DNA from: Melioribacteraceae bacterium
GTDB lineage: Bacteria > Bacteroidota > Ignavibacteria > Ignavibacteriales > Melioribacteraceae
DNA: 64,000 bases
Assembly: GCA_021740785.1 (NCBI GenBank)
Contig: JAIOZI010000001.1
Coordinates: 62,001 to 126,000 of the forward strand
Direction: 5' to 3'
The notes under the pieces were generated by a model that was not told the DNA's origin, searched no databases, and was given only the letters and a program-made list of their open reading frames with translations. Positions 1-64,000 of this stretch are shown one piece after another. Each line of letters starts with the position of its first letter. The stretch's first letter is position 1. Both the position numbers and the translations under genes were made by a program.

Positions 1-419
1 TTCAGGTTAATAATATTATTACAAACATTGCATGTTCTGCGGGAAGTCAATCTATCAATGATGATTGAGTCGTCAGCCTCTAACTTAACCAAGCATGGTT
101 TCTCACGATCTAAATTCATAAGAATTCCGTCCAATATTTTTGCTTGATCGGTAGTCCTCGGGAAACCGTCGAGAATGAATCCGTTTTTACATCGTTCACT
201 CTCAAGAACTTCTTTAACAATTTCACCCATTATTTGATCAGGCACAAGTTCGCCTCTTTCAACAATCTCTTTTGCTTTATTTCCAATCTCAGTTTCGTTT
301 TTAATTGCTTCTCTTAATATATCTCCAGTCGAGATATGAGGAATGTCTAATTTCGACGCCAATATTTTTGCCTGTGTACCTTTTCCAACGCCGGGGGAAC
401 CGAATATTATGATCTGCAT
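1..419 (-). CDS. adk: Adenylate kinase (3' part lies outside the window)
   Basis: Adenylate kinase catalyses ATP + AMP to 2 ADP in the cytoplasm. The reading frame begins at the ATG complementary to 417-419 and runs off the left edge after about 139 codons, so the last third is missing. The N terminus reads MQIIIFGSPGVGKGTQAKIL, which contains the P-loop GSPGVGKGT. It is followed by the AMP-binding STGDILREAI segment and the DGFPRT motif. At the edge the frame enters the LID domain with RRTCNVC, so this is probably the zinc-binding (Cys) form of the LID. tadA lies upstream on the same strand after a short gap. The identification is firm. Confidence 0.95.
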   Translation of the reverse strand, partial: MQIIIFGSPGVGKGTQAKILASKLDIPHISTGDILREAIKNETEIGNKAKEIVERGELVPDQIMGEIVKEVLESERCKNGFILDGFPRTTDQAKILDGILMNLDREKPCLVKLEADDSIIIDRLTSRRTCNVCNNIINL

Positions 420-487
420 TAATCACCTTTTGATGAGTACAATTTGATAAACAAATTTAATTATTCCTTATTAGAATTTCTAATTTA

Positions 488-964
488 TTAATCAGAACCG
501 GTAATATTTCTCTTTTTTTCGAAGAAACTTTTCAGAAGGTGCTTGCTTTCCTCAGAATATATTCCTGAATAAATGTTGATCTTAATATTGTACGGGTTAT
601 TCTCAATAAGATTTAATCTTGACCCGCATGCGCCGAACTTCGGCTCAAAGGCTCCGAAATAAATATCTTTTATTCTACTGGTCATTATTGCTCCCGCACA
701 CATTATGCATGGTTCAACTGTTACATATAATTTGCATTCATCTAGGAATTTACTTTGCAGGTGATTAGATGCGGCAGTGAGAGCGATCATTTCTGCATGA
801 GCGGTGCTGTCGTTAAGTGATTCAGTTTGATTATAACCGCGACCGATTATTCTATCATTATGAACAATTACAGCGCCGATCGGAACTTCGTCTTCATCCA
901 AAGCTTTTTCAGCTTCAGATAAAGCCGCATACATAAATTGATAATCTTTTTCGGAGAAAAGCAT
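488..964 (-). CDS. tadA: tRNA-specific adenosine deaminase
   Basis: TadA deaminates adenosine 34 to inosine in the wobble position of tRNA-Arg(ACG). The 158-residue protein has the zinc-dependent cytidine-deaminase-fold motifs: HAEM with the catalytic glutamate, and EPCIMCAGA with the two zinc cysteines. I chose the ATG at 964 (MLFSEKDYQF). The frame stays open further upstream, but that extension runs straight through the tRNA-Arg gene at 990-1063 and cannot be protein. The substrate tRNA-Arg(ACG) is encoded about 450 bp away on the same strand, which fits the assignment. No clear Shine-Dalgarno sequence precedes the start. Confidence 0.93.
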   Translation of the reverse strand: MLFSEKDYQFMYAALSEAEKALDEDEVPIGAVIVHNDRIIGRGYNQTESLNDSTAHAEMIALTAASNHLQSKFLDECKLYVTVEPCIMCAGAIMTSRIKDIYFGAFEPKFGACGSRLNLIENNPYNIKINIYSGIYSEESKHLLKSFFEKKRNITGSD

Positions 965-989
965 AGGTAGATAAGTAAAAATGAGTTTG

Positions 990-1063
990 TACACCCGGGA
1001 GGATTCGAACCCCCAACCCTCTGATCCGAAGTCAGATGCTCTGTCCAATTGAGCTACGGGTGC
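990..1063 (-). tRNA. tRNA-Arg (anticodon TCG)
   Basis: A 74-nt cloverleaf can be read on the minus strand. The acceptor arms GCACCCG and CGGGTGT pair with one G-T wobble at the first position. The D-arm contains AGCTCAATTGGACAGAGC, the anticodon stem TCTGA/TCAGA encloses the loop CTTCGGA (anticodon TCG, reading CGA codons), and the T-arm contains GGTTCGAATCC. The 3' CCA is not encoded. It is closely similar to the second tRNA-Arg at 1418-1491 and probably arose from the same ancestor. Confidence 0.95.
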
Positions 1064-1087
1064 ATTTAATAATCAGTCAATAATATT

Positions 1088-1257
1088 CAGCTTACAATAC
1101 ATAGCGTAATCCCGGCGTAGTTGTTTTTACGAAGCCGGATAGCACTCAGCTTGTAATACATAGCGTAATCCCGGCGTAGTTGTTTTTACGAAGCCGGATA
1201 GCACTCAGTTTACAATACATAGCGTAATCCCGGCGTAGTTGCTTTTACGAAGCCGGA
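1088..1257. repeat. Three tandem copies of a 59-bp hairpin-containing repeat
   Basis: Copies begin near 1088, 1147 and 1206, giving a period of 59 bp with only a few differences. Each copy contains an imperfect palindrome in which CCGGC (1112-1116 in copy 1) pairs with GCCGG (1134-1138). Copy 3 breaks from the pattern at its end: instead of continuing into the next unit it runs into a 5' tRNA-Arg fragment. The unit resembles a REP-type or small non-autonomous intergenic element. No reading frame is convincing here, and nothing else was recognised in the rest of the 1064-1417 intergenic stretch. Confidence 0.85.
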
Positions 1258-1274
1258 ATGAGCTACGGGTGCAT
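1256..1274 (-). other. Fragment of the tRNA-Arg 5' end fused to the repeat
   Basis: GAGCTACGGGTGCAT on the plus strand is the reverse complement of the first residues of both neighbouring tRNA-Arg genes plus one upstream base. The rest of the tRNA is absent. The same junction (element end CGAAGCCGGAATGAG followed by the tRNA 5' end) occurs at 15943-15970, the far boundary of the island. The fragment therefore looks like a recombination scar or remnant attachment site rather than a gene. Confidence 0.75.
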
Positions 1275-1417
1275 GGAAATAATAAGAAATAAGAGTTAAG
1301 AAGTAAGATATAAGTAAAAACAGGAGTTTAATAAATACAATCAAGAGAGGCAAATCATTTCAATCAAACTTTCGCCTTCATTCTCATCTCTTCTGTCTTA
1401 TGTCTTAAAAGAACAAG

Positions 1418-1477
<60 letters not shown>

Positions 1478-1491
<14 letters not shown>

Positions 1492-1661
1492 ATGCATTTC
1501 AGTTTTATGCAGCAATTATGATCAATAAAGTACTGATTATTATTGATAATTTTCTGATTGCCGCTTCGCAAAACTGATTGGATTTTCAATAAATTTATGA
1601 ACAAAATTGGATACCAAAAATAGTACTTATAGCAAAATTAAACAAGCTTTATAATTTGACT
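1478..1661. repeat. Left copy of the 184-bp direct repeat bounding the island
   Basis: This stretch covers the first 14 bases of tRNA-Arg(ACG) and the region upstream of that tRNA. It matches 15954-16137 in the same orientation without gaps. I count about six mismatches in 184 positions (for example at 1482, in CTTCGC versus CTTCTC, in TACTTAT versus TACATAT, and a small cluster near the end). The distance between copies is 14,476 bp. Here the tRNA is intact, so this is the attL-like side. Confidence 0.9.
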
Positions 1662-1671
1662 TCCTACCATT

Positions 1672-1699
1672 TTGTATATAGTTGAAATGTTATTATATT
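1672..1699 (+). promoter_or_regulatory. Candidate promoter for the hsd operon
   Basis: TTGTAT and TATATT are separated by 16 bp, about 45 bp upstream of the hsdR start and just inside the island side of the direct repeat. The match to sigma70-type elements is seen directly; its use as a promoter is inferred. Confidence 0.35.
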
Positions 1700-1742
1700 T
1701 AAGGCAATACACAAACTTATTATTGGGATTTTAATCTCTTAT

Positions 1743-4115
1743 ATGAAGACTCTTTCCGAACGCGATATTTGCACACAATTCATTACACCATCCATCCAAA
1801 AAGCAGGTTGGGATTTCCAATCACAGGTTCGTGAAGAAGTTACTTTTACAGCCGGAAGAATAATTGTTAGAGGAAAACTATACAAAAGAGGTAAATGTAA
1901 ACGAGCAGACTACATTCTTTATTACAAACCAAATTTACCTATTGCAATAGTAGAGGCAAAAGATAATAAGCATTCAATCGGTGATGGAATGCAGCAAGCC
2001 CTTGAGTATTCCGAAATGCTAAACATTCCGTTTGTTTTCTCTTCCAATGGTGATGGACTTTTATTCCATGATGGGACGATTGATAGTAAAAACGGAAAAA
2101 TAGAATCAGAACTTTCCATTGATGAATTCCCTTCTCCGAAGGAGCTATGGAAAAAATATTGTGCTTGGAAAGGGATAGAAACTGAAGAAAAGAAAAAGAT
2201 AGTTGAACAAGATTATTATTTCGAAGATAATCACAAGATACCACGTTACTACCAACTGAATGCAATTAATAAAACAATAGAAGCAATTGCCAATCATCAA
2301 GATAGAATTCTTCTTGTTATGGCTACCGGCACAGGAAAAACTTATACGGCATTTCAAATAATTTGGAGATTATGGAAATCAAAAGCTAAGAAACGAATAC
2401 TGTATTTAGCTGATAGAAATATTCTCATTGACCAAACAATTACAAATGATTTCAAGCCATTCAAAGGGGCAATGACGAAGATTAAAAATCGTCAAGCCAA
2501 CAAAGCATACGAAATCTATCTTTCACTTTATCAAGCTGTAACCGGAACTGAGGAAGAAAAAAATATATACAAACAATTCTCACCGGACTTTTTTGATTTA
2601 GTTATTGTTGACGAATGCCATAGAGGCAGTGCTGCTGAGAATTCTGCATGGAGAGAAGTTTTAGAATACTTTTCTTCAGCGACTCAAATTGGTTTAACAG
2701 CAACCCCAAAAGAAACAGTAGACGTTTCTAACATTCATTATTTCGGAGAACCACTATATACTTATTCTCTCAAACAAGGAATTGATGATGGATTCCTTGC
2801 CCCGTATAAAGTAGTTCGAATCGATTTGGATAAAGACCTCTCAGGTTGGAGACCACCTAAAGGAAAACTCGACAAATACGGAAATGAAATAGTAGACCGT
2901 ATTTACAATCAAAAAGATTTTGATAAATCTTTGGTCTTGGATAAAAGGACTGAACTGGTTGCTCAAAAAATTACTGATTTTTTGCAAGGGACTGATCCCT
3001 ATGCAAAGACAATAGTTTTCTGTACTGATATTGACCATGCTGAAAGAATGAGACAAGCATTAGTGAATGAGAACCCTGAGCTGGTAGCTGAAAACAGAAA
3101 ATATGTTATGAGGATAACCGGAGATAATGATGAAGGCAAGGCTGAACTTGATAATTTTATTGATCCCGAGCAGAGATACCCTGTTATCGCAACTACTTCA
3201 AAATTAATGTCAACCGGAGTTGATGCACAGACTTGTAAATTGATAGTGTTAGATCAGAGAATCCAGTCAATGACGGAATTCAAGCAGATAATAGGTAGGG
3301 GAACGCGGATAAGGGAAGAGTACGGTAAGTTTTATTTTACAATTATGGATTTCAAAAAAGCAACAGAACTATTTGCTGATAAAGATTTTGATGGTGACCC
3401 GGTACAGATTTATAAACCAAAACCGGGTGAACCTCCAATTCCTCCAGATGTTGATGAGGAAGAAACGAATAATGGAGATGATGTTTTTGTAGATCCAGAT
3501 ACTGAAACAGAATTTCCACCCGACATCAATATTGATTTCCCACCAGGTAAGGCACAAAAAAAATATTATGTTAACGATGTACCGGTTTCCGTAGTTGCGG
3601 AAAGAGTACAATATTATGATAAAGATGGTAAACTAATCACTGAATCTCTAAAAGATTATACGAAAAAGACTCTGCACAAAGAATTCAAATCACTTGATGA
3701 TTTTTTGGTTAAATGGACTTCAGCAGAAAAGAAAGAAGCCATAATTAAAGAACTTGAAGAGCATGGAATATTTTTAGAAGCATTGGAAGAGAATGTTGGG
3801 AAAAACTATGACCCGTTCGATCTGATTTGTCACATAGCTTGGGGAGAGCCGCCACTTACAAGAAAAGAACGAGCTCAAAGAATAAAGAAACGAAACTACT
3901 TTACAAAGTATGGTGAACAAGCGCAGGCTGTTATTAATGCGTTGATAGACAAATACGCAGACGATGGTATTTTGAATATTGAGAGTAACAAAGTACTGTA
4001 CTTAAAACCAATCTCAGAATATGGCACTCCAATGGAAATTGTTCAGTTGATTGGCGGTAAAGAGAAATTTGAAGAGCTGCTTCACGAAATTTCAAACGAT
4101 CTATATGCGGCATAG
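1743..4115 (+). CDS. hsdR: Type I restriction enzyme, restriction/translocase subunit HsdR
   Basis: HsdR is the DNA translocase and nuclease of a type I restriction-modification complex. The 790-residue protein has an N-terminal nuclease domain with the PD-(D/E)xK pattern (D56, then E71-A-K73 in IVEAKDN). A superfamily 2 helicase core follows, with Walker A MATGTGKT (193-200), the DECH box (290-293), the LTATP motif, and the late helicase motif [11 protein letters not shown]. The C-terminal region resembles the EcoEI-type domain. hsdM follows after 18 bp, so hsdR-M-S form one operon. All catalytic motifs are intact and the enzyme looks functional. Confidence 0.95.
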
Positions 4116-4133
4116 TAATTAAAGGAGATTCTA

Positions 4134-5597
4134 TTGAGTATTACAACCCTTATTAAATCTATCCAGGATATCATGAGGAAAGATGTTGGTGTTGACGGAG
4201 ATGCACAACGTATAAGCCAAATGGTCTGGTTAATCTTTCTAAAAATATTTGATGACAAAGAAACCGAATGGGAATTAACATCAGAATATAAATCGCCAAT
4301 CCCTAGTCAGTATAGATGGAGAAATTGGGCAAAGGATGACGAAGGACTAACCGGAGAGGATTTAATTCAATTTGTAAACAATGATTTATTCCCGGCACTA
4401 AAGACACTCGCCACAAAAGCAAATGTTTCAAAATTGGGAAGAGTAGTTGGCGGTGTTTTTGAAGATGGTTACAACTACATGAAATCCGGTAACCTTTTGA
4501 GAGAAGTGATAAACAGAATTGAAAAGGATATCGATTTTAATAAAAGTGATGATAGACATTTATTTAACGACATTTATGAAAAAATCCTCAAAGACTTACA
4601 ATCAGCAGGTAATGCCGGTGAATATTACACTCCGAGAGCAGTAACACAGTTTATGGTGAAGATGGTAAACCCTCAACTTGGTGAAACTTTTCTTGATCCG
4701 GCTTGCGGTACTGGTGGGTTTTTAACTAATGCTATTGAGCATTTGAAAAAGCAAGCGAAGACTGTCGAAGACAGAAAGGTATTGCAAGACTCAATCTTCG
4801 GTATTGAAAAGAAGCCGCTACCTCACATGCTTGCTACTACTAATATGATTCTTCACGGAATTGAAATCCCTTCCAATATAAGGCACGATAATACTTTAAG
4901 AAGACCGTTAAGAGATTATAGACCTGATGAACGATATGATTGTATTGTAACGAATCCTCCATTTGGCGGGCAAGAAGAAGATGGAATTGAAAAGAACTTT
5001 CCTCAAGGATTTCAAACACGAGAAACAGCAGATTTATTTCTTGTATTGATTATGAAACTATTGAAACCGAACGGAAGAGCAGGAATTGTTTTGCCCGATG
5101 GCACTTTGTTTGGTGAAGGTATTAAAACTAAAATTAAAGAGAAACTTTTAGAAGAATGTAATCTCCACACAATAGTAAGATTGCCGAATGGTGTTTTTAA
5201 TCCTTATACAGGAATAAGAACAAATCTATTATTCTTTACCAAAGGTGAACCGACTCGTGAAGTTTGGTATTACGAAATGATGCATCCCGAAGGAGTAAAG
5301 AACTACAACAAAACACGACCGATGCACATTAGTGAATTTGATGTAGTTAAAGAATGGTGGAATAAAGACACAAAAGCAGGGAGAGCGAAGAGAAAAGAAA
5401 CCACTTCTGCCTGGAAAGTATCGTATGAAGAAATAAAAGCAAATAACTTTAATCTCGATATCAAAAATCCGAATACAGTTGCTGAGGATAACGGAGACCC
5501 GGAAAAAATTCTTATAGAATATAACAAGCTCGAAAAAGAAATAATTGACTTACAAAACCAATTGAAAGAAGAACTTAATAGTGCACTAAATAAATGA
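4134..5597 (+). CDS. hsdM: Type I DNA methyltransferase subunit HsdM
   Basis: HsdM uses S-adenosylmethionine to methylate adenine within the sequence chosen by HsdS, protecting host DNA. The 487-residue protein has the N-terminal helical domain and the N6-adenine methyltransferase fold: the SAM-binding motif DPACGTGGF begins at residue 188 and the catalytic NPPF begins at residue 274. The start is a TTG at 4134, chosen because AAAGGAG lies at the right distance and the conserved N terminus begins there. Its stop overlaps the hsdS start in an ATGA. Confidence 0.96.
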   Translation: MSITTLIKSIQDIMRKDVGVDGDAQRISQMVWLIFLKIFDDKETEWELTSEYKSPIPSQYRWRNWAKDDEGLTGEDLIQFVNNDLFPALKTLATKANVSKLGRVVGGVFEDGYNYMKSGNLLREVINRIEKDIDFNKSDDRHLFNDIYEKILKDLQSAGNAGEYYTPRAVTQFMVKMVNPQLGETFLDPACGTGGFLTNAIEHLKKQAKTVEDRKVLQDSIFGIEKKPLPHMLATTNMILHGIEIPSNIRHDNTLRRPLRDYRPDERYDCIVTNPPFGGQEEDGIEKNFPQGFQTRETADLFLVLIMKLLKPNGRAGIVLPDGTLFGEGIKTKIKEKLLEECNLHTIVRLPNGVFNPYTGIRTNLLFFTKGEPTREVWYYEMMHPEGVKNYNKTRPMHISEFDVVKEWWNKDTKAGRAKRKETTSAWKVSYEEIKANNFNLDIKNPNTVAEDNGDPEKILIEYNKLEKEIIDLQNQLKEELNSALNK

Positions 5598-7324
5598 AAT
5601 TACTGTTTGAAAATTTTGAAAAGATAATAGACTCATCAAATGGAATTGAGAAAGCACGTGAATTAGTTTTACAACTCGCAATTGAAGGTAAGCTTGTTAA
5701 ACAAATTCAAGATGATGAACCAGCCATTAATTTAATAGAAAAATTTCAGCTTGAAAAAGAGGACTTGATTGAAAAAGGTTTATTGAAACGACAGCCCTAT
5801 ATCGAAAATGAAAAGAATAAAGAAAAAAAGAATAATTTACCTAAAAGCTGGGAAACTGAATTTCTTGGAAACTTAGTTCATTATATTACCAAAGGATCAA
5901 CTCCGACAACCTATGATTTTCAGTATCAAGATTCGGGAATTCCTTTTATCAAAGTGGAGAATGTAAAGAGGGGTAGAATATTCATTGATGGGAAAACAAA
6001 GTACATTTCTGAGGAGGCACACGAATTTCAGAAAAGGTCTCAATTGCAATCAAATGATATTTTGTTTTCTATTGCGGGAACAATTGGTGAAACGTGTATA
6101 ATATCATCAGACATATTGCCAGCAAATACAAATCAAGCTTTTGCGATAATAAGAGGTTCTCAAACTGTATTCTTCCCACAGTTTTTAAGGTTATTATTAA
6201 ACTCTCACATTTCACTTTCAACTAAAAATCTCGCACGTGGCGGAGCAATGAATAATATCTCGTTAGGGGATTTGAAGAATATGCTCACTATAATTCCACC
6301 TTATAATGAACAAAAACGAATAGTAGAAAAAGTAGATTCATTAATGTCATTCCTCGATGAACTTGAAGAGAAAAGAAACCGGAGAGAAGAAAAACGAATT
6401 CAGCTTAATAAATCCTCACTTGATAAATTAGTCAAATCAAAGAATGAAAAAGAATTCAAATTAAATTGGGATAGATTAACCGATAATTTTGATAAACTTT
6501 ATTCCGTTACAAAAAATGTTGACAAACTAAAGCAGACAATCCTTCAGCTTGCCGTTCAAGGAAAGCTAACCGAACATTGGCGTAAAGAAAATCCAAATGC
6601 AGAACCGGCAAGCGAGCTACTCAAAAAGATAAAAGCAGAAAAAGAAAAACTCATCAAAGAAGGAAAAATCAAAAAGAGTAAAGAACTCCCACCAATTAAA
6701 GAAGAAGAGAAAGCGTTTGAGTTACCAGAGAGTTGGGAGTGGGTTAGGTTGGGGTTTATTGCTTCATTTATAACGAAGGGATCTTCACCCAAGTGGCAAG
6801 GAGTTAACTATGTTGATGATAAGCAGTTGTTATTTATAACAAGTGAGAATGTAGGAAGCTTCAAGTTATTACTTGGGAAAAGAAAATATGTAGAATGGAA
6901 GTTCAATAAGATAGAACCACGATCAATCCTTAAGCAAGGTGATTTTCTAATGAATATTGTTGGAGCATCAATTGGGCGCACTGCGATATATTCCATTGAC
7001 GAAACCGCAAATATTAATCAAGCAGTCTGTCTCATTAGATTTAGCCATTCGTTTTATGAACCGGACTACTTTTTACAATTTTTTAATAGCAATGCCTGTT
7101 TAGTACAAATGTTTGACAAACAAGTGGTAATGGCAAGACCAAACTTAAGCATGACAAATATTTCCAAGTTTCTAATACCTGTTCCACCAATAACTGAGCA
7201 AAGAGAAATTGTAAAAAAGACAAATGAACTAATAGAATATTGTAATCAACTTAAACAGCAAATTGAATCAAAACAACAAAAGCAAGAGAAGTTGGTTGAG
7301 GTGGTGGTAAAACAAATAAATTAA
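5594..7324 (+). CDS. hsdS: Type I restriction-modification specificity subunit HsdS
   Basis: HsdS recognises a bipartite DNA target through two target recognition domains separated by helical conserved regions. The 576-residue protein has that layout. The helical repeat LQLAIEGKL near residue 30 returns as LQLAVQGKL near residue 320. Each is followed by a target recognition domain (ITKGSTPTT in the first, ITKGSSPKW in the second). A coiled helix rich in Glu/Lys/Arg ends each half. Both halves are complete, so two different half-sites are expected. It overlaps hsdM by 4 nt, consistent with translational coupling. The target sequence cannot be read from the protein. Confidence 0.94.
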   Translation: MKLLFENFEKIIDSSNGIEKARELVLQLAIEGKLVKQIQDDEPAINLIEKFQLEKEDLIEKGLLKRQPYIENEKNKEKKNNLPKSWETEFLGNLVHYITKGSTPTTYDFQYQDSGIPFIKVENVKRGRIFIDGKTKYISEEAHEFQKRSQLQSNDILFSIAGTIGETCIISSDILPANTNQAFAIIRGSQTVFFPQFLRLLLNSHISLSTKNLARGGAMNNISLGDLKNMLTIIPPYNEQKRIVEKVDSLMSFLDELEEKRNRREEKRIQLNKSSLDKLVKSKNEKEFKLNWDRLTDNFDKLYSVTKNVDKLKQTILQLAVQGKLTEHWRKENPNAEPASELLKKIKAEKEKLIKEGKIKKSKELPPIKEEEKAFELPESWEWVRLGFIASFITKGSSPKWQGVNYVDDKQLLFITSENVGSFKLLLGKRKYVEWKFNKIEPRSILKQGDFLMNIVGASIGRTAIYSIDETANINQAVCLIRFSHSFYEPDYFLQFFNSNACLVQMFDKQVVMARPNLSMTNISKFLIPVPPITEQREIVKKTNELIEYCNQLKQQIESKQQKQEKLVEVVVKQIN

Positions 7325-7346
7325 CAAACTAAAAAAGTGTGATAAG

Positions 7347-8555
7347 ATGGAAGAAGATCGACGAAAAGAACTTATCAATGGTGCGTTTCAGCAAGCCATG
7401 AGTATACAGGAAAGTTATTCTAATGAATTGAGATCCTTTAATAATTTTGAACAACTTTATGATTTCATTAAAGAGCAAAAAGTTTATTGGGAAAAGTATC
7501 AGCAGTCAAAACTTGGAAATGTATACGGTTATTATGCAAGAACTATAGAATTGATTGAAACTATAAAGAATAATGATAATGAACAGATAGTAATTAACCG
7601 CTTTACCAAACTTAGGAATATTCTAAATCAATCTACTTCCATTCTATTTTCAAATACACCTGTTGCAAGATATCTGACAAATCTGTGCGAGAATGATATA
7701 AGTCGTGCTGATATTGCATATGATATCTTAGTGAATAAAAATCGAATTGATTTCAATCAAATTAATGACACAGCAAAATTTCAAGGACTTGTTGATGCTA
7801 TTCGGTTTCTTTATCCAGTTAATATCGAAAATGATAAATCCGAGATTGAACAGCTTGCAAAAGTAAAGGCTGAGTATCATAGTGAAAAAGAAAATATAAA
7901 AAATAGTTATGAACATGAAGTAGAATCATATCAGAAAAAATATGAAGAAATAAATAGAAAGATTGATAGTTCAACTAAGGATTATAAAAACAAAATTAGC
8001 TCTATCGATGGGAAATTTTCCCAGCAAATGAAAGGGTGGGAAAAGAAAATAAAAGATTTGGAAAATTCTTACGATGACTTGCTACGTTTAGATAAACCCG
8101 CAAGATATTGGCAAACAATAAAAAAGAATTATGAGAAAAAAGGTAGAAGTTGGATTAAATGGACTATTGGTGTATCCTCAGGTTTTGTTGTTTTTCTTAT
8201 AGCTGCATTGTGGTTTTTCCCAGAATGGATGAAAGGTAATATTGGGTTAGACCAAGTAAAAGGTATAATAATTTTCACAATTATTGTCTCCACATTTTCA
8301 TATCTCATTTATACATTTGTTCGGCTTGCAACAAGTGCTTACCACTTATCCAGAGACGCAGATGAACGAAGGCAGTTAACTTATCTATATCTTTCTTTAT
8401 TAAAAGAAGGTGGTGTTGAACCAAGTGAAAGACAAATTATTTTGCAGTCACTTTTTGCAAGAGCAGATACAGGTCTAATTAAAGGAGATGGTACTCCACA
8501 AATGCCATTAGTTAATCCATTAGTTTCAAAAGTGATGGAGAATTTTCAAAAGTAA
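7347..8555 (+). CDS. Coiled-coil protein with two membrane helices (DUF6161-like), type I RM-associated
   Basis: A 402-residue protein of unknown function, 22 bp downstream of hsdS. Residues about 160-240 are a highly charged coiled coil (repeats of Glu, Lys and Ser). Two membrane helices follow near 272-292 and 308-330. A conserved-looking tail follows them, with YHLSRDADERRQLTYLYL and ERQIILQSLFARADTGL. From memory this tail resembles DUF6161 proteins, which are often found beside type I restriction loci; I could not check it. The topology (cytoplasmic coil, hairpin membrane anchor, cytoplasmic tail) suggests a membrane-attached sensor or effector working with the restriction system. The function is inferred. 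Confidence 0.6.
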   Translation: MEEDRRKELINGAFQQAMSIQESYSNELRSFNNFEQLYDFIKEQKVYWEKYQQSKLGNVYGYYARTIELIETIKNNDNEQIVINRFTKLRNILNQSTSILFSNTPVARYLTNLCENDISRADIAYDILVNKNRIDFNQINDTAKFQGLVDAIRFLYPVNIENDKSEIEQLAKVKAEYHSEKENIKNSYEHEVESYQKKYEEINRKIDSSTKDYKNKISSIDGKFSQQMKGWEKKIKDLENSYDDLLRLDKPARYWQTIKKNYEKKGRSWIKWTIGVSSGFVVFLIAALWFFPEWMKGNIGLDQVKGIIIFTIIVSTFSYLIYTFVRLATSAYHLSRDADERRQLTYLYLSLLKEGGVEPSERQIILQSLFARADTGLIKGDGTPQMPLVNPLVSKVMENFQK

Positions 8556-8567
8556 ATAGAGTTAAAT

Positions 8568-9455
8568 ATGGCGCTGAACTCAAAGCTATTTTCAAATGAT
8601 ATCAATAAGGATGAAATCAAGAATTATAGTTTAATACTCAAGTTGTTTTGGATTGTGGGTTTAGTATCTTCAATGCTAATTTTTCTCTATATACTATTTT
8701 TTCAATCAACAACTTATAAATTTAATACCACAATAGAAGGTTTTTCCGGTTTCCTCACAGTTTTCGACTTCCCAATAAAATTACTCACAGCAAGTGTAGT
8801 TCTCTTCGGTTTATGGTTAACAATAGAGCGAATGAAACAAACCGATAAACAAATAGATTCGATAGTATCAAATAATCGCTTCAATAATTTTTACAAGCAT
8901 AGGGAGGAGTTTCTTAAATCATTCGAGAAATTCAAATTTCTAAAGAAAATAAAAGAATTTCAGGAACATCACAGAAAAAATAAATTGGTTCCTCCAGCAA
9001 AGAAAATTCATATCGAAATTGATCCAGAATTAGCTCCTAAACTTTACAAAACATTATTTTACAGCAAAGCCAAAAAATTTTCTGATAAAATGAATGATGA
9101 AACAAGGTCACATATCGATACTTTCATAATATTGATATCAAGTCTTCCAATGCTTACTGAGTATGAAATTGATTACGATTCAATCGATGTTATAGTTTTG
9201 GATGAGATGATGAATAATATTCCGGGAGAGATAACAACATTAACAACATCACTTGCAAGCTTAGACAAAAGCAATATAGAACATTCAGGCCATAATCTGA
9301 TGAATATTCCATTCTTCACTAAAATGAATATAATTTATTGGTCCGCGACAATTTTTAAAGAACTATTAGAATATGATGGAGTAGAATCGGAAGAAATCGG
9401 AATATTTATTAATAATTATAATGGATTGAGGGAAGAAAAGGGATTGTATAATTGA
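8568..9455 (+). CDS. Two-helix membrane protein of unknown function in the defence island
   Basis: A 295-residue protein with two N-terminal membrane helices (about residues 23-45 and 62-84). A basic segment (RMKQTDKQIDSIVSNNRFNNF) follows, with KHREEF after it, and then a long soluble domain. The layout of two membrane helices followed by a Q-rich amphipathic stretch and a NNFYKHREEF-like motif recalls small two-transmembrane effectors of abortive-infection and retron-type systems. That is a resemblance, not an assignment. It lies 12 bp after the coiled-coil gene and 43 bp before the large NTPase, so it probably belongs to the same transcription unit. Confidence 0.5.
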   Translation: MALNSKLFSNDINKDEIKNYSLILKLFWIVGLVSSMLIFLYILFFQSTTYKFNTTIEGFSGFLTVFDFPIKLLTASVVLFGLWLTIERMKQTDKQIDSIVSNNRFNNFYKHREEFLKSFEKFKFLKKIKEFQEHHRKNKLVPPAKKIHIEIDPELAPKLYKTLFYSKAKKFSDKMNDETRSHIDTFIILISSLPMLTEYEIDYDSIDVIVLDEMMNNIPGEITTLTTSLASLDKSNIEHSGHNLMNIPFFTKMNIIYWSATIFKELLEYDGVESEEIGIFINNYNGLREEKGLYN

Positions 9456-9498
9456 GGATAATGGTGAGTAAATCGAATAATTATTTAGGAATAGAATT

Positions 9499-12400
9499 AT
9501 GAAAGAGAACTTTGCTGAGATAGAAAAGTCACTTATTGAGTTGAGAGACGGTAAGTTAACCGCTTTGGATAAGTTTACAAAATTAGTTTCGCAAGATCTG
9601 AATATACCTATAATACTTTATGAGCCTATCAACCTTATTAAATCAGTTAATAGGAATACTGATTTAATGATGCTTAGCTTCTATCTCTATCGACTAATTA
9701 TCAATTGCTCAGACTGCATATGGACTGATCGTGCACTTCGGGTCGAAATCTTTAAGCTATTGAACAATTCACTATCAGCAATATTTAACAAAGCTGGAGT
9801 TCATGAAAACGATAATCTCTTAACTCAACTTCAAAAGTTGGTTCAGTTCGACAGAAAGTTACTGGAATCATTCGGCTTCCCTGATGAGAACTTTCACGAT
9901 ATAAACAATATAAAAAGATATATGGGGCATGTTCTTCGAAATTTGAAAGAGTACAGCGCTGCTGCATTAATTCAATGTCACCCAAAACAGGAACTATTCA
10001 ATATAGATAGGATTCAAGATTTTTTCAACGATGTGATTTCTGTATTGTCAAGTAAGAGTTCAGAAGGATCTGATAGAATACAAGCTATTTCGGATGTTCA
10101 TTCGAAACTAAATGACTTACTGAAATCAATTGAGATGATGAATTCGCCATATTTAAAAAAACTATTTAGTAAGGAATTAAATAAAATTAAAGATTTAGTT
10201 GAGGGTGCTGAGGAGTATAAGAAGGTAAGTAAAAAGGCCTTGCTTGAGCTAAATTATGCCAAAAATAGAAAATTTCCACTGCACTTAATCAAAAAAAACT
10301 TTTATATAAAATTTATAATTGAAAATAAGGGTGAAGGTATAGCTATTAATTGTAGATTGAAACTAGAAACTAAAAGCAAAGAAATTAAGATCCTCTCGGA
10401 AAGTATCCCTTTTGGTAAAGTCCTTCCTGGAAGTCGTATTGAATACAACATCGAAATAATAGTTCGGAGAAAAGTTAAGAAAGATCCAGAATTAAATGTA
10501 ATACTTATGTGGGAAAATTATCAAGGTAAGTTATTTAATGATATTAGGAGTATCAGACTTGAAGCACAAAGAGAAGATATAAATTGGGAGAAGATAAAAT
10601 TTCAAAAGCCTTATAGTCTTTCTTTTGTAGAGGAAGAGCATGAACTCATCGGGAGAGCAGAAATTTTAGACAACCTAATGAGAAAGTTTGGTGATCTACC
10701 ACTGGAATCATGTATAATTACCGGTCAAAAGAGAGTTGGGAAAACCTCTTTAGCAAAAATTTTAGAAAAGAGAATTAAAAATTATGATGATAATACCATA
10801 ACATGTTATAGTATGGTTGGAGAGCATAGAAAAACCTCTGCTGCTGAGTTTATTGATTCGCTTACTAATAAAATAGTCGAACAAATTATTAATCACAATT
10901 TGGTCTCAGATACTAAAACTGAATTACCTAAATTAGATGCAACTCTTATTCCATTAATAAATTTTATAAAGAGGTTAGTTGAAGAAAATTCACAAATTAA
11001 GTTTGTGATTTTTATAGATGAGTTTGATGAAATTCCTAGTGACTTATATGAGTATAATCAAACCAGCGATTCATTCTTTCATAATTTAAGAAGTATAGCA
11101 GACAATAAAAATGTAGCATTTGTTTTAATTGGTGGTGAAAATATGATTCAGTTGCATCAAACTACTGATAGAATTAATCAATTTACAACATTTCAGGTTA
11201 CGTATTTTGATAAAGAAAACTATTGGAAGGACTTTTGTTCTTTAGTAACAAAACCTATTAAAGATTTTAATCTGGAATTTTCACCAAATGCAATTGATCT
11301 AGTATATCAATACTCAGAAGGAAATCCTTTTTATACAAAATTTATCTGCAGGGAGATATTCAACTATATATGTACGCAGAAAATATCATATATTCATTCT
11401 GATGAAGCAATTGATGGAATAAATAAAACTCTTTCTGTTTTAGACTTGCAGAATATTAATCACATTTGGAAAGATGGATTAATAGCAAAATCTAATGAAG
11501 CAGGTAAAAGAGATACTATTGAAACACAAAGGAGAAGATTCTTAATTGATTTCGCCTTTGTAAAACGGAAATATAATCTAGTAAACAAAGCACTTTTAAC
11601 CGAAGCACCGAACTTTACACAGTACAATGCAGATCGCCTCATTCAAGAGTTTTGCAGACGCGGTTTTGTCAATCAACAACAAAATGGCAATCTTAGTATA
11701 AAACCACATTTCATTGAAAAATTTCTAGTAAATCAAGGTTATAATAAAATATCAGCTGAATTTTTAAACGATGAAGAGGTATTAGCATTTCAGAGGGTCA
11801 AAGAAAATCTTTACGTGAATGATGATGAAATTTATACGTTAGTTAATAAGTGGGGTCCTTATAGAGCTAAAAAAATAAGTCTGCAAAAGGTTCGGTCCTG
11901 GTTGAGTCTGTTTGAAGACAATGAAGAACGTCGACTTGCATTTAAATTAATAAGTAAAATTAATTTTTATGATGAACAAAAAATGAGGCAGAAACTCAAA
12001 GACATTCATGATATGATTAAACGGGACTCATTAACTCGAGTTGAAAAAGGTAGGATTAAATCATTACTAATATCTACTTTCGGAAAAATTAACAAGAGTG
12101 GGTCAAGTCTAACAAGAATGTACCAATCAGAAAATCAGATTTATTCTGACAATATTCAGAGTGCAAACAAGCTTATGGATCAAATTAAAAGAAATTCCAA
12201 GATAAAAACCCTTTGTTTTATTGATGATATCATTGGATCAGGACAAACTATTATTGAGGGTATTGATGAAATTTTCACTACCGAGTTTTGCCAAATTGTA
12301 AAGAGTAGTGATATTAAAATATACATTGCTTCTATCTGTGCTTTTGAGAGAGGAATGAAAAGTATTGAAGAATATATTGAACATAAAGAATTACTTAATG

Positions 12401-12681
12401 ATTTAAAATCAAAGATCAATGTCATTACACAAGATTATATACTTGAATCGGATAAAGCATTTAGTGAAGAAAATGAAATTTTTGAGAATGTAAGTGAAAT
12501 GAGGAGAGCGGAATCAATTATGAAAAAGTATGGTGAAAAATTAATAAAAAATGCTCCTCTCGGCAGGAACGATAACCAATTATTGATTGTGTTTGCTGAT
12601 AATTGTCCCAATAACACATTGCCAATCATACATAAAAAAACTAAAAATTGGATGCCACTATTTGAAAGAATTCAAAGTTAG
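9499..12681 (+). CDS. STAND/AAA-type NTPase fused to a phosphoribosyltransferase-like domain; candidate defence effector
   Basis: A 1060-residue multidomain protein. Residues 1-240 are helical and unrecognised. Residues about 270-355 look like a beta-sandwich. The P-loop NTPase spans about 385-620, with GQKRVGKTS (409-417) as Walker A and FVIFIDEFDEI (from 502; D507, E508) as Walker B, in the style of archaeal-type STAND ATPases. A winged-helix-like segment follows to about 735. The C-terminal part carries CFIDDIIGSGQT (906-917), the acidic pair plus small/Thr loop that binds phosphoribosyl pyrophosphate in phosphoribosyltransferases. This is the architecture of an NTPase sensor coupled to an enzymatic effector. 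The position between restriction genes supports an immune role. The substrate and trigger are unknown. Confidence 0.6.
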   Translation: MKENFAEIEKSLIELRDGKLTALDKFTKLVSQDLNIPIILYEPINLIKSVNRNTDLMMLSFYLYRLIINCSDCIWTDRALRVEIFKLLNNSLSAIFNKAGVHENDNLLTQLQKLVQFDRKLLESFGFPDENFHDINNIKRYMGHVLRNLKEYSAAALIQCHPKQELFNIDRIQDFFNDVISVLSSKSSEGSDRIQAISDVHSKLNDLLKSIEMMNSPYLKKLFSKELNKIKDLVEGAEEYKKVSKKALLELNYAKNRKFPLHLIKKNFYIKFIIENKGEGIAINCRLKLETKSKEIKILSESIPFGKVLPGSRIEYNIEIIVRRKVKKDPELNVILMWENYQGKLFNDIRSIRLEAQREDINWEKIKFQKPYSLSFVEEEHELIGRAEILDNLMRKFGDLPLESCIITGQKRVGKTSLAKILEKRIKNYDDNTITCYSMVGEHRKTSAAEFIDSLTNKIVEQIINHNLVSDTKTELPKLDATLIPLINFIKRLVEENSQIKFVIFIDEFDEIPSDLYEYNQTSDSFFHNLRSIADNKNVAFVLIGGENMIQLHQTTDRINQFTTFQVTYFDKENYWKDFCSLVTKPIKDFNLEFSPNAIDLVYQYSEGNPFYTKFICREIFNYICTQKISYIHSDEAIDGINKTLSVLDLQNINHIWKDGLIAKSNEAGKRDTIETQRRRFLIDFAFVKRKYNLVNKALLTEAPNFTQYNADRLIQEFCRRGFVNQQQNGNLSIKPHFIEKFLVNQGYNKISAEFLNDEEVLAFQRVKENLYVNDDEIYTLVNKWGPYRAKKISLQKVRSWLSLFEDNEERRLAFKLISKINFYDEQKMRQKLKDIHDMIKRDSLTRVEKGRIKSLLISTFGKINKSGSSLTRMYQSENQIYSDNIQSANKLMDQIKRNSKIKTLCFIDDIIGSGQTIIEGIDEIFTTEFCQIVKSSDIKIYIASICAFERGMKSIEEYIEHKELLNDLKSKINVITQDYILESDKAFSEENEIFENVSEMRRAESIMKKYGEKLIKNAPLGRNDNQLLIVFADNCPNNTLPIIHKKTKNWMPLFERIQS

Positions 12682-12698
12682 ATGATGGAGATAAGATT

Positions 12699-13679
12699 AT
12701 GAAACAAACATGGATGATAAGAGCAGAAGGCGGTCAATTAATTGATATGTTCCTTTCAAAAAATATTACTGCAATTGGGTGGTATCCTTTAGGCGATCTG
12801 AGTAAGTATGATAAAGATTCATTGTTATCAAAAATAGAAGAGAAATGGCCGCAGAATAAACCTGGTAGAAATAGAAATATCTTAAGTGTTTTATTCCGCT
12901 TTGCAAATGAAGTAAAAAAGGGTGATACCGTAATCACTTACGATCCTTCAAGAAGAGTTTATCACTTAGGTGAAATTGTATCTGAATATCAGTATGACTC
13001 AACAAATGACGAATGGCCGAATATTAGAAAAGTAAAATGGGAAAAAGAAATTAGTAGAGACCGTCTAAGTACTAACACTAAAAATACATTAGGCTCTACT
13101 CTTACTTTATTTAAAGTCCCGGATGAAGTTGTTGATGAACTGCATGGGAAACAGATTGAACATGGTGAGCCAATAAAACATAATGAAAATGATATAGAAG
13201 AAGATTTCATTTTTGAAGACTATCAAGCAAAGTCTATAGAATTTATTAAAGATAAAATTTCGAATCTAGATTGGGAAGAATTGCAGAGGCTTGTCGCCGG
13301 ACTTTTAAGAGCAATGGGCTACAAAACAAAAATATCACCCAGAGGTTCTGACTTGGGTAAAGATATAGTCGCTTCGCCGGATGGTTTTGGTTTAGAGCAG
13401 CCGAGAATAGTTGTAGAAGTAAAGCATAGACAAGGAAGCGCGATGGGTTCTCAAGAGATTAGAAGTTTTCTCGGCGGAAGACATAAAGATGATAAAGGTT
13501 TATATGTCAGCACCGGTGGTTTTACCAAAGATGCAAAATACGAAGCAGACCGGGCTTCAATTCCACTTACACTGATGGATATTGATAGCTTAGTGTTTGA
13601 GATACTGAACAACTATGAACAAATGGATGTGGAAACAAAGATGCTCTTACCATTAAAGAAGGTTTATTGGCCAAAGTAG
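12699..13679 (+). CDS. Mrr-type restriction endonuclease with an N-terminal reader-like domain
   Basis: A 326-residue protein. The C-terminal half (about 180-300) is an Mrr-like PD-(D/E)xK nuclease: LDWEELQRLVAGLLRAMGY leads into D222 of GKDIVA and E240-V-K242, the metal-binding catalytic set. Mrr-family enzymes cut DNA with foreign methylation (type IV restriction). The N-terminal 100 residues (RAEGGQLIDMFL, AIGWYPLGDLS, KGDTVITYDPSRRVYHLGEI) resemble the PUA/EVE-like domains that read modified bases, which is consistent with modification-dependent cutting. It is 17 bp downstream of the NTPase and may share its mRNA. The nuclease family is firm; the reader role is inferred. Confidence 0.8.
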   Translation: MKQTWMIRAEGGQLIDMFLSKNITAIGWYPLGDLSKYDKDSLLSKIEEKWPQNKPGRNRNILSVLFRFANEVKKGDTVITYDPSRRVYHLGEIVSEYQYDSTNDEWPNIRKVKWEKEISRDRLSTNTKNTLGSTLTLFKVPDEVVDELHGKQIEHGEPIKHNENDIEEDFIFEDYQAKSIEFIKDKISNLDWEELQRLVAGLLRAMGYKTKISPRGSDLGKDIVASPDGFGLEQPRIVVEVKHRQGSAMGSQEIRSFLGGRHKDDKGLYVSTGGFTKDAKYEADRASIPLTLMDIDSLVFEILNNYEQMDVETKMLLPLKKVYWPK

Positions 13680-13731
13680 ATTTTATTTTTATTCGATAAG
13701 ATTATCATCAAGGAAATTTCAAGGTTCTTCA

Positions 13732-14157
13732 ATGAATAATAATTCCATTAGAGTTTATGCTGTCATGGATGACAATAGTATAAAGAAACTCGCAAATAAT
13801 AGATTTTATAATTTACACCGTAATGATAAGCATGCAGCATTCCCGGAATTTCGTAATAGCAAAGTGAAAATTGCTGAGTTTATAGTAGAAATTGAAAACC
13901 GGAAACCGATTAGAATAATTAATGAGTTCTATAATTATTATTCGTTTGATGACGAAGGTAGAATTAATGAAGACAAGTTCCGGGTTCAGTTAGAGTTAAT
14001 CATGAATTCAATCTTCAAGGAAGATGAAATATCAATAAGAGGAAATGTTATTGATGCTACAGCTATTTTTCTAAAAAAACGAATCGAGACACAATATAAA
14101 TGGCATCCTGATGAGGATATGAAGAACAGATTACTTGAAAAAATATTTGGACAATAA
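13732..14157 (+). CDS. Hypothetical protein, island gene
   Basis: A 141-residue charged soluble protein that I do not recognise. It has no signal peptide or membrane helix. The sequence is mixed alpha/beta, with aromatic-rich stretches such as NEFYNYYSFDDEGR in the middle and a basic-acidic helix at the C terminus. It lies between the Mrr gene (52 bp upstream) and the HipA-like gene (64 bp downstream), in the same orientation. It has no helix-turn-helix pattern that would make it a HipB-type antitoxin. Confidence 0.6.
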   Translation: MNNNSIRVYAVMDDNSIKKLANNRFYNLHRNDKHAAFPEFRNSKVKIAEFIVEIENRKPIRIINEFYNYYSFDDEGRINEDKFRVQLELIMNSIFKEDEISIRGNVIDATAIFLKKRIETQYKWHPDEDMKNRLLEKIFGQ

Positions 14158-14221
14158 GATTAAATGAAGTGTTGCCCCGGTTAAATGGATAACGGATTAA
14201 ATAATTTTTTTGAACTATGGA

Positions 14222-15040
14222 ATGATAATCACAAAAACTTTTCATACCGAACGATTTATTGAAGAATTACAAACTCGCGGAAGTTTTCCTTCAAAAATTG
14301 AGTGTAACGACGGTAATATTTATGTCGTAAAACATTCCCAAATTGGTAATAACTATAAACAACTGATTAATGAATATATAGCTGCCCATTTAGCTAAATT
14401 AATCGGTTTGAGAATACCTGACTTTGCGCTGATAAGAATTAATCCCGAGATCTTTTCGGATAAAGCTAAGTTTGAAAGAGGTAAGCCAAAGGGCTTAGGT
14501 TTTGGATCCAAATTTTTAGAAGGAACGATAAAAGAATTTTTAAGTAATACTGAGTACAGAGAACTAAAAAAAATTACAAATAAACCGCTGGAAAGAGATT
14601 TTACTGCAATATGTATTTTTGATTTATGGCTAAGAAATTCAGATAGGAGTATAAATAATTGTAATTTACTAATCCAAGAGACAACAAAAAGCATTAATTT
14701 AGTAGCTATTGATCATGTAAGTATATTTGCTGAATTAAACTATCTGAAACTTGATAACGAGAAAAATGAACTTCCCCCCATCGGGGATACGTTAATTTAC
14801 CATGATTTTTTCTCCGAAATGTACTATGATAATGGTATCTTCTTCAATAAAATCAAAGAAGAATTACTTCAATCTGTTTATGAACTGCCGGAAGATTCTA
14901 TATCGGAAATAGTTGAATCTGTACCGGAGGAGTGGCATCTTTCAAGTGAGCAAAAAGAAAAGATTACAGATTTTATAATTTATCGGAAAAAAGTAATAGG
15001 GTCACAAATAAATAGCGTTTTAAAGGACGCGGGATTTTAA
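14222..15040 (+). CDS. HipA-like kinase
   Basis: A 272-residue protein of the stand-alone HipA-like kinase family. The N-lobe has IYVVKHSQIGNNYKQLINEY, with the expected ATP-binding lysine. The catalytic segment is FDLWLRNSDRSINNCNLLI, with the aspartate followed by the metal-binding asparagine. VAIDHVSIF takes the place of the DFG motif. HipA kinases phosphorylate protein targets such as aminoacyl-tRNA synthetases; the target here is unknown. I prefer the ATG at 14222 over the TTG at 14210, as neither has a strong ribosome site. The DUF3037 gene follows after 1 bp, a pairing I recall as recurrent. Confidence 0.75.
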   Translation: MIITKTFHTERFIEELQTRGSFPSKIECNDGNIYVVKHSQIGNNYKQLINEYIAAHLAKLIGLRIPDFALIRINPEIFSDKAKFERGKPKGLGFGSKFLEGTIKEFLSNTEYRELKKITNKPLERDFTAICIFDLWLRNSDRSINNCNLLIQETTKSINLVAIDHVSIFAELNYLKLDNEKNELPPIGDTLIYHDFFSEMYYDNGIFFNKIKEELLQSVYELPEDSISEIVESVPEEWHLSSEQKEKITDFIIYRKKVIGSQINSVLKDAGF

Positions 15041-15041
15041 T

Positions 15042-15929
15042 ATGAAGTCATATGTATCAATTATCAAATACTATCCGGACACTTCTAGGGAAGAAGGATT
15101 TGGTGTAGGTATAGTTGTAGTTGATTCATTTGGTAAGGAATCGAGAGTTCGATTTTCAAATGAGCGAATTAAGCGAATTAATTCCGCATTTGGGTTAAAG
15201 AAATCGAAGTTATTAGGTCTATCAATTGATGAATACAGTCGAGAAAAGTTTGATAAAAGACAATTAGAATACTTAGCTGATTATACAAATGGAAGCCTGC
15301 GATTTTCAAAACCGGATCAATTCGTAACTGATGATCTTAACCGAAAATTCGAAGAGCTTTATTCGAAGTACATTTCAGATTATTCGGAGTTAGATGAATC
15401 AAAGTACAAGGCAAATCAAAGATCGAAACATAATAGGGTCGGGCAGAAATTAAGGAATCATTTCCTAAAAAATCCGGTTCTCAATCAGCGGCTGGATATC
15501 GGTTATGACTTCAAAGAGGACAAATTAAATAAGTTATTAATTGGCAGCTCTTTTATTGATTTTATTGGCGGCAATGGCACTGTATTTTGCGGCGATGTAT
15601 TAAACCTGGATGTAGAAGAGTATACACTTCAAAGGAACTTTTATAAAATCTTAACACTATTTGAAGCTCTTGAAAAAGAATACACCCCAATAAATAAATT
15701 TGACCCACGTGACTGTAAAATATTATTACTCAAAGAGCACGTTGATAGAAAAGAAAATGCAGATTACATGGAACGGATTTTTAATTGGCACAAGAAAGCT
15801 GATTATGGGATTTTGATTAAGAATGAAATTGAAGATTTTGAAAAAGAAATAGCAGAATTAGTGGATAAGAAAGGAATTATTAAGTTTCAAGATTGGCGCA
15901 AAACGCTTGACGAAGATTTAATTGGCTAG
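15042..15929 (+). CDS. DUF3037-like partner of the HipA-like kinase
   Basis: A 295-residue soluble protein. The N terminus (YVSIIKYYPDTSREEGFGVGIVVVD written in parts: YVSIIKYYPD, then GFGVGIVVVD) resembles DUF3037 proteins, which are usually encoded next to HipA-like kinases. The protein is about twice the usual DUF3037 length; the C-terminal half (from about residue 140) is unrecognised and ends in a charged helical region. It starts 1 bp after the kinase stop, so translation is probably coupled. It could be the kinase's substrate, inhibitor or specificity partner. It is the last gene before the right-hand direct repeat. Confidence 0.6.
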   Translation: MKSYVSIIKYYPDTSREEGFGVGIVVVDSFGKESRVRFSNERIKRINSAFGLKKSKLLGLSIDEYSREKFDKRQLEYLADYTNGSLRFSKPDQFVTDDLNRKFEELYSKYISDYSELDESKYKANQRSKHNRVGQKLRNHFLKNPVLNQRLDIGYDFKEDKLNKLLIGSSFIDFIGGNGTVFCGDVLNLDVEEYTLQRNFYKILTLFEALEKEYTPINKFDPRDCKILLLKEHVDRKENADYMERIFNWHKKADYGILIKNEIEDFEKEIAELVDKKGIIKFQDWRKTLDEDLIG

Positions 15930-15953
15930 GTGACAGAAAGGGCGAAGCCGGAA

Positions 15954-16137
15954 TGAGTTACGGGTGCATGCATTTCAGTTTTATGCAGCAATTATGATCA
16001 ATAAAGTACTGATTATTATTGATAATTTTCTGATTGCCGCTTCTCAAAACTGATTGGATTTTCAATAAATTTATGAACAAAATTGGATACCAAAAATAGT
16101 ACATATAGCAAAATTAAACAAGCATATTAATTTGACT
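15954..16137. repeat. Right copy of the 184-bp direct repeat bounding the island
   Basis: A near-identical copy of 1478-1661 in the same orientation. It begins inside the tRNA-Arg 5' end but lacks the rest of the tRNA, so this is the attR-like side. Just to its left, 15943-15957 (CGAAGCCGGAATGAG) matches the end of the tandem repeat at 1248-1262. The boundary is thus a chimera: its left flank matches one tRNA scar and its right side matches the intact tRNA locus. The crossover must lie in the shared TACGGGTGCATG. Confidence 0.9.
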
Positions 16138-16343
16138 AATATTCTTCCCTTATTTCCTTGAATATCCACAAAAAAAATGTGAAATTAGACATTGTTTATT
16201 ATTAACTGTTGCTAAATGAAAAAGAAGAATAGTTTAAAAATAATACTGGCTTTAAGATTTAACCCGCTTCTCTTGAGACCGTGTCCGGATCACTAACCCT
16301 CAACTAAAAGTTTTTATAAATTATTTAAGAAAAGGAGTCGATT
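16138..16343 (+). other. Intergenic region upstream of glmS
   Basis: Together with the repeat this is a gene-free stretch of about 410 bp. I see AT-rich DNA with AAAAGGAG as the glmS ribosome-binding site at about 16331-16338. No ribozyme core, riboswitch or credible small ORF is apparent. A promoter for glmS must lie here, but I cannot single one out. Confidence 0.5.
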
Positions 16344-18176
16344 ATGTGCGGTATAGTCGGTTATATCGGTAACAAAAATTGTGTCCCGATGTTAATAGAA
16401 GGTTTAAAGCAATTAGAATATCGTGGTTATGATTCAGCAGGTGTTGGTATACTTACTGACGATAAATGTGAAGTTGTAAAAGCTAAAGGTAAGGTTTCAA
16501 TATTAGATGAAAAAGTGAACAATTTAAAACTCAGTTCTACTATTGGAATTGGACATACAAGGTGGGCGACTCACGGTATTCCGAATGAGATAAATGCTCA
16601 TCCTCATTTAAATATGGATAAAACTTTATTCATTATTCACAACGGTATTATTGAAAATTATGCCATTCTTAAAAAGCAGTTAATTGAAAAGGGTTATAGG
16701 TTTGTAAGTGATACCGACACCGAGGTAATTTCAAATCTTATAGATCGATATCTGAAACAGGGCAACCAATTATTCCAGGCAGTAAGATATGCGCTGAATA
16801 AGGTTGAAGGTACCTACGGAATTGCAGTGATTTATCAAAATGAACCTGACAAAATTATCGTTGCAAAGAAAGGCTCCCCTCTGGTAATAGGTGTTGGTGA
16901 AAATGAGAATTTCATTGCTTCCGATGTTAATGCATTAATTGCATATACAAAACGTGTTGTTTATATGGAGGATGATGAGATTGCAGTTGTAACCAAAGAG
17001 GGTTTCAACGTGAAATCAATTCACGATGAACAAATTGACAAAGCGGTAATTGATGTGGATATGGATATTGATGAGATCACTAAAGGCGGTTATGCACATT
17101 TCATGTTAAAAGAAATTATGGAGCAGCCGGAATCATTGAGAAACTCGATGAGAGGCAGGACACTGGTTGAAGAAGGTTTCGCAAAATTGGGCGGCTTAAT
17201 TGGGTTCGAAGAAAGATTAAGTCAATCAAAGCGAATTATAATCTCTGCGTGCGGAACTTCGTGGCATGCCGGTATGGTAGGTGAATACATGCTCGAACAA
17301 TATACCGGTATTCCTGTTGAAGTGGAGTATGCATCTGAGTTCCGTTATCGAAATCCAATTATTCATCACGATGATTCAATAATATTTATTTCCCAAAGCG
17401 GAGAAACCGCCGATACGCTAGCGGCAATGAAGGAATCGAAAAGAAGAGGTCCTTTAGCTTTAGGTGTTTGTAATGTTGTGGGCAGCTCAATTGCTCGTGA
17501 AAGTGATGCGGGTGTTTATATTCATGCTGGTCCTGAGATTGGTGTAGCCTCAACAAAAGCATTTACATCGCAATTAGTTGTTCTTTCGCTTATCACATTA
17601 CTAATAGCGAGAAAGAAAACTTTGAGTCAGGTAGATGGATCAAACATTATACGCGAACTGAACTCCATTCCTGAAAAAGTCGATAAAATACTTCAACTGA
17701 ATGATGAAATCGAAGCGATAGCTGAGAAATTTGTTGATGCAACTAACTTTTTATACTTGGGTCGAGGTTACAACTTCCCGGTAGCATTAGAAGGCGCTCT
17801 CAAACTAAAAGAAATTTCATACATTCATGCCGAAGGATATCCGGCAGCTGAAATGAAACATGGGCCGATTGCATTAATCGACGAAAATATGCCGGTTGTT
17901 TTTATTGCCCCGAAAGACTCTGTATATGATAAAGTAATTAGCAACATAGAAGAAGTTAAAGCAAGAGGCGGCAGGATAATCGCCGTTGCAACAGAAAATG
18001 ATAATAACATTGATAGCATGGTTGACTATACAATTAAAATTCCTAATACAATACGAATGCTGATGCCGATATTAACGGTTATACCACTTCAGTTACTTGC
18101 ATATCATATTGCAGTTAAAAAGGGATTGGATGTAGATCAACCAAGAAATTTAGCCAAAAGTGTAACTGTTGAATAA
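16344..18176 (+). CDS. glmS: Glutamine--fructose-6-phosphate aminotransferase
   Basis: GlmS converts fructose-6-phosphate and glutamine to glucosamine-6-phosphate, the first step to UDP-GlcNAc for peptidoglycan and lipid A. The 610-residue length is typical. The N-terminal nucleophile Cys2 follows the initiator Met in MCGIVGYIG, and the glutaminase domain covers about 1-220. Two SIS sugar-isomerase domains follow, with SACGTSWHAG and SQSGETADT in the first and LGRGYNFPVALEGALKLKE in parts in the second. The C terminus NLAKSVTVE is the conserved end. It is followed after 16 bp by the next gene and probably begins a four-gene operon. Confidence 0.97.
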   Translation: MCGIVGYIGNKNCVPMLIEGLKQLEYRGYDSAGVGILTDDKCEVVKAKGKVSILDEKVNNLKLSSTIGIGHTRWATHGIPNEINAHPHLNMDKTLFIIHNGIIENYAILKKQLIEKGYRFVSDTDTEVISNLIDRYLKQGNQLFQAVRYALNKVEGTYGIAVIYQNEPDKIIVAKKGSPLVIGVGENENFIASDVNALIAYTKRVVYMEDDEIAVVTKEGFNVKSIHDEQIDKAVIDVDMDIDEITKGGYAHFMLKEIMEQPESLRNSMRGRTLVEEGFAKLGGLIGFEERLSQSKRIIISACGTSWHAGMVGEYMLEQYTGIPVEVEYASEFRYRNPIIHHDDSIIFISQSGETADTLAAMKESKRRGPLALGVCNVVGSSIARESDAGVYIHAGPEIGVASTKAFTSQLVVLSLITLLIARKKTLSQVDGSNIIRELNSIPEKVDKILQLNDEIEAIAEKFVDATNFLYLGRGYNFPVALEGALKLKEISYIHAEGYPAAEMKHGPIALIDENMPVVFIAPKDSVYDKVISNIEEVKARGGRIIAVATENDNNIDSMVDYTIKIPNTIRMLMPILTVIPLQLLAYHIAVKKGLDVDQPRNLAKSVTVE

Positions 18177-18192
18177 CAAGGAGATTTAAAAG

Positions 18193-19512
18193 ATGTCAAA
18201 AAAAAATGTATTAATTATGGGTGCGGCAGGAAGAGATTTCCACAATTTTAACGTTGTGTTTAGAGATAATGAAGATTACAATGTAGCTGCTTTTACCGCA
18301 ACACAAATCCCTAATATCGATGGTAGAGTTTACCCTGCAGAATTAGCAGGTAAATTGTATCCAGACGGTATTAAAATTTACGAAGAATCAAAACTAGTAG
18401 AGCTGATAAAAGAATTAGAAATTGAAGAAGTAGTATTTTCATATTCCGATGTGCCTTTTGAATATGTAATGACGAAAGCATCAATTGTAAATGCTGCCGG
18501 TGCATCATTCAGATTACTCGGTGGTGAAGAAACGATGATCAAGAGCACTAAACCTCTGGTTGCGGTTTTAGCAGTTAGAACAGGTTGCGGGAAATCCCAA
18601 ACTTCGAGAAAAATTGTAAGACTATTGAGAGAAGCCGGTAAAAAAGTTGTTGCAATCAGGCATCCTATGCCTTACGGTGATTTGGTTAAACAAAAAGTAC
18701 AAAGATTTGCAACACTCGAAGATCTTAAAAAACATGATTGCACAATCGAAGAAATCGAAGAATATGAACCACACATTGCTTTAGGCGGAATAATTTATTC
18801 GGGTGTAGATTACGAAGCAATTCTGCGAGAAGCTGAAAAAGAAGCTGATGTTATTTTATGGGACGGCGGTAACAATGATATGTCATTTTACAAAGCCGAT
18901 GTAACCTTCACCGTTGCTGATCCTCATAGACCCGGACATGAAATGATGTATTACCCAGGAAACACTTCATTGCGAATGGCTGATGCAGTTGTCGTAAATA
19001 AAATTGATTCAGCAGATGCCGATGATATTCTAACTGTTCTGGAAAACATTAAATCAGTTAATCCGAACGCTTCGGTTATTGAAGCTGCTTCGCCTTTGTT
19101 TGTTGATGATCCGAAGTTGATAAGAGGTAAAAGAGTACTTGTAGTTGAAGATGGTCCTACTTTAACCCACGGTGAAATGAAATATGGAGCAGGTACAGTT
19201 GCAGCTCAAAAACTTGGCGCCTCAGAAATAATTGATCCCAGACCCTATACTGTAAAATCCATAACCGAGACTTTTGAGAAATATCCCGGTATAGGAATTT
19301 TACTGCCTGCTATGGGTTACGGTGAAGAACAGATGAAAGACCTTGAAGATACTATTAATAAAGTTGATTGTGATTCAGTGGTAATCGGCACACCAATTGA
19401 TCTTGGAAGAATCTTAAATATTAATAAGCCTTCTACCAGGGTTCAGTATGAATTACAAGAAATTGGAAATATTACATTGGAAACCGTGCTAAAGGAAAAA
19501 GGTATTTTATGA
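18193..19512 (+). CDS. Cyclic 2,3-diphosphoglycerate synthase-like NTPase
   Basis: A 439-residue protein of the family annotated after the methanogen enzyme that makes cyclic 2,3-diphosphoglycerate. It has an N-terminal nucleotide-binding region (VLIMGAAGRDFHNF), a P-loop of the form RTGCGKSQTSRK (about residue 130), and a G-protein-like VVNKID segment near 275. In many bacteria this family sits beside carbamate kinase and ornithine carbamoyltransferase, as it does here, so its role may lie in carbamoyl-phosphate or arginine metabolism rather than osmolyte synthesis. That role is inferred. Its stop overlaps the carbamate kinase start (ATGA). Confidence 0.8.
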   Translation: MSKKNVLIMGAAGRDFHNFNVVFRDNEDYNVAAFTATQIPNIDGRVYPAELAGKLYPDGIKIYEESKLVELIKELEIEEVVFSYSDVPFEYVMTKASIVNAAGASFRLLGGEETMIKSTKPLVAVLAVRTGCGKSQTSRKIVRLLREAGKKVVAIRHPMPYGDLVKQKVQRFATLEDLKKHDCTIEEIEEYEPHIALGGIIYSGVDYEAILREAEKEADVILWDGGNNDMSFYKADVTFTVADPHRPGHEMMYYPGNTSLRMADAVVVNKIDSADADDILTVLENIKSVNPNASVIEAASPLFVDDPKLIRGKRVLVVEDGPTLTHGEMKYGAGTVAAQKLGASEIIDPRPYTVKSITETFEKYPGIGILLPAMGYGEEQMKDLEDTINKVDCDSVVIGTPIDLGRILNINKPSTRVQYELQEIGNITLETVLKEKGIL

Positions 19513-20450
19513 AAAAGCTAGCCGTTGTAGCATTCGGCGGTAATGCACTCATAAGAGGAAACGAAAAAGGAACAATTCAGCAGCAAGAGAAAAATGCTTA
19601 TGCTACATGTGAAAGTGTTCTTGGTCTGATTAAAAATGATTTCAACGTTGTAATAACACACGGTAATGGTCCGCAGGTAGGGAATATATTATTGAGGAAT
19701 GAAGCAGGATATAATGTTTATAAAATTCCCAAAATGCCTTTAGATATTTGTGTAGCTGATTCCCAAGGTGGAATCGGCTACATGATTGAAAGACAAATGC
19801 GCAACGTTATTAATCATAATAAAATGAGAAGGAATGTTGTCACATTGGTAACACAGGTATTGGTTGATATAGAAGACCCGGCATTTAAAGATCCTTCAAA
19901 ACCGATCGGTCCGTTCTATCTTAAAGAAGAGGCTGATTTATTGGCTAAGGCAAATGATTGGCAATTTAGAGAGGACCCAAGGAAAAGGGGATGGAGGAGA
20001 GTTGTTGCATCCCCGAAACCAATGGATGTGATGAATAAAAAAATAGTTAAGGACTTAGTGAAGAAGGGACATATAGTTATAGCAGCCGGCGGCGGCGGTG
20101 TTCCGATTTTTAAACACAAAAATAATTATCTCGAAGCCATTGAGGCGGTAATTGATAAAGACTTGGCATCTGCATTACTTGCTGAAGAAATTGGCGCCGA
20201 TAATTTTTACATACTCACAGATATACCGAAAGTATGTATTAATTTTAATAAGCCGAATCAAAAAGAGCTTGATGTTATTACGGTTGATGAAGCAAAGAAA
20301 TATCTAGATGCCGGGGAATTTGCTGCCGGAAGTATGAAACCAAAAATATTGGCTGCAATTGAGTTTGTAGAGAACGGCGGAGGTGAAACTATAATAACAG
20401 AAGCATCGCAATTACATAATAAAGATTGCGGAACAAGAATAATAAAATAA
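19509..20450 (+). CDS. arcC: Carbamate kinase
   Basis: Carbamate kinase interconverts carbamoyl phosphate + ADP with carbamate + ATP, usually running toward ATP in arginine or citrulline catabolism. The 313-residue protein has the family signatures: FGGNALIRG at the N terminus, THGNGPQVGN near residue 55, the glycine-rich AAGGGGVP, and the C-terminal GSMKPKI. It overlaps the preceding gene by 4 nt and abuts ornithine carbamoyltransferase, so the three genes are co-translated. The pair suggests citrulline phosphorolysis with ATP recovery, although no arginine deiminase gene is visible in the window. Confidence 0.95.
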   Translation: MKKLAVVAFGGNALIRGNEKGTIQQQEKNAYATCESVLGLIKNDFNVVITHGNGPQVGNILLRNEAGYNVYKIPKMPLDICVADSQGGIGYMIERQMRNVINHNKMRRNVVTLVTQVLVDIEDPAFKDPSKPIGPFYLKEEADLLAKANDWQFREDPRKRGWRRVVASPKPMDVMNKKIVKDLVKKGHIVIAAGGGGVPIFKHKNNYLEAIEAVIDKDLASALLAEEIGADNFYILTDIPKVCINFNKPNQKELDVITVDEAKKYLDAGEFAAGSMKPKILAAIEFVENGGGETIITEASQLHNKDCGTRIIK

Positions 20451-20465
20451 ATGAAGGAGAATGAA

Positions 20466-21467
20466 GTGGCATTTAATTTAAGAAATAGAAATTTCCTGAA
20501 ACTTCTTGATTTTACTCCGAAAGAAATTCAATTCTTATTAGAACTTTCTAAGGATTTGAAAAATGCAAAATACAGCGGAACCGAAAGAAAAAGACTAACC
20601 GGGAAAAATGTTGTATTATTATTTGCAAAAGATTCAACTCGAACACGGTGTGCATTTGAAGTAGCAGCGATGGATCAAGGAGCAGGTGTTACATATTTGG
20701 GACCATCCGGATCACAGATGGGTAAGAAAGAATCGATGAAAGATACGGCAAGAGTTTTAGGAGGTATGTATGATGGAATTGAATACAGAGGATATGGACA
20801 GGAAATTGTTGAAGAACTCGGAAAGTATGCCGGGGTTCCGGTTTGGAATGGTTTAACAAATGAATTTCATCCTACACAGGTACTTGCTGATTTATTGACG
20901 ATAACGGAACATTCCAATAAACCGCTTAATGAAGTAACATTTGTTTATCTCGGTGATGCAAGGAATAATATGGGTAATTCGCTGATGGTCGGATGTGCAA
21001 AAATGGGAATGAAATTTCGAGCAGTTGCCCCTAAACAATTATGGCCTAATGAAGATTTAGTAAAACAGTGTAAAGAAATTGCTAGTGATACCGGCGCTGA
21101 AATCACTTTATCAGATGACCCGGTAGCAGGTGTGAAGGATGCAGATTTCCTTTATACGGATGTTTGGGTTTCTATGGGTGAACCGGATGAAGAATGGGAA
21201 AGAAGAATTAACCTGATGAAACCGTTTCAAGTAAATATGGATATGATTAAAAATACAGGCAATCCTGATGTAAAATTCCTTCATTGCTTGCCGGCATTCC
21301 ATAACCGGGAAACAATTATTGGAGAAGATATTTTTCAGAAATTCGGATTGGATGCAATGGAAGTTACAGATGATGTTTTTGAATCCAAACATTCCTTAGT
21401 TTTTGAGGAAGCTGAAAATAGACTGCATACAATAAAAGCAGTTATGGTCGCAACGTTAGGACATTAA
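20466..21467 (+). CDS. argF: Ornithine carbamoyltransferase
   Basis: The enzyme makes citrulline from ornithine and carbamoyl phosphate, or runs in reverse in catabolic pathways. The 333-residue protein has the carbamoyl-phosphate motif STRTR, the [17 protein letters not shown] loop, the HPTQ motif (FHPTQVLAD), and the catalytic [10 protein letters not shown] set the start at the GTG at 20466 ([10 protein letters not shown]). An ATG at 20451 is in frame, but it lies just upstream of the AAGGAG ribosome site and would add five non-conserved residues. The link to carbamate kinase favours a catabolic (arcB-like) role; biosynthesis remains possible. Confidence 0.92.
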
Positions 21468-21477
21468 TAAAAAATAA

Positions 21478-21508
21478 TTGGATATGAATTAAAAAAAAAT
21501 TATTTTTG
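21478..21508 (+). promoter_or_regulatory. Candidate promoter for tRNA-Phe
   Basis: A TTG and a TATTTTTG element are separated by 20 bp, ending 13 bp before the tRNA. The second element fits the Bacteroidetes-type TAnnTTTG box. The spacing and AT-rich setting make this a modest prediction. Confidence 0.35.
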
Positions 21509-21521
21509 GATTCGTTTTAAA

Positions 21522-21594
21522 GGGCAGATAGCTCAGTCGGTAGAGCAATGGACTGAAAATCCATGTGTCGGCGGTTCAATTCCGTCTCTGCCCA
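21522..21594 (+). tRNA. tRNA-Phe (anticodon GAA)
   Basis: A 73-nt cloverleaf: acceptor GGGCAGA/TCTGCCC, D-arm AGCTCAGTCGGTAGAGC, anticodon stem ATGGA/TCCAT around CTGAAAA (anticodon GAA), and T-arm CGGCGGTTCAATTCCGTC. The 3' CCA is not encoded. A strong terminator follows. Confidence 0.96.
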
Positions 21595-21607
21595 CGTTAA
21601 AACATAA

Positions 21608-21633
21608 CCCCGCATACCGAAGCGGGGTTTTTT
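21608..21633 (+). terminator. Rho-independent terminator after tRNA-Phe
   Basis: CCCCGC at 21608-21613 pairs with GCGGGG at 21622-21627 around an 8-nt loop and is followed by TTTTTTA. This is a clean intrinsic terminator ending the glmS to tRNA-Phe block. Confidence 0.9.
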
Positions 21634-21916
21634 ATTTTAAATATTTCCCATATGTTTTTATGTTTTCAACAGGTTGTATCAGTACACGGTTTTTATTTCA
21701 TTAACAGTTCTTCATTCCTCTCGATAGAATTGTTGAGTTCTTTAAACAGGTAAACAAACTTCATGCGAATAACTTGAGATAGATTCTCTCACTATTTCAG
21801 CACAAGGATTTTCAAATAAATTATTAACATACAGCTAATATTACCAAATTGATTATTCTTAATTTTTGCATTATGTTTGTTGATGAGTAAACTTATAGAA
21901 TTATCTCAATTATTAA
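21634..21916. other. Intergenic stretch before the DUF2254 gene
   Basis: AT-rich DNA between the tRNA-Phe terminator and the next gene. I see no tRNA, repeat, convincing promoter or small ORF here. Confidence 0.5.
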
Positions 21917-23530
21917 TTGGCTGATATATTGGAAAATTACAGGAAGATTAAAGCAACCGAAGAGACAAATCACAGAACTCCGTGGATAAAACCTCTCGTG
22001 ATTCTATTCTTAGTCAGTTTTTTCATTTATGGATTTAACCGTTTAGTAGATTACATTCTTATAAAGAATGATGCTGAATTCTTAGGTGGAGTGATATTCG
22101 ATACTGATTTGGGGAACTTAACTAATTCAATTAGTGCCCTCGGTGAAGTAGTTACGGCAATATTAGGAATTGAGATTACAGCAATTGCAATTATCGTTCA
22201 ATTAGCTGCAAACAAGTATTCATCTAAAGTGATGGATGTTTTTGTAAGTAATAATGCAAACATTTTTGCGATTGGATTATTTGTTGTTACTGGTGTAAAT
22301 ACTATTTTGGTAACAAATACAATGACTTCAGATTTCATTACATTCTGGAGTATTGGTATAACTCTTCTTTTTATAATTTTCAGCTTACTCCTTGTATTAC
22401 CTCACTTTAATTATGTTTTTAATTTCTTGAGACCGCAGAATTTTTTATATGAGGTAAAAAAAGATACATTAAAGACTATCCGGCAATTATGCAATTCCGA
22501 AAAAAAATATTCAAAAAGTGACCGTGATGAAGTACATGAAAATATAAATTTTATTGGTGACGTTGCTCTTAATTCAGTTTACCAAGGGGATAGGGCTACA
22601 ACGTTATTATGTTTAAGTACGCTTAGAGAAATCTTAGAAGCTTATTTCCCTTTGAAAAATTGTTTGCCTGAAGATTGGTTCAAACTCTCCGGTGATGAAT
22701 CATTAGACCCGGATTTTTCTAACTATAGTCATTTCGTAATGGAAAAAATTGAACATCGAAAAATCTTATTGGAAAGAAAAGTCTTTCGTTTATATGAAAT
22801 GATTTATAATAATTCCAGGGTTACTTTAAAAGACGTTGCATCTGGCGTACTGCTGAATTCGGATCTAATTGCACAATCAGCAATTGATAATAATGATGAC
22901 GGGGCACTGAAAAATTGTTTTCAATATTTTAATTCATATTTAAGGTCAGCTATTAATGGTAGAGACCCACGATCTGCATTCAATACATTTGAACATTATA
23001 GAATGGTTGCCGAGAAACTTCTTGATACAAATCCAAAAGAAGTTGAGAAACTTTCTTTCTTTTTTAAATATTACGGGCAGGAAGCAAATAAATTCGGTGT
23101 ATTATTTATATTAGAAACTGCCGCTCATGACTTGATGGTTTTGAATAAAATTGCTTATCTTAAGAGAGTTGAAAATATGAAAGATCTTCTGGAAATGTTT
23201 TTAACCCTAGATCAACCTATTGAAGATGTTGAAGAAAAAGAAATCGAAACCAAGGAGAGATCATTAATTGGTGTTAGAATCTCCCAAGCAAAACTAGCAG
23301 CATTTTATATATCAAAAAATGATAATGAGTTTGCAAAAATAATTTTTAATGATATGCAGGTTGAACCGATAAGTAGAATAAGGAAAATAAGGGATCTTAT
23401 TTTTAATACAAAGGAAGAAGAATTTTGGGAGATCACTCCGCGGGGGATAAATTTTTATTTTGCATCTGATGACAGTAAAGAATCGTTGAGAGAATTTTTC
23501 TCGTGGTTTGAGAATGGAAATCAGCCTTAA
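21917..23530 (+). CDS. DUF2254-like integral membrane protein
   Basis: A 537-residue protein with about four membrane helices in the first 180 residues: near 26-46, a pair around 75-100 and 118-138, and 145-165. A long soluble, mostly helical C-terminal domain follows. The segment ILGIEITAIAIIVQLAANKY resembles the LGIVFTVTLVVLQLASSQY-like signature of DUF2254 proteins. The function is unknown. The start is a TTG (MADILENY) without an obvious Shine-Dalgarno sequence, so the exact N terminus is uncertain. It lies 204 bp upstream of the GldL-like gene, but a promoter between them suggests separate transcription. Confidence 0.65.
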   Translation: MADILENYRKIKATEETNHRTPWIKPLVILFLVSFFIYGFNRLVDYILIKNDAEFLGGVIFDTDLGNLTNSISALGEVVTAILGIEITAIAIIVQLAANKYSSKVMDVFVSNNANIFAIGLFVVTGVNTILVTNTMTSDFITFWSIGITLLFIIFSLLLVLPHFNYVFNFLRPQNFLYEVKKDTLKTIRQLCNSEKKYSKSDRDEVHENINFIGDVALNSVYQGDRATTLLCLSTLREILEAYFPLKNCLPEDWFKLSGDESLDPDFSNYSHFVMEKIEHRKILLERKVFRLYEMIYNNSRVTLKDVASGVLLNSDLIAQSAIDNNDDGALKNCFQYFNSYLRSAINGRDPRSAFNTFEHYRMVAEKLLDTNPKEVEKLSFFFKYYGQEANKFGVLFILETAAHDLMVLNKIAYLKRVENMKDLLEMFLTLDQPIEDVEEKEIETKERSLIGVRISQAKLAAFYISKNDNEFAKIIFNDMQVEPISRIRKIRDLIFNTKEEEFWEITPRGINFYFASDDSKESLREFFSWFENGNQP

Positions 23531-23604
23531 TTGTTCCCGATTAATTTGCAAATAAGTCAAGAGTTGAATAAAAAAATATAATAAAAAGTTTTGAAATGTG
23601 TTAT

Positions 23605-23666
23605 AGGACAAAATACCCGCTAAAACTAATTGCATTTTACAACTAATATCCTTATAATTTTGTCCT
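23605..23666. promoter_or_regulatory. 10-bp inverted repeat embracing the gldL-operon promoter
   Basis: AGGACAAAAT at 23605-23614 and its exact reverse complement ATTTTGTCCT at 23657-23666 flank the promoter. The right arm overlaps the -10 element and likely start site. The arrangement would suit a looping repressor or a dimeric regulator. No candidate regulator is encoded next to it. Confidence 0.5.
23630..23658 (+). promoter_or_regulatory. Promoter of the gldL-adhesin operon
   Basis: TTGCAT (23630-23635) and a perfect TATAAT (23653-23658) are separated by the ideal 17 bp, with a predicted start near 23665 and a leader of about 70 nt. An overlapping TAATTTTG (23655-23662) also fits the Bacteroidetes-type -7 box. 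The elements are seen directly; activity is inferred. Confidence 0.6.
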
Positions 23667-23734
23667 AAGTTCCACACAATAATATTGAAGTCAAATAAAT
23701 ACACAAATCCATAAATTAAAGAGGAGGTATAACT

Positions 23735-24259
23735 GTGGCGGCTAATGAAAACAAAGCTAATCAGCCGAAGACCGCTTTCGGTCGTTACATGGTTTACAAA
23801 TTCATACCAGCATATGCAAATAATGTAAGCGGTGTTGTTTATATGGGCGCAGCAATTCTTATTATTATAGTTGGTTTACGAGGCTTGGGAAAAGTTGCCG
23901 GAGAATTGGCAATAGTTCCTAAATTTTTGCTTGATGCTGAAGGAGCAAAGATTGATCCAAACTGGGTTATGTTAGCTCTCTTTTTAGAATTCTTTTTATT
24001 AATGATATTAGCCACTGTTACATTTTTTACTCCTGAAGAAGCTCATGGGCCCGGTGAAGAAACGGCTGATGAAAAGCCGGCAGTTGAACGCCCGGATTTC
24101 AAAAAGGAATTGGAGCATCTTAAAAACTTAACTGATGAAGAAGTCAAAATGATTGAAACTTATCTGGAGAAATTTGAATCAATACAAAATAAGATTACTC
24201 AGATTCAGATGAACTCCATGAAAGCTCTTAGCTCCATGAAAGACACGTTAAAAAGTTAA
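23735..24259 (+). CDS. gldL: GldL/PorL-like inner-membrane motor protein
   Basis: GldL and GldM form the proton-driven inner-membrane motor of type IX secretion and gliding. This 174-residue protein has the matching plan. Two membrane helices lie at about 36-55 (YMGAAILIIIVGLRGLGK) and 77-99 (VMLALFLEFFLLMILATVTF), followed by a cytoplasmic tail with a coiled coil (about 120-174). The second helix contains a buried Glu (LFLEFF), the position of the proton-carrying glutamate in GldL. The start is GTG at 23735 after GAGGAGG. It is followed at once by the GldM-like gene. Similarity is by topology and key residues rather than long identity, so it is a divergent member. Confidence 0.7.
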   Translation: MAANENKANQPKTAFGRYMVYKFIPAYANNVSGVVYMGAAILIIIVGLRGLGKVAGELAIVPKFLLDAEGAKIDPNWVMLALFLEFFLLMILATVTFFTPEEAHGPGEETADEKPAVERPDFKKELEHLKNLTDEEVKMIETYLEKFESIQNKITQIQMNSMKALSSMKDTLKS

Positions 24260-24299
24260 TTGAACTATTCTTTTAAGAAGATAAAAAAGGATTAGAACC

Positions 24300-24917
24300 A
24301 TGAAAAAAAGCATGGTGTATTTCATATTATACATCGTACTCATCACAGAGTTACTTATAGTTATACTTGAACGTGATGAACTTGAGGAGAAAGAGCACGC
24401 AGTTAAAACAGAGATGATCGAAACTATCGCAGATGCTTACAAGAAGGGTATTATTCTTGATATTCCTAATAGGGTTACAGACTATAATATCAAAAGTACT
24501 GCTGAACCTGATACGATTCTTATGAGTGTACAGGGACTAGTTTCGGATGAAGAGGCTCATGCAGTAAAGTACTTCATTTTAGTATCTGAAGACTCAAAAA
24601 ATTCTCCTCCTGAATGGCCTGAAGGCGGACTTACTATCGAAAATGGTACTGAGAATTACTATATTGAAAAAGATCCAGGTACCGGGAACGCTAAGTTAAT
24701 AGTCACTTTCAGAAACCAAGGTGAATTTACGTTCAAAGCACATGTGGAATTAGAAAGACAATTCCCGAAATATCTAGACGCAATGCCTGATTGGAAGGAA
24801 GAATTAATTCAAGAAGTTGGCGAAATGAAAGAAGCTCGAAGTAACGATGAATTCTTTAGAATTGATGCTAAATCATTAGGCGGTGTTAAGAAAAAAGAAG
24901 TTGAATTCTTCTTCTAA
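24300..24917 (+). CDS. GldM/PorM-like subunit, short form (membrane helix plus first periplasmic domains)
   Basis: A 205-residue protein with one N-terminal membrane helix (residues 4-23, MVYFILYIVLITELLIVI) and an acidic helical stretch to about 55. A small beta domain follows (about 70-160). GldM has this single helix inserted in the GldL ring and then a helical bundle and beta domains, but it is about 500 residues long. This protein ends after what would be the first or second periplasmic domain. The gene order directly after the GldL-like gene supports the role. The remaining domains may be supplied by the next gene. There is no sign of a frameshift: the next gene has its own signal peptide. 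Confidence 0.55.
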   Translation: MKKSMVYFILYIVLITELLIVILERDELEEKEHAVKTEMIETIADAYKKGIILDIPNRVTDYNIKSTAEPDTILMSVQGLVSDEEAHAVKYFILVSEDSKNSPPEWPEGGLTIENGTENYYIEKDPGTGNAKLIVTFRNQGEFTFKAHVELERQFPKYLDAMPDWKEELIQEVGEMKEARSNDEFFRIDAKSLGGVKKKEVEFFF

Positions 24918-24929
24918 AAATTTATTAAA

Positions 24930-24948
24930 GGGGGAAGAAGATTCCCCC
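24930..24948 (+). other. Hairpin between the gldM-like gene and the next gene
   Basis: GGGGGAA (24930-24936) pairs with TTCCCCC (24942-24948) around a 5-nt loop. It has no following T-run, so it is unlikely to terminate fully. It may partly attenuate or protect the mRNA and so set the ratio of motor to downstream gene products. Confidence 0.5.
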
Positions 24949-24967
24949 TGAATTTATTAATGATTGA

Positions 24968-26059
24968 GTGAGGGTTGATATGAAAAAACTTTTACTTCCT
25001 ATTGTTCTTTTATCAACATTACTATATGCACAACCAAGTAGTATTCAAGATACTGTTTATGCGAGTACTTTTGAGGAATTTAAGGTTCCCGGTGACAAGA
25101 ATATAGTACTAGCTAATGTTGTTGGCTTGGATTTTACAGCTCAACTACTTGACGCAAATATGAATTCTATTCGTAATGTGGAAAAAGTATGGCAATATCC
25201 GACAGAGGCTGAAATTAGAAGACAAGTTTCCGGTGGTCGAGGAACTACTGTTCAATTTGCTTCTTTCGAAACTGTAGAAGAAAAGGGAACATATTATATT
25301 AAGTATGATATTAATGTCCGTGGTGAGCAGGGCAGTGGAAGCAGGACTGTTTACTATATGGTTGTGGTTGATTATCCAACGATGGCTTCAGCAGTAAGCC
25401 TCAGTGATAAATATTATTATTCCGAATCTGAAAAGTTTGGAATAGCAACGGTAGAATTTAGTAATCCTAATGCTTACTCTTATAGAGTTGTTGACGGCGG
25501 CGGAAATGTATTAAGTGAAGGTGCTGGAACCGTAGTTGAACTGGATGATGTTCTGAATGACATAAAAAATGTTGGGAAAAATTTAACCGTAGAGGGTTTA
25601 TACGACGGGAAAAAGTTTAAATTTATTCAGAATGGTGATCCGACCCCTAAAGAGTCTGAATGGACTTTTCAAATTGCACCTTTAAATTTAGAAGAATTTA
25701 CTTCATGGTTAAGAGATGATAAAAAGCAGGATCGTGATATTCCTATTCTTAGTGCTTATGGTGATCCTCAGTCAACAATGAATGTATTATTTACTTACAT
25801 CGGTAATAAGGAATCAGGATTTGTAGTACAGCGCCCTGATATCGGTGGACTAAGTGTCACATCAGAACCTGCGAACCTACTAGAAAGTTTTAACTATTTC
25901 CCAGCTGGTAGTTTTCAGTTTGTTCAGTTATTTATTAGTCAGGACTACTTAGATGGGATAGAACAATACGCTGAAATTGAAGCTAAAATTAATATTCGAT
26001 TTCGAACTCAATTCGGTGAGAATGTAAATAGAACTTACGAAGCATTACTTTATAAATAA
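24968..26059 (+). CDS. Periplasmic beta-rich protein, possible detached GldM C-terminal domains
   Basis: A 363-residue exported protein. The frame begins MRVDMKKLLLPIVLL; the upstream residues make the ATG of MKKLLL (24980) an equally good start. The signal peptide ends near LLYAQ. The rest reads as several beta-sandwich domains with Gly/Val/Tyr-rich strands (TYYIKYDINVRG, RTVYYMVVVDY). GldM has a series of such periplasmic domains after its helix, so this may be the detached outer part of a split GldM linking the motor to the outer membrane. That is inferred from gene position and fold impression; no motif proves it. It is 50 bp from the previous gene and 19 bp from the next. Confidence 0.5.
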   Translation: MRVDMKKLLLPIVLLSTLLYAQPSSIQDTVYASTFEEFKVPGDKNIVLANVVGLDFTAQLLDANMNSIRNVEKVWQYPTEAEIRRQVSGGRGTTVQFASFETVEEKGTYYIKYDINVRGEQGSGSRTVYYMVVVDYPTMASAVSLSDKYYYSESEKFGIATVEFSNPNAYSYRVVDGGGNVLSEGAGTVVELDDVLNDIKNVGKNLTVEGLYDGKKFKFIQNGDPTPKESEWTFQIAPLNLEEFTSWLRDDKKQDRDIPILSAYGDPQSTMNVLFTYIGNKESGFVVQRPDIGGLSVTSEPANLLESFNYFPAGSFQFVQLFISQDYLDGIEQYAEIEAKINIRFRTQFGENVNRTYEALLYK

Positions 26060-26078
26060 TTTCAAATAAAGGGTTAAA

Positions 26079-27623
26079 ATGAAAAAGATTTTTTTCATCA
26101 CACTAGCTTTATTGACAACGCAGCTATTTGCGCAGAGTGTCGAGGATTATCTCGACAAGATCGATCTAAAGCTCGAAAAGGACAAAGCTTATCTCAATCT
26201 TTTCGTTGTTCCTTGGGAGGTATCTAACAATGAAAATGATCTCTTAAAGAATATTCCCAGAACGGACGCAAGAGAACCATTCAATTATGTTTTATCTGAT
26301 GCCTATAGATATGAGATAGTTTTTATCAAGGAGGCATTGGATCTTGATTCAATGGTTATTTTGTATGTTAACGAAATCAATACACCTACTGCAGCCGGTG
26401 AGGGATTATTCACTGCTGCCGGAGCTGGTGGCCCTGATACAACAATAGCTTTGAAATTCAAGGACATGTATTCTCTAAAGAAAAACCGTCCTGAAGTATA
26501 TGACGCTTTTTACGAGATGGTAAAGAAATATGTCCTTTTAACAGGTGAAGAAAATATCCAGGATATTCTTCGTATTGACCCTGATGAAGATATTAAAACA
26601 AGTTTGGGGTTATCTTCGAGAGACAATACCGATTATCTTAGATATATGAGAGCCAATACATTTTCTCATTGGTATCCAAAGGAGCAGGAAAAAACATCAG
26701 GCAGAGGAAGAGGACGGGGCACTGAAGAAGTTGTATCATCTCCATATAGAGTTGGGGTTAGTTTCTCAAGTCTCAGTTTCTCACATGCCGAATGGATGAA
26801 ATTTGGAAAAATTGGCGGAGCCAGCCTGGAATTAACAATGGATGAAAAAGTTGTTAACGTTCTGCCGTGGCAGTCGATGAGATTAGGAGTTGGATTTAGA
26901 CTCTTGTTTTCTATGAACCAGGAAGGTGGGCCAAATAATTCGGATTTTATTGATGCAAATTTTATGGCAAGAATTAACTTACCTTCTGACTTTTTCTTAG
27001 ACGGCAAGTGGCAATTCCAAAATAACCCTGTTATTTTCTCTGATGGGCCAAGATTAAATTTTGCCTCCGGTTTATCAGGCGACATTACACTTACACGTCC
27101 CTTTACATTGCCGTTTCTAAATTTATATTTTTCAGTCAGTGATCAGGATGTAAGTAGTCCCAATGTAATGTTATCCGGAAATAATAAATTCAACCGTGGC
27201 GGAAGTTATGCATATTTCACTTTCAATCAACTTGAAACTACGATGTCTTTCTTCTGGAATACGAGTGATGATTTCACGGGAAGATTGAAAATGGATATAG
27301 GTTTAGGTTACTATGATGTTTGGAGAGCCTATTATATTGGTGGAAATACGGCAGGGAAGGAATTAGTACAAGACAAATTTGCTCCCATTATTGCAATTAG
27401 TTATAATTTTGTGCCAATCGGCAGCGAACCGCTTTTCGGTACATCCCTAAAGATGTTCGATTCCCAAATAAAAGTAAAAGGCTGGATTAAGTTGGTTGAA
27501 TTCAGCGGTCACAAATTTAGATTCGAAACTTTATATCAAACCGCACCGGTTGCAAGACAATTAAGAGATTGGGAAGTGGATGGCGGCTTTTTAGTTCAAC
27601 TTCGTTACCGTTATGGTCTTTAA
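26079..27623 (+). CDS. Outer-membrane protein family A, copy 1 (unrecognised, with an RGRG linker)
   Basis: A 514-residue protein with signal peptide MKKIFFITLALLTTQLFAQ. The N-terminal domain (20-200) is acidic and alpha/beta. A short basic linker follows (SGRGRGRGTEE, near residue 207). The C-terminal 290 residues are rich in alternating hydrophobic strands and end in QLRYRYGL, an outer-membrane beta-barrel-type C terminus. I do not recognise the family. The second copy at 29055 shares the N-domain pattern, the RGRG linker, the LPWQSM motif and the RYRYG end. It is probably the outer-membrane part of the machine driven by the upstream motor proteins. That role is inferred from operon structure only. 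Confidence 0.6.
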   Translation: MKKIFFITLALLTTQLFAQSVEDYLDKIDLKLEKDKAYLNLFVVPWEVSNNENDLLKNIPRTDAREPFNYVLSDAYRYEIVFIKEALDLDSMVILYVNEINTPTAAGEGLFTAAGAGGPDTTIALKFKDMYSLKKNRPEVYDAFYEMVKKYVLLTGEENIQDILRIDPDEDIKTSLGLSSRDNTDYLRYMRANTFSHWYPKEQEKTSGRGRGRGTEEVVSSPYRVGVSFSSLSFSHAEWMKFGKIGGASLELTMDEKVVNVLPWQSMRLGVGFRLLFSMNQEGGPNNSDFIDANFMARINLPSDFFLDGKWQFQNNPVIFSDGPRLNFASGLSGDITLTRPFTLPFLNLYFSVSDQDVSSPNVMLSGNNKFNRGGSYAYFTFNQLETTMSFFWNTSDDFTGRLKMDIGLGYYDVWRAYYIGGNTAGKELVQDKFAPIIAISYNFVPIGSEPLFGTSLKMFDSQIKVKGWIKLVEFSGHKFRFETLYQTAPVARQLRDWEVDGGFLVQLRYRYGL

Positions 27624-27638
27624 TAAAAGGAAGGAACT

Positions 27639-29012
27639 ATGAAAAAAATATTATTATTCATAGCTGTGTTTTTGTTTTCCACTAGTCTTTTTGCACAAGA
27701 AGAAGCTAGTGAAGTTCGTGAACTGCAGACAATATTTAACAGTCTGGAATACAATACAATAGCATTTGATGATCTGAAACGTAAATGGATCATTAATGAC
27801 CCTGCTCTTGTTCGAGATGTTTACAGCAGGTTTATTGTAAATGATGTCTTGAGATTAGACGGGCAGAAAGTAAGTTCGGATGTTGTTAAAGAAAGGTCTG
27901 AATTGGTTTTTGACGGTGAAGTTTATTTAGACTTGCGTCAAAGATATTTTGATGATCAAATTGAACATTTTGCTTTCCTTCCTGCAAGTGAAGTTGGTAA
28001 AGAAAATCCCGTCTATCTATTTGATCCCATTGATGATGGATTTTATTTAAGAAATATTGTCGGCGCTAAATTATATCAAAAACTTAAGAGCCAGGAATAT
28101 TATTTCTCAAATATTACAAAAGAAGAATATGATGTTAAACCGGGTTACTATTTTGATATAGACCTTAATTTATTTGATCCAAAAGTTACATTCTGGACGA
28201 CTACTTCCGAATACCGCAATAAATATTTACTTTCATTTTTCGGGCAGTGGGGAAATGATAAATTTTTCCTTCCCGGCTGGTTTGCTCCTGAAATGTATAC
28301 CGGGCTCAATTTAACTTTCTATGATTACTTAACAAGTGATCCGCGAAAATATACTTATTCTGTTTCTGTAGGTACAGGATTGACTACGGGTCATACTTTT
28401 ACTAGTGATCTTCCTCCCGGTAGAATTGACAAATCAGCAGATAACCTGTATGCAAAATTATCTGGTGATATTGGGAAATTTATATTTGATGATTTTGAAG
28501 ATCTTTATTTGGACATAGAAGTTTGCATGACTTATTCTGATTATCGTGTAGCAGATATTAATCCGGTAAGGAAATATGAATTTTATGCCATTAGGGACTT
28601 TTTTACAATATCTGCGACCAAACGAAATCTATTCAATCTTTACGATTTAGGGATGTTTGAAGCGGGACTTGGAATAGCAACACATTCTGTTCATCATTTT
28701 GAAGTAGATCCGGCTCAAACAAAGTTAACTCAATTAGATAATAAAGATTATATGGATAGATTTAATCATTTTGTTGTTGCCAGTGCCGGTATAAATAGAA
28801 CCGGTGGTTTAATTCAACACAACTTAACAACCATGCTGGGTTATGATGTAACAAATGGTATCGGTTATGTCGGCGCTAACCTAGAAGTTATGCTGAGTGA
28901 TACTTTCGGGATGATGATGAAATTTTACAGCGGTTTTGGTGTTGATACATCAACTCCTTGGCGAGCAGATACGTATATGGTCTTCTCACCGGTATTGAGA
29001 ATTAATTATTAA
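27639..29012 (+). CDS. Outer-membrane protein family B, copy 1 (unrecognised)
   Basis: A 457-residue protein with signal peptide MKKILLFIAVFLFSTSLFAQ. A helical N-terminal domain (about 25-150) contains ELQTIFNSLEYNTIAFDDLK and ALVRDVYSRFIVNDVLRLDG. The rest has barrel-like strands and ends FSPVLRINY, with an aromatic final residue as in outer-membrane barrels. The copy at 30570 matches along its length (same LEYNT-AF-DLK, GWYYP/GWFAP and FSPVIRINY landmarks). The family is not one I know; it is not GldN. It has a good AAGGAAGG ribosome site, 15 bp after family A copy 1. Confidence 0.6.
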   Translation: MKKILLFIAVFLFSTSLFAQEEASEVRELQTIFNSLEYNTIAFDDLKRKWIINDPALVRDVYSRFIVNDVLRLDGQKVSSDVVKERSELVFDGEVYLDLRQRYFDDQIEHFAFLPASEVGKENPVYLFDPIDDGFYLRNIVGAKLYQKLKSQEYYFSNITKEEYDVKPGYYFDIDLNLFDPKVTFWTTTSEYRNKYLLSFFGQWGNDKFFLPGWFAPEMYTGLNLTFYDYLTSDPRKYTYSVSVGTGLTTGHTFTSDLPPGRIDKSADNLYAKLSGDIGKFIFDDFEDLYLDIEVCMTYSDYRVADINPVRKYEFYAIRDFFTISATKRNLFNLYDLGMFEAGLGIATHSVHHFEVDPAQTKLTQLDNKDYMDRFNHFVVASAGINRTGGLIQHNLTTMLGYDVTNGIGYVGANLEVMLSDTFGMMMKFYSGFGVDTSTPWRADTYMVFSPVLRINY

Positions 29013-29054
29013 CACTAAATAGGGGGCGTTTAACAATTAAAACAAAACCGCTAA

Positions 29055-30566
29055 ATGAAAAATAAATATTTCATAATATTTCTTATACTTTTAGTCTATT
29101 CGACTTTTGCACAGACAGAAGTCGATAGATATTATGAGAAGATTGAGGATAAAATTAATAACGATAAACGTTATTTGGATTTATATACTGTTAATTTTTT
29201 GGAATCTGAAGTTGACCGCTCAATTTTCTCAAACATTCCCAAATCCGTATCGGATGAATCGTTTACAATTCAATCGGGAGAAGGTGTAACCTATAGTTTT
29301 ATATATCTTCCCGAAACAATAGAAACTGACTCACTAATTTTACTTGAGTTAAAAGAGATTGTTGATCGTTCGTCAACGGGTGAAGGCGGTTTTTTTGAAG
29401 CAGCTTCCGGCGGGATACAGATTGATACAAATATTGCTCTTTCATTTCGTGATCTGCAGAATCTTTACTTTGAAAACAGAGAAATGTACGATCGTATGTA
29501 TGATTTTGTTGTTAGTAAAGTAAATGAATACGAACCCTATTCATTATTAAAGATAGATGTTGACAAAGACATTAAAAAAAGCAAGGGAATCTCCGGTAAA
29601 AATAATCAGGATTATTTAAACTATAACTGGGTAAATAGCAGACACTTTTTTCCAAAACCACTTGTCCAAAAATCTTCCAGAGGCAGAGGTAGAGGTAGAG
29701 GTGAAGAGACAGCAGCTTCTACTCAGCATATAATTGACGCAAGCTTTAGTCATGGAACCTACTATAACCCGGAATATATGAATTTTGGATTTAGTATGAT
29801 CAGCGCAGAGCTAAATTCAAACACGAAAGTATTAAATCTACTCCCTTGGCAGTCGATGACCATGTCATTAGGAATCAGAACCTTAATTACGTTATCCGAC
29901 GAAGTACAAAATATTTATGACGATATTCTCATTGATGCAAAAATTATGGGCAGGTTCGGAATTAATATGTCCTCGTTTTCTCACCAGATACCAACAATTT
30001 TTACTGATCCGCCAAAATTAAATGTTGGTTCAGGAGTCGTTTTGGATTTACACACGTCCAGAATTTTCGGATTACCTTTTATCAATCTTTACTTTGCTTT
30101 CGGCTCTAAAGATGTAACTAATCCCTATGTTTCTTTTGGTCCTGCAGATAGCGCTACAGCCTTTTTTACTTCATATCAGTGGGAAACCACAATGTCTTTC
30201 TATTGGAATACCAGTGATTCTAGAAACTTCAGATTAAGAATGGATATCGGCGCCGGAGGTTATGATGTTAACAGAGCTGTATATTATAAAGGAATTACTG
30301 AAGCGCTTATTTATAATAATATTCAGCCGGTGATCAACTTTCACATGAGTTTTGTCCCTAAGGATAGTGAACTCCTGAGCGCCAACTTTAAGTTTTTTGA
30401 CGGGATTATTAAATCTAACCTCTGGTTCAAAGTATTTGAATTAGAACCGAATCATGTTTTTAGATTTGAAACAACATTCATGACCTCACCTTTTTATCGT
30501 GGTGTAAAACCATGGGAGAATGAAGGTGGTGCAAGTATTCAAATTAGATATAGATATGGTTTCTGA
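29055..30566 (+). CDS. Outer-membrane protein family A, copy 2
   Basis: A 503-residue paralogue of the 26079 gene. It has a signal peptide (ending YSTFAQ), an acidic N-domain, the repeated basic linker SSRGRGRGRGEE near residue 210, the shared LPWQSM, TMSFYWNTSD and RLRMDIG segments, and the C terminus QIRYRYGF. The two copies differ enough for the duplication to be old. It is followed after 3 bp by family B copy 2, preserving the A-B order. The two copies may form hetero-oligomers in one complex or serve different cargo. Confidence 0.6.
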   Translation: MKNKYFIIFLILLVYSTFAQTEVDRYYEKIEDKINNDKRYLDLYTVNFLESEVDRSIFSNIPKSVSDESFTIQSGEGVTYSFIYLPETIETDSLILLELKEIVDRSSTGEGGFFEAASGGIQIDTNIALSFRDLQNLYFENREMYDRMYDFVVSKVNEYEPYSLLKIDVDKDIKKSKGISGKNNQDYLNYNWVNSRHFFPKPLVQKSSRGRGRGRGEETAASTQHIIDASFSHGTYYNPEYMNFGFSMISAELNSNTKVLNLLPWQSMTMSLGIRTLITLSDEVQNIYDDILIDAKIMGRFGINMSSFSHQIPTIFTDPPKLNVGSGVVLDLHTSRIFGLPFINLYFAFGSKDVTNPYVSFGPADSATAFFTSYQWETTMSFYWNTSDSRNFRLRMDIGAGGYDVNRAVYYKGITEALIYNNIQPVINFHMSFVPKDSELLSANFKFFDGIIKSNLWFKVFELEPNHVFRFETTFMTSPFYRGVKPWENEGGASIQIRYRYGF

Positions 30567-30569
30567 TAT

Positions 30570-31952
30570 ATGAAAAAACTACTATTAATAATTTTATTTT
30601 TACTGGGCATCCAAGTTTATGCTCAGGTTCCCTCCGAAGACAACAAGCTGGAGCGGCTGGATATTATATATCGAAACTTGGAATATAACACAACTGCATT
30701 TAATGATCTAAAAGAAACTTGGAATATTACTGATCCTGTCTTTGTTCGAGAAATCTACAATAAATTTATTGTGGAAAATGCTTTACGGATTGAAGGGCAA
30801 AAACCTTCTGTCGAAGTAATTAAAGAAAAATCAAAAGATATTTATGAAGGAAACGTTTTTATTGAATTGCGAAAAAGATACTATGATGATGAAATTGAAG
30901 TTTTGAGATTTTTTACAGAAGCAGTTGATGAAGAAGATACAACTCGTTCCGATTACTTTTTTGATGAATTTAATGATCATATTTACATTCAAGAAGTTCT
31001 TGGGCAGAAAATTTATGATAATCTTAAAGCGCAATTCTATGCATTAAATGATCTAACTAAAACCTATTATGATAGTAAGATTGCTTATGCATTTGATATT
31101 TACCTGAATTTGATTAATCCCGAATTGATGTTCTATTCATTAACTACGAACGATAAAAATAAATATTTAATATCATTCGTAGGAAAATGGGGGAATGATA
31201 ACATAGTTTTACCGGGCTGGTATTATCCTAATTTTATTGTTGGAGCAAAAGTTACTTATATTGATTATCTCATTAACAATAAACCGCATGATACGTATAG
31301 CGCAACTGTTGGAATTGGATTGGATGCAAGACAGCCTACATTTCAATATGATGAGGATGAATTTGGGAAAAGACTATTCAGCTCCGGATCAAATTTATAT
31401 TTTAAACTAACAGGTAATCCTCTTACTTTTATAAATCCAACCTGGAGAGATTATGATTTTAATCTTGAAGGTGCGTTTGCATTAACGGAATTTAATACGG
31501 ATAATTTTAATCTCGGATATATTTCTAAATTTTACTCGACTAGAAATTATGTTACACTGAACGGAAAGTATAAAAATATTACTAATTTGATGGGCTTGGG
31601 ATGGGTAGATGCTGGAGTGGGTTTGGCTATGCATGATGTTTATAATTATTTATTTGATCCCAGATCTGTAACCTTAGATCAATTAAATAGTGGTTTTAAA
31701 TTCGGTGTTAACCTAGAGGGGAGTCTAAATAATTATACAGGTTTGCTTCAACATAATGTCGGCGTTCAGGTTAATTATAACTTTTCGGAAAGTTATGGTT
31801 ATCTTGGATTAAAAACTCATTTTATGCTTAGTAATTCCATTGGTTTCGATTTCAAAATATTTGGTTCATTTACTACTTCATCCGAGCCTTTACCGTTTTA
31901 CAGGTTGGAAAGTTACTTAGTATTCTCTCCTGTGATCAGAATCAATTATTAA
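30570..31952 (+). CDS. Outer-membrane protein family B, copy 2
   Basis: A 460-residue paralogue of the 27639 gene. It has signal peptide MKKLLLIILFLLGIQVYAQ, a helical N-domain with IYRNLEYNTTAFNDLKETW, a strand-rich remainder, and the end FSPVIRINY. It is the last of the four outer-membrane genes before the giant adhesin, 74 bp upstream of it. The function is unknown. Its presence between the motor genes and the adhesin suggests a role in exporting, moving or anchoring the giant protein. Confidence 0.6.
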   Translation: MKKLLLIILFLLGIQVYAQVPSEDNKLERLDIIYRNLEYNTTAFNDLKETWNITDPVFVREIYNKFIVENALRIEGQKPSVEVIKEKSKDIYEGNVFIELRKRYYDDEIEVLRFFTEAVDEEDTTRSDYFFDEFNDHIYIQEVLGQKIYDNLKAQFYALNDLTKTYYDSKIAYAFDIYLNLINPELMFYSLTTNDKNKYLISFVGKWGNDNIVLPGWYYPNFIVGAKVTYIDYLINNKPHDTYSATVGIGLDARQPTFQYDEDEFGKRLFSSGSNLYFKLTGNPLTFINPTWRDYDFNLEGAFALTEFNTDNFNLGYISKFYSTRNYVTLNGKYKNITNLMGLGWVDAGVGLAMHDVYNYLFDPRSVTLDQLNSGFKFGVNLEGSLNNYTGLLQHNVGVQVNYNFSESYGYLGLKTHFMLSNSIGFDFKIFGSFTTSSEPLPFYRLESYLVFSPVIRINY

Positions 31953-32026
31953 TAATAAAAAGATTCTAAATTGGATTAGCATTAAGGAGAGGTATCCATT
32001 CGCTAATTGTTAAGGAGCTATTAGAA

Positions 32027-35000
32027 GTGATACGAAAATTAGGTAAAAGTTTTTTTTTACTGAGTTTGTCGTTGTTAACATCTCTAACTTTTGCACAAGA
32101 GACTAGTTTACAACCTTCAACTCCACCCGATACAACACAAAATGTGGACGGCACGAAAGTAAAAACAATTTCTCTTTCAATTCCAAATGGCGGTGAAGTT
32201 TGGCAAATTGGAAAAAACAAAACTATCACATGGACAAGTACTGAAATTGTTAACATAAAAATCGAATACACAACAACCGGCGGAACTTCATGGGTGACCG
32301 CAAATCCATCGGTTACGGCAAGTTTGGGAAAATACACTTGGTTTCTTGATCCCGCAACTGTAAATGCTTCCCAGGAAGCAAAGATTAGAATTTCCGATGT
32401 TGATAATGCTGCCATATTCGATACGAGTACAGCCGTTTTTACAATTAGCAGCCTTGATTTTAACACACCAAATGATAGCAGCAATATTCAAGTTAACAGG
32501 GTAACACCCATTAATTGGGATGCCAGCGCCGATATTAATTTTATCAATTTGGAGTTTTCTTCTAACGGGGGAACTTCATGGAATTCAATTACTGCTAATT
32601 ATGATGTAAATAATACACCGTTCAATTGGACATATACAGGCAGTTCTTCTTCAATTTTATTGAGAATAAAAGATTCTGCAAATCCAACTTTAGTATCGGA
32701 TCAAATAACTCTCTTTCCCAGAAAATTAGAAGTTACTTCACCTAATGGCGGAGAAAATTGGTTCGCCGGATCAACTCACAGCATTCAATGGAACAGCTCA
32801 AATGTGACTAATATTGATATAAAATATTCTGTGGATGCAGGTCCCTATCAGGATATTGTAACAAATTATTCTGCAGGAAGTGTTAATTATATATGGACTG
32901 TACCCGATGTAGTTTCAAATGAAGTGAGAATTAGAATATTTAATAGCGCTGATGCTTCAATTTTTGATGAAACAGACAGCACATTTACAATAAGTAATCT
33001 TGATCTTACGTTTCCCATCGGAGGTGAAGGAATTGAATCCGAATCAAATCAAACTATAACATGGAATTCCAATATTGCTGGAAATGTGAAGATTGAGCTT
33101 TCTACAAACGGCGGCTTAACTTTTCCAAATGAATTGGCGACCGGTATTCCCGCTACTCAAGGTTTTGCAAATGTAACATTTCCGGATGCTGCCACTAATC
33201 AGGCTAGGGTAAAAATCACAAGTCTGCTTGATCCAACGATCTCCGTGACGAGCACTTCAAACTTTACTATCGGTTCAATTTCAATAATTTCTCCCAGCGG
33301 TGGTGAATCGTGGTTGTCGGGTACAACTCATGCAATAAATTGGACGGCAAGTTCAGGCATAAGTATTGTAAAAATCGATTATTCCACCGATGGTGTGACC
33401 TGGTTTAATATTACTTCTACTGCAAATGCAAGCGCTGGGACATATAATTGGTCTATCCCGCCTGCATTATCAGCAAGTACTGCATATATAAGAATATATG
33501 ATTCTGCAACTGAATTAAACAAAACAAATATCAGCAATGTTTTTTCCATTGCTCTACTAAATCTTACAAATCCCAATGGTAATCAAGCAGTTCATGCCGG
33601 TGAAATCGAAAACATTGCCTGGAACGCAAGTGCGAATATTACAAATCTGACTATAGAATACTCAACAAATTCCGGAACTGACTGGAGTACTATTGCAACG
33701 GGCATTGATGCATCTCTCGGGTTGTTTGCCTGGAATGTGCCATCAGGGTTATCCACGAAGAATGGCAGAGTAAGAATTACAGCGGAAAATGACGGAAGCT
33801 TTACTCGAACAAGCGTAAATGATTTTAAGATAGGTGACCTTGATGTATTAACTCCGAACGGAGGCGAATCTATTGGCAGTGGTTCAGTCTACACGGTAAC
33901 GTGGACTCGAACTGCAAGTATCGATTCACTTCAAATACAGTACTCCTTAGATGGAGGCGGATCATATATTAATATTCCCGGTGCAGAGGCGGTAAATGCC
34001 GCATCAGGCTCATACAATTGGGTTGTGCCGAATTTCGGTACTACAACCGCACGAATAAGAATTAGAGATGCAGAGTATAATACACTTTTAGATGAGAGTG
34101 ATAATAATTTTACAATCGCAAGATTACAAGTAACTACTCCAAATGGCGGTGAGGGTTACTCTCCAGGTGCTGCACAAACAATAACATGGATTAGTAGTTC
34201 GGTAAACCAGATTAGCGTAGAATATTCCTCCGACGGCGGATCTACATGGTCAACAATTGCTTCACCTGTTAATGCTGCTGATGGCAGCGTTCCATGGACT
34301 GTCCCTGCTTCACCTACCTCTCAAGGACGAATTAGAATTGTCAGTCTTGATGACCCTTTAATTAATGACATGTCAAATAGCAATTTTAAAATTGGTTCAG
34401 TCGAAATCACTACTCCTAACGGCGGAGAAATTTATCAGTCAGGTGATACCGAAACTGTTACTTATGATTTCGATCCGAGCATAACCAGTATTGATATTGA
34501 ATTATCAACGAATAATGGTGTTAGTTGGAATCCCGTGCAATCCGGTGTTACTGCAACAGGTACCTACAGTTGGACGATCAGTAATGTTGCAACAAGTAAT
34601 GCTTTATTAAGAATCAAAGATTCCGATTCCCCAAATCTATCGGATGTGAGTGATGGTACATTTAGTATAAAGAGATTATCTCTCACGACACCCAACGGCA
34701 ATGAATTTTATATGGTGGACAGCACCTATAATATAATATGGCAAAGCGGAAATATTACAAATGTAAAATTGGAATATTCAATTGACGGCGGTAGTAATTG
34801 GAATATTATTACTGCTTCTACAAATGCCGCAGCAGGTTTATATGCATGGACTGTTCCGGATAATGCGAGTAGAAACGCAATTGTTAGAATTAGTGATGCT
34901 GATAATCCGGATAAAAATATTTCTGATGTGAGTAACGCTGTATTCACAATAAATAAGGTTGATGTAAAAACACCTATCGGTGGAGAAAATTTTGTTGTTA

Positions 35001-38000
35001 ATGATATTAGAGCAATTACCTGGGATGCACATACTTCCGTTGCAAATATTAAAATAGAATATTCTACTAATAACGGAACGTCTTGGAACACGGTAGCCGC
35101 TTCCGTTGCGGCGGCAAATAAAACTTATAACTGGACAATCCCCAACACACCTACATCACAGGGAAGAATTAGAATTAGTGATGCAGCCGATAATACAGTT
35201 TATGATATTAATGATGCTGCATTTGCAATCGGAAGTGTTCTTCTTACTGCTCCGAACGGCGGTGAAAGATGGCAGGTAAATTCAATTCATCAAATTACTT
35301 GGACTACAATTACTACTATTGCAAATGTCGATCTGGAATATTCCCCGGATAACGGCACAACTTGGATTTCCATCGTTAATAATATTAATGCGAATCTTGA
35401 ATCCTATGATTGGACTATACCAAACAACATAACTCCAAATGCCAGGGTTAGGGTGAGCAGCTCTTCAGACCCATTGATTAATGATGTTAGTAACGGAGCT
35501 TTTGATATCGCCAATCTTCAAATTACAACTCCGAACGGTGGAGAAGTAGTTCAAATTGGTGAACCACTAAGTATAACATGGAACGCTGAAAATATTGATT
35601 CTGTCAATATAGATTTTAGTTCGAATAACGGGTCCACATGGCAGTCTATTGCTGCAAATTATCCTGCGCCAACTGAAGCATTTAATTGGACTGTGATTGA
35701 TGCCCCCACTCAAAATGCCTTGATAAGGATTTACGATAGTGAATTTAACGCAGTTGCTGATGTAAGTGATGCTGTGTTCAGGGTATTGAGATTACGATTA
35801 ACATCTCCAAACGGCGGTGAAGGATGGCGGTTAGGGGAAAATTACAATATCACCTGGAATTCAAGCGGAATCACAAATCTCAATATTGATGTTTCAACTA
35901 ATGCCGGTACATCCTGGATTGATCTGCAGGATAATGTGAACGCAGCAACAGGATCTTACAATTGGACTGTCCCCGATTCAATTATTGGAAACCAAGTAAA
36001 ATTGAGATTAGTAGATGCAGCTAATCCGAATGTTAAAGATGAATCCGATAATAATTTTACTGCAGGTAGAATCACCATAACAAAACCAGTATTAAATGAA
36101 GTTTGGCAGGCTGGTTCTATTGAAGTTATCAATTGGACGTCAACCTCAGGCCTCGGCACTGTTAGAATTGAATACAGCATTGATGGGGGAACAACTTTTA
36201 CGGTTATTGATTCATTAAATGCAGATGTTGGAACCTATTCATGGGATGTTCCCGCAGGACTTTCTACATCTAATGCTGTTATAAGAATAGTTCATCTTCA
36301 AGCGGCAACAGATATTTATGATAACTCGGACTTATTCACAATTAATTCTCTGCAATTAACATCACCAACTGGCGAAGAACTTTGGTCGGCAGGTTCAACT
36401 CAGAACATTACATGGAATAGCGCCAACATTACAAATATGAAAATTGAATATTCCCCGGATGACGGTGCTACGTGGTCGACAGTAATTGCTTCAACTCCGG
36501 CTGCTGCAGGTTCATACGCATGGAATATTCCGGCAGGATTTTCATCAGACCAAGCGCTTATAAAAATTAGTGATGCTGCTAATGCTACGATTGTTGATTC
36601 GAGTTCGGCTAATTTTAAAATTGGATCTGTAGTAATCACATCTCCTACATCAGCCGATATATGGCAATCTTCAACGACTAAAAAAATCACGTGGACCGCA
36701 AGTTCTTCGATTAGCTCAGTAAAGATAGAATTCTCAACTAATAATGGCAGCAGTTGGGTAACACCTCCGATAACTGAGGCGATCGATGCATCATTGGGTG
36801 AAATAAATTGGAGTATCGGAAGTAATTATTCAACTAGTAATGCAAGAATACGAATCAGTGATGTCGATTCTGATCTAAACACTGTTGATAATAATATTTT
36901 TGATAATAGCGATCCGTTTAAATTGGTTTACCTTAATTTGAGTTCTCCTAACGGCAGTGAAAATTGGCAGACCGGCAGTATTAGAAATATTACATGGACT
37001 TCAAGCAATCTGCTCAATAACTTAAATCTCTTTTATAGTATTGATGGAGGTAATAATTGGATCAATATTGCAAATAATGTCGCTGCAAATTCCAGTCCTT
37101 ATTCATGGACTATACCGGATGGAATCACTACTACTAGTGCAAGAATAAAATTGGTTTCTGCAGAATATGCTTCAATTATTGACTCGAGCACCAATAATTT
37201 TACATTAAACTCACTTGAACTTACTTACCCCGCAGGCGGCGAAGAATTGCAGGCTGGCAAACAATATAATTTGACGTGGAATTCTACTAATATCAGTAAT
37301 GTACAATTACAATATACTACCGATAATGGATCAAACTGGGCTGATATTACACCATCAACGAGCGCAAGCGGCGGTTCCTACTCATGGAATATTCCCGGCA
37401 ATATCTCATCAAATCAAGCTGCAGTTAGAATACTTCGTGCAGGTGATGCGAATACTCAGGATCAGAGTGCGACATTCACAATTAAACGACTTGAAGTAAT
37501 TTCTCCTGATGGAACAGAAGAATGGCAGGGCGGTTCAACACAAGCAATTACGTGGATTAGTAGTCAAATTAATTTTATCGATATTTTTTATACAACGAAT
37601 AATGGTACAGATTGGATTTCAATTGCATCAAATGTACAAGCATCTTTGGGGACATATAATTGGAATATTCCGGACACAATATTTAGTGAAGAGGCAAGAG
37701 TTAAATTAGTTGATTCAGGTAATAATCTTATAGATGATGAAAGTGATGCTAATTTCACAATTGGTACCTTATCGTTGACTTCACCCGCCGGCGGCGAAAA
37801 ATGGCAGGCAGGATCATCGCACCAAATCACCTGGAATAGCGCTAATATTGACAATGTAAAATTAGAATATTCTGTCGATAATGGAGCTAACTGGATTACC
37901 ATTATTAGTTCGGTTGATGCAGATGCAAAAAATTATAATTGGACTATTGATAACGCAGTTAATACAAATCAAGCATTGGTTAGAATTAGTTCAGCTACCG

Positions 38001-41000
38001 ATGCAAACGTATCCGATCAAAGTGGATTATTCACAATTCCATTATTAGCCGTTACCAGTCCGAATGGCGGTGAAGTATGGAAAGCTGAAGCAACAAAAGC
38101 GATTACCTGGAATTCAGGTAATATATCAACAGTTGAGTTATTTTACACTACGAATAATGGCACTTCTTGGGAGTCAATTTCTCAAAATATTAATGCATCG
38201 TTGGGAACGTATAATTGGTCTATTCCTGCTGGATTAAGTACATCCCAAGCGAGGATTCGAATTGTTGATGAAAGCGATAATACTATTCTAGATAGAAGCG
38301 ATGCTACATTTTCAATCGGAACTTTAGAATTAACTTCACCAGCCGGGGGTGAAAAATGGCAGGCTGGTTCAACACATAACATCACATGGTCCAGCACAAA
38401 TATCGACAGTGTTAAACTGGAGTATTCATTAGATAATGGAACAAGCTGGACTTTAATCAAATCCTCAATCGGCACTTCATTGGGTGTTTATGCTTGGACA
38501 TTGCCAAACAATTCTTCTAGTCAAGCTTTGGTTAGAGTTAGTGCAAGTACCGATCCATCATTCAATGATATTAATTCTGTATTCACAATTGCTTTACTTG
38601 AGGTTACCAGTCCAAATGGAAGTGAAGTATGGCAGGCGGGTTCAACACATCCTATAACATGGAATAGCGGGAGTGTATCGAATATAAATATTTCTTATTC
38701 CTCTGATAATGGAGTAACTTGGAACTCGATTGCTTCGAATGTTGCTGCCGCAGCCGGAACAAGAAATTGGATCATTCCTTCTTCACTTACAACAACTGAA
38801 GCGCTTGTTAAAATTGAGGACGCTTCCGATGCATCAATAGTTGACCAAAGTGATAATATATTCACTGTAAATAATCTTGAACTAACTTCACCTGCGGCAT
38901 CTACAATCTGGCAGGCCGGTACGATTAGAACAATAAAATGGTCCAGCTCAAATGTAGGAAATGTAAAACTGGAATATTCAGTTGATGGAGGCGGAACTTG
39001 GAATGAGATTACTTCGTCAATATCTTCATTACTAGGTTCACATGATTGGAATATTCCAAGTGCACTCAGCACTACGCAAGCAAGAGTTAGAATTACTTCT
39101 GTTGATAATCCATCAGTTAGTGATGTAAGTCCGGATTTTACAATTAATCAGCTTCAGTTAACATCACCGGGCGGAGGGGAACAATATCAAGCTGGTTCCA
39201 CCCAAGCAATTACATGGACCAGCTCGAATGTGAATCAAGTTAATTTGTCTTACAGTACGGATAACGGTGTAAACTGGACGACCATTGCGAACAATGTTCA
39301 AGCATCTCTCGGAACAAAAAACTGGAATATACCCGGTACGATTTCAACAAATCAAGCGCGTGTAAGAATCGTTGACGCAACAACATCAACTACAAGGGAT
39401 TCGAGTAGTACTTTTACAATCGGGACACTAACACTAACTTCCCCGCTTGGAGGAGAACAATGGCAAAGCGGGAAAACTCATCAAATTTTATGGACCGGCA
39501 ACGAAACTTTTGAAAATATTTCAATTGAATACTCAATTGACGGAGGAACTTCATGGAATTTTATTTCAGCAAGTTACCCCGCTGATTCAGGATCATACTC
39601 TTGGAGTATACCAACTGCAGTATTCAGCAATCAAGCAAGAATTAGAATTAAAGATACAAGCGGCGGTTTTGTTCAGCAGACAAGCGCAGATTTTACTATC
39701 AGCAGATTAATTGTCACTTCACCAAACGGCGGGCAATATTGGCAATCAGGAACAACAAAGCAAATTACCTGGACGGCTGATCACATCAATAATCTAAAGA
39801 TTGAGTTTTCATCAGATGGGGGAACTAGCTGGTCTGAATTAGCAAATTCCGAAGATGCATCAAGTGGTACTTTTGACTGGACGATTACACCAACGACCAC
39901 ATCAACAAATAATGGAATTATTAGACTTAGCGACGCTTCAAACTCAACCGTTTCTGATAGAAGTGATGCTGTGTTTACAGTTGGAAACATTACCGTTACA
40001 ACGCCAAATGGCGGAGAGGTAATTCAAGCAGGACTGCCATATACAATTACATGGAGCAATACGGCAAGTGTATCCGATGTAAAGATTGAATATTCCATTG
40101 ATTCAGGAACTTCATGGCAAACTGTTATCAATTCAACGGAAGCGGATGGTTCTTACAAATGGAACGTTCCCGGAACACTCTCATCAAGCACATCTTTAAT
40201 CAGGATAACTGATATTGCATCCAGTGGTGGAATTCTTGATGTGAGTGACAATGCATTTACCTTCGGCGCTTTGTTATTAACATCCCCTGACGGCGGCGAG
40301 GCATTAAAAGTTGGTTCTACACATGCAATTACTTGGACTGCCGGTACTAACATAGCTAATGTGAAATTAGAATATTTTTCACCAACAGCCGGATGGCAGA
40401 ATATTGTTGGATCAACTCCTGCCGCAGCAGGAACTTATAATTGGACAGTTCCGAATTCACCGACAGATTTGGCAAAGGTTCGTGTGTCGTCCGTTGCAAA
40501 CCCAACAATTATAAACGAGAGCGACAGTACATTTAGAATTGCAAATTTGGCTGTTACAAGTCCGAACACTGCAGTCAAGTGGCAGGTCGGTACAACTAAA
40601 GCAATCACTTGGAGCAGGTCTTCAAATGTTGCAAATATAGATATCTATTATAAAGTCGGAGCCGGTAATTGGGAAAATATTATACTAAATACCGCGGCAT
40701 CAACTGGTACATATAATTGGCTGGTTCCAGATGAAACATCTACATCTGCAAAGATAAGAATTGTTGATTCCCAAGCGCCTGCTGAAATTATTGACAGCAG
40801 TGATGTATCATTTACAATAACAAAACTAAATTTAACAAGCCCTGATACAAGTGTTAACTGGTTATCCGGTTCGACACAATCGATTACGTGGGAAGCAAGC
40901 TCTGATCTTGCTCAGCTCGAAATTAAATATTCGACCAATAATGGCAGTACATGGAATGTAGTCACTAACTCAGTTGCCGCAGCAGCAGGAGAATATAGCT

Positions 41001-44000
41001 GGACGATTCCTTCTTCAATTAATTCCAGCAATTCTCTGATTAAAATTAATGATAAGAATGTCACAACTATAACATCAACCTCCGGTTTGTTTACAATTTC
41101 GGAAGCTAGTTTAACGCTTACATCACCTTTAGGCGGTGAATACTGGCAGGCAGGTAAACAATACCAGATTACTTGGAATGCGACTTCCAATGTTGACAAT
41201 ATTAGTATCGAATATTCACTCGACGGCGGGGGAAGCTGGAATAATATTGAATCACCGGTTTCTGCGGTAAGCGGAACATATAATTGGACGATTCCAATAT
41301 CTCTGCAAAGTACCCAAGCACAAATTAAAATTACTGATGCAGTTAATTCATTCTTAGCTGATTCCAGTGATTTTGATTTTACAATCGGGAATGTTACTCT
41401 AACCTACCCGAACGGAGGCGAACACTTACAAGCTGCCAGAGTTGAGAATATAACCTGGACTAACAGTGCAAGTGTTGCAAATGTAAAAATTGAACTATCA
41501 ACAAATGGCGGAACGAATTGGATAACGCTTGTTCCATCTACCCCGGCTGCTGCAGGCAGTTATGCATGGACGGTTAATAATCTGCCGACTTCAAACGCCC
41601 GGGTTCGTGTTAATGATGCCGCTTCATCTAATGGAATTACAGATCAAAGTGAAAGTGATTTTTCAATAAGCCTGTTGGAATTAACTTCACCAAACGGTGG
41701 AGAAGTTTATCAGGCAGGGGATAGTAAGACAATTTTATGGACCGCTAGCGCCGACATTGCGACTGTTCAATTAGAATATTCGACTGACGGTGTTAATTGG
41801 AATGCAATTAATACTACTCCGATTGTAGCTTCATTGGGTGAATATACTTGGTCTATTCCACAGACACTATGTTCAACAAATCTTCAGATTCGGGTTAAAA
41901 ATTTCGCATTCCCACAGGTATTGGATATCAGTGATGCCGTGTTTACAGTAAAGCAATTGGATATTGTAAATCCGACCGGTGGAGAAAATTGGCAGGTGGG
42001 TACTACACAAAATCTTGATTGGGATGTATGCGGTATTCTGAATATTAAAATTGAGTATTCATCTAATAACGGAACAACATGGAATACTATCATAAATTCT
42101 CATGATGCAACACAGGTTTACAATTGGACAGTTCCTTCTGTGATATCCTCTCAAATGTTAGTTCGTGTTACAGATGTTGTTGATGGAAATATCAGGGATA
42201 CAAGTGGTCTATTCTCAACATTCAATCCTGCACTTAGTTTAACCTCTCCTGATGGCGGCGAACACTATCAAGCCGGTGAGACTTATAACATCACCTGGTC
42301 AAGTTCTCTGATCTCAAATATTAAAATAGAATTTTCTGATGATGACGGAATTTCATGGACGTCTTTAGCAAACTCATTTGACGCCGCATTAGGCTCTTAT
42401 CCGTGGAGTATTAATCAGTCAGTTGAAACAACCAGCGGATTGATCAAAATATCGGATGTTGATAATCCGCATATTCAAGATTCGAGCGCTAATTCATTTA
42501 CCGTAAGTAAATTACAGATTACAAGTCCAACGGGCGGAGAATACTGGCAATCCGGTACAACAAAAGCAATTACTTGGACAGCAAGCGCAAGTATCCCGAA
42601 TGTGAAAATTCAGTATTCTACAGATGACGGTTCAACATGGAATAATATTGCCGGCGCGACAAGCATTGCATCGGGAGCCGGATCCTATTCATGGAATATT
42701 CCATCGAGTGTTTCATCCGTGAATGCAAGAATACGAATTCAGCATTCAACAAATGCTAATATCAAATCAATTTCTCCTGAAGCGTTTACGATTGGAAATG
42801 TTGCAGTGGTTCAGCCTAACGGAGGAGAACTGCTTCAGGCTGGAAAAACCGCTTTGGTAAAATGGACAAGAAGTACAAGTGTTGCTGAAGTATTAGTAGA
42901 ACTATTTGATTTAAATGATAATACAATTATAACTTCTAAAACCAGCAGCGCTGCTTCCGGTCAAACAAATTTATTAATTCCATCCGATGCTTTAACGGAT
43001 TCTGCAATTGTAAGAATCAGTGATAATGCAAGCAGTTATAATATTTTGGATTCTAGTGATGCATCATTCGCGATTGTGACATTAGATCTCACAAAACCAA
43101 ATGCATCAACCAATTGGCCTTCCGGTTCAACACAGGAAGTTACCTGGACTAACAGTACAGGTATAAGTTTAGTTAGTCTTGAATATTCACTTAATAACGG
43201 ATTAACATGGGATACTATCGGGACAAATATTAACTCAAGTCTGGGTAAATATAATTGGCCAATCCCGAATGATATTAGTTCAAATGAAGCTAAAGTGAGA
43301 GTTTATAGTCCGGCAAATCCATCTATTGCAGATACGAGTGATAAATTTAATATTTATGTTAGATCGCTTACTGTTACGAGTCCTGACGGCGGTGAACATT
43401 TACCTGCAGGTGATGTATATTCAATAAGATGGACAAGTAATTTCGTGATCACAATTCAAATAGAATTCAGCTCAAACAATGGTACAGATTGGGATACACT
43501 TACAACTTCAGCAATTGCTTCTGATTCAGCATGGGCTTGGAACATTCCGAGTGACCTAGATACAAAACAAGGATTGATAAGAATTCGAGATATTACTAAT
43601 CCATCCCTTGTTGATGTTAGTGATGCGAACTTCAGCATTGGCTCAATTGATGTTACAAATCCAACATCCGGAGAAAAGTGGCTTGCAGGTTCAGATCAAA
43701 ATATATCATGGAATACCACATCTTCTGTTGAGTTGGTTAACATTTATTATTCATTAGATCCTACTGCTAATGATTCGGATTGGGTCTTGATCAAAAATAA
43801 TGTTGATGCATCATTAGGAAATTATTATTGGGCTGAAGTTCCCTCTGTTGAATCTTCTAGGGCAAGAATTATAATTACCGATGCGGAATCGTCAAAATTA
43901 ATAAAGTCTTATAGTGATGAATTTACAATTGCCAGGTTAGAAATTGCTTCACCTAACGGAGGTGAATTTTGGCAGAGCGGAACAAGCAATCTTATTGAAT

Positions 44001-47000
44001 GGTACGCAAGTTCAAGTATTGGTGTTGTTAATATAGATTTATCGACAGATAATGGTGTGACCTGGTCTACAAGTATAGCTTCCAATGTTAATGCCGGATT
44101 AGGTTCAATAAATTGGAACATCCCGGAAGGATTGATTTCTGATTCCGCAAAAATAAGAATTGCTGATATTACAGATGCTGCTCTGGCTGATACTAGTGAT
44201 GCAATATTCCATATCGGAACATTGAGTTTGACAAGTCTAAATGATGGCGGAAAGGTATTGGTTGGTCAGACAAGACAGATCACCTGGACTACAAGCCCGA
44301 ATGTGACAAATGTAGATATCCATTATCAAATCGGTGACGGAATTTGGCGCCAGGTTGTACTCGGTCACTCAGCCGCTTCATTAAACTATGACTGGCTGAT
44401 TCCAGATACACCCACTGATACTGCTTATGTTAGAATTAGAGATTCAGCTAATCCAGATTTAGTAGATAGTAGTAATTCATTTACTATCGCAAAATTAGAT
44501 ATCGATTCACCTAATGGTGGAGAAGTTTGGCAGTCAGGAACAACTCATCAGATTCAATGGGAATCTCAATTCCTAAATAATCTTAGAATTGAATTCTCTT
44601 CGAATAACGGTTCAAATTGGACTACTATTTTTACTAATGTTGATGCCTCATCAGGTTCTCACGATTGGTTGATATCTGCTTCACTGTTCACTGATTCGGC
44701 AAAGATTAGAATTAGCGATATGATTGATCCTACTCTTGTTGACAGCAGTCAAAATGTATTTCAAATCGGCTCCGTTCAATTGACTGTTTTTAATTCGGCA
44801 CAAAAAGTATTAGGTACTTCCGAACAACAAATTAGATGGGATTTTTCTAGTTCGATACAAAACATCGATCTTCATTATAAAACTTCAGACGGGGTCTGGA
44901 CACCGATAACTTTATCATATCCGGCAGACTCAATGAAGTATACATGGACTGTCCCGGATATCCCATCTCAGAATGTTTATTTACGTATTCGTGATGCATT
45001 GAATACATCAATCCAAGATACAAATGATGCTCCTATTACAATTGCTCGGTTAAATCTTGCAACTCCTAACGGAGGTGAAGTATGGCAGGCAGGGAATACA
45101 AATCAAATTCAATGGGAATCAGAATTTATTGATGCAGTAAAAATCGAATTCTCTTCGAATAACGGTTCAAATTGGACTACCTTGTATCCTTCGGTTATTG
45201 CATCCGAGGGAACAGTTGACTGGTCGATTCCAACAACCTTATTTACAGACTCAGCAAAAATTAGAATTTCTGATGCGGCTAGTCCGACTTTAATAGATGT
45301 TAGTGAAAGTGTCTTCCAAATTGGTTCATTACAATTGACCGTATTTAATTCGACGCAGAAGATTTTGGAAGGATCTTCACAAGTTTTAAGATGGGACTTT
45401 GCCAGCTCAATTGAAAACATAGATCTGCATTACAGGACTTCGGATGGTGTTTGGAGACCGATTGTTCTTTCTTATCCTGCTGATTCAATGGCGTATAGCT
45501 GGATTGTGCCAGAGGATCCATCTGATTCTGTCTATGTTAGAGTTCGGGATGCATTAAATCATAGTTTACATGATACATCAAATGCACCGGTTACTATTTC
45601 AAGGCTAAAACTCACAACTCCAAATGGAGGTGAAGTTTGGAAAACCGGGACAACTCAATCTATCGCATGGGAAAGTGAGTTTGTTGATCAAATTAGAATT
45701 GAATATACAACAGATACGGATGATTCACCAACATGGCGGAGCTTAACCTCATCGGCTCTAAATGCTGAAGACGGTTCATTTAATTGGGTCATCGACGATG
45801 ATGTAAATTTAGCAAATCCTAATTATAAAATTAGGCTGCGTGATGTTGCTAGTTCGAACATAATTGATACCAGCGAATCAACTTTTACAATAAGTTATAT
45901 AAATCTCATCTCACCTAACGGTGGCGAAGGGCAGCAGCTTGGGACTGCGTTCGACATCGAATGGGGTGTTAGTACGAATACCATATCTAAAGTAAATCTT
46001 TATGTTCAAACCACAGATGGAAGTTTAGTCTGGTCGCCAATTGAACTCGGTTTAGACGCCGATGATTTAACTTACCATTGGTTGATCGATATTACTCCTT
46101 CATCTACAAGTAAAATTAAAGTAGAGGACGCTGACAACCCCGAAATTTATGATGAAAGTGATGATGTTTTTACAATAAGTGAAATTGAATTATTATTCCC
46201 TAATGGAAGCGCGGTTCAGAAAGTTCAAGTTGGAAAGACTTATTCGGTTACATGGAAAAGTACTTATATTAATGATGTGCTTGTTGAGTATTCTGTGAAT
46301 AACGGTGTTAGTTGGAATAGAATAGGTACAGCCTCTGCAGACACTGAGGAAATCAGTTGGACGGTAGATAACGTACCTTCAAGGAATGCGCGTATAAGAG
46401 TAAGTGATTTGACCTATCCGACTATTTATGACGAAAGCGATACAACATTTGCTATTAGTTCAATGAGGTTATTGAATCCGAACGAATTATTGGCATTTAA
46501 GGTTGGCAGTGAAGAAGATATAACTTGGGAAACAACTAATGTTGATACAGTGAGAATTCAGTTGTCGACTGATTCCGGCTTGACCTGGCCTGTAGAAGTA
46601 GCAACAGTTCCAGCCGCTGATGGAACATTTACTTGGTTGGTTCCAAATCTGAAAACTGTTAATGCAAAAATAAGAATTACTGATCAATATGATATAAACG
46701 TCAGTGATATTAGTGATACTACCTTTGTCATCGGGGATTATCCGCAGGTTTCATCGGTTGCTGAATTCCAAAGCGGAACAGTTAAATTGCTTTATGATTT
46801 TGGAACACCGGGTGAGACAATTAGTCTTACAGAGTTGAGTTTCCAGAAAGGTACAAGCAGCCCGATAAACTCAACAGCTTATCTGCTGGGTGATTATTCG
46901 GCAATAGTAGGTCCCGATGTTGATACGATAAAATGGAATTCGAAAGGGAATCTTGATGAATATGAAGGCACTGTTGACGTTATTGTTAAGTTCCAATCGA

Positions 47001-48268
47001 ATTATAATGTAACATATGAGATAAAAATTCAGAATGTTGGTGTTGATAATAAAGCTCCAAGATTTGATAGTGAAAAACTTTCCATAACCCAGAATCCGTT
47101 TACGCAGGGTTGGGATGAATCTTTAGTGCAATGGGATGCTGCAAGCGACACCTCCGCTCCTATTAAATACTCAGTTTATGTTTCCGATTCTTCAAGCTTC
47201 AGTTCCACTCCAAGAATTTCTACAACCGGGAAGCAGGGTGTATTTAGAGATATTCTAACTTCAACAAAGTACAATATTCGAGTTGATGTAGAAGACAATT
47301 TAGGTAATCTGAAAAGTTATAATTATACTTTTAGATCGCTTGCTGCCGGTGATTTTAATAATGATAAAATACTCAATGCGGTTGATCTCGCTTCTTATGT
47401 GAAATCCTGGACGCGTGAGGATTCATTAAGCGGTGCTGATCTTTATCCGTATACGAAAGAGATACCTTTTATAAGTATCAATGGTGATAATATTTTAGAA
47501 ATTGAGGATCTGCTGACATTTGTCGATATGTGGAATTATTACCAGGAAGAAAGAACTTTACCGAAAATATCACCGGAAGCTTTCACTGCTAGTAATGAAA
47601 GTGATAGGAAAACATTAAAATTCTCAAAAGGGGATAGCAAATTTACATTCCCGCTTGAATTGGAATCTGAAAAAGAATTGATTGCCTTTTCTGCTGAGAT
47701 TCACTACGGTACTGAGGCGTTTAGTTTCGATTCTTTGGAAATCAAGAATACTATTAAAAATACGAATGCTCTTTCCCTCGTGTATGTTGATAGTGTAAAC
47801 GGAATAATAAATATTAACTATGCGGATTTATCCGGTAAATTAATCGGTGAGTTTTCATTATCATCGAATATGGAATTTTTCTTCGATAGATTATCGCACC
47901 GTGATTCATTATTAATATCAGTCAAAGCATATGACAATTCACTTAAACAAGCAGTCACGAAAAATACTGTGTACACAATGCTTGAAGTTCCGAGTGAATA
48001 TAAACTGTATCAAAATTATCCTAATCCGTTCAATCCATCTACCAAAATTGAATATGATCTTCCGGTTAAAACGAGAGTTAATCTTACGGTATTTGATATA
48101 CTCGGCAGGGTTGTCACAACACTGGTAGATAGGGAACAGAATGAAGGTACGCATCAGATTATACTGGATGCATACAGAGTTAGAAAAGGACTTGCCAGCG
48201 GTGTTTATTTTTATAGGCTGTCTGCCGGTGATTATGTCGTAACAAAGAAAATGTTGTTACTAAAGTAA
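32027..48268 (+). CDS. Giant T9SS-secreted Ig-repeat surface protein (5413 residues) with dockerin-like module
   Basis: One open frame of 16.2 kb without interruption. The start is GTG at 32027 after TAAGGAG, and the signal peptide ends SLTFAQ. Residues 47 to about 4900 are some 52 repeats of about 93 residues. Each repeat opens like LTSPNGGEVWQAGSTHAITW and contains EYS-DNG-SW, then GSYNWTIP, then VRISDA-NP-D-SD-FTI. The unit resembles the Kre9/Knh1-type Ig-like family. After them come an Ig-like domain (about 4905-5005), an Fn3-like domain (5006-5105), a dockerin-like pair of EF-hand loops (5105-5178), a cohesin-like beta region (5196-5310) and a type A T9SS sorting domain (5320-5413). The expected product is a fibre of roughly 200 nm if extended (about 4 nm per domain). 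It is probably an adhesin, in the manner of SprB of gliding Bacteroidetes. Confidence 0.9.
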   Translation: MIRKLGKSFFLLSLSLLTSLTFAQETSLQPSTPPDTTQNVDGTKVKTISLSIPNGGEVWQIGKNKTITWTSTEIVNIKIEYTTTGGTSWVTANPSVTASLGKYTWFLDPATVNASQEAKIRISDVDNAAIFDTSTAVFTISSLDFNTPNDSSNIQVNRVTPINWDASADINFINLEFSSNGGTSWNSITANYDVNNTPFNWTYTGSSSSILLRIKDSANPTLVSDQITLFPRKLEVTSPNGGENWFAGSTHSIQWNSSNVTNIDIKYSVDAGPYQDIVTNYSAGSVNYIWTVPDVVSNEVRIRIFNSADASIFDETDSTFTISNLDLTFPIGGEGIESESNQTITWNSNIAGNVKIELSTNGGLTFPNELATGIPATQGFANVTFPDAATNQARVKITSLLDPTISVTSTSNFTIGSISIISPSGGESWLSGTTHAINWTASSGISIVKIDYSTDGVTWFNITSTANASAGTYNWSIPPALSASTAYIRIYDSATELNKTNISNVFSIALLNLTNPNGNQAVHAGEIENIAWNASANITNLTIEYSTNSGTDWSTIATGIDASLGLFAWNVPSGLSTKNGRVRITAENDGSFTRTSVNDFKIGDLDVLTPNGGESIGSGSVYTVTWTRTASIDSLQIQYSLDGGGSYINIPGAEAVNAASGSYNWVVPNFGTTTARIRIRDAEYNTLLDESDNNFTIARLQVTTPNGGEGYSPGAAQTITWISSSVNQISVEYSSDGGSTWSTIASPVNAADGSVPWTVPASPTSQGRIRIVSLDDPLINDMSNSNFKIGSVEITTPNGGEIYQSGDTETVTYDFDPSITSIDIELSTNNGVSWNPVQSGVTATGTYSWTISNVATSNALLRIKDSDSPNLSDVSDGTFSIKRLSLTTPNGNEFYMVDSTYNIIWQSGNITNVKLEYSIDGGSNWNIITASTNAAAGLYAWTVPDNASRNAIVRISDADNPDKNISDVSNAVFTINKVDVKTPIGGENFVVNDIRAITWDAHTSVANIKIEYSTNNGTSWNTVAASVAAANKTYNWTIPNTPTSQGRIRISDAADNTVYDINDAAFAIGSVLLTAPNGGERWQVNSIHQITWTTITTIANVDLEYSPDNGTTWISIVNNINANLESYDWTIPNNITPNARVRVSSSSDPLINDVSNGAFDIANLQITTPNGGEVVQIGEPLSITWNAENIDSVNIDFSSNNGSTWQSIAANYPAPTEAFNWTVIDAPTQNALIRIYDSEFNAVADVSDAVFRVLRLRLTSPNGGEGWRLGENYNITWNSSGITNLNIDVSTNAGTSWIDLQDNVNAATGSYNWTVPDSIIGNQVKLRLVDAANPNVKDESDNNFTAGRITITKPVLNEVWQAGSIEVINWTSTSGLGTVRIEYSIDGGTTFTVIDSLNADVGTYSWDVPAGLSTSNAVIRIVHLQAATDIYDNSDLFTINSLQLTSPTGEELWSAGSTQNITWNSANITNMKIEYSPDDGATWSTVIASTPAAAGSYAWNIPAGFSSDQALIKISDAANATIVDSSSANFKIGSVVITSPTSADIWQSSTTKKITWTASSSISSVKIEFSTNNGSSWVTPPITEAIDASLGEINWSIGSNYSTSNARIRISDVDSDLNTVDNNIFDNSDPFKLVYLNLSSPNGSENWQTGSIRNITWTSSNLLNNLNLFYSIDGGNNWINIANNVAANSSPYSWTIPDGITTTSARIKLVSAEYASIIDSSTNNFTLNSLELTYPAGGEELQAGKQYNLTWNSTNISNVQLQYTTDNGSNWADITPSTSASGGSYSWNIPGNISSNQAAVRILRAGDANTQDQSATFTIKRLEVISPDGTEEWQGGSTQAITWISSQINFIDIFYTTNNGTDWISIASNVQASLGTYNWNIPDTIFSEEARVKLVDSGNNLIDDESDANFTIGTLSLTSPAGGEKWQAGSSHQITWNSANIDNVKLEYSVDNGANWITIISSVDADAKNYNWTIDNAVNTNQALVRISSATDANVSDQSGLFTIPLLAVTSPNGGEVWKAEATKAITWNSGNISTVELFYTTNNGTSWESISQNINASLGTYNWSIPAGLSTSQARIRIVDESDNTILDRSDATFSIGTLELTSPAGGEKWQAGSTHNITWSSTNIDSVKLEYSLDNGTSWTLIKSSIGTSLGVYAWTLPNNSSSQALVRVSASTDPSFNDINSVFTIALLEVTSPNGSEVWQAGSTHPITWNSGSVSNINISYSSDNGVTWNSIASNVAAAAGTRNWIIPSSLTTTEALVKIEDASDASIVDQSDNIFTVNNLELTSPAASTIWQAGTIRTIKWSSSNVGNVKLEYSVDGGGTWNEITSSISSLLGSHDWNIPSALSTTQARVRITSVDNPSVSDVSPDFTINQLQLTSPGGGEQYQAGSTQAITWTSSNVNQVNLSYSTDNGVNWTTIANNVQASLGTKNWNIPGTISTNQARVRIVDATTSTTRDSSSTFTIGTLTLTSPLGGEQWQSGKTHQILWTGNETFENISIEYSIDGGTSWNFISASYPADSGSYSWSIPTAVFSNQARIRIKDTSGGFVQQTSADFTISRLIVTSPNGGQYWQSGTTKQITWTADHINNLKIEFSSDGGTSWSELANSEDASSGTFDWTITPTTTSTNNGIIRLSDASNSTVSDRSDAVFTVGNITVTTPNGGEVIQAGLPYTITWSNTASVSDVKIEYSIDSGTSWQTVINSTEADGSYKWNVPGTLSSSTSLIRITDIASSGGILDVSDNAFTFGALLLTSPDGGEALKVGSTHAITWTAGTNIANVKLEYFSPTAGWQNIVGSTPAAAGTYNWTVPNSPTDLAKVRVSSVANPTIINESDSTFRIANLAVTSPNTAVKWQVGTTKAITWSRSSNVANIDIYYKVGAGNWENIILNTAASTGTYNWLVPDETSTSAKIRIVDSQAPAEIIDSSDVSFTITKLNLTSPDTSVNWLSGSTQSITWEASSDLAQLEIKYSTNNGSTWNVVTNSVAAAAGEYSWTIPSSINSSNSLIKINDKNVTTITSTSGLFTISEASLTLTSPLGGEYWQAGKQYQITWNATSNVDNISIEYSLDGGGSWNNIESPVSAVSGTYNWTIPISLQSTQAQIKITDAVNSFLADSSDFDFTIGNVTLTYPNGGEHLQAARVENITWTNSASVANVKIELSTNGGTNWITLVPSTPAAAGSYAWTVNNLPTSNARVRVNDAASSNGITDQSESDFSISLLELTSPNGGEVYQAGDSKTILWTASADIATVQLEYSTDGVNWNAINTTPIVASLGEYTWSIPQTLCSTNLQIRVKNFAFPQVLDISDAVFTVKQLDIVNPTGGENWQVGTTQNLDWDVCGILNIKIEYSSNNGTTWNTIINSHDATQVYNWTVPSVISSQMLVRVTDVVDGNIRDTSGLFSTFNPALSLTSPDGGEHYQAGETYNITWSSSLISNIKIEFSDDDGISWTSLANSFDAALGSYPWSINQSVETTSGLIKISDVDNPHIQDSSANSFTVSKLQITSPTGGEYWQSGTTKAITWTASASIPNVKIQYSTDDGSTWNNIAGATSIASGAGSYSWNIPSSVSSVNARIRIQHSTNANIKSISPEAFTIGNVAVVQPNGGELLQAGKTALVKWTRSTSVAEVLVELFDLNDNTIITSKTSSAASGQTNLLIPSDALTDSAIVRISDNASSYNILDSSDASFAIVTLDLTKPNASTNWPSGSTQEVTWTNSTGISLVSLEYSLNNGLTWDTIGTNINSSLGKYNWPIPNDISSNEAKVRVYSPANPSIADTSDKFNIYVRSLTVTSPDGGEHLPAGDVYSIRWTSNFVITIQIEFSSNNGTDWDTLTTSAIASDSAWAWNIPSDLDTKQGLIRIRDITNPSLVDVSDANFSIGSIDVTNPTSGEKWLAGSDQNISWNTTSSVELVNIYYSLDPTANDSDWVLIKNNVDASLGNYYWAEVPSVESSRARIIITDAESSKLIKSYSDEFTIARLEIASPNGGEFWQSGTSNLIEWYASSSIGVVNIDLSTDNGVTWSTSIASNVNAGLGSINWNIPEGLISDSAKIRIADITDAALADTSDAIFHIGTLSLTSLNDGGKVLVGQTRQITWTTSPNVTNVDIHYQIGDGIWRQVVLGHSAASLNYDWLIPDTPTDTAYVRIRDSANPDLVDSSNSFTIAKLDIDSPNGGEVWQSGTTHQIQWESQFLNNLRIEFSSNNGSNWTTIFTNVDASSGSHDWLISASLFTDSAKIRISDMIDPTLVDSSQNVFQIGSVQLTVFNSAQKVLGTSEQQIRWDFSSSIQNIDLHYKTSDGVWTPITLSYPADSMKYTWTVPDIPSQNVYLRIRDALNTSIQDTNDAPITIARLNLATPNGGEVWQAGNTNQIQWESEFIDAVKIEFSSNNGSNWTTLYPSVIASEGTVDWSIPTTLFTDSAKIRISDAASPTLIDVSESVFQIGSLQLTVFNSTQKILEGSSQVLRWDFASSIENIDLHYRTSDGVWRPIVLSYPADSMAYSWIVPEDPSDSVYVRVRDALNHSLHDTSNAPVTISRLKLTTPNGGEVWKTGTTQSIAWESEFVDQIRIEYTTDTDDSPTWRSLTSSALNAEDGSFNWVIDDDVNLANPNYKIRLRDVASSNIIDTSESTFTISYINLISPNGGEGQQLGTAFDIEWGVSTNTISKVNLYVQTTDGSLVWSPIELGLDADDLTYHWLIDITPSSTSKIKVEDADNPEIYDESDDVFTISEIELLFPNGSAVQKVQVGKTYSVTWKSTYINDVLVEYSVNNGVSWNRIGTASADTEEISWTVDNVPSRNARIRVSDLTYPTIYDESDTTFAISSMRLLNPNELLAFKVGSEEDITWETTNVDTVRIQLSTDSGLTWPVEVATVPAADGTFTWLVPNLKTVNAKIRITDQYDINVSDISDTTFVIGDYPQVSSVAEFQSGTVKLLYDFGTPGETISLTELSFQKGTSSPINSTAYLLGDYSAIVGPDVDTIKWNSKGNLDEYEGTVDVIVKFQSNYNVTYEIKIQNVGVDNKAPRFDSEKLSITQNPFTQGWDESLVQWDAASDTSAPIKYSVYVSDSSSFSSTPRISTTGKQGVFRDILTSTKYNIRVDVEDNLGNLKSYNYTFRSLAAGDFNNDKILNAVDLASYVKSWTREDSLSGADLYPYTKEIPFISINGDNILEIEDLLTFVDMWNYYQEERTLPKISPEAFTASNESDRKTLKFSKGDSKFTFPLELESEKELIAFSAEIHYGTEAFSFDSLEIKNTIKNTNALSLVYVDSVNGIININYADLSGKLIGEFSLSSNMEFFFDRLSHRDSLLISVKAYDNSLKQAVTKNTVYTMLEVPSEYKLYQNYPNPFNPSTKIEYDLPVKTRVNLTVFDILGRVVTTLVDREQNEGTHQIILDAYRVRKGLASGVYFYRLSAGDYVVTKKMLLLK
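32165..46726 (+). repeat. Coding tandem array of about 52 Ig-like repeats (about 280 bp each)
   Basis: I counted 52 openings of the type L-x-L/V-T-S/T-P-N-G-G-E followed 13-15 residues later by I-T-W. Spacing is about 93 residues. Repeats are diverged, with codons well shuffled, so nucleotide identity between most units is low and the array is old. Two stretches show higher-order dimers: repeats 21-24 (about 37771-38880) and 45-48 (about 44497-45604). The last repeats (50-52) are the most divergent. Confidence 0.9.
47339..47560 (+). other. Dockerin-like module in the giant protein
   Basis: Residues about 5105-5178 carry two calcium-loop motifs. The first, DFNNDKILNAVDL (starting at D5109), fits D-x-N-x-D-six-D exactly and is followed by the helix ASYVKSW. 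The second, SINGDNILEIEDL, has Ser in place of the first Asp and is followed by LTFVDMWNYY. This is the duplicated loop-helix plan of dockerins. The lipoprotein encoded next has a cohesin-like domain, the usual dockerin partner. Confidence 0.7.
47984..48268 (+). other. Type IX secretion C-terminal sorting domain (type A)
   Basis: The last 94 residues contain YKLYQNYPNPFNPSTKIEY, VFDILGRVV, GTHQIILDA, LASGVYFYRL and the end KKMLLLK. This is the canonical T9SS signal that takes cargo through the Sov channel and is normally cleaved off at the cell surface. It shows that the protein is exported and not retained in the periplasm. Confidence 0.93.
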
Positions 48269-48288
48269 AAATTTTATTGGGTAATAAA

Positions 48289-49152
48289 ATGAAAAGTTTT
48301 CAAATCTATAGTCGGCATAAACTAATCTTCGCGATTATACTTTTTACAATTTCGATTGGCTTGTTTTCTGCATGTCAAACATCTCAATCTGTTGAAAATC
48401 CACCGCCTTTTTTGAAGATAACCGACGGACCTGCAGAGAATACAGTCTTAAGTGAAGACGTTGTTTCTTTTGTTTGGAAAGGCAGTGACAATAGTTTTTT
48501 CTATAAATATAGATTGCTCGCAATAGATGAGGATAATTTTCCTTCTACTTATATTGACTGGAATGATTACTCGAAAGAAAATGAAGTTACATTTTATAAT
48601 TTGGATGAAAGCAAATTCAGATTCGAAGTTATGGGAATTAGTAATGGTCTGGAAGGCGGACCTGAGAGAAGGAATTTTGAGATTAATGCTGTAACCGGTC
48701 CAACATTGACTTTCTATAAAACGGAAACGAATATTTCTCTCGGCGGCAAAGATTCTGTTAATATTTGGTTGGAGGACCTCGACAGTTTGAAAGCAATTCG
48801 AGTTGTAGTTGCATTCGATCCCAATTATGTGAATTTAGTTAGTATTTCAGGCGGAGATTTGGTTAAGAAGCAAAGATTTGAACAAATTATCGTTCCCGAT
48901 TATAATGATACGACTGTTGTTAATTCCGTAAACGCAACAGGAAAACTTGAATTAAATTCTGCAGTGCTTGCAACCTTAGGGTCACTTCCGCAAAAAAGTT
49001 TATCAGGTTCAGGGAGTGTACTTAATGTTTCTTTTAGAGGAATGAAAATTGGTACTACTAATTTGGAATTTGTTTTAATAGAAATGCATAAAGAAAACGG
49101 TGCTATTATCAGCGGCAAAACACCCAAAAGCGGAATTATTAATATAAAGTAA
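48289..49152 (+). CDS. Lipoprotein with Fn3-like and cohesin-like domains
   Basis: A 287-residue protein, 20 bp after the giant gene. I set the start at the ATG at 48289; a TTG at 48277 is possible. The N terminus is a lipoprotein signal ending GLFSAC, with Cys29 as the lipidation site. Residues about 37-130 look Fn3-like. Residues 137-287 match the cohesin plan: TLTFYKTETNISLGGKDSV, then the LKAIRVVVAFDPNYVNLVSI strand pair with the FDP motif, then SVLNVSFRGMKIGTTNLEF. Cohesins bind dockerins, and the upstream giant protein has a dockerin-like module. A tether role is therefore inferred. It is the last gene of the operon, ahead of a terminator. Confidence 0.7.
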   Translation: MKSFQIYSRHKLIFAIILFTISIGLFSACQTSQSVENPPPFLKITDGPAENTVLSEDVVSFVWKGSDNSFFYKYRLLAIDEDNFPSTYIDWNDYSKENEVTFYNLDESKFRFEVMGISNGLEGGPERRNFEINAVTGPTLTFYKTETNISLGGKDSVNIWLEDLDSLKAIRVVVAFDPNYVNLVSISGGDLVKKQRFEQIIVPDYNDTTVVNSVNATGKLELNSAVLATLGSLPQKSLSGSGSVLNVSFRGMKIGTTNLEFVLIEMHKENGAIISGKTPKSGIINIK

Positions 49153-49169
49153 ACGGAATTTTAGTTACT

Positions 49170-49201
49170 AAAGGAGCAGTTCAAATGTGCTGCTCCTTTT
49201 T
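49170..49201. terminator. Bidirectional intrinsic terminator
   Basis: AAAGGAGCAG (49170-49179) pairs with CTGCTCCTTT (49190-49199) around a 10-nt loop. The plus-strand T-run ends the adhesin operon. On the other strand the same hairpin is followed by a weaker T-containing stretch. The stem also encodes the last codons (KKEQHI) of the minus-strand gene that ends at 49181. Confidence 0.8.
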
Positions 49202-49603
49202 AATTTTAAAGCCGTCGAATATAAGCAGAGCAATACCAACCAAAATTATGAACCATCCATAGTCATAAGAAAAATCAATACCACCTATGCTTGCCGACTT
49301 CTCGGATGCCATCCAAACTGCAATCAACATAAAAAACATCACACCGAATGTAATCCCGGAGATTACAAAAAGACCTATATAATTTTCCTTAATGACAAAA
49401 TATAAGCTCACAAATGCAATTATAGGAAAGGTTATGGCAAAAGCTGATATGTCTCGCCAAAACCAGATGCTTTCACCAACTTCAAAATTATCAAAGACCG
49501 GGAATATTGTTATAATTTTTGGATCAATACTCGCAAGCGGAAAAAATCCGGCTGATATCAATAACAAACTTCCGATTACACCTAATACTTTTTCAGTTTT
49601 CAT
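49181..49603 (-). CDS. Small integral membrane protein, unknown function
   Basis: A 140-residue protein with about four hydrophobic helices (residues near 8-25, 45-65, 72-95 and 110-130) and a basic C-terminal tail. I do not recognise the family. The ATG at 49603 is preferred over an in-frame TTG at 49630 that overlaps the end of the transporter gene. It is 7 bp downstream of the transporter on the same strand and probably co-transcribed, so it may be an accessory subunit. It could equally be unrelated. Confidence 0.6.
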   Translation of the reverse strand: MKTEKVLGVIGSLLLISAGFFPLASIDPKIITIFPVFDNFEVGESIWFWRDISAFAITFPIIAFVSLYFVIKENYIGLFVISGITFGVMFFMLIAVWMASEKSASIGGIDFSYDYGWFIILVGIALLIFDGFKIKKEQHI

Positions 49604-49610
49604 ATTATTA

Positions 49611-51155
49611 TCAATTTGTTTTGTGATCAATCTTTTTAATAATTACTCTATCATAAGCTAGGACTGCAATTGCAGTTAACAAAGCGAGAGCGGCAAAAAT
49701 CGCCCACATTAAATCCGGTCTGTTCATATCTCTTGCAAAAGCTCCGTATAATTGACCGGATAAAATTCCACCAAATAAATTACCTAATGCAACACACCAA
49801 TAAAAATATCCCATGTATAGTGCCACTCTATCCGGGGGTGCAATTTTGCCCGTGTATTCTTTCGATTTGGGACTTGCCATCATTTCACCGAATGAAAATA
49901 CGAGTATACCGGCAACCACAATATAACCTGTTGTACCGAAAATCATTATACTAAAACTTACAATTGTGATTACAACTCCCCAGAAAATTGTTGTGAATGG
50001 TTTTAACCTTGTTACCAGGTAAGATACGAGAACTTGAAAAAATATTATTGCACCGGCGTTTAAATTAATAATATATTCCGGGTTAATTTGACCTGGACTC
50101 ACCATAGACTCACTAAAAGACTGTGCAAAAGATCCTAATCCAATCATTGAAAGAAAATCTGTAGAAATCTTCATTAAGTCGGATGTATCAACAAAATCCC
50201 GGATATGAAGTGGAAGAGTATAGAAAATTTGGTTGAATGAAGTCCAGAAACCTGACATTAATAACAAAAATAATCCGAAACGCCAATCACCTAAACGCAT
50301 CGGTTCCAAGTACCATGATTTATCCACACCATCATTTATCTTTCGAACAATCAGATCATAAACAACATTAATAATCAGCCAAACAAAACTTATGATTACG
50401 ATCTCGGTCCAGGTTATTGAATCATCAGATGTAAATTTAGAACCAATCACTAGAATTGTCAGCAATCCAAATACTAGTAAAAAGAATCTTCCATTGCCGA
50501 GAACCTCAACCATATCCGTCATTACTTTTTTAAGTGACCGCGGATTTTTCGATTTTGATTCTGAGGTAGGTTCTTTATAAAAAATTGTTACAAATATAAA
50601 ATTCACGGCAATCCATCCGGCAGAAGCTATAAATACATACGACCAATCCATTGCTCTTACAATGCCGGCAACAATTGGACCGATAAAACCTCCAATATTT
50701 ACCATCATGTAAAATATTCCAAATCCCATTGAAGAAGTTTTATCATTGGTAACTTTTGATATTGTTCCGATAATAACCGGCTTAAACATAGCTGCTCCAA
50801 GTGCAACCAGCATAAAAGCTAAGAAGAAAGTAGGGAAGGTTTTGAATTGTCCCAATAAAAAATAAGCGGGTACCAAAACAACAAATGCTGAAAACAACAT
50901 TTTCTGAAAACCATATCTATCTGCAAGCGCACCTGTTACTACGGGGAATAAGTAAAGAAAAAAAGTGACAACCCCTTGAAGCACGCCTCTGTCTTCATCA
51001 GTAAAACCTAAACCGCCTTCGCTTACTGCCCCGGTTATATAGAGAGAGGAGACAGCAAAAAAACCATACCATGCCATTCTTTCGAATATTTCCATGGTAT
51101 TTGCAACCCAGAATGTTGCGGGAAAATCACTCATTTTTATTTTTTCTTTACTCAT
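49611..51155 (-). CDS. POT-family (proton-dependent oligopeptide) MFS transporter
   Basis: A 514-residue transporter with about 12-14 membrane helices. Family features of the POT/PTR2 branch are visible: MEIFERMAWYGFFAVSSLY in the first helix (the E-x-x-E-R type proton motif appears as EIFER), the loop GALADRYGFQKML, and later FGEMMASPKSKEY. These proteins import di- and tripeptides with protons; the substrate here is inferred. I set the start at the ATG at 51155, which has AGGAGA just upstream, rather than the longer frame beginning at 51218. It is divergent from purC. Confidence 0.8.
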   Translation of the reverse strand: MSKEKIKMSDFPATFWVANTMEIFERMAWYGFFAVSSLYITGAVSEGGLGFTDEDRGVLQGVVTFFLYLFPVVTGALADRYGFQKMLFSAFVVLVPAYFLLGQFKTFPTFFLAFMLVALGAAMFKPVIIGTISKVTNDKTSSMGFGIFYMMVNIGGFIGPIVAGIVRAMDWSYVFIASAGWIAVNFIFVTIFYKEPTSESKSKNPRSLKKVMTDMVEVLGNGRFFLLVFGLLTILVIGSKFTSDDSITWTEIVIISFVWLIINVVYDLIVRKINDGVDKSWYLEPMRLGDWRFGLFLLLMSGFWTSFNQIFYTLPLHIRDFVDTSDLMKISTDFLSMIGLGSFAQSFSESMVSPGQINPEYIINLNAGAIIFFQVLVSYLVTRLKPFTTIFWGVVITIVSFSIMIFGTTGYIVVAGILVFSFGEMMASPKSKEYTGKIAPPDRVALYMGYFYWCVALGNLFGGILSGQLYGAFARDMNRPDLMWAIFAALALLTAIAVLAYDRVIIKKIDHKTN

Positions 51156-51271
51156 ATTTCTCCTAAATTTGAGTTTATTATTCAAATTAAAGATTGAAGA
51201 TAATCCCCTTAAACACAATATTCAACAATTATAAATAATTAGTTGTCACGCATTTGGTTTGTCATATTACT

Positions 51272-51295
51272 TATTGAATAAGGCAATATTCAATA
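51272..51295. promoter_or_regulatory. Dyad-symmetric site between the transporter and purC
   Basis: TATTGAATA (51272-51280) and TATTCAATA (51287-51295) form a perfect 9-bp inverted repeat with a 6-bp spacer. It sits 33 bp upstream of purC in the divergent intergenic region. It could be an operator; no regulator is known. Confidence 0.4.
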
Positions 51296-51327
51296 GTATA
51301 TTTTAATCTATAATTGGAGAACTTATT

Positions 51328-52224
51328 ATGAGTGAAAAAGTAATCTTGGAAACACATTTCCCTAATTTGAAACTATTCAAAAGAGGAAAGGTTCGCGATA
51401 TATATGATCTCGGTGAATATTATTTAATGATATCAACAGACCGGATCTCAGCATTTGATGTAATCATGAATGAAGGTATTCCATATAAAGGAAAGGTATT
51501 AACGAAAATATCAAAATTCTGGTTCAACCTTGTTGATGATATAATTCCAAATCATCTTGTAACAATGAATGTAGATGATTATCCACCAATCTGCAGAGAA
51601 TATAAAGAAGAACTAACAGGTCGTTCAATGTTAGTAAAAAAAGCTGAATTGATACCGATTGAATGTATTGTTCGCGGCTATATTTCAGGTTCGGGATGGA
51701 AGGATTATAAAAAGAGCGGACAGATATGCGGTATCGATTTACCCGAAGGAATGGTGGAATCTGAAAAATTTGAGAAACCGATTTTTACTCCGTCAACCAA
51801 AGCCGACATTGGTGATCATGATGAAAACATTTCACCCGGAAAAGCAATTGAGATAGTTGGAGAGGATGTCTATAATAAAATAAAAAACGCTGCGCTGGAT
51901 ATTTATGAGAAAGCTTACAATTATGCTTATCAAAAGGGAATTATTCTTGCGGATACAAAAATGGAATTCGGTTACTATAACGGTGAAATAATCTTAATTG
52001 ATGAACTACTTTCTCCGGATTCTTCCCGGTTTTGGCCATTGGATGATTATGAAAAGGGGAGAGCACAAGCGAGTTTTGATAAACAATATGTGCGTGATTA
52101 TCTTATTTCGATTGATTTTAATAAACAGCCTCCGGCACCGACTTTACCAAAAGATGTTATCGAAAACACATCGAAAAAATATAAAGATGCATTATATCAA
52201 TTAACCGGTGAGAAAATTAATTAA
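51328..52224 (+). CDS. purC: Phosphoribosylaminoimidazole-succinocarboxamide synthase (SAICAR synthetase)
   Basis: PurC joins aspartate to CAIR with ATP in purine synthesis. The 298-residue protein matches the longer (yeast-like) branch. It has [22 protein letters not shown] in the N-lobe (as [10 protein letters not shown] and [10 protein letters not shown]), [17 protein letters not shown] in the substrate region, and ADTKMEFG with the metal-binding residues. The stop overlaps the following DUF971 start by one base (TAATG). It begins a long run of plus-strand core genes. Confidence 0.96.
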
Positions 52225-52517
52225 TGAGTCCGAAAAAGATTCAGCTTAGTGAAAATAAGAATGTTTATATTAAATGGGATGATGGTAGTGAAAATGTAAT
52301 CTCAGTAAAAACTTTGAGAGAAAATTGTCCGTGTGCTACATGTTATGCAGAGAAAGAGAAGCAGGGGAAATCATATATCCCGATTTATACAGAATCTGAA
52401 TTGAGCATTGACAACATTAGAATCGTCGGGCATTACGCATTGGGTATTACATGGAAAGACGGGCACAATACCGGAATTTATGAATTTCAAAAATTATTAC
52501 AGATGGCGAATAAATAG
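52224..52517 (+). CDS. DUF971 (gamma-butyrobetaine hydroxylase-like N-terminal domain) protein
   Basis: A 97-residue protein that is entirely one DUF971 domain: YIKWDDGSENVISVKTLREN, CPCATC (potential metal-binding cysteines), and ALGITWKDGHNTGIYEFQKL. In eukaryotes the domain forms the N-terminal part of gamma-butyrobetaine hydroxylase. Free-standing bacterial copies are linked by some authors to iron-sulfur or zinc handling. The role here is unknown. It overlaps purC by one base. Confidence 0.85.
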   Translation: MSPKKIQLSENKNVYIKWDDGSENVISVKTLRENCPCATCYAEKEKQGKSYIPIYTESELSIDNIRIVGHYALGITWKDGHNTGIYEFQKLLQMANK

Positions 52518-52519
52518 AA

Positions 52520-53125
52520 ATGGTTCTTCCTAATCAACTAACGGTACTTAGAATAATACTGACTCCGGTATTCGTTTATTTATTTTTATCGGAAGAACCA
52601 CTATTAAAACAAATTTCACTCGGTGTATTTATTATTGCGGCAATTACAGATTGGTATGACGGCTGGCTTGCTCGTAAATTTAATTATATCACAAATTGGG
52701 GTAAATTTCTTGATCCGCTTGCTGATAAAATTTTAACATCGGCTGCATTTCTTGCATTTGTTTTTCTTGATGTTCTTGATCTTTGGATGGTTTTAATAAT
52801 AATTATACGTGATATGGTTATTACCGGAATTCGGGTATTTGCAGAATTCCAAAATAAATCATTTGCAACCAGTATTTTAGCAAAATGGAAAACTTTTCTT
52901 CAAATGATTTTCATTTACTATTTATTAGTCGTGTTTACCTTAGAAACAGTGGAAACGCTTTATAAAGGGAACGAAACAATTTTTGCTATTCTTATGGATA
53001 GGGATTTAATATATTATTCAATGCTTTTAATCACCGTGATAACTTTTTATACCGGCATTGCATATTTTATTAGGAATAGAAATCTTATAAAACAGTTGTT
53101 TACCTTTGAAAATAAATCCAATTGA
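52520..53125 (+). CDS. pgsA: CDP-diacylglycerol--glycerol-3-phosphate 3-phosphatidyltransferase
   Basis: PgsA makes phosphatidylglycerol phosphate in the inner membrane. The 201-residue protein has about five helices and the complete CDP-alcohol phosphatidyltransferase motif: DWYDGWLAR, then eight residues, then GKFLDPLADK. The start lies 2 bp after the DUF971 stop. Its 3' end overlaps pgpA, the next enzyme of the pathway, by 20 bp, so the two are translationally coupled. Confidence 0.95.
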   Translation: MVLPNQLTVLRIILTPVFVYLFLSEEPLLKQISLGVFIIAAITDWYDGWLARKFNYITNWGKFLDPLADKILTSAAFLAFVFLDVLDLWMVLIIIIRDMVITGIRVFAEFQNKSFATSILAKWKTFLQMIFIYYLLVVFTLETVETLYKGNETIFAILMDRDLIYYSMLLITVITFYTGIAYFIRNRNLIKQLFTFENKSN

Positions 53126-53558
53126 AAAATTAATCGGTTCAGCATTTTATACCGGGTTTATTCCATTTGCATCCGGTACATTCGGCAGTTTAGCCGCACT
53201 TATTATCTATTTAATCCCGGGTTTCGAAAATCCGACTGTAATGATTTTCGCGATTTCAATTGCAACGGTTTTGGGCATCAGGATTGGCAATAAATTTGAA
53301 AATATCTATGGAAAAGATCCAGCAGAATGTACAATTGATGAAGTGGTAGGGATGTGGATTTCCTTGATATTGCTTCCCAAAAAAATTTGGATTATTGCCG
53401 TTACATTCGTTATTTGGCGATTACTGGATATTATAAAACCATTCCCTGCTAGAAATCTTGAAAAACTACCCGGCGGGTTTGGGATAATGTTCGATGATAT
53501 CGCAAGCGGAATATATACTCTTTTTTTGATGCATATTATTGTATATTTCATTAATTAA
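53106..53558 (+). CDS. pgpA: Phosphatidylglycerophosphatase A
   Basis: PgpA removes phosphate from phosphatidylglycerol phosphate to give phosphatidylglycerol. The 150-residue protein has the family core: GFIPFASGTFGSLAAL near the N terminus, KDPAECTIDEVVGMW in the middle (with the acidic metal ligands), and GGFGIMFDDIASGIY near the end. The start is a TTG at 53106 inside pgsA. The conserved N-terminal region supports it, although no strong ribosome site is seen. Confidence 0.93.
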   Translation: MKINPIEKLIGSAFYTGFIPFASGTFGSLAALIIYLIPGFENPTVMIFAISIATVLGIRIGNKFENIYGKDPAECTIDEVVGMWISLILLPKKIWIIAVTFVIWRLLDIIKPFPARNLEKLPGGFGIMFDDIASGIYTLFLMHIIVYFIN

Positions 53559-53585
53559 TAAAATAATTCATAAATTGTGAGTTGT

Positions 53586-54842
53586 ATGAAAGCACACGTG
53601 ATTACGATTGGTGACGAAATTTTAATAGGGCAAACACTCAACACCAATGCAGCTTATATCGGCGAAAAATTAAGTAATCTTCAAATTGATCTGACAAGCA
53701 CAAGCGTTGTTGGAGATAATGAAACAGCGATTTTAGATGATTTAAAAAGAACATTCAATTCAAATGATCTGGTAATTATAACCGGCGGTTTAGGTCCAAC
53801 TCATGATGATGTTACTAGGAAATGTATCGTAAAATTTTTTGAAACAGAATTAGTAAAAAACGAAGACGTTCTCGAAGATATTCGAAAACTATTCAAACAA
53901 AGAGGACGTGATGTAACCAAAATAAATGAAGATCAAGCAAACGTACCAAAAATTGCAAAGATCATTCGGAACGGGCGAGGTACGGCACCCGGAGTTTGGA
54001 TTGAAAAAGATAAAAAAGTTTTCGTTGCTATGCCAGGTGTTCCATACGAAATGAAATCGATGATGGATGATTTTGTCGTTCCAAAACTCCAGTCAAAAAT
54101 GGATGGAATAAAATCAGTAAAGAAAATTAAGAATTTACTTACTACAGGTATTCCCGAATCGCATCTTTATGAAAGACTTGGTAATCTTGACGAATTACTG
54201 CAGGATGCAAAACTTGCTTTCCTACCTAATCAGTTTGGAGTAAAATTAAGAATTACAGTTCACGGTGATAGTGAAGAGGAAGTTGGAAATAGATTGACTG
54301 AGATTGAACAGCGAATTCGATCGTTAGTCGGAAGGTACATTTATGGCAAGGATGATGAAACTTTGGAAGATGTTGTTGCAAGATTATTGATTGACCGCGG
54401 GTTGTCTTTATCAGTGGCTGAATCTTGTACCGGGGGTTTAATCTGTCACAGGCTCACAAATATTGCCGGCAGCAGTTCTTATTTTGAAAGAGGATTAGTA
54501 TCCTACTCCAACGGTGCAAAGGTTGAACTGCTCGAAGTTGATGAGGATATGATGCATGAATTCGGTGCTGTGAGTTTGGAAGTCGCAAGACAAATGGCAA
54601 ACGGAGTTAAAGCTGCTTCAGGAACCGACCTGGGAATTTCTGTTACTGGGATTATGGGTCCCACTGGGGCAACGGAAGATAAACCGGTTGGATTAGTATT
54701 TATTGGTATTTGTGATGATAAAATGTGTACAGCAAAAGAATTTCATTTCGGCGATGATCGATTGCTTAATAAAGACCGTACCTCTCAAGCAGCTCTTGAA
54801 ATGTTAAGAAGAAATCTGCTTGGTATTCCTTATGACGAATAG
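53586..54842 (+). CDS. cinA: CinA-family protein (nicotinamide-nucleotide amidase / ADP-ribose pyrophosphatase type)
   Basis: A 418-residue two-domain CinA. The N-terminal molybdopterin-binding-like domain has VITIGDEILIGQTLNTNA and ITGGLGPTHDDVTR. The C-terminal PncC-type amidase domain (from about 255) has LSVAESCTGGLICHRLTNIAGSS in parts (AESCTGGLI) and GITGPTGAT in the form VTGIMGPTGAT. It recycles nicotinamide mononucleotide in NAD metabolism and is often linked to recA, as here. I chose the ATG at 53586; a GTG three codons upstream is possible. Confidence 0.94.
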   Translation: MKAHVITIGDEILIGQTLNTNAAYIGEKLSNLQIDLTSTSVVGDNETAILDDLKRTFNSNDLVIITGGLGPTHDDVTRKCIVKFFETELVKNEDVLEDIRKLFKQRGRDVTKINEDQANVPKIAKIIRNGRGTAPGVWIEKDKKVFVAMPGVPYEMKSMMDDFVVPKLQSKMDGIKSVKKIKNLLTTGIPESHLYERLGNLDELLQDAKLAFLPNQFGVKLRITVHGDSEEEVGNRLTEIEQRIRSLVGRYIYGKDDETLEDVVARLLIDRGLSLSVAESCTGGLICHRLTNIAGSSSYFERGLVSYSNGAKVELLEVDEDMMHEFGAVSLEVARQMANGVKAASGTDLGISVTGIMGPTGATEDKPVGLVFIGICDDKMCTAKEFHFGDDRLLNKDRTSQAALEMLRRNLLGIPYDE

Positions 54843-55383
54843 ACTTTTTATTGCTTTAAAAGTACCTGGTGATACTCTGGATCAGATAGTTGAAATAGTT
54901 AAATCAATTGATCCTGATTTTCATAAGAAGAAGTGGGAGAATAAAGATAAATTACATTTCACACTTAAATTTCTCGGTGATACGAATACTAACCTGATAC
55001 CGGAGATTCAAAATGCTGTAAGTGTAATTTCCAAAAAATATCATAAACTTAGAATTGAATTTAATAGATTCGGTGTTTTCTACAGGAATAGAAAACCCGT
55101 AATTTTGTGGTTGGGGATTAATGAAAACCGTGAATTAAATGAATTAGCTGAAGAGTTAGATTTAATTTTATCAAAATTAGGTTTTGAAAAAGAACGTCGT
55201 AAATTTAAGGCTCATTTAACCTTGTTGAGAATTAAAGATTTTCATAAAATTTGGGTTGAGGATTTTACTAATTTCCGGTTGCCGAATATTAGTTGTGAGT
55301 CGGATGAAATTAGTTTGTTTCAGAGTAAGTTAAAGCCTGCGGGCTCGGTATATACTGAATTACAAAGTTTTAAATTGATTTAA
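54832..55383 (+). CDS. thpR: RNA 2',3'-cyclic phosphodiesterase (2H family)
   Basis: A 183-residue 2H-phosphoesterase with the two catalytic motifs HFTLKFLG (near residue 45) and AHLTLLRI (near residue 130). ThpR opens 2',3'-cyclic ends of RNA in vitro; its cellular role is not settled. The ATG at 54832 overlaps the end of cinA by 11 bp and gives the usual N terminus NRLFIALKVP. An in-frame TTG at 54820 is less likely. It is followed by recA after 9 bp. Confidence 0.92.
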   Translation: MTNRLFIALKVPGDTLDQIVEIVKSIDPDFHKKKWENKDKLHFTLKFLGDTNTNLIPEIQNAVSVISKKYHKLRIEFNRFGVFYRNRKPVILWLGINENRELNELAEELDLILSKLGFEKERRKFKAHLTLLRIKDFHKIWVEDFTNFRLPNISCESDEISLFQSKLKPAGSVYTELQSFKLI

Positions 55384-55392
55384 GGAGGAAGA

Positions 55393-56463
55393 ATGGCTAG
55401 TGAAAAAGAAACTCGTTTGAAGGTATTGGAAGATACCATTTATGGTCTTGAAAAAACCTACGGTAAAGGAACAATAATGAAGTTGGGCGATGGAGTTATT
55501 AGTGAAGTCGCATCAATTTCAACCGGATCGATTTCGTTGGATTTTGCGCTTGGCATTGGCGGTGTTCCGAGAGGAAGAATTACCGAAATATACGGACCGG
55601 AATCATCGGGTAAAACAACTGTCTGTTTGCATGTAATAGCCGAAGCTCAAAAAACCGGTGGACTTGTGGCATTTATAGATGCGGAACATGCTCTCGATTT
55701 AGGTTATGCCAAAAGATTAGGCGTTGATACAAAAAATCTATTAGTATCACAACCTGATTATGGTGAACAAGCTTTGGAAATTGTTGATACTCTAGTTAGA
55801 AGCAATGCATTAGATGTAATTGTTATCGACTCAGTTGCGGCATTAGTTCCACGTTCAGAAATTGAGGGTGATATGGGTGATGCTCAAATGGGTGTTCAGG
55901 CGCGATTGATGTCTCAAGCTCTCCGTAAAATTACAGGTGCTGTCAGCAGATCTAAAACCTCGGTTATATTTACAAATCAGCTTCGTAGTAAAATCGGTGT
56001 GATGTTTGGTAATCCTGAAACAACGACAGGTGGTAATGCGCTTAAATTTTATTCATCGGTTAGAATAGATATTCGACGAATTGCAGCAATTAAAGAAGGT
56101 GAAAATGTAATTGGTAATAGAACGAAAGTGAAGATTGTAAAAAGTAAAGTTGCACCACCGTTCAAACAGGTAGAATTTGATATATTGTATAATGAAGGAA
56201 TCAGCAAAGCCGGAGATTTAATTGATCTTTCTGTTGATGCGAATATTGTAAAGAAAAGCGGTGCATGGTTTACTTACGGTGAAGATCGATTTCAAGGACG
56301 CGAACAATTCAGAACAAATTTAAGAGATAACCCGGAAATTATGCAAAAGCTTGAAACTGAGGTTAAGAAGCATCTCGGGATGATTAAAAGTGAAGCAGCG
56401 GAAAATGCTGTTGAAGATACCAATGAGAATTCGAGCGAAAAGAAAACTAAAAAGTCAAAATAA
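55393..56463 (+). CDS. recA: Recombinase A
   Basis: RecA forms ATP-dependent filaments on single-stranded DNA for strand exchange and SOS induction. The 356-residue protein has Walker [25 protein letters not shown], the L2-type segment [22 protein letters not shown] in parts ([23 protein letters not shown]), and an acidic-basic C-terminal tail. A strong ribosome site (AAGGAGG) precedes the ATG. recX follows after 3 bp. No SOS-type operator could be recognised upstream; transcription may come from further up the operon. Confidence 0.98.
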
Positions 56464-56466
56464 GAA

Positions 56467-57090
56467 ATGTTGATAACCGGACTCCGGAAAAAACGGGGTA
56501 AATGGATTTTAGAATTTGATAATAATGCTCTTTACGAAATTGATGAACGCGTTATAATTGAATACCGGTTGAATGTCGGTTCGGAAATAAACGAAAATGA
56601 AATCGAGATAATTCTTTCTCAACATGATTACTATAAGACTAAAGATCAAGCGTATAGATATTTAGCACGCAGACCTCATTCAGAGAAAGAACTTTCTGAT
56701 AAACTAAAAAGAAAACAGCATAGTCTTGAAAATGTTGATAAGGTAATTTCCGACTTAATCAAAATTAATTATCTCAATGATGAAGACTTCGCAGAGATTT
56801 TTATCAACGATAGGCTTGATAAGAAAAAAGGTACTCTTAAGATTAAAGCGGAATTATTCAACAGGGGAGTTTCGAGAAAAATAATTGAGGCAGCATCTTC
56901 TAAAATCGATGAAGAAATCTTATTGAACAATGCCGTTGACTTAGCGGAAAAAAAATTAAGGACATTCAGAGATAAAGAAATATCAGAAATCAATCAAAAA
57001 CAAAAAATTTATTATTTCTTAATGAACAAAGGTTATTCCGGAGATATCATTCGCAAAGCCATAAGCAAAATCAAAAATTATCAGTTGTAA
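56467..57090 (+). CDS. recX: Regulatory protein RecX
   Basis: RecX binds and restrains RecA filaments. The 207-residue protein has an N-terminal extension of about 55 residues, as in the longer RecX forms. Three-helix repeats follow: AYRYLARRPHSEKELSDKL, INYLNDEDFAEIFINDRLD and GTLKIKAELFNRGVSRKII are the landmarks. Its position 3 bp after recA is classical. Confidence 0.92.
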   Translation: MLITGLRKKRGKWILEFDNNALYEIDERVIIEYRLNVGSEINENEIEIILSQHDYYKTKDQAYRYLARRPHSEKELSDKLKRKQHSLENVDKVISDLIKINYLNDEDFAEIFINDRLDKKKGTLKIKAELFNRGVSRKIIEAASSKIDEEILLNNAVDLAEKKLRTFRDKEISEINQKQKIYYFLMNKGYSGDIIRKAISKIKNYQL

Positions 57091-57108
57091 AGTTAGAAAG
57101 GTTTAGTT

Positions 57109-58278
57109 ATGAAGAAATTCAAAGGTGTTGATTACTTTAAAATAGAAGATTTATTAACGCATGAAGAAAAAATGGTCAGAGATTCCGTTCGGGAATTTGT
57201 TGAAGAAGAATTCTTACCTGTTATAGAAAAGCATTACCAAAACGCCACTTTCCCATTCGAAATGGTAAAAAAAATGGGTGAATTGGGAGTTTTCGGACTA
57301 ACACTTCCGCCTGAATATGGTTGTGCAGGTTTAAATAATGTTGCCTACGGTTTGGTTATGCAGGAACTTGAAAGAGGTGATAGCGGATTAAGAAGTTTTG
57401 CATCCGTACAGAGCGGATTGGTTATGTATCCGATTTACACTTTTGGAAGTGAAGATCAGAAAATGAAATGGCTGCCGGAATTGGCATCGGGAGAAAAGAT
57501 TGGGTGTTTCGGATTAACTGAACCTGATTATGGATCTAATCCCGGAGGAATGGTTACAAAAGCAGAAAAAGTTGAAGGCGGATTCATATTAAACGGCGCT
57601 AAAATGTGGATAACAAACGGCACAATTGCCGATGTTGCTGTCGTTTGGGCAAAATTAGATGGAGTGATTAAAGGTTTTTTAGTTGAGAAAGGATTCGAAG
57701 GATTTTCTGCACCTGAAATGAAAGGGAAACATTCCTTGCGTGCGTCAATTACATCAGAATTGATTTTTCAAGATGTTTTTGTACCGGATGAAAATTTGCT
57801 GCCGGGATCAGGGGGATTAAAATCACCATTAATGTGTTTAAATCAAGCTAGGTATGGAATTGCATGGGGAGTTATCGGCTCAGCAATGGCATGTTATGAT
57901 ACAGCCGTAAATTATTCCAAATCTCGAATCCAATTCAATCGACCTATTGCCGGATATCAGCTTACTCAACAAAAACTTGTTTATATGCTGACCGAGATTA
58001 CAAAAGCTCAACTGCTTAATTATCACATGGCAAAGCTAAAAGATGATCAAAAAGTTAAACACACACATATTTCTATGGCTAAAAGAAATAACTGCGAAGC
58101 TGCATTGGATATTGCAAGAACTTCGAGGGAAATTTTAGGAGCGAACGGAATACTGGATGAATACCCTGTGATGCGGCATGCGGCAAATTTGGAATCGGTT
58201 AAAACCTATGAAGGCACACATGAGATGCATACTCTTATACTTGGTGAAGATATTACAGGCATATCTGCATTCGAATAG
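57109..58278 (+). CDS. Acyl-CoA dehydrogenase, glutaryl-CoA dehydrogenase-like
   Basis: A 389-residue FAD-dependent acyl-CoA dehydrogenase. GCFGLTEPDYGSNPGGM is the FAD/substrate loop, and WITNGTIADVAVVWAK and IQFNRPIAGYQL are conserved. The catalytic base lies in the segment SVKTYEGTHEMHTLILG, as in glutaryl-CoA dehydrogenases (YEGTH-Hxx-L-LGR-ITG). Glutaryl-CoA dehydrogenase oxidises and decarboxylates glutaryl-CoA from lysine or tryptophan breakdown. Closely related non-decarboxylating enzymes exist, so the exact substrate is not proven. It lies 18 bp after recX but has no functional link to it. Confidence 0.85.
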   Translation: MKKFKGVDYFKIEDLLTHEEKMVRDSVREFVEEEFLPVIEKHYQNATFPFEMVKKMGELGVFGLTLPPEYGCAGLNNVAYGLVMQELERGDSGLRSFASVQSGLVMYPIYTFGSEDQKMKWLPELASGEKIGCFGLTEPDYGSNPGGMVTKAEKVEGGFILNGAKMWITNGTIADVAVVWAKLDGVIKGFLVEKGFEGFSAPEMKGKHSLRASITSELIFQDVFVPDENLLPGSGGLKSPLMCLNQARYGIAWGVIGSAMACYDTAVNYSKSRIQFNRPIAGYQLTQQKLVYMLTEITKAQLLNYHMAKLKDDQKVKHTHISMAKRNNCEAALDIARTSREILGANGILDEYPVMRHAANLESVKTYEGTHEMHTLILGEDITGISAFE

Positions 58279-58285
58279 TTTTTCA

Positions 58286-58313
58286 TTCAATAATAAAATA
58301 CTATCTTTATAAT
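58286..58313 (+). promoter_or_regulatory. Candidate promoter for guaB
   Basis: A perfect TATAAT (58308-58313) is preceded by TTCAAT with a 16-bp spacer, 33 bp upstream of the guaB ATG. The -35 match is weak. Confidence 0.35.
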
Positions 58314-58346
58314 TAAAATTAATTTCATTTCCTTATTGGTGGAAAA

Positions 58347-59825
58347 ATGGATAATAGCAAAATTGTGTTTGAATCACTTACATTTGATGATATCTTATTA
58401 ATTCCTGCACGGTCTACAGTTTTACCACGCGAGACAGATATCACCGCTAGTTTAACATCAGAAATAAAACTAAATATTCCGTTTATCTCTGCGGCAATGG
58501 ATACGGTTACAGAAGCACAGATGGCAATAGCTATGGCGGCTCAGGGTGGAATCGGAATAGTGCATAAGAATATGTCAATAGAAAGACAAGCAGAAGAAGT
58601 TGATAAAGTTAAAAGATCTGAAAGCGGGATGATTCACAAACCTATTACTCTTAAACCAGAAAATACAATCAAAGATGCTGAAGAATTGATGAGTAAATTT
58701 CATATTTCCGGAATTCCGATAGTTGATGAAAACCAAAAGCTAATAGGCATACTTACTAATCGTGATTTGAGATTTGAGCCGAACCTTAATCAGTCAGTAA
58801 AAGATTTTATGACGAAGGATAATCTTATTACAGCTCCTCTTGGAACTACATTGGAATTGGCTGAAAAGATTCTTCAGAAACATAGAATTGAAAAATTACC
58901 TGTAGTTGATGATAATTTCATTCTGAAAGGACTTATTACATTCAAAGATATTTCCAAAAAGAAAAAATTTCCAAATGCGTGCAAGGATAACTTGGGAAGA
59001 TTACGTGTTGGAGCTGCAGTTGGTGTTTCCGGTGATACCATTGCGAGGGTTGAAGCTCTTGTAAATGCAAATGCAGATGTTATTGTGGTTGATACTGCAC
59101 ACGGACACTCGGAAGGTGTTGTTAAAACAATTAAACTGGTTCGAGATCAGTTCCCGGATATTCAATTAATTGCCGGAAATATTGTGACAAAAGAAGCTGC
59201 TAGAGAATTGATCGATGCCGGAGTTAATGCAGTTAAAGTTGGCATTGGAGCTGGTTCTATTTGTACAACACGTGTTGTTGCCGGTGTCGGCGTTCCTCAA
59301 ATAAGCGCTATTATGGAGGTGGCTGACGGTATTAAAGGGAGCGGAATACCTGTTATTGCTGATGGCGGTATTAAACAAACCGGCGATGTTCCGAAAGCCG
59401 TTGCCGCCGGAGCCGATACAATTATGATGGGCGGAATGTTTGCAGGTGTTGATGAAACTCCCGGTGAAAAGGTTTTATTTGAAGGAAGAAGTTTTAAGGT
59501 CTATCGTGGAATGGGATCGCTTGGAGCAATGAAACATGGAAGTAAAGACCGATATTTCCAGGATATGGAAGATGATATTAAAAAATTGGTTCCGGAAGGT
59601 GTTGAAGGAAGAGTACCTTATAAAGGACCTTTGGCAGATACTGTTTACCAGTTCATTGGCGGTCTCAGAGCCGCAATGGGTTACTGCGGTGCAAAAAATA
59701 TAGATGAGATGAAAGAGAACGCAAGATTCGTTAAAATATCAGCATCCGGATTGATTGAAAGTCATCCTCACGATGTTATGCTCACTGAAGAATCACCGAA
59801 TTACCAATCCAGATTAAAGTATTAA
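58347..59825 (+). CDS. guaB: Inosine-5'-monophosphate dehydrogenase
   Basis: IMPDH oxidises IMP to XMP with NAD, the committed step to GMP. The 492-residue protein is full length. It has the N-terminal [10 protein letters not shown], two CBS domains (about 95-205) for nucleotide regulation, the catalytic loop [13 protein letters not shown] with Cys306, and the flap-region sequence MGSLGAM followed by EGRVPYKG. The C terminus is conserved. The next gene begins 14 bp later. Confidence 0.97.
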
Positions 59826-59839
59826 CCGGTATTTGAAAA

Positions 59840-61120
59840 ATGTTCAAAGTTCTTGTAATTGCATATTATTTCCCCCCAATGGGTCTGAGCGGAGTACAGA
59901 GAACTCTTAAATTCGCAAAGTATATGAGTGAGTTTAACTGGGAACCGACAGTAATTACTGCAGGTGACACTGCATATTTTGCTCATGATATGTCTTTGTT
60001 GAAGGAAGCAGAAGATGCAAAAATCAATATAGTAAGAACAGAAGGATTTGATCCTAACTCAATCTTAGCCTCAAAAGGTACGGTTAAAATACCAAGAGAA
60101 TTTATTCGGAGAAATTTAAGTAGAGCAAGTAAAACAATATTTATCCCCGATAACAAAATATCATGGTCTCAAAAAGCTGCAAAAAAAGCTATGGAATTGT
60201 TGAAAAGTGAGGCATTTGATTTAATTTATGTAACCATACCACCATACTCAGCTTTTTCTGAAATCGCTAAAATTAAAAAGATTTATGATATTCCTTTGAT
60301 TGTTGATTACCGCGATCCATGGTACGGCAATCATTTTGCATTTTATCCTTCTCCATTTCATAAAGTAAAACATAAGAAAATGGAAGATACTGCACTTCGT
60401 GCTGCCGATAAAGTGATTGTAATTAATCGACGCATTAAAGAACATTTACTAACAACTTATAAATTTCTTACATTTGATGATATTGTAATTATTCCCCAGG
60501 GTTATGATTCACACGATTTTGAAAATGGTTTGATTGAGAAACGGCCTGATTCTAAAATGCGTATTACTTATTCGGGTATTTTTTATGAAGATATAACCCC
60601 AAAATATTTTCTTAAAGCATTTAAAAAAATAAGTTTGGAAAGACCGGATATCGCACAAAATATTGAACTTCATTTTGCTGGACTCTTTAGAAAAGAGAAT
60701 GAAAAATTAGTCCGGAAATTAAATCTTCAGGATTTCGTTGTAAATCATGGTTACCTCGATCATGTTCAAACGATAAAGATTATTAAAAATAGTGATATTT
60801 TGTGGATGATGCTGCCTGATATTAAGAGTTATGATGTTGTTTCTACAGGTAAATTGTTTGAATATTTTGGTGCAAGGAAACCGGTTCTTGCATGCGTGGG
60901 GGAAGGGGCATCAAAATCGGCGAGCTTAGAATATGGCGCATCATATATTGTTTCCCCGAATGATATAGATGGAATAAAAAACATTATTTATAAAATTCAC
61001 TCACAATTCAAAAATAATGAACTGCCGCAGCCGAATGAAGATTTCGTACTGAGACATGATAGAAAATATCTGACAGAATTACTAACAAAACAATTCCAAT
61101 TTTATTTGAGATCAGAATAA
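59840..61120 (+). CDS. Glycosyltransferase (GT4-like)
   Basis: A 426-residue GT-B-fold protein. The N-terminal domain begins VLVIAYYFPPMGLSGVQRTLKFAK (in parts YYFPPMGLSGVQR), typical of family 4 glycosyltransferases that act on surface polysaccharides. The linker PLIVDYRDPWYGNHF is also typical. The C-terminal half has ITYSGIFYED, a donor-binding GYLDHVQTIKIIKNSD and KLFEYFGARKPVLACV. The sugar donor and acceptor cannot be told. Its stop overlaps the purD start. Confidence 0.85.
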   Translation: MFKVLVIAYYFPPMGLSGVQRTLKFAKYMSEFNWEPTVITAGDTAYFAHDMSLLKEAEDAKINIVRTEGFDPNSILASKGTVKIPREFIRRNLSRASKTIFIPDNKISWSQKAAKKAMELLKSEAFDLIYVTIPPYSAFSEIAKIKKIYDIPLIVDYRDPWYGNHFAFYPSPFHKVKHKKMEDTALRAADKVIVINRRIKEHLLTTYKFLTFDDIVIIPQGYDSHDFENGLIEKRPDSKMRITYSGIFYEDITPKYFLKAFKKISLERPDIAQNIELHFAGLFRKENEKLVRKLNLQDFVVNHGYLDHVQTIKIIKNSDILWMMLPDIKSYDVVSTGKLFEYFGARKPVLACVGEGASKSASLEYGASYIVSPNDIDGIKNIIYKIHSQFKNNELPQPNEDFVLRHDRKYLTELLTKQFQFYLRSE

Positions 61121-62397
61121 TGAAAGTAGTTGTGATTGGCTCCGGGGGACGGGAGCATGCCTTAGCTTGGAAAATTGCACAAAGTAAAAGTTTGGAAAAG
61201 TTGTTTATTATTCCGGGAAATCCGGGTACTGGACAAATAGGCGTAAATGTAGAGATGAATTTGTCGGAGCATGATAGAATAATTGAATTATGTAAGAAAA
61301 ACTCAATTGATTTGATTGTAATTGGTCCCGAACAACCATTAGTAGATGGTCTAGGTAATAAGCTAAGGAATGCGGGCTTAAATGTTTTTGGACCGAATAA
61401 AGAGGCTGCAATGATTGAGGGAGATAAATCATTCTCCAAGGAGTTGATGACAAAACATGGAATTCCAACTGCAGAATATCAGTTATTCAATAGAAATGAG
61501 AAGGAAAGCACATTATCTTATTTAGAAAAAGCAACTTATCCATTGGTTATTAAAGCATCGGGTTTAGCCGCCGGAAAGGGAGTTGCTATTTGTCATAATT
61601 ATGAAAGTGCAGTTAAAATACTTCATGAATATTTTGATGAAAATATTTTCGGGGAATCAGGACATAAGATTGTTATTGAAGAATTTCTTGAAGGCGAAGA
61701 AGCGTCAATTTTCGTTATTACAGATGGAGATAAATATGTAATACTTCCTGCATCTCAGGATCACAAACGGGCATTAGATGGAGACAAAGGTAAAAATACA
61801 GGGGGAATGGGTGCGTATGCTCCGGCACCAATTATTAGCAAAAGTTTGCTTATTCAAATTGAGAATGAGATTATTATTCCAACACTGGCAGGACTTAGAG
61901 ATGAGAAAAAGAAATACAATGGATGTTTATACTGTGGATTGATTATTACTAAAGAAGGACCAAAAGTAATTGAATATAATTGCAGATTTGGTGATCCCGA
62001 AACTCAATGTGTGCTCCCACTATTAGATGGAGATTTTCTTGATTTATTATTTTCTACTGCTAATGGTAATATTAATGTAGATTCGATAAAGTATATTGCC
62101 GGAGCATCCGTGTGCGTTGTAGCGGCTTCTGAGGGATATCCTGAGAAGTATGAAAAGGGTTTTGAAATATTCGGTTTAGACAATGATTATAAAGATGTGG
62201 TTGTTTTTCATGCAGGTACAATAAAGAGAGGTGAAAAAATTATCACAAATGGCGGTCGTGTATTAGGTGTTACATCACACATAAATGATAATGATTTAAA
62301 AGCGGCTAAAATAATAGCTTATGATGCCTTATCTAAGATAAATTATATGGGTAAAACATTCCGTATGGATATTGCAGATCGGGGGATAAACAAATAA
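61120..62397 (+). CDS. purD: Phosphoribosylamine--glycine ligase (GAR synthetase)
   Basis: PurD joins phosphoribosylamine and glycine with ATP in purine synthesis. The 425-residue ATP-grasp enzyme has VIGSGGREHALAWK at the N terminus, VIGPEQPLVDGL, the glycine-rich KASGLAAGKGV, the DHKRALDGDKGKNTGGMGAY segment in parts (NTGGMGAYAP), and EYNCRFGDPETQ with the metal-binding residues. It overlaps the glycosyltransferase stop by one base. Confidence 0.97.
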   Translation: MKVVVIGSGGREHALAWKIAQSKSLEKLFIIPGNPGTGQIGVNVEMNLSEHDRIIELCKKNSIDLIVIGPEQPLVDGLGNKLRNAGLNVFGPNKEAAMIEGDKSFSKELMTKHGIPTAEYQLFNRNEKESTLSYLEKATYPLVIKASGLAAGKGVAICHNYESAVKILHEYFDENIFGESGHKIVIEEFLEGEEASIFVITDGDKYVILPASQDHKRALDGDKGKNTGGMGAYAPAPIISKSLLIQIENEIIIPTLAGLRDEKKKYNGCLYCGLIITKEGPKVIEYNCRFGDPETQCVLPLLDGDFLDLLFSTANGNINVDSIKYIAGASVCVVAASEGYPEKYEKGFEIFGLDNDYKDVVVFHAGTIKRGEKIITNGGRVLGVTSHINDNDLKAAKIIAYDALSKINYMGKTFRMDIADRGINK

Positions 62398-62427
62398 GGG
62401 AGCACGTTTACAAACATCGACTTTAAA

Positions 62428-62775
62428 TTAACCTGGAGGCCATTTCATTTGTCTGCCGCCAAGTAAATGCATGTGTAGATGGTAAACTTCTTGTCCTCCG
62501 TGATCCCCACAATTAAAAACCAACCTAAATCCACTTTCTGAAATGTTTTCATTTCTTGCGATTATATTTGCAGCGTCAATCATTTCACCCAAGAGGGGAG
62601 CATGATCTTTCCCGTTCAATTCTTTTACTGTTGGTATTTCAATTTTGGGAATAATCAAAATATGTGTCGGCGCTTGTGGATTGATATCTCGAAACGCTAA
62701 TACATTTTTCGATTCATAAACAATTTCAGCAGGTATTTCTTTATTAATAATTTTCGAAAAGATTGTGTTACCCAT
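62428..62775 (-). CDS. HIT-family purine nucleoside phosphoramidase-like protein
   Basis: A 115-residue HinT-type protein with the histidine triad YHLHMHLLGG, the N-terminal IFSKIINKEIPAEIVYE, and APTHILIIPK. Such proteins hydrolyse nucleoside phosphoramidates such as AMP-lysine. It converges on purD, and the start overlaps the stop of the upstream response regulator by one base, so the two minus-strand genes are coupled. Confidence 0.94.
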   Translation of the reverse strand: MGNTIFSKIINKEIPAEIVYESKNVLAFRDINPQAPTHILIIPKIEIPTVKELNGKDHAPLLGEMIDAANIIARNENISESGFRLVFNCGDHGGQEVYHLHMHLLGGRQMKWPPG

Positions 62776-64000
62776 TATTCACTCCCTTTTTCTATTTCAT
62801 ACTTTTTCATTTTACTGTATAAATGACTTCTTTGTATACCAAGAGTCTCAGCGGTTTTACTAATATTCCAACTATTTGCTTCAAGTTGTTTTTCAATAAA
62901 TGCTTTTTCTGATTTTTCCTTAAACTCCTGAAATGAATTACTTATATCCAAAAGATCATCAAATTTGGATTCGGAAAAGGGAATTAATTTCTTTACATCT
63001 GAAATATTTATTTCAGTTTCCGGTACCATGATAACAATTCTCTCAATTAAATTCCTTAATTCGCGTACGTTACCTGTCCACTCCAAATTCATGAGGTATT
63101 CAACAGCTTGTTGACTTACATTCTTTGAGGGGAAGCCGTTTTTTCTACAAATATCATCGATGAAATAATTTATTAAAATTGGTATATCCTCAACTCTATC
63201 TCTGAGAGCTGGGACATGAATCGGTATTACATTAAGTCGATGATATAGATCTTCTCTAAAATTTCCGTTTTTTATTTCCTCTTTCAGATCTTTATTAGTA
63301 GCTGAAATTATTCTTACATCAACAGATATTTTTTCCGAACCTCCCACTCGTTCAATTTTACCATCTTCAATTGCACGCAGTACTTTAGCTTGTGCCTGTA
63401 AACTCATATCGCCGATTTCATCGAGGAACAAGGTACTGCCGTTTGCCTGCTCAAATTTTCCAATCCTTCTATTAGTAGCTCCAGTAAACGAACCTTTCTC
63501 ATGTCCAAACAATTCGGATTCAATCAATTCATTCGGAATTGCAGCACAATTAACCTCAACAAGTTCTTTATCAACTCTGTTGCTATGCTTGTGAATTGCC
63601 CTAGCTATTAATTCTTTCCCGGTTCCGTTTTCCCCGGTAATAAGAACCCGAGCTTCGGTTTTTGCAACACGTTCCGCGTTTTGGAGGATACTTTTAATAG
63701 CGCTGCTCTCTCCAATTATGGCGTCCTTTTTTGAGAGATTCTCTTTTAATTTTACATTCTCTCTTTTCAGATTTGTCTGTCCAACTGCATTCCTGATACT
63801 TATCAGCAATTTATCGCGGTCGATAGGTTTTTCAATAAAATCAAACGCTCCGAGTTTAGTCGCCTTGATTGCATTTTCAATACTGTTGTGAGCTGAAATC
63901 ATAATAACACTTATTTCAATATCGTTTTCACCGAGCCATTTCAAAACTTCAAATCCATTCATTCCCGGCATTTGGATATCGAGAAGCAGAGCATCGTAAT
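62775..64000 (-). CDS. Sigma54-dependent response regulator, NtrC family (5' part outside the window)
   Basis: The frame runs off the right edge; at least 408 codons are visible. The receiver domain enters with YDALLLDIQMPGMNGFE, where the Asp of LLLD is the expected phosphorylation site. The AAA+ domain has Walker A GENGTGKEL, the sigma54 loop GSFTGA (a variant of GAFTGA) and Walker B LFLDEIGD. It ends with a Fis-type helix-turn-helix (NISKTAETLGIQRSHLYSKM). It would activate sigma54 promoters when phosphorylated by a sensor kinase not seen here. Confidence 0.93.
   Translation of the reverse strand, partial: YDALLLDIQMPGMNGFEVLKWLGENDIEISVIMISAHNSIENAIKATKLGAFDFIEKPIDRDKLLISIRNAVGQTNLKRENVKLKENLSKKDAIIGESSAIKSILQNAERVAKTEARVLITGENGTGKELIARAIHKHSNRVDKELVEVNCAAIPNELIESELFGHEKGSFTGATNRRIGKFEQANGSTLFLDEIGDMSLQAQAKVLRAIEDGKIERVGGSEKISVDVRIISATNKDLKEEIKNGNFREDLYHRLNVIPIHVPALRDRVEDIPILINYFIDDICRKNGFPSKNVSQQAVEYLMNLEWTGNVRELRNLIERIVIMVPETEINISDVKKLIPFSESKFDDLLDISNSFQEFKEKSEKAFIEKQLEANSWNISKTAETLGIQRSHLYSKMKKYEIEKGSE

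Follow-up and report, generated by a model that had tools for sequence, protein, structure and literature searches.

Must the axle of a gliding-type envelope motor be a single protein chain? The question is raised by a locus in a Melioribacteraceae bacterium (order Ignavibacteriales; a 4.85 Mb assembly, 99.9% complete), studied here within a window, that is, the whole stretch of 64,000 nucleotides that was analysed. The original prediction called the locus a split GldM-like stator. The word "stator" is misplaced, since current models have GldM turning inside GldL as an axle (PMC9389320). No account of such a system in Ignavibacteria was found in the open-licence literature.

Eight genes, all in the same direction, occupy the stretch between 23735 and 48268: L, M, S, four genes for barrel-like proteins and one for a giant repeat protein. 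The features are listed below; "fused chains" are the single-chain counterparts of M and S in sister families.

23735..24259, + strand: L, putative GldL-like ring subunit with two membrane helices, 174 aa
24300..24917, + strand: M, 205 aa, putative inner part of a split axle; matches the fused-chain N-terminus and is hit by the fused-chain profile
24312..24368, + strand: part of M coding for the membrane helix (residues 5-23)
24929..24949, + strand: 8-bp hairpin in the M-S gap, -14.7 kcal/mol
24968..26059, + strand: S, 363 aa, putative outer part of a split axle, exported and predicted to be a beta-sandwich protein; its middle region matches the fused chain and it is hit by the fused-chain profile
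26079..27623, + strand: outer-membrane-barrel-like protein, type A (homologs end RYRYGF/L); putative barrel, from its signal peptide and C-terminal motif
27639..29012, + strand: outer-membrane-barrel-like protein, type B (homologs end FSPxLRINY); putative barrel
29055..30566, + strand: type A paralog
30570..31952, + strand: type B paralog
32027..48268, + strand: giant secreted repeat protein, candidate adhesin, 5413 aa, C-terminal T9SS sorting domain

For M and S, behind a GldL-like gene, this is the layout of open reading frames that had been predicted. In L, Glu85 of helix 2 is invariant and Arg49, at the end of helix 1, nearly so. M has a single strong hydrophobic segment (residues 5-23, mean 2.7), with a conserved Glu17 inside the membrane helix. 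S starts with a signal-peptide-like segment that ends LLYAQ and has no lipobox; its homologs start similarly. The GTG at 24968 is probably the wrong start for S. The ATG at 24980 is likelier, giving 359 aa, because translation from it begins MKKLLLPIV with AGG upstream. The four barrel-like proteins alternate between types A and B along the operon.

Two further genes flank this set. Directly upstream of the motor operon lies a gene for a DUF2254 membrane protein (21917-23530), which is found likewise upstream in 11 of 20 related loci, including the very divergent L042; this protein may have a part in the system, perhaps in anchoring L. The gene on the 3' side of the giant protein gene (48277-49152) encodes 291 aa with a start like that of a lipoprotein (LFSAC), and homologs of it are the last operon gene in two related loci, L001 and L002.

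Are M and S two parts of one chain? Relatives of L were gathered across the class by profile search, and the gene after each was read. In families f35 and f44, the gene that follows the GldL-like gene encodes a single chain of about 490-540 aa, whose N-terminus matches the M profile and whose residues near 280-430 match the S profile. Profile comparison places M on columns 1-152 of the fused chain (Prob 97.1, E 7e-11) and S on columns 258-399 (Prob 96.9, E 1.5e-10), so that both match one chain and in the right order, M then S. In one fused chain, residues 284-431 are matched by about residues 96-243 of S. Coverage of S thus amounts to some 140 columns; the first and last stretches, each of about 100 residues, are without a shown counterpart.

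When a profile made from fused chains only was run against the whole genome in six frames, two matches were returned, and these were the M reading frame (profile 3-45, E 5.8e-7) and the S reading frame (profile 276-405, E 3e-4). At least 150 reading frames of the genome carry a T9SS sorting domain; Ig-like domains abound in some of these, and none was matched. This result is informative because the secreted Ig-like proteins offered the opportunity for chance matches, none of which arose. The idea that M is the counterpart of the N-terminal part, and S of a later part, of a chain left undivided in sister families is well supported. The part of the original prediction that spoke of two proteins in place of one chain has stood; the identification of that chain as GldM has not, homology being only suggestive.

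How widespread is the split, and how did it arise? The profiles of L, of M and of S or fused chains agree on one set of 20 among 58 Ignavibacteriales genomes, and the three genes are adjacent in every locus read; because of this agreement, the L-M-S layout is not a matter of chance. The arrangement is not special to this genome. Another family, f5, also has two genomes with the split layout (L132 and L135). An assembly error or frameshift that cut one gene was considered as a cause and rejected, because 20 genomes show the same split, S having a signal peptide of its own. In an unrooted tree of L, most split loci cluster inside a wider single-chain set and a few fall elsewhere; the branch of the split cluster is weak (80/70) and is based on few columns. 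The tree is compatible with derivation of the split form from a single chain.

Other arrangements of GldL-like genes are encountered in the class. Six loci (L121, L136, L137, L140, L143, and L145) have two pairs of a GldL-like gene and a fused-axle gene in tandem (L-M-L-M), which suggests paired motors. Other families have longer GldL-like proteins of about 325-510 aa without an adjoining M-type gene (L117, L120, L126, L154 and L157, and a second set, L119, L125, L139 and L141). These longer genes adjoin a gene of 1600-1900 aa, which in L117 encodes a C25, PorU-type peptidase, or, as in L125, a gene for an AAA ATPase; some of them are located after dnaK.

Do these proteins belong to the GldL and GldM families? 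The GldM/PorM model TIGR03517 has no above-cut-off match in the whole genome or in these proteins. Across the phylum, 148 genomes were searched with it and 39 gave a match. Within the Ignavibacteriales, no genome among those tested has a GldM match, and the GldL/PorL model TIGR03513 exceeds its cut-off in 0 of 58 genomes; four GldLs used as a control match it strongly. Direct membership of M and S in the GldM family was rejected, as Pfam, NCBIfam, a PDB sequence search and profile comparison gave no match: neither protein matches a family or a solved structure in these searches, and the M and S profiles, each by itself, do not match GldM. No GldK or GldN was found among the neighbouring genes with Pfam or NCBIfam. 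A full-length GldM elsewhere in the genome, paired with another GldL, would have told against the original prediction; the search for a full-length GldM or a second GldL-like gene found neither, and there is no second GldL-like gene beside SprA or beside three of the four C25 peptidase genes.

L has the two membrane helices and the helix-2 glutamate of GldL, and its invariant Glu85 lines up with GldL E49, a residue essential in Flavobacterium for secretion as well as gliding (PMC8986121). A comparison of L with GldL by a core-only profile is weak, in that 3 of 100 hydrophobicity-preserving shuffles score as well. M has the single N-terminal membrane helix of the GldM type, followed by an exported remainder. 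Mid-length single chains of family f5 match GldM domains D2-D3 over 202 columns (P 2e-4, Prob 46), whereas S alone does not. Their score is 41.4; 60 block shuffles averaged 19.1 and reached at most 32.6, and the reversed profile scored 28.2. Homology to GldM D2-D3, by way of these f5 chains, is only suggestive.

The AlphaFold2 model of M (pLDDT 82) consists of a helix at residues 2-49, the membrane helix running on to residue 49, and then one Ig-like domain. GldM D1 is a five-helix bundle (PMC5790014). The 205-aa protein had been expected to hold the helix and first domains of GldM; the model shows one Ig-like domain and not a helical D1. The model of S is beta-rich and poor (pLDDT 65), limited by alignments that comprised sequences from the window, L001 and L002 only. 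Foldseek searches with both models returned generic Ig-like matches only.

The predicted hairpin between M and S is present at 24929-24949, with a z score of -3.05. Hairpins of comparable strength (z about -2.7 to -4.9) occur in the window and in all seven other loci in which the gap between M and S exceeds 50 nt, and are absent from loci in which the gap is 41 nt or less or the genes overlap. They recur by position, and their sequences are unrelated among loci. Their putative role might be to lower the expression of S and the genes downstream, or to protect the L-M transcript; the hairpin may set the ratio between the two proteins here, but as a general control of that ratio it was rejected, because it is limited to loci with long gaps.

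What might such a motor drive? Barrel genes lie 3' of L-M-S in all near loci for which enough contig is available. The giant protein is encoded directly 3' of the operon in four genomes, namely this one and three relatives (5237, 4635, and 4833 aa), and does not adjoin it in several other relatives; a fifth homolog is on a separate contig, in a genome that is fragmented (G015). These five genomes, all of which have the operon, are the only ones with a full-length match to 531 residues close to the C-terminus of the giant (5/20 vs 0/38). The probability that all five would fall among the 20 operon-bearing genomes of 58 by chance is about 0.003 if the genomes are taken as independent, and these are related. 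SprA, the T9SS translocon, is found in 57 of 58 genomes. The sole exception is G029, which carries the operon; at 82% completeness and in 740 contigs, this genome may lack SprA because it is incomplete. A SprA-like fragment with an in-frame TGA was observed at G000:C17:55056-55955; the full SprA gene is elsewhere, on C88.

These observations bear on three other explanations of the locus. S could be an independent partner on the periplasmic or outer-membrane side, PorN-like or a ring protein, with M alone as a complete short axle like ExbD or TolR; the likeness of S to the fused chains would then come merely from an Ig-like domain type in common. The ease with which Ig-like domains are recruited speaks for this idea, as do the shortness of the matching region in S and the coexistence of S with a longer M (314-375 aa) in two divergent loci, L042 and L043. 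It does not account well for a fused-chain profile that matches nowhere else in a genome rich in secreted Ig-like proteins, or for the kept chain order, with S directly after M in every locus. An independent S is rather unlikely, and of the three it is the one to be taken most seriously.

Is L-M-S instead the core motor of T9SS secretion, a functional PorLM whose split axle powers the SprA translocon? In favour of this, the genome has SprA and many proteins with T9SS sorting domains but no recognised GldL or GldM, and elsewhere in the class, in other families, an L-type gene stands beside a C25 (PorU-type) peptidase gene. The distribution disfavours the operon as an obligatory or general secretion motor of the order, because 38 of the 58 genomes are without it and all 38 encode SprA; secretion in the order would have to do without it, unless an undetected replacement motor operates there, and the proposal is improbable. 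Lower still is the probability that L-M-S is an ExbBD- or TolQR-type energy transducer, serving uptake or envelope upkeep through the barrels, with the giant protein as an incidental neighbour. No ExbB, ExbD, TolQ or TolR model matches, and the C-terminal region of the giant is confined to operon-bearing genomes; in favour of this last explanation are the small size of L and M, the barrel genes in the operon and the relatives in which the giant is not adjacent.

The explanation preferred here, to which we give a probability of about 0.55, is an ion-driven envelope motor of the gliding type that drives an adhesin through a two-piece axle. The locus would encode a machine working like GldLM, a 5:2 rotary motor. 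L would form the ring in the inner membrane, and two copies of M would provide the axle helices and the first periplasmic domain; the 5:2 stoichiometry of L to M is assumed by analogy with GldLM. The conserved membrane Glu and Arg, together with the gene layout, point to a proton motor made of L and M. S, exported separately, would dock on M and supply the outer part of the shaft, as the fused homologs suggest, so that the axle would be two proteins here and one in sister families. Synteny argues for a contact between S and the barrels, which would receive the motion; adjacency and co-occurrence suggest that the barrels carry the giant protein. The motion would probably be relayed to this T9SS-exported adhesin, which the motor would move or deploy at the surface in the manner in which GldLM drives SprB.

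Several points weigh against this explanation: the match to S spans about 140 columns, the M and S profiles do not match GldM, a long M stands beside S in two loci, the S model is poor and the giant is not always adjacent. A more specific form of the preferred explanation has been considered, in which the adhesin motor is a dedicated one, apart from the T9SS secretion motor, and its axle proteins are joined non-covalently in the periplasm, with S as a clutch or exchangeable coupling that links the inner-membrane motor to the barrels. This is put forward tentatively, and it may well be wrong.

A shaft that nature has cut at a defined point would show which parts of a GldM-type axle need to be one chain and which need only bind. 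The L-M-S motor may also separate two jobs that GldLM combines in Flavobacterium, secretion and the movement of adhesins. The distribution raises a question of its own: what powers the T9SS in an order with near-universal SprA but no recognised GldL or GldM?

How does the locus compare with known motors? As in GldLM/PorLM (TIGR03513, TIGR03517), a gene for a two-helix ring protein is followed by one for a single-helix axle protein, the periplasmic domains are probably beta domains, the helix-2 Glu of the ring protein is aligned, and there is a link to a giant surface protein exported by the T9SS. In contrast to GldLM/PorLM, no model exceeds its cut-off here, the putative axle is made of a 205-aa and a 363-aa protein and not of one chain of about 500 residues, a helical D1 is lacking, and the operon is not universal among relatives that bear SprA. 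The fused L-M motors of sister families (L121, L136, L137, L140, and L143-L145) share the order of a GldL-like gene and then a chain matching M and then S. They differ in that the chain is one of about 490-540 aa, that two L-M pairs often stand in tandem and that the downstream genes are others. A third comparison is offered by the GldLM pairs of family f23 (L212:4260-6136, L213:4605-6598, and L214:5788-7662), in which GldM is only about 380 aa. Unlike the proteins studied here, these are single chains that profile comparison clearly assigns to GldM (Prob 97 over D2-D4), with a partner just as clearly assigned to GldL (Prob 97); yet, as in M, the membrane helix is followed directly by beta domains, with no helical D1 between them.
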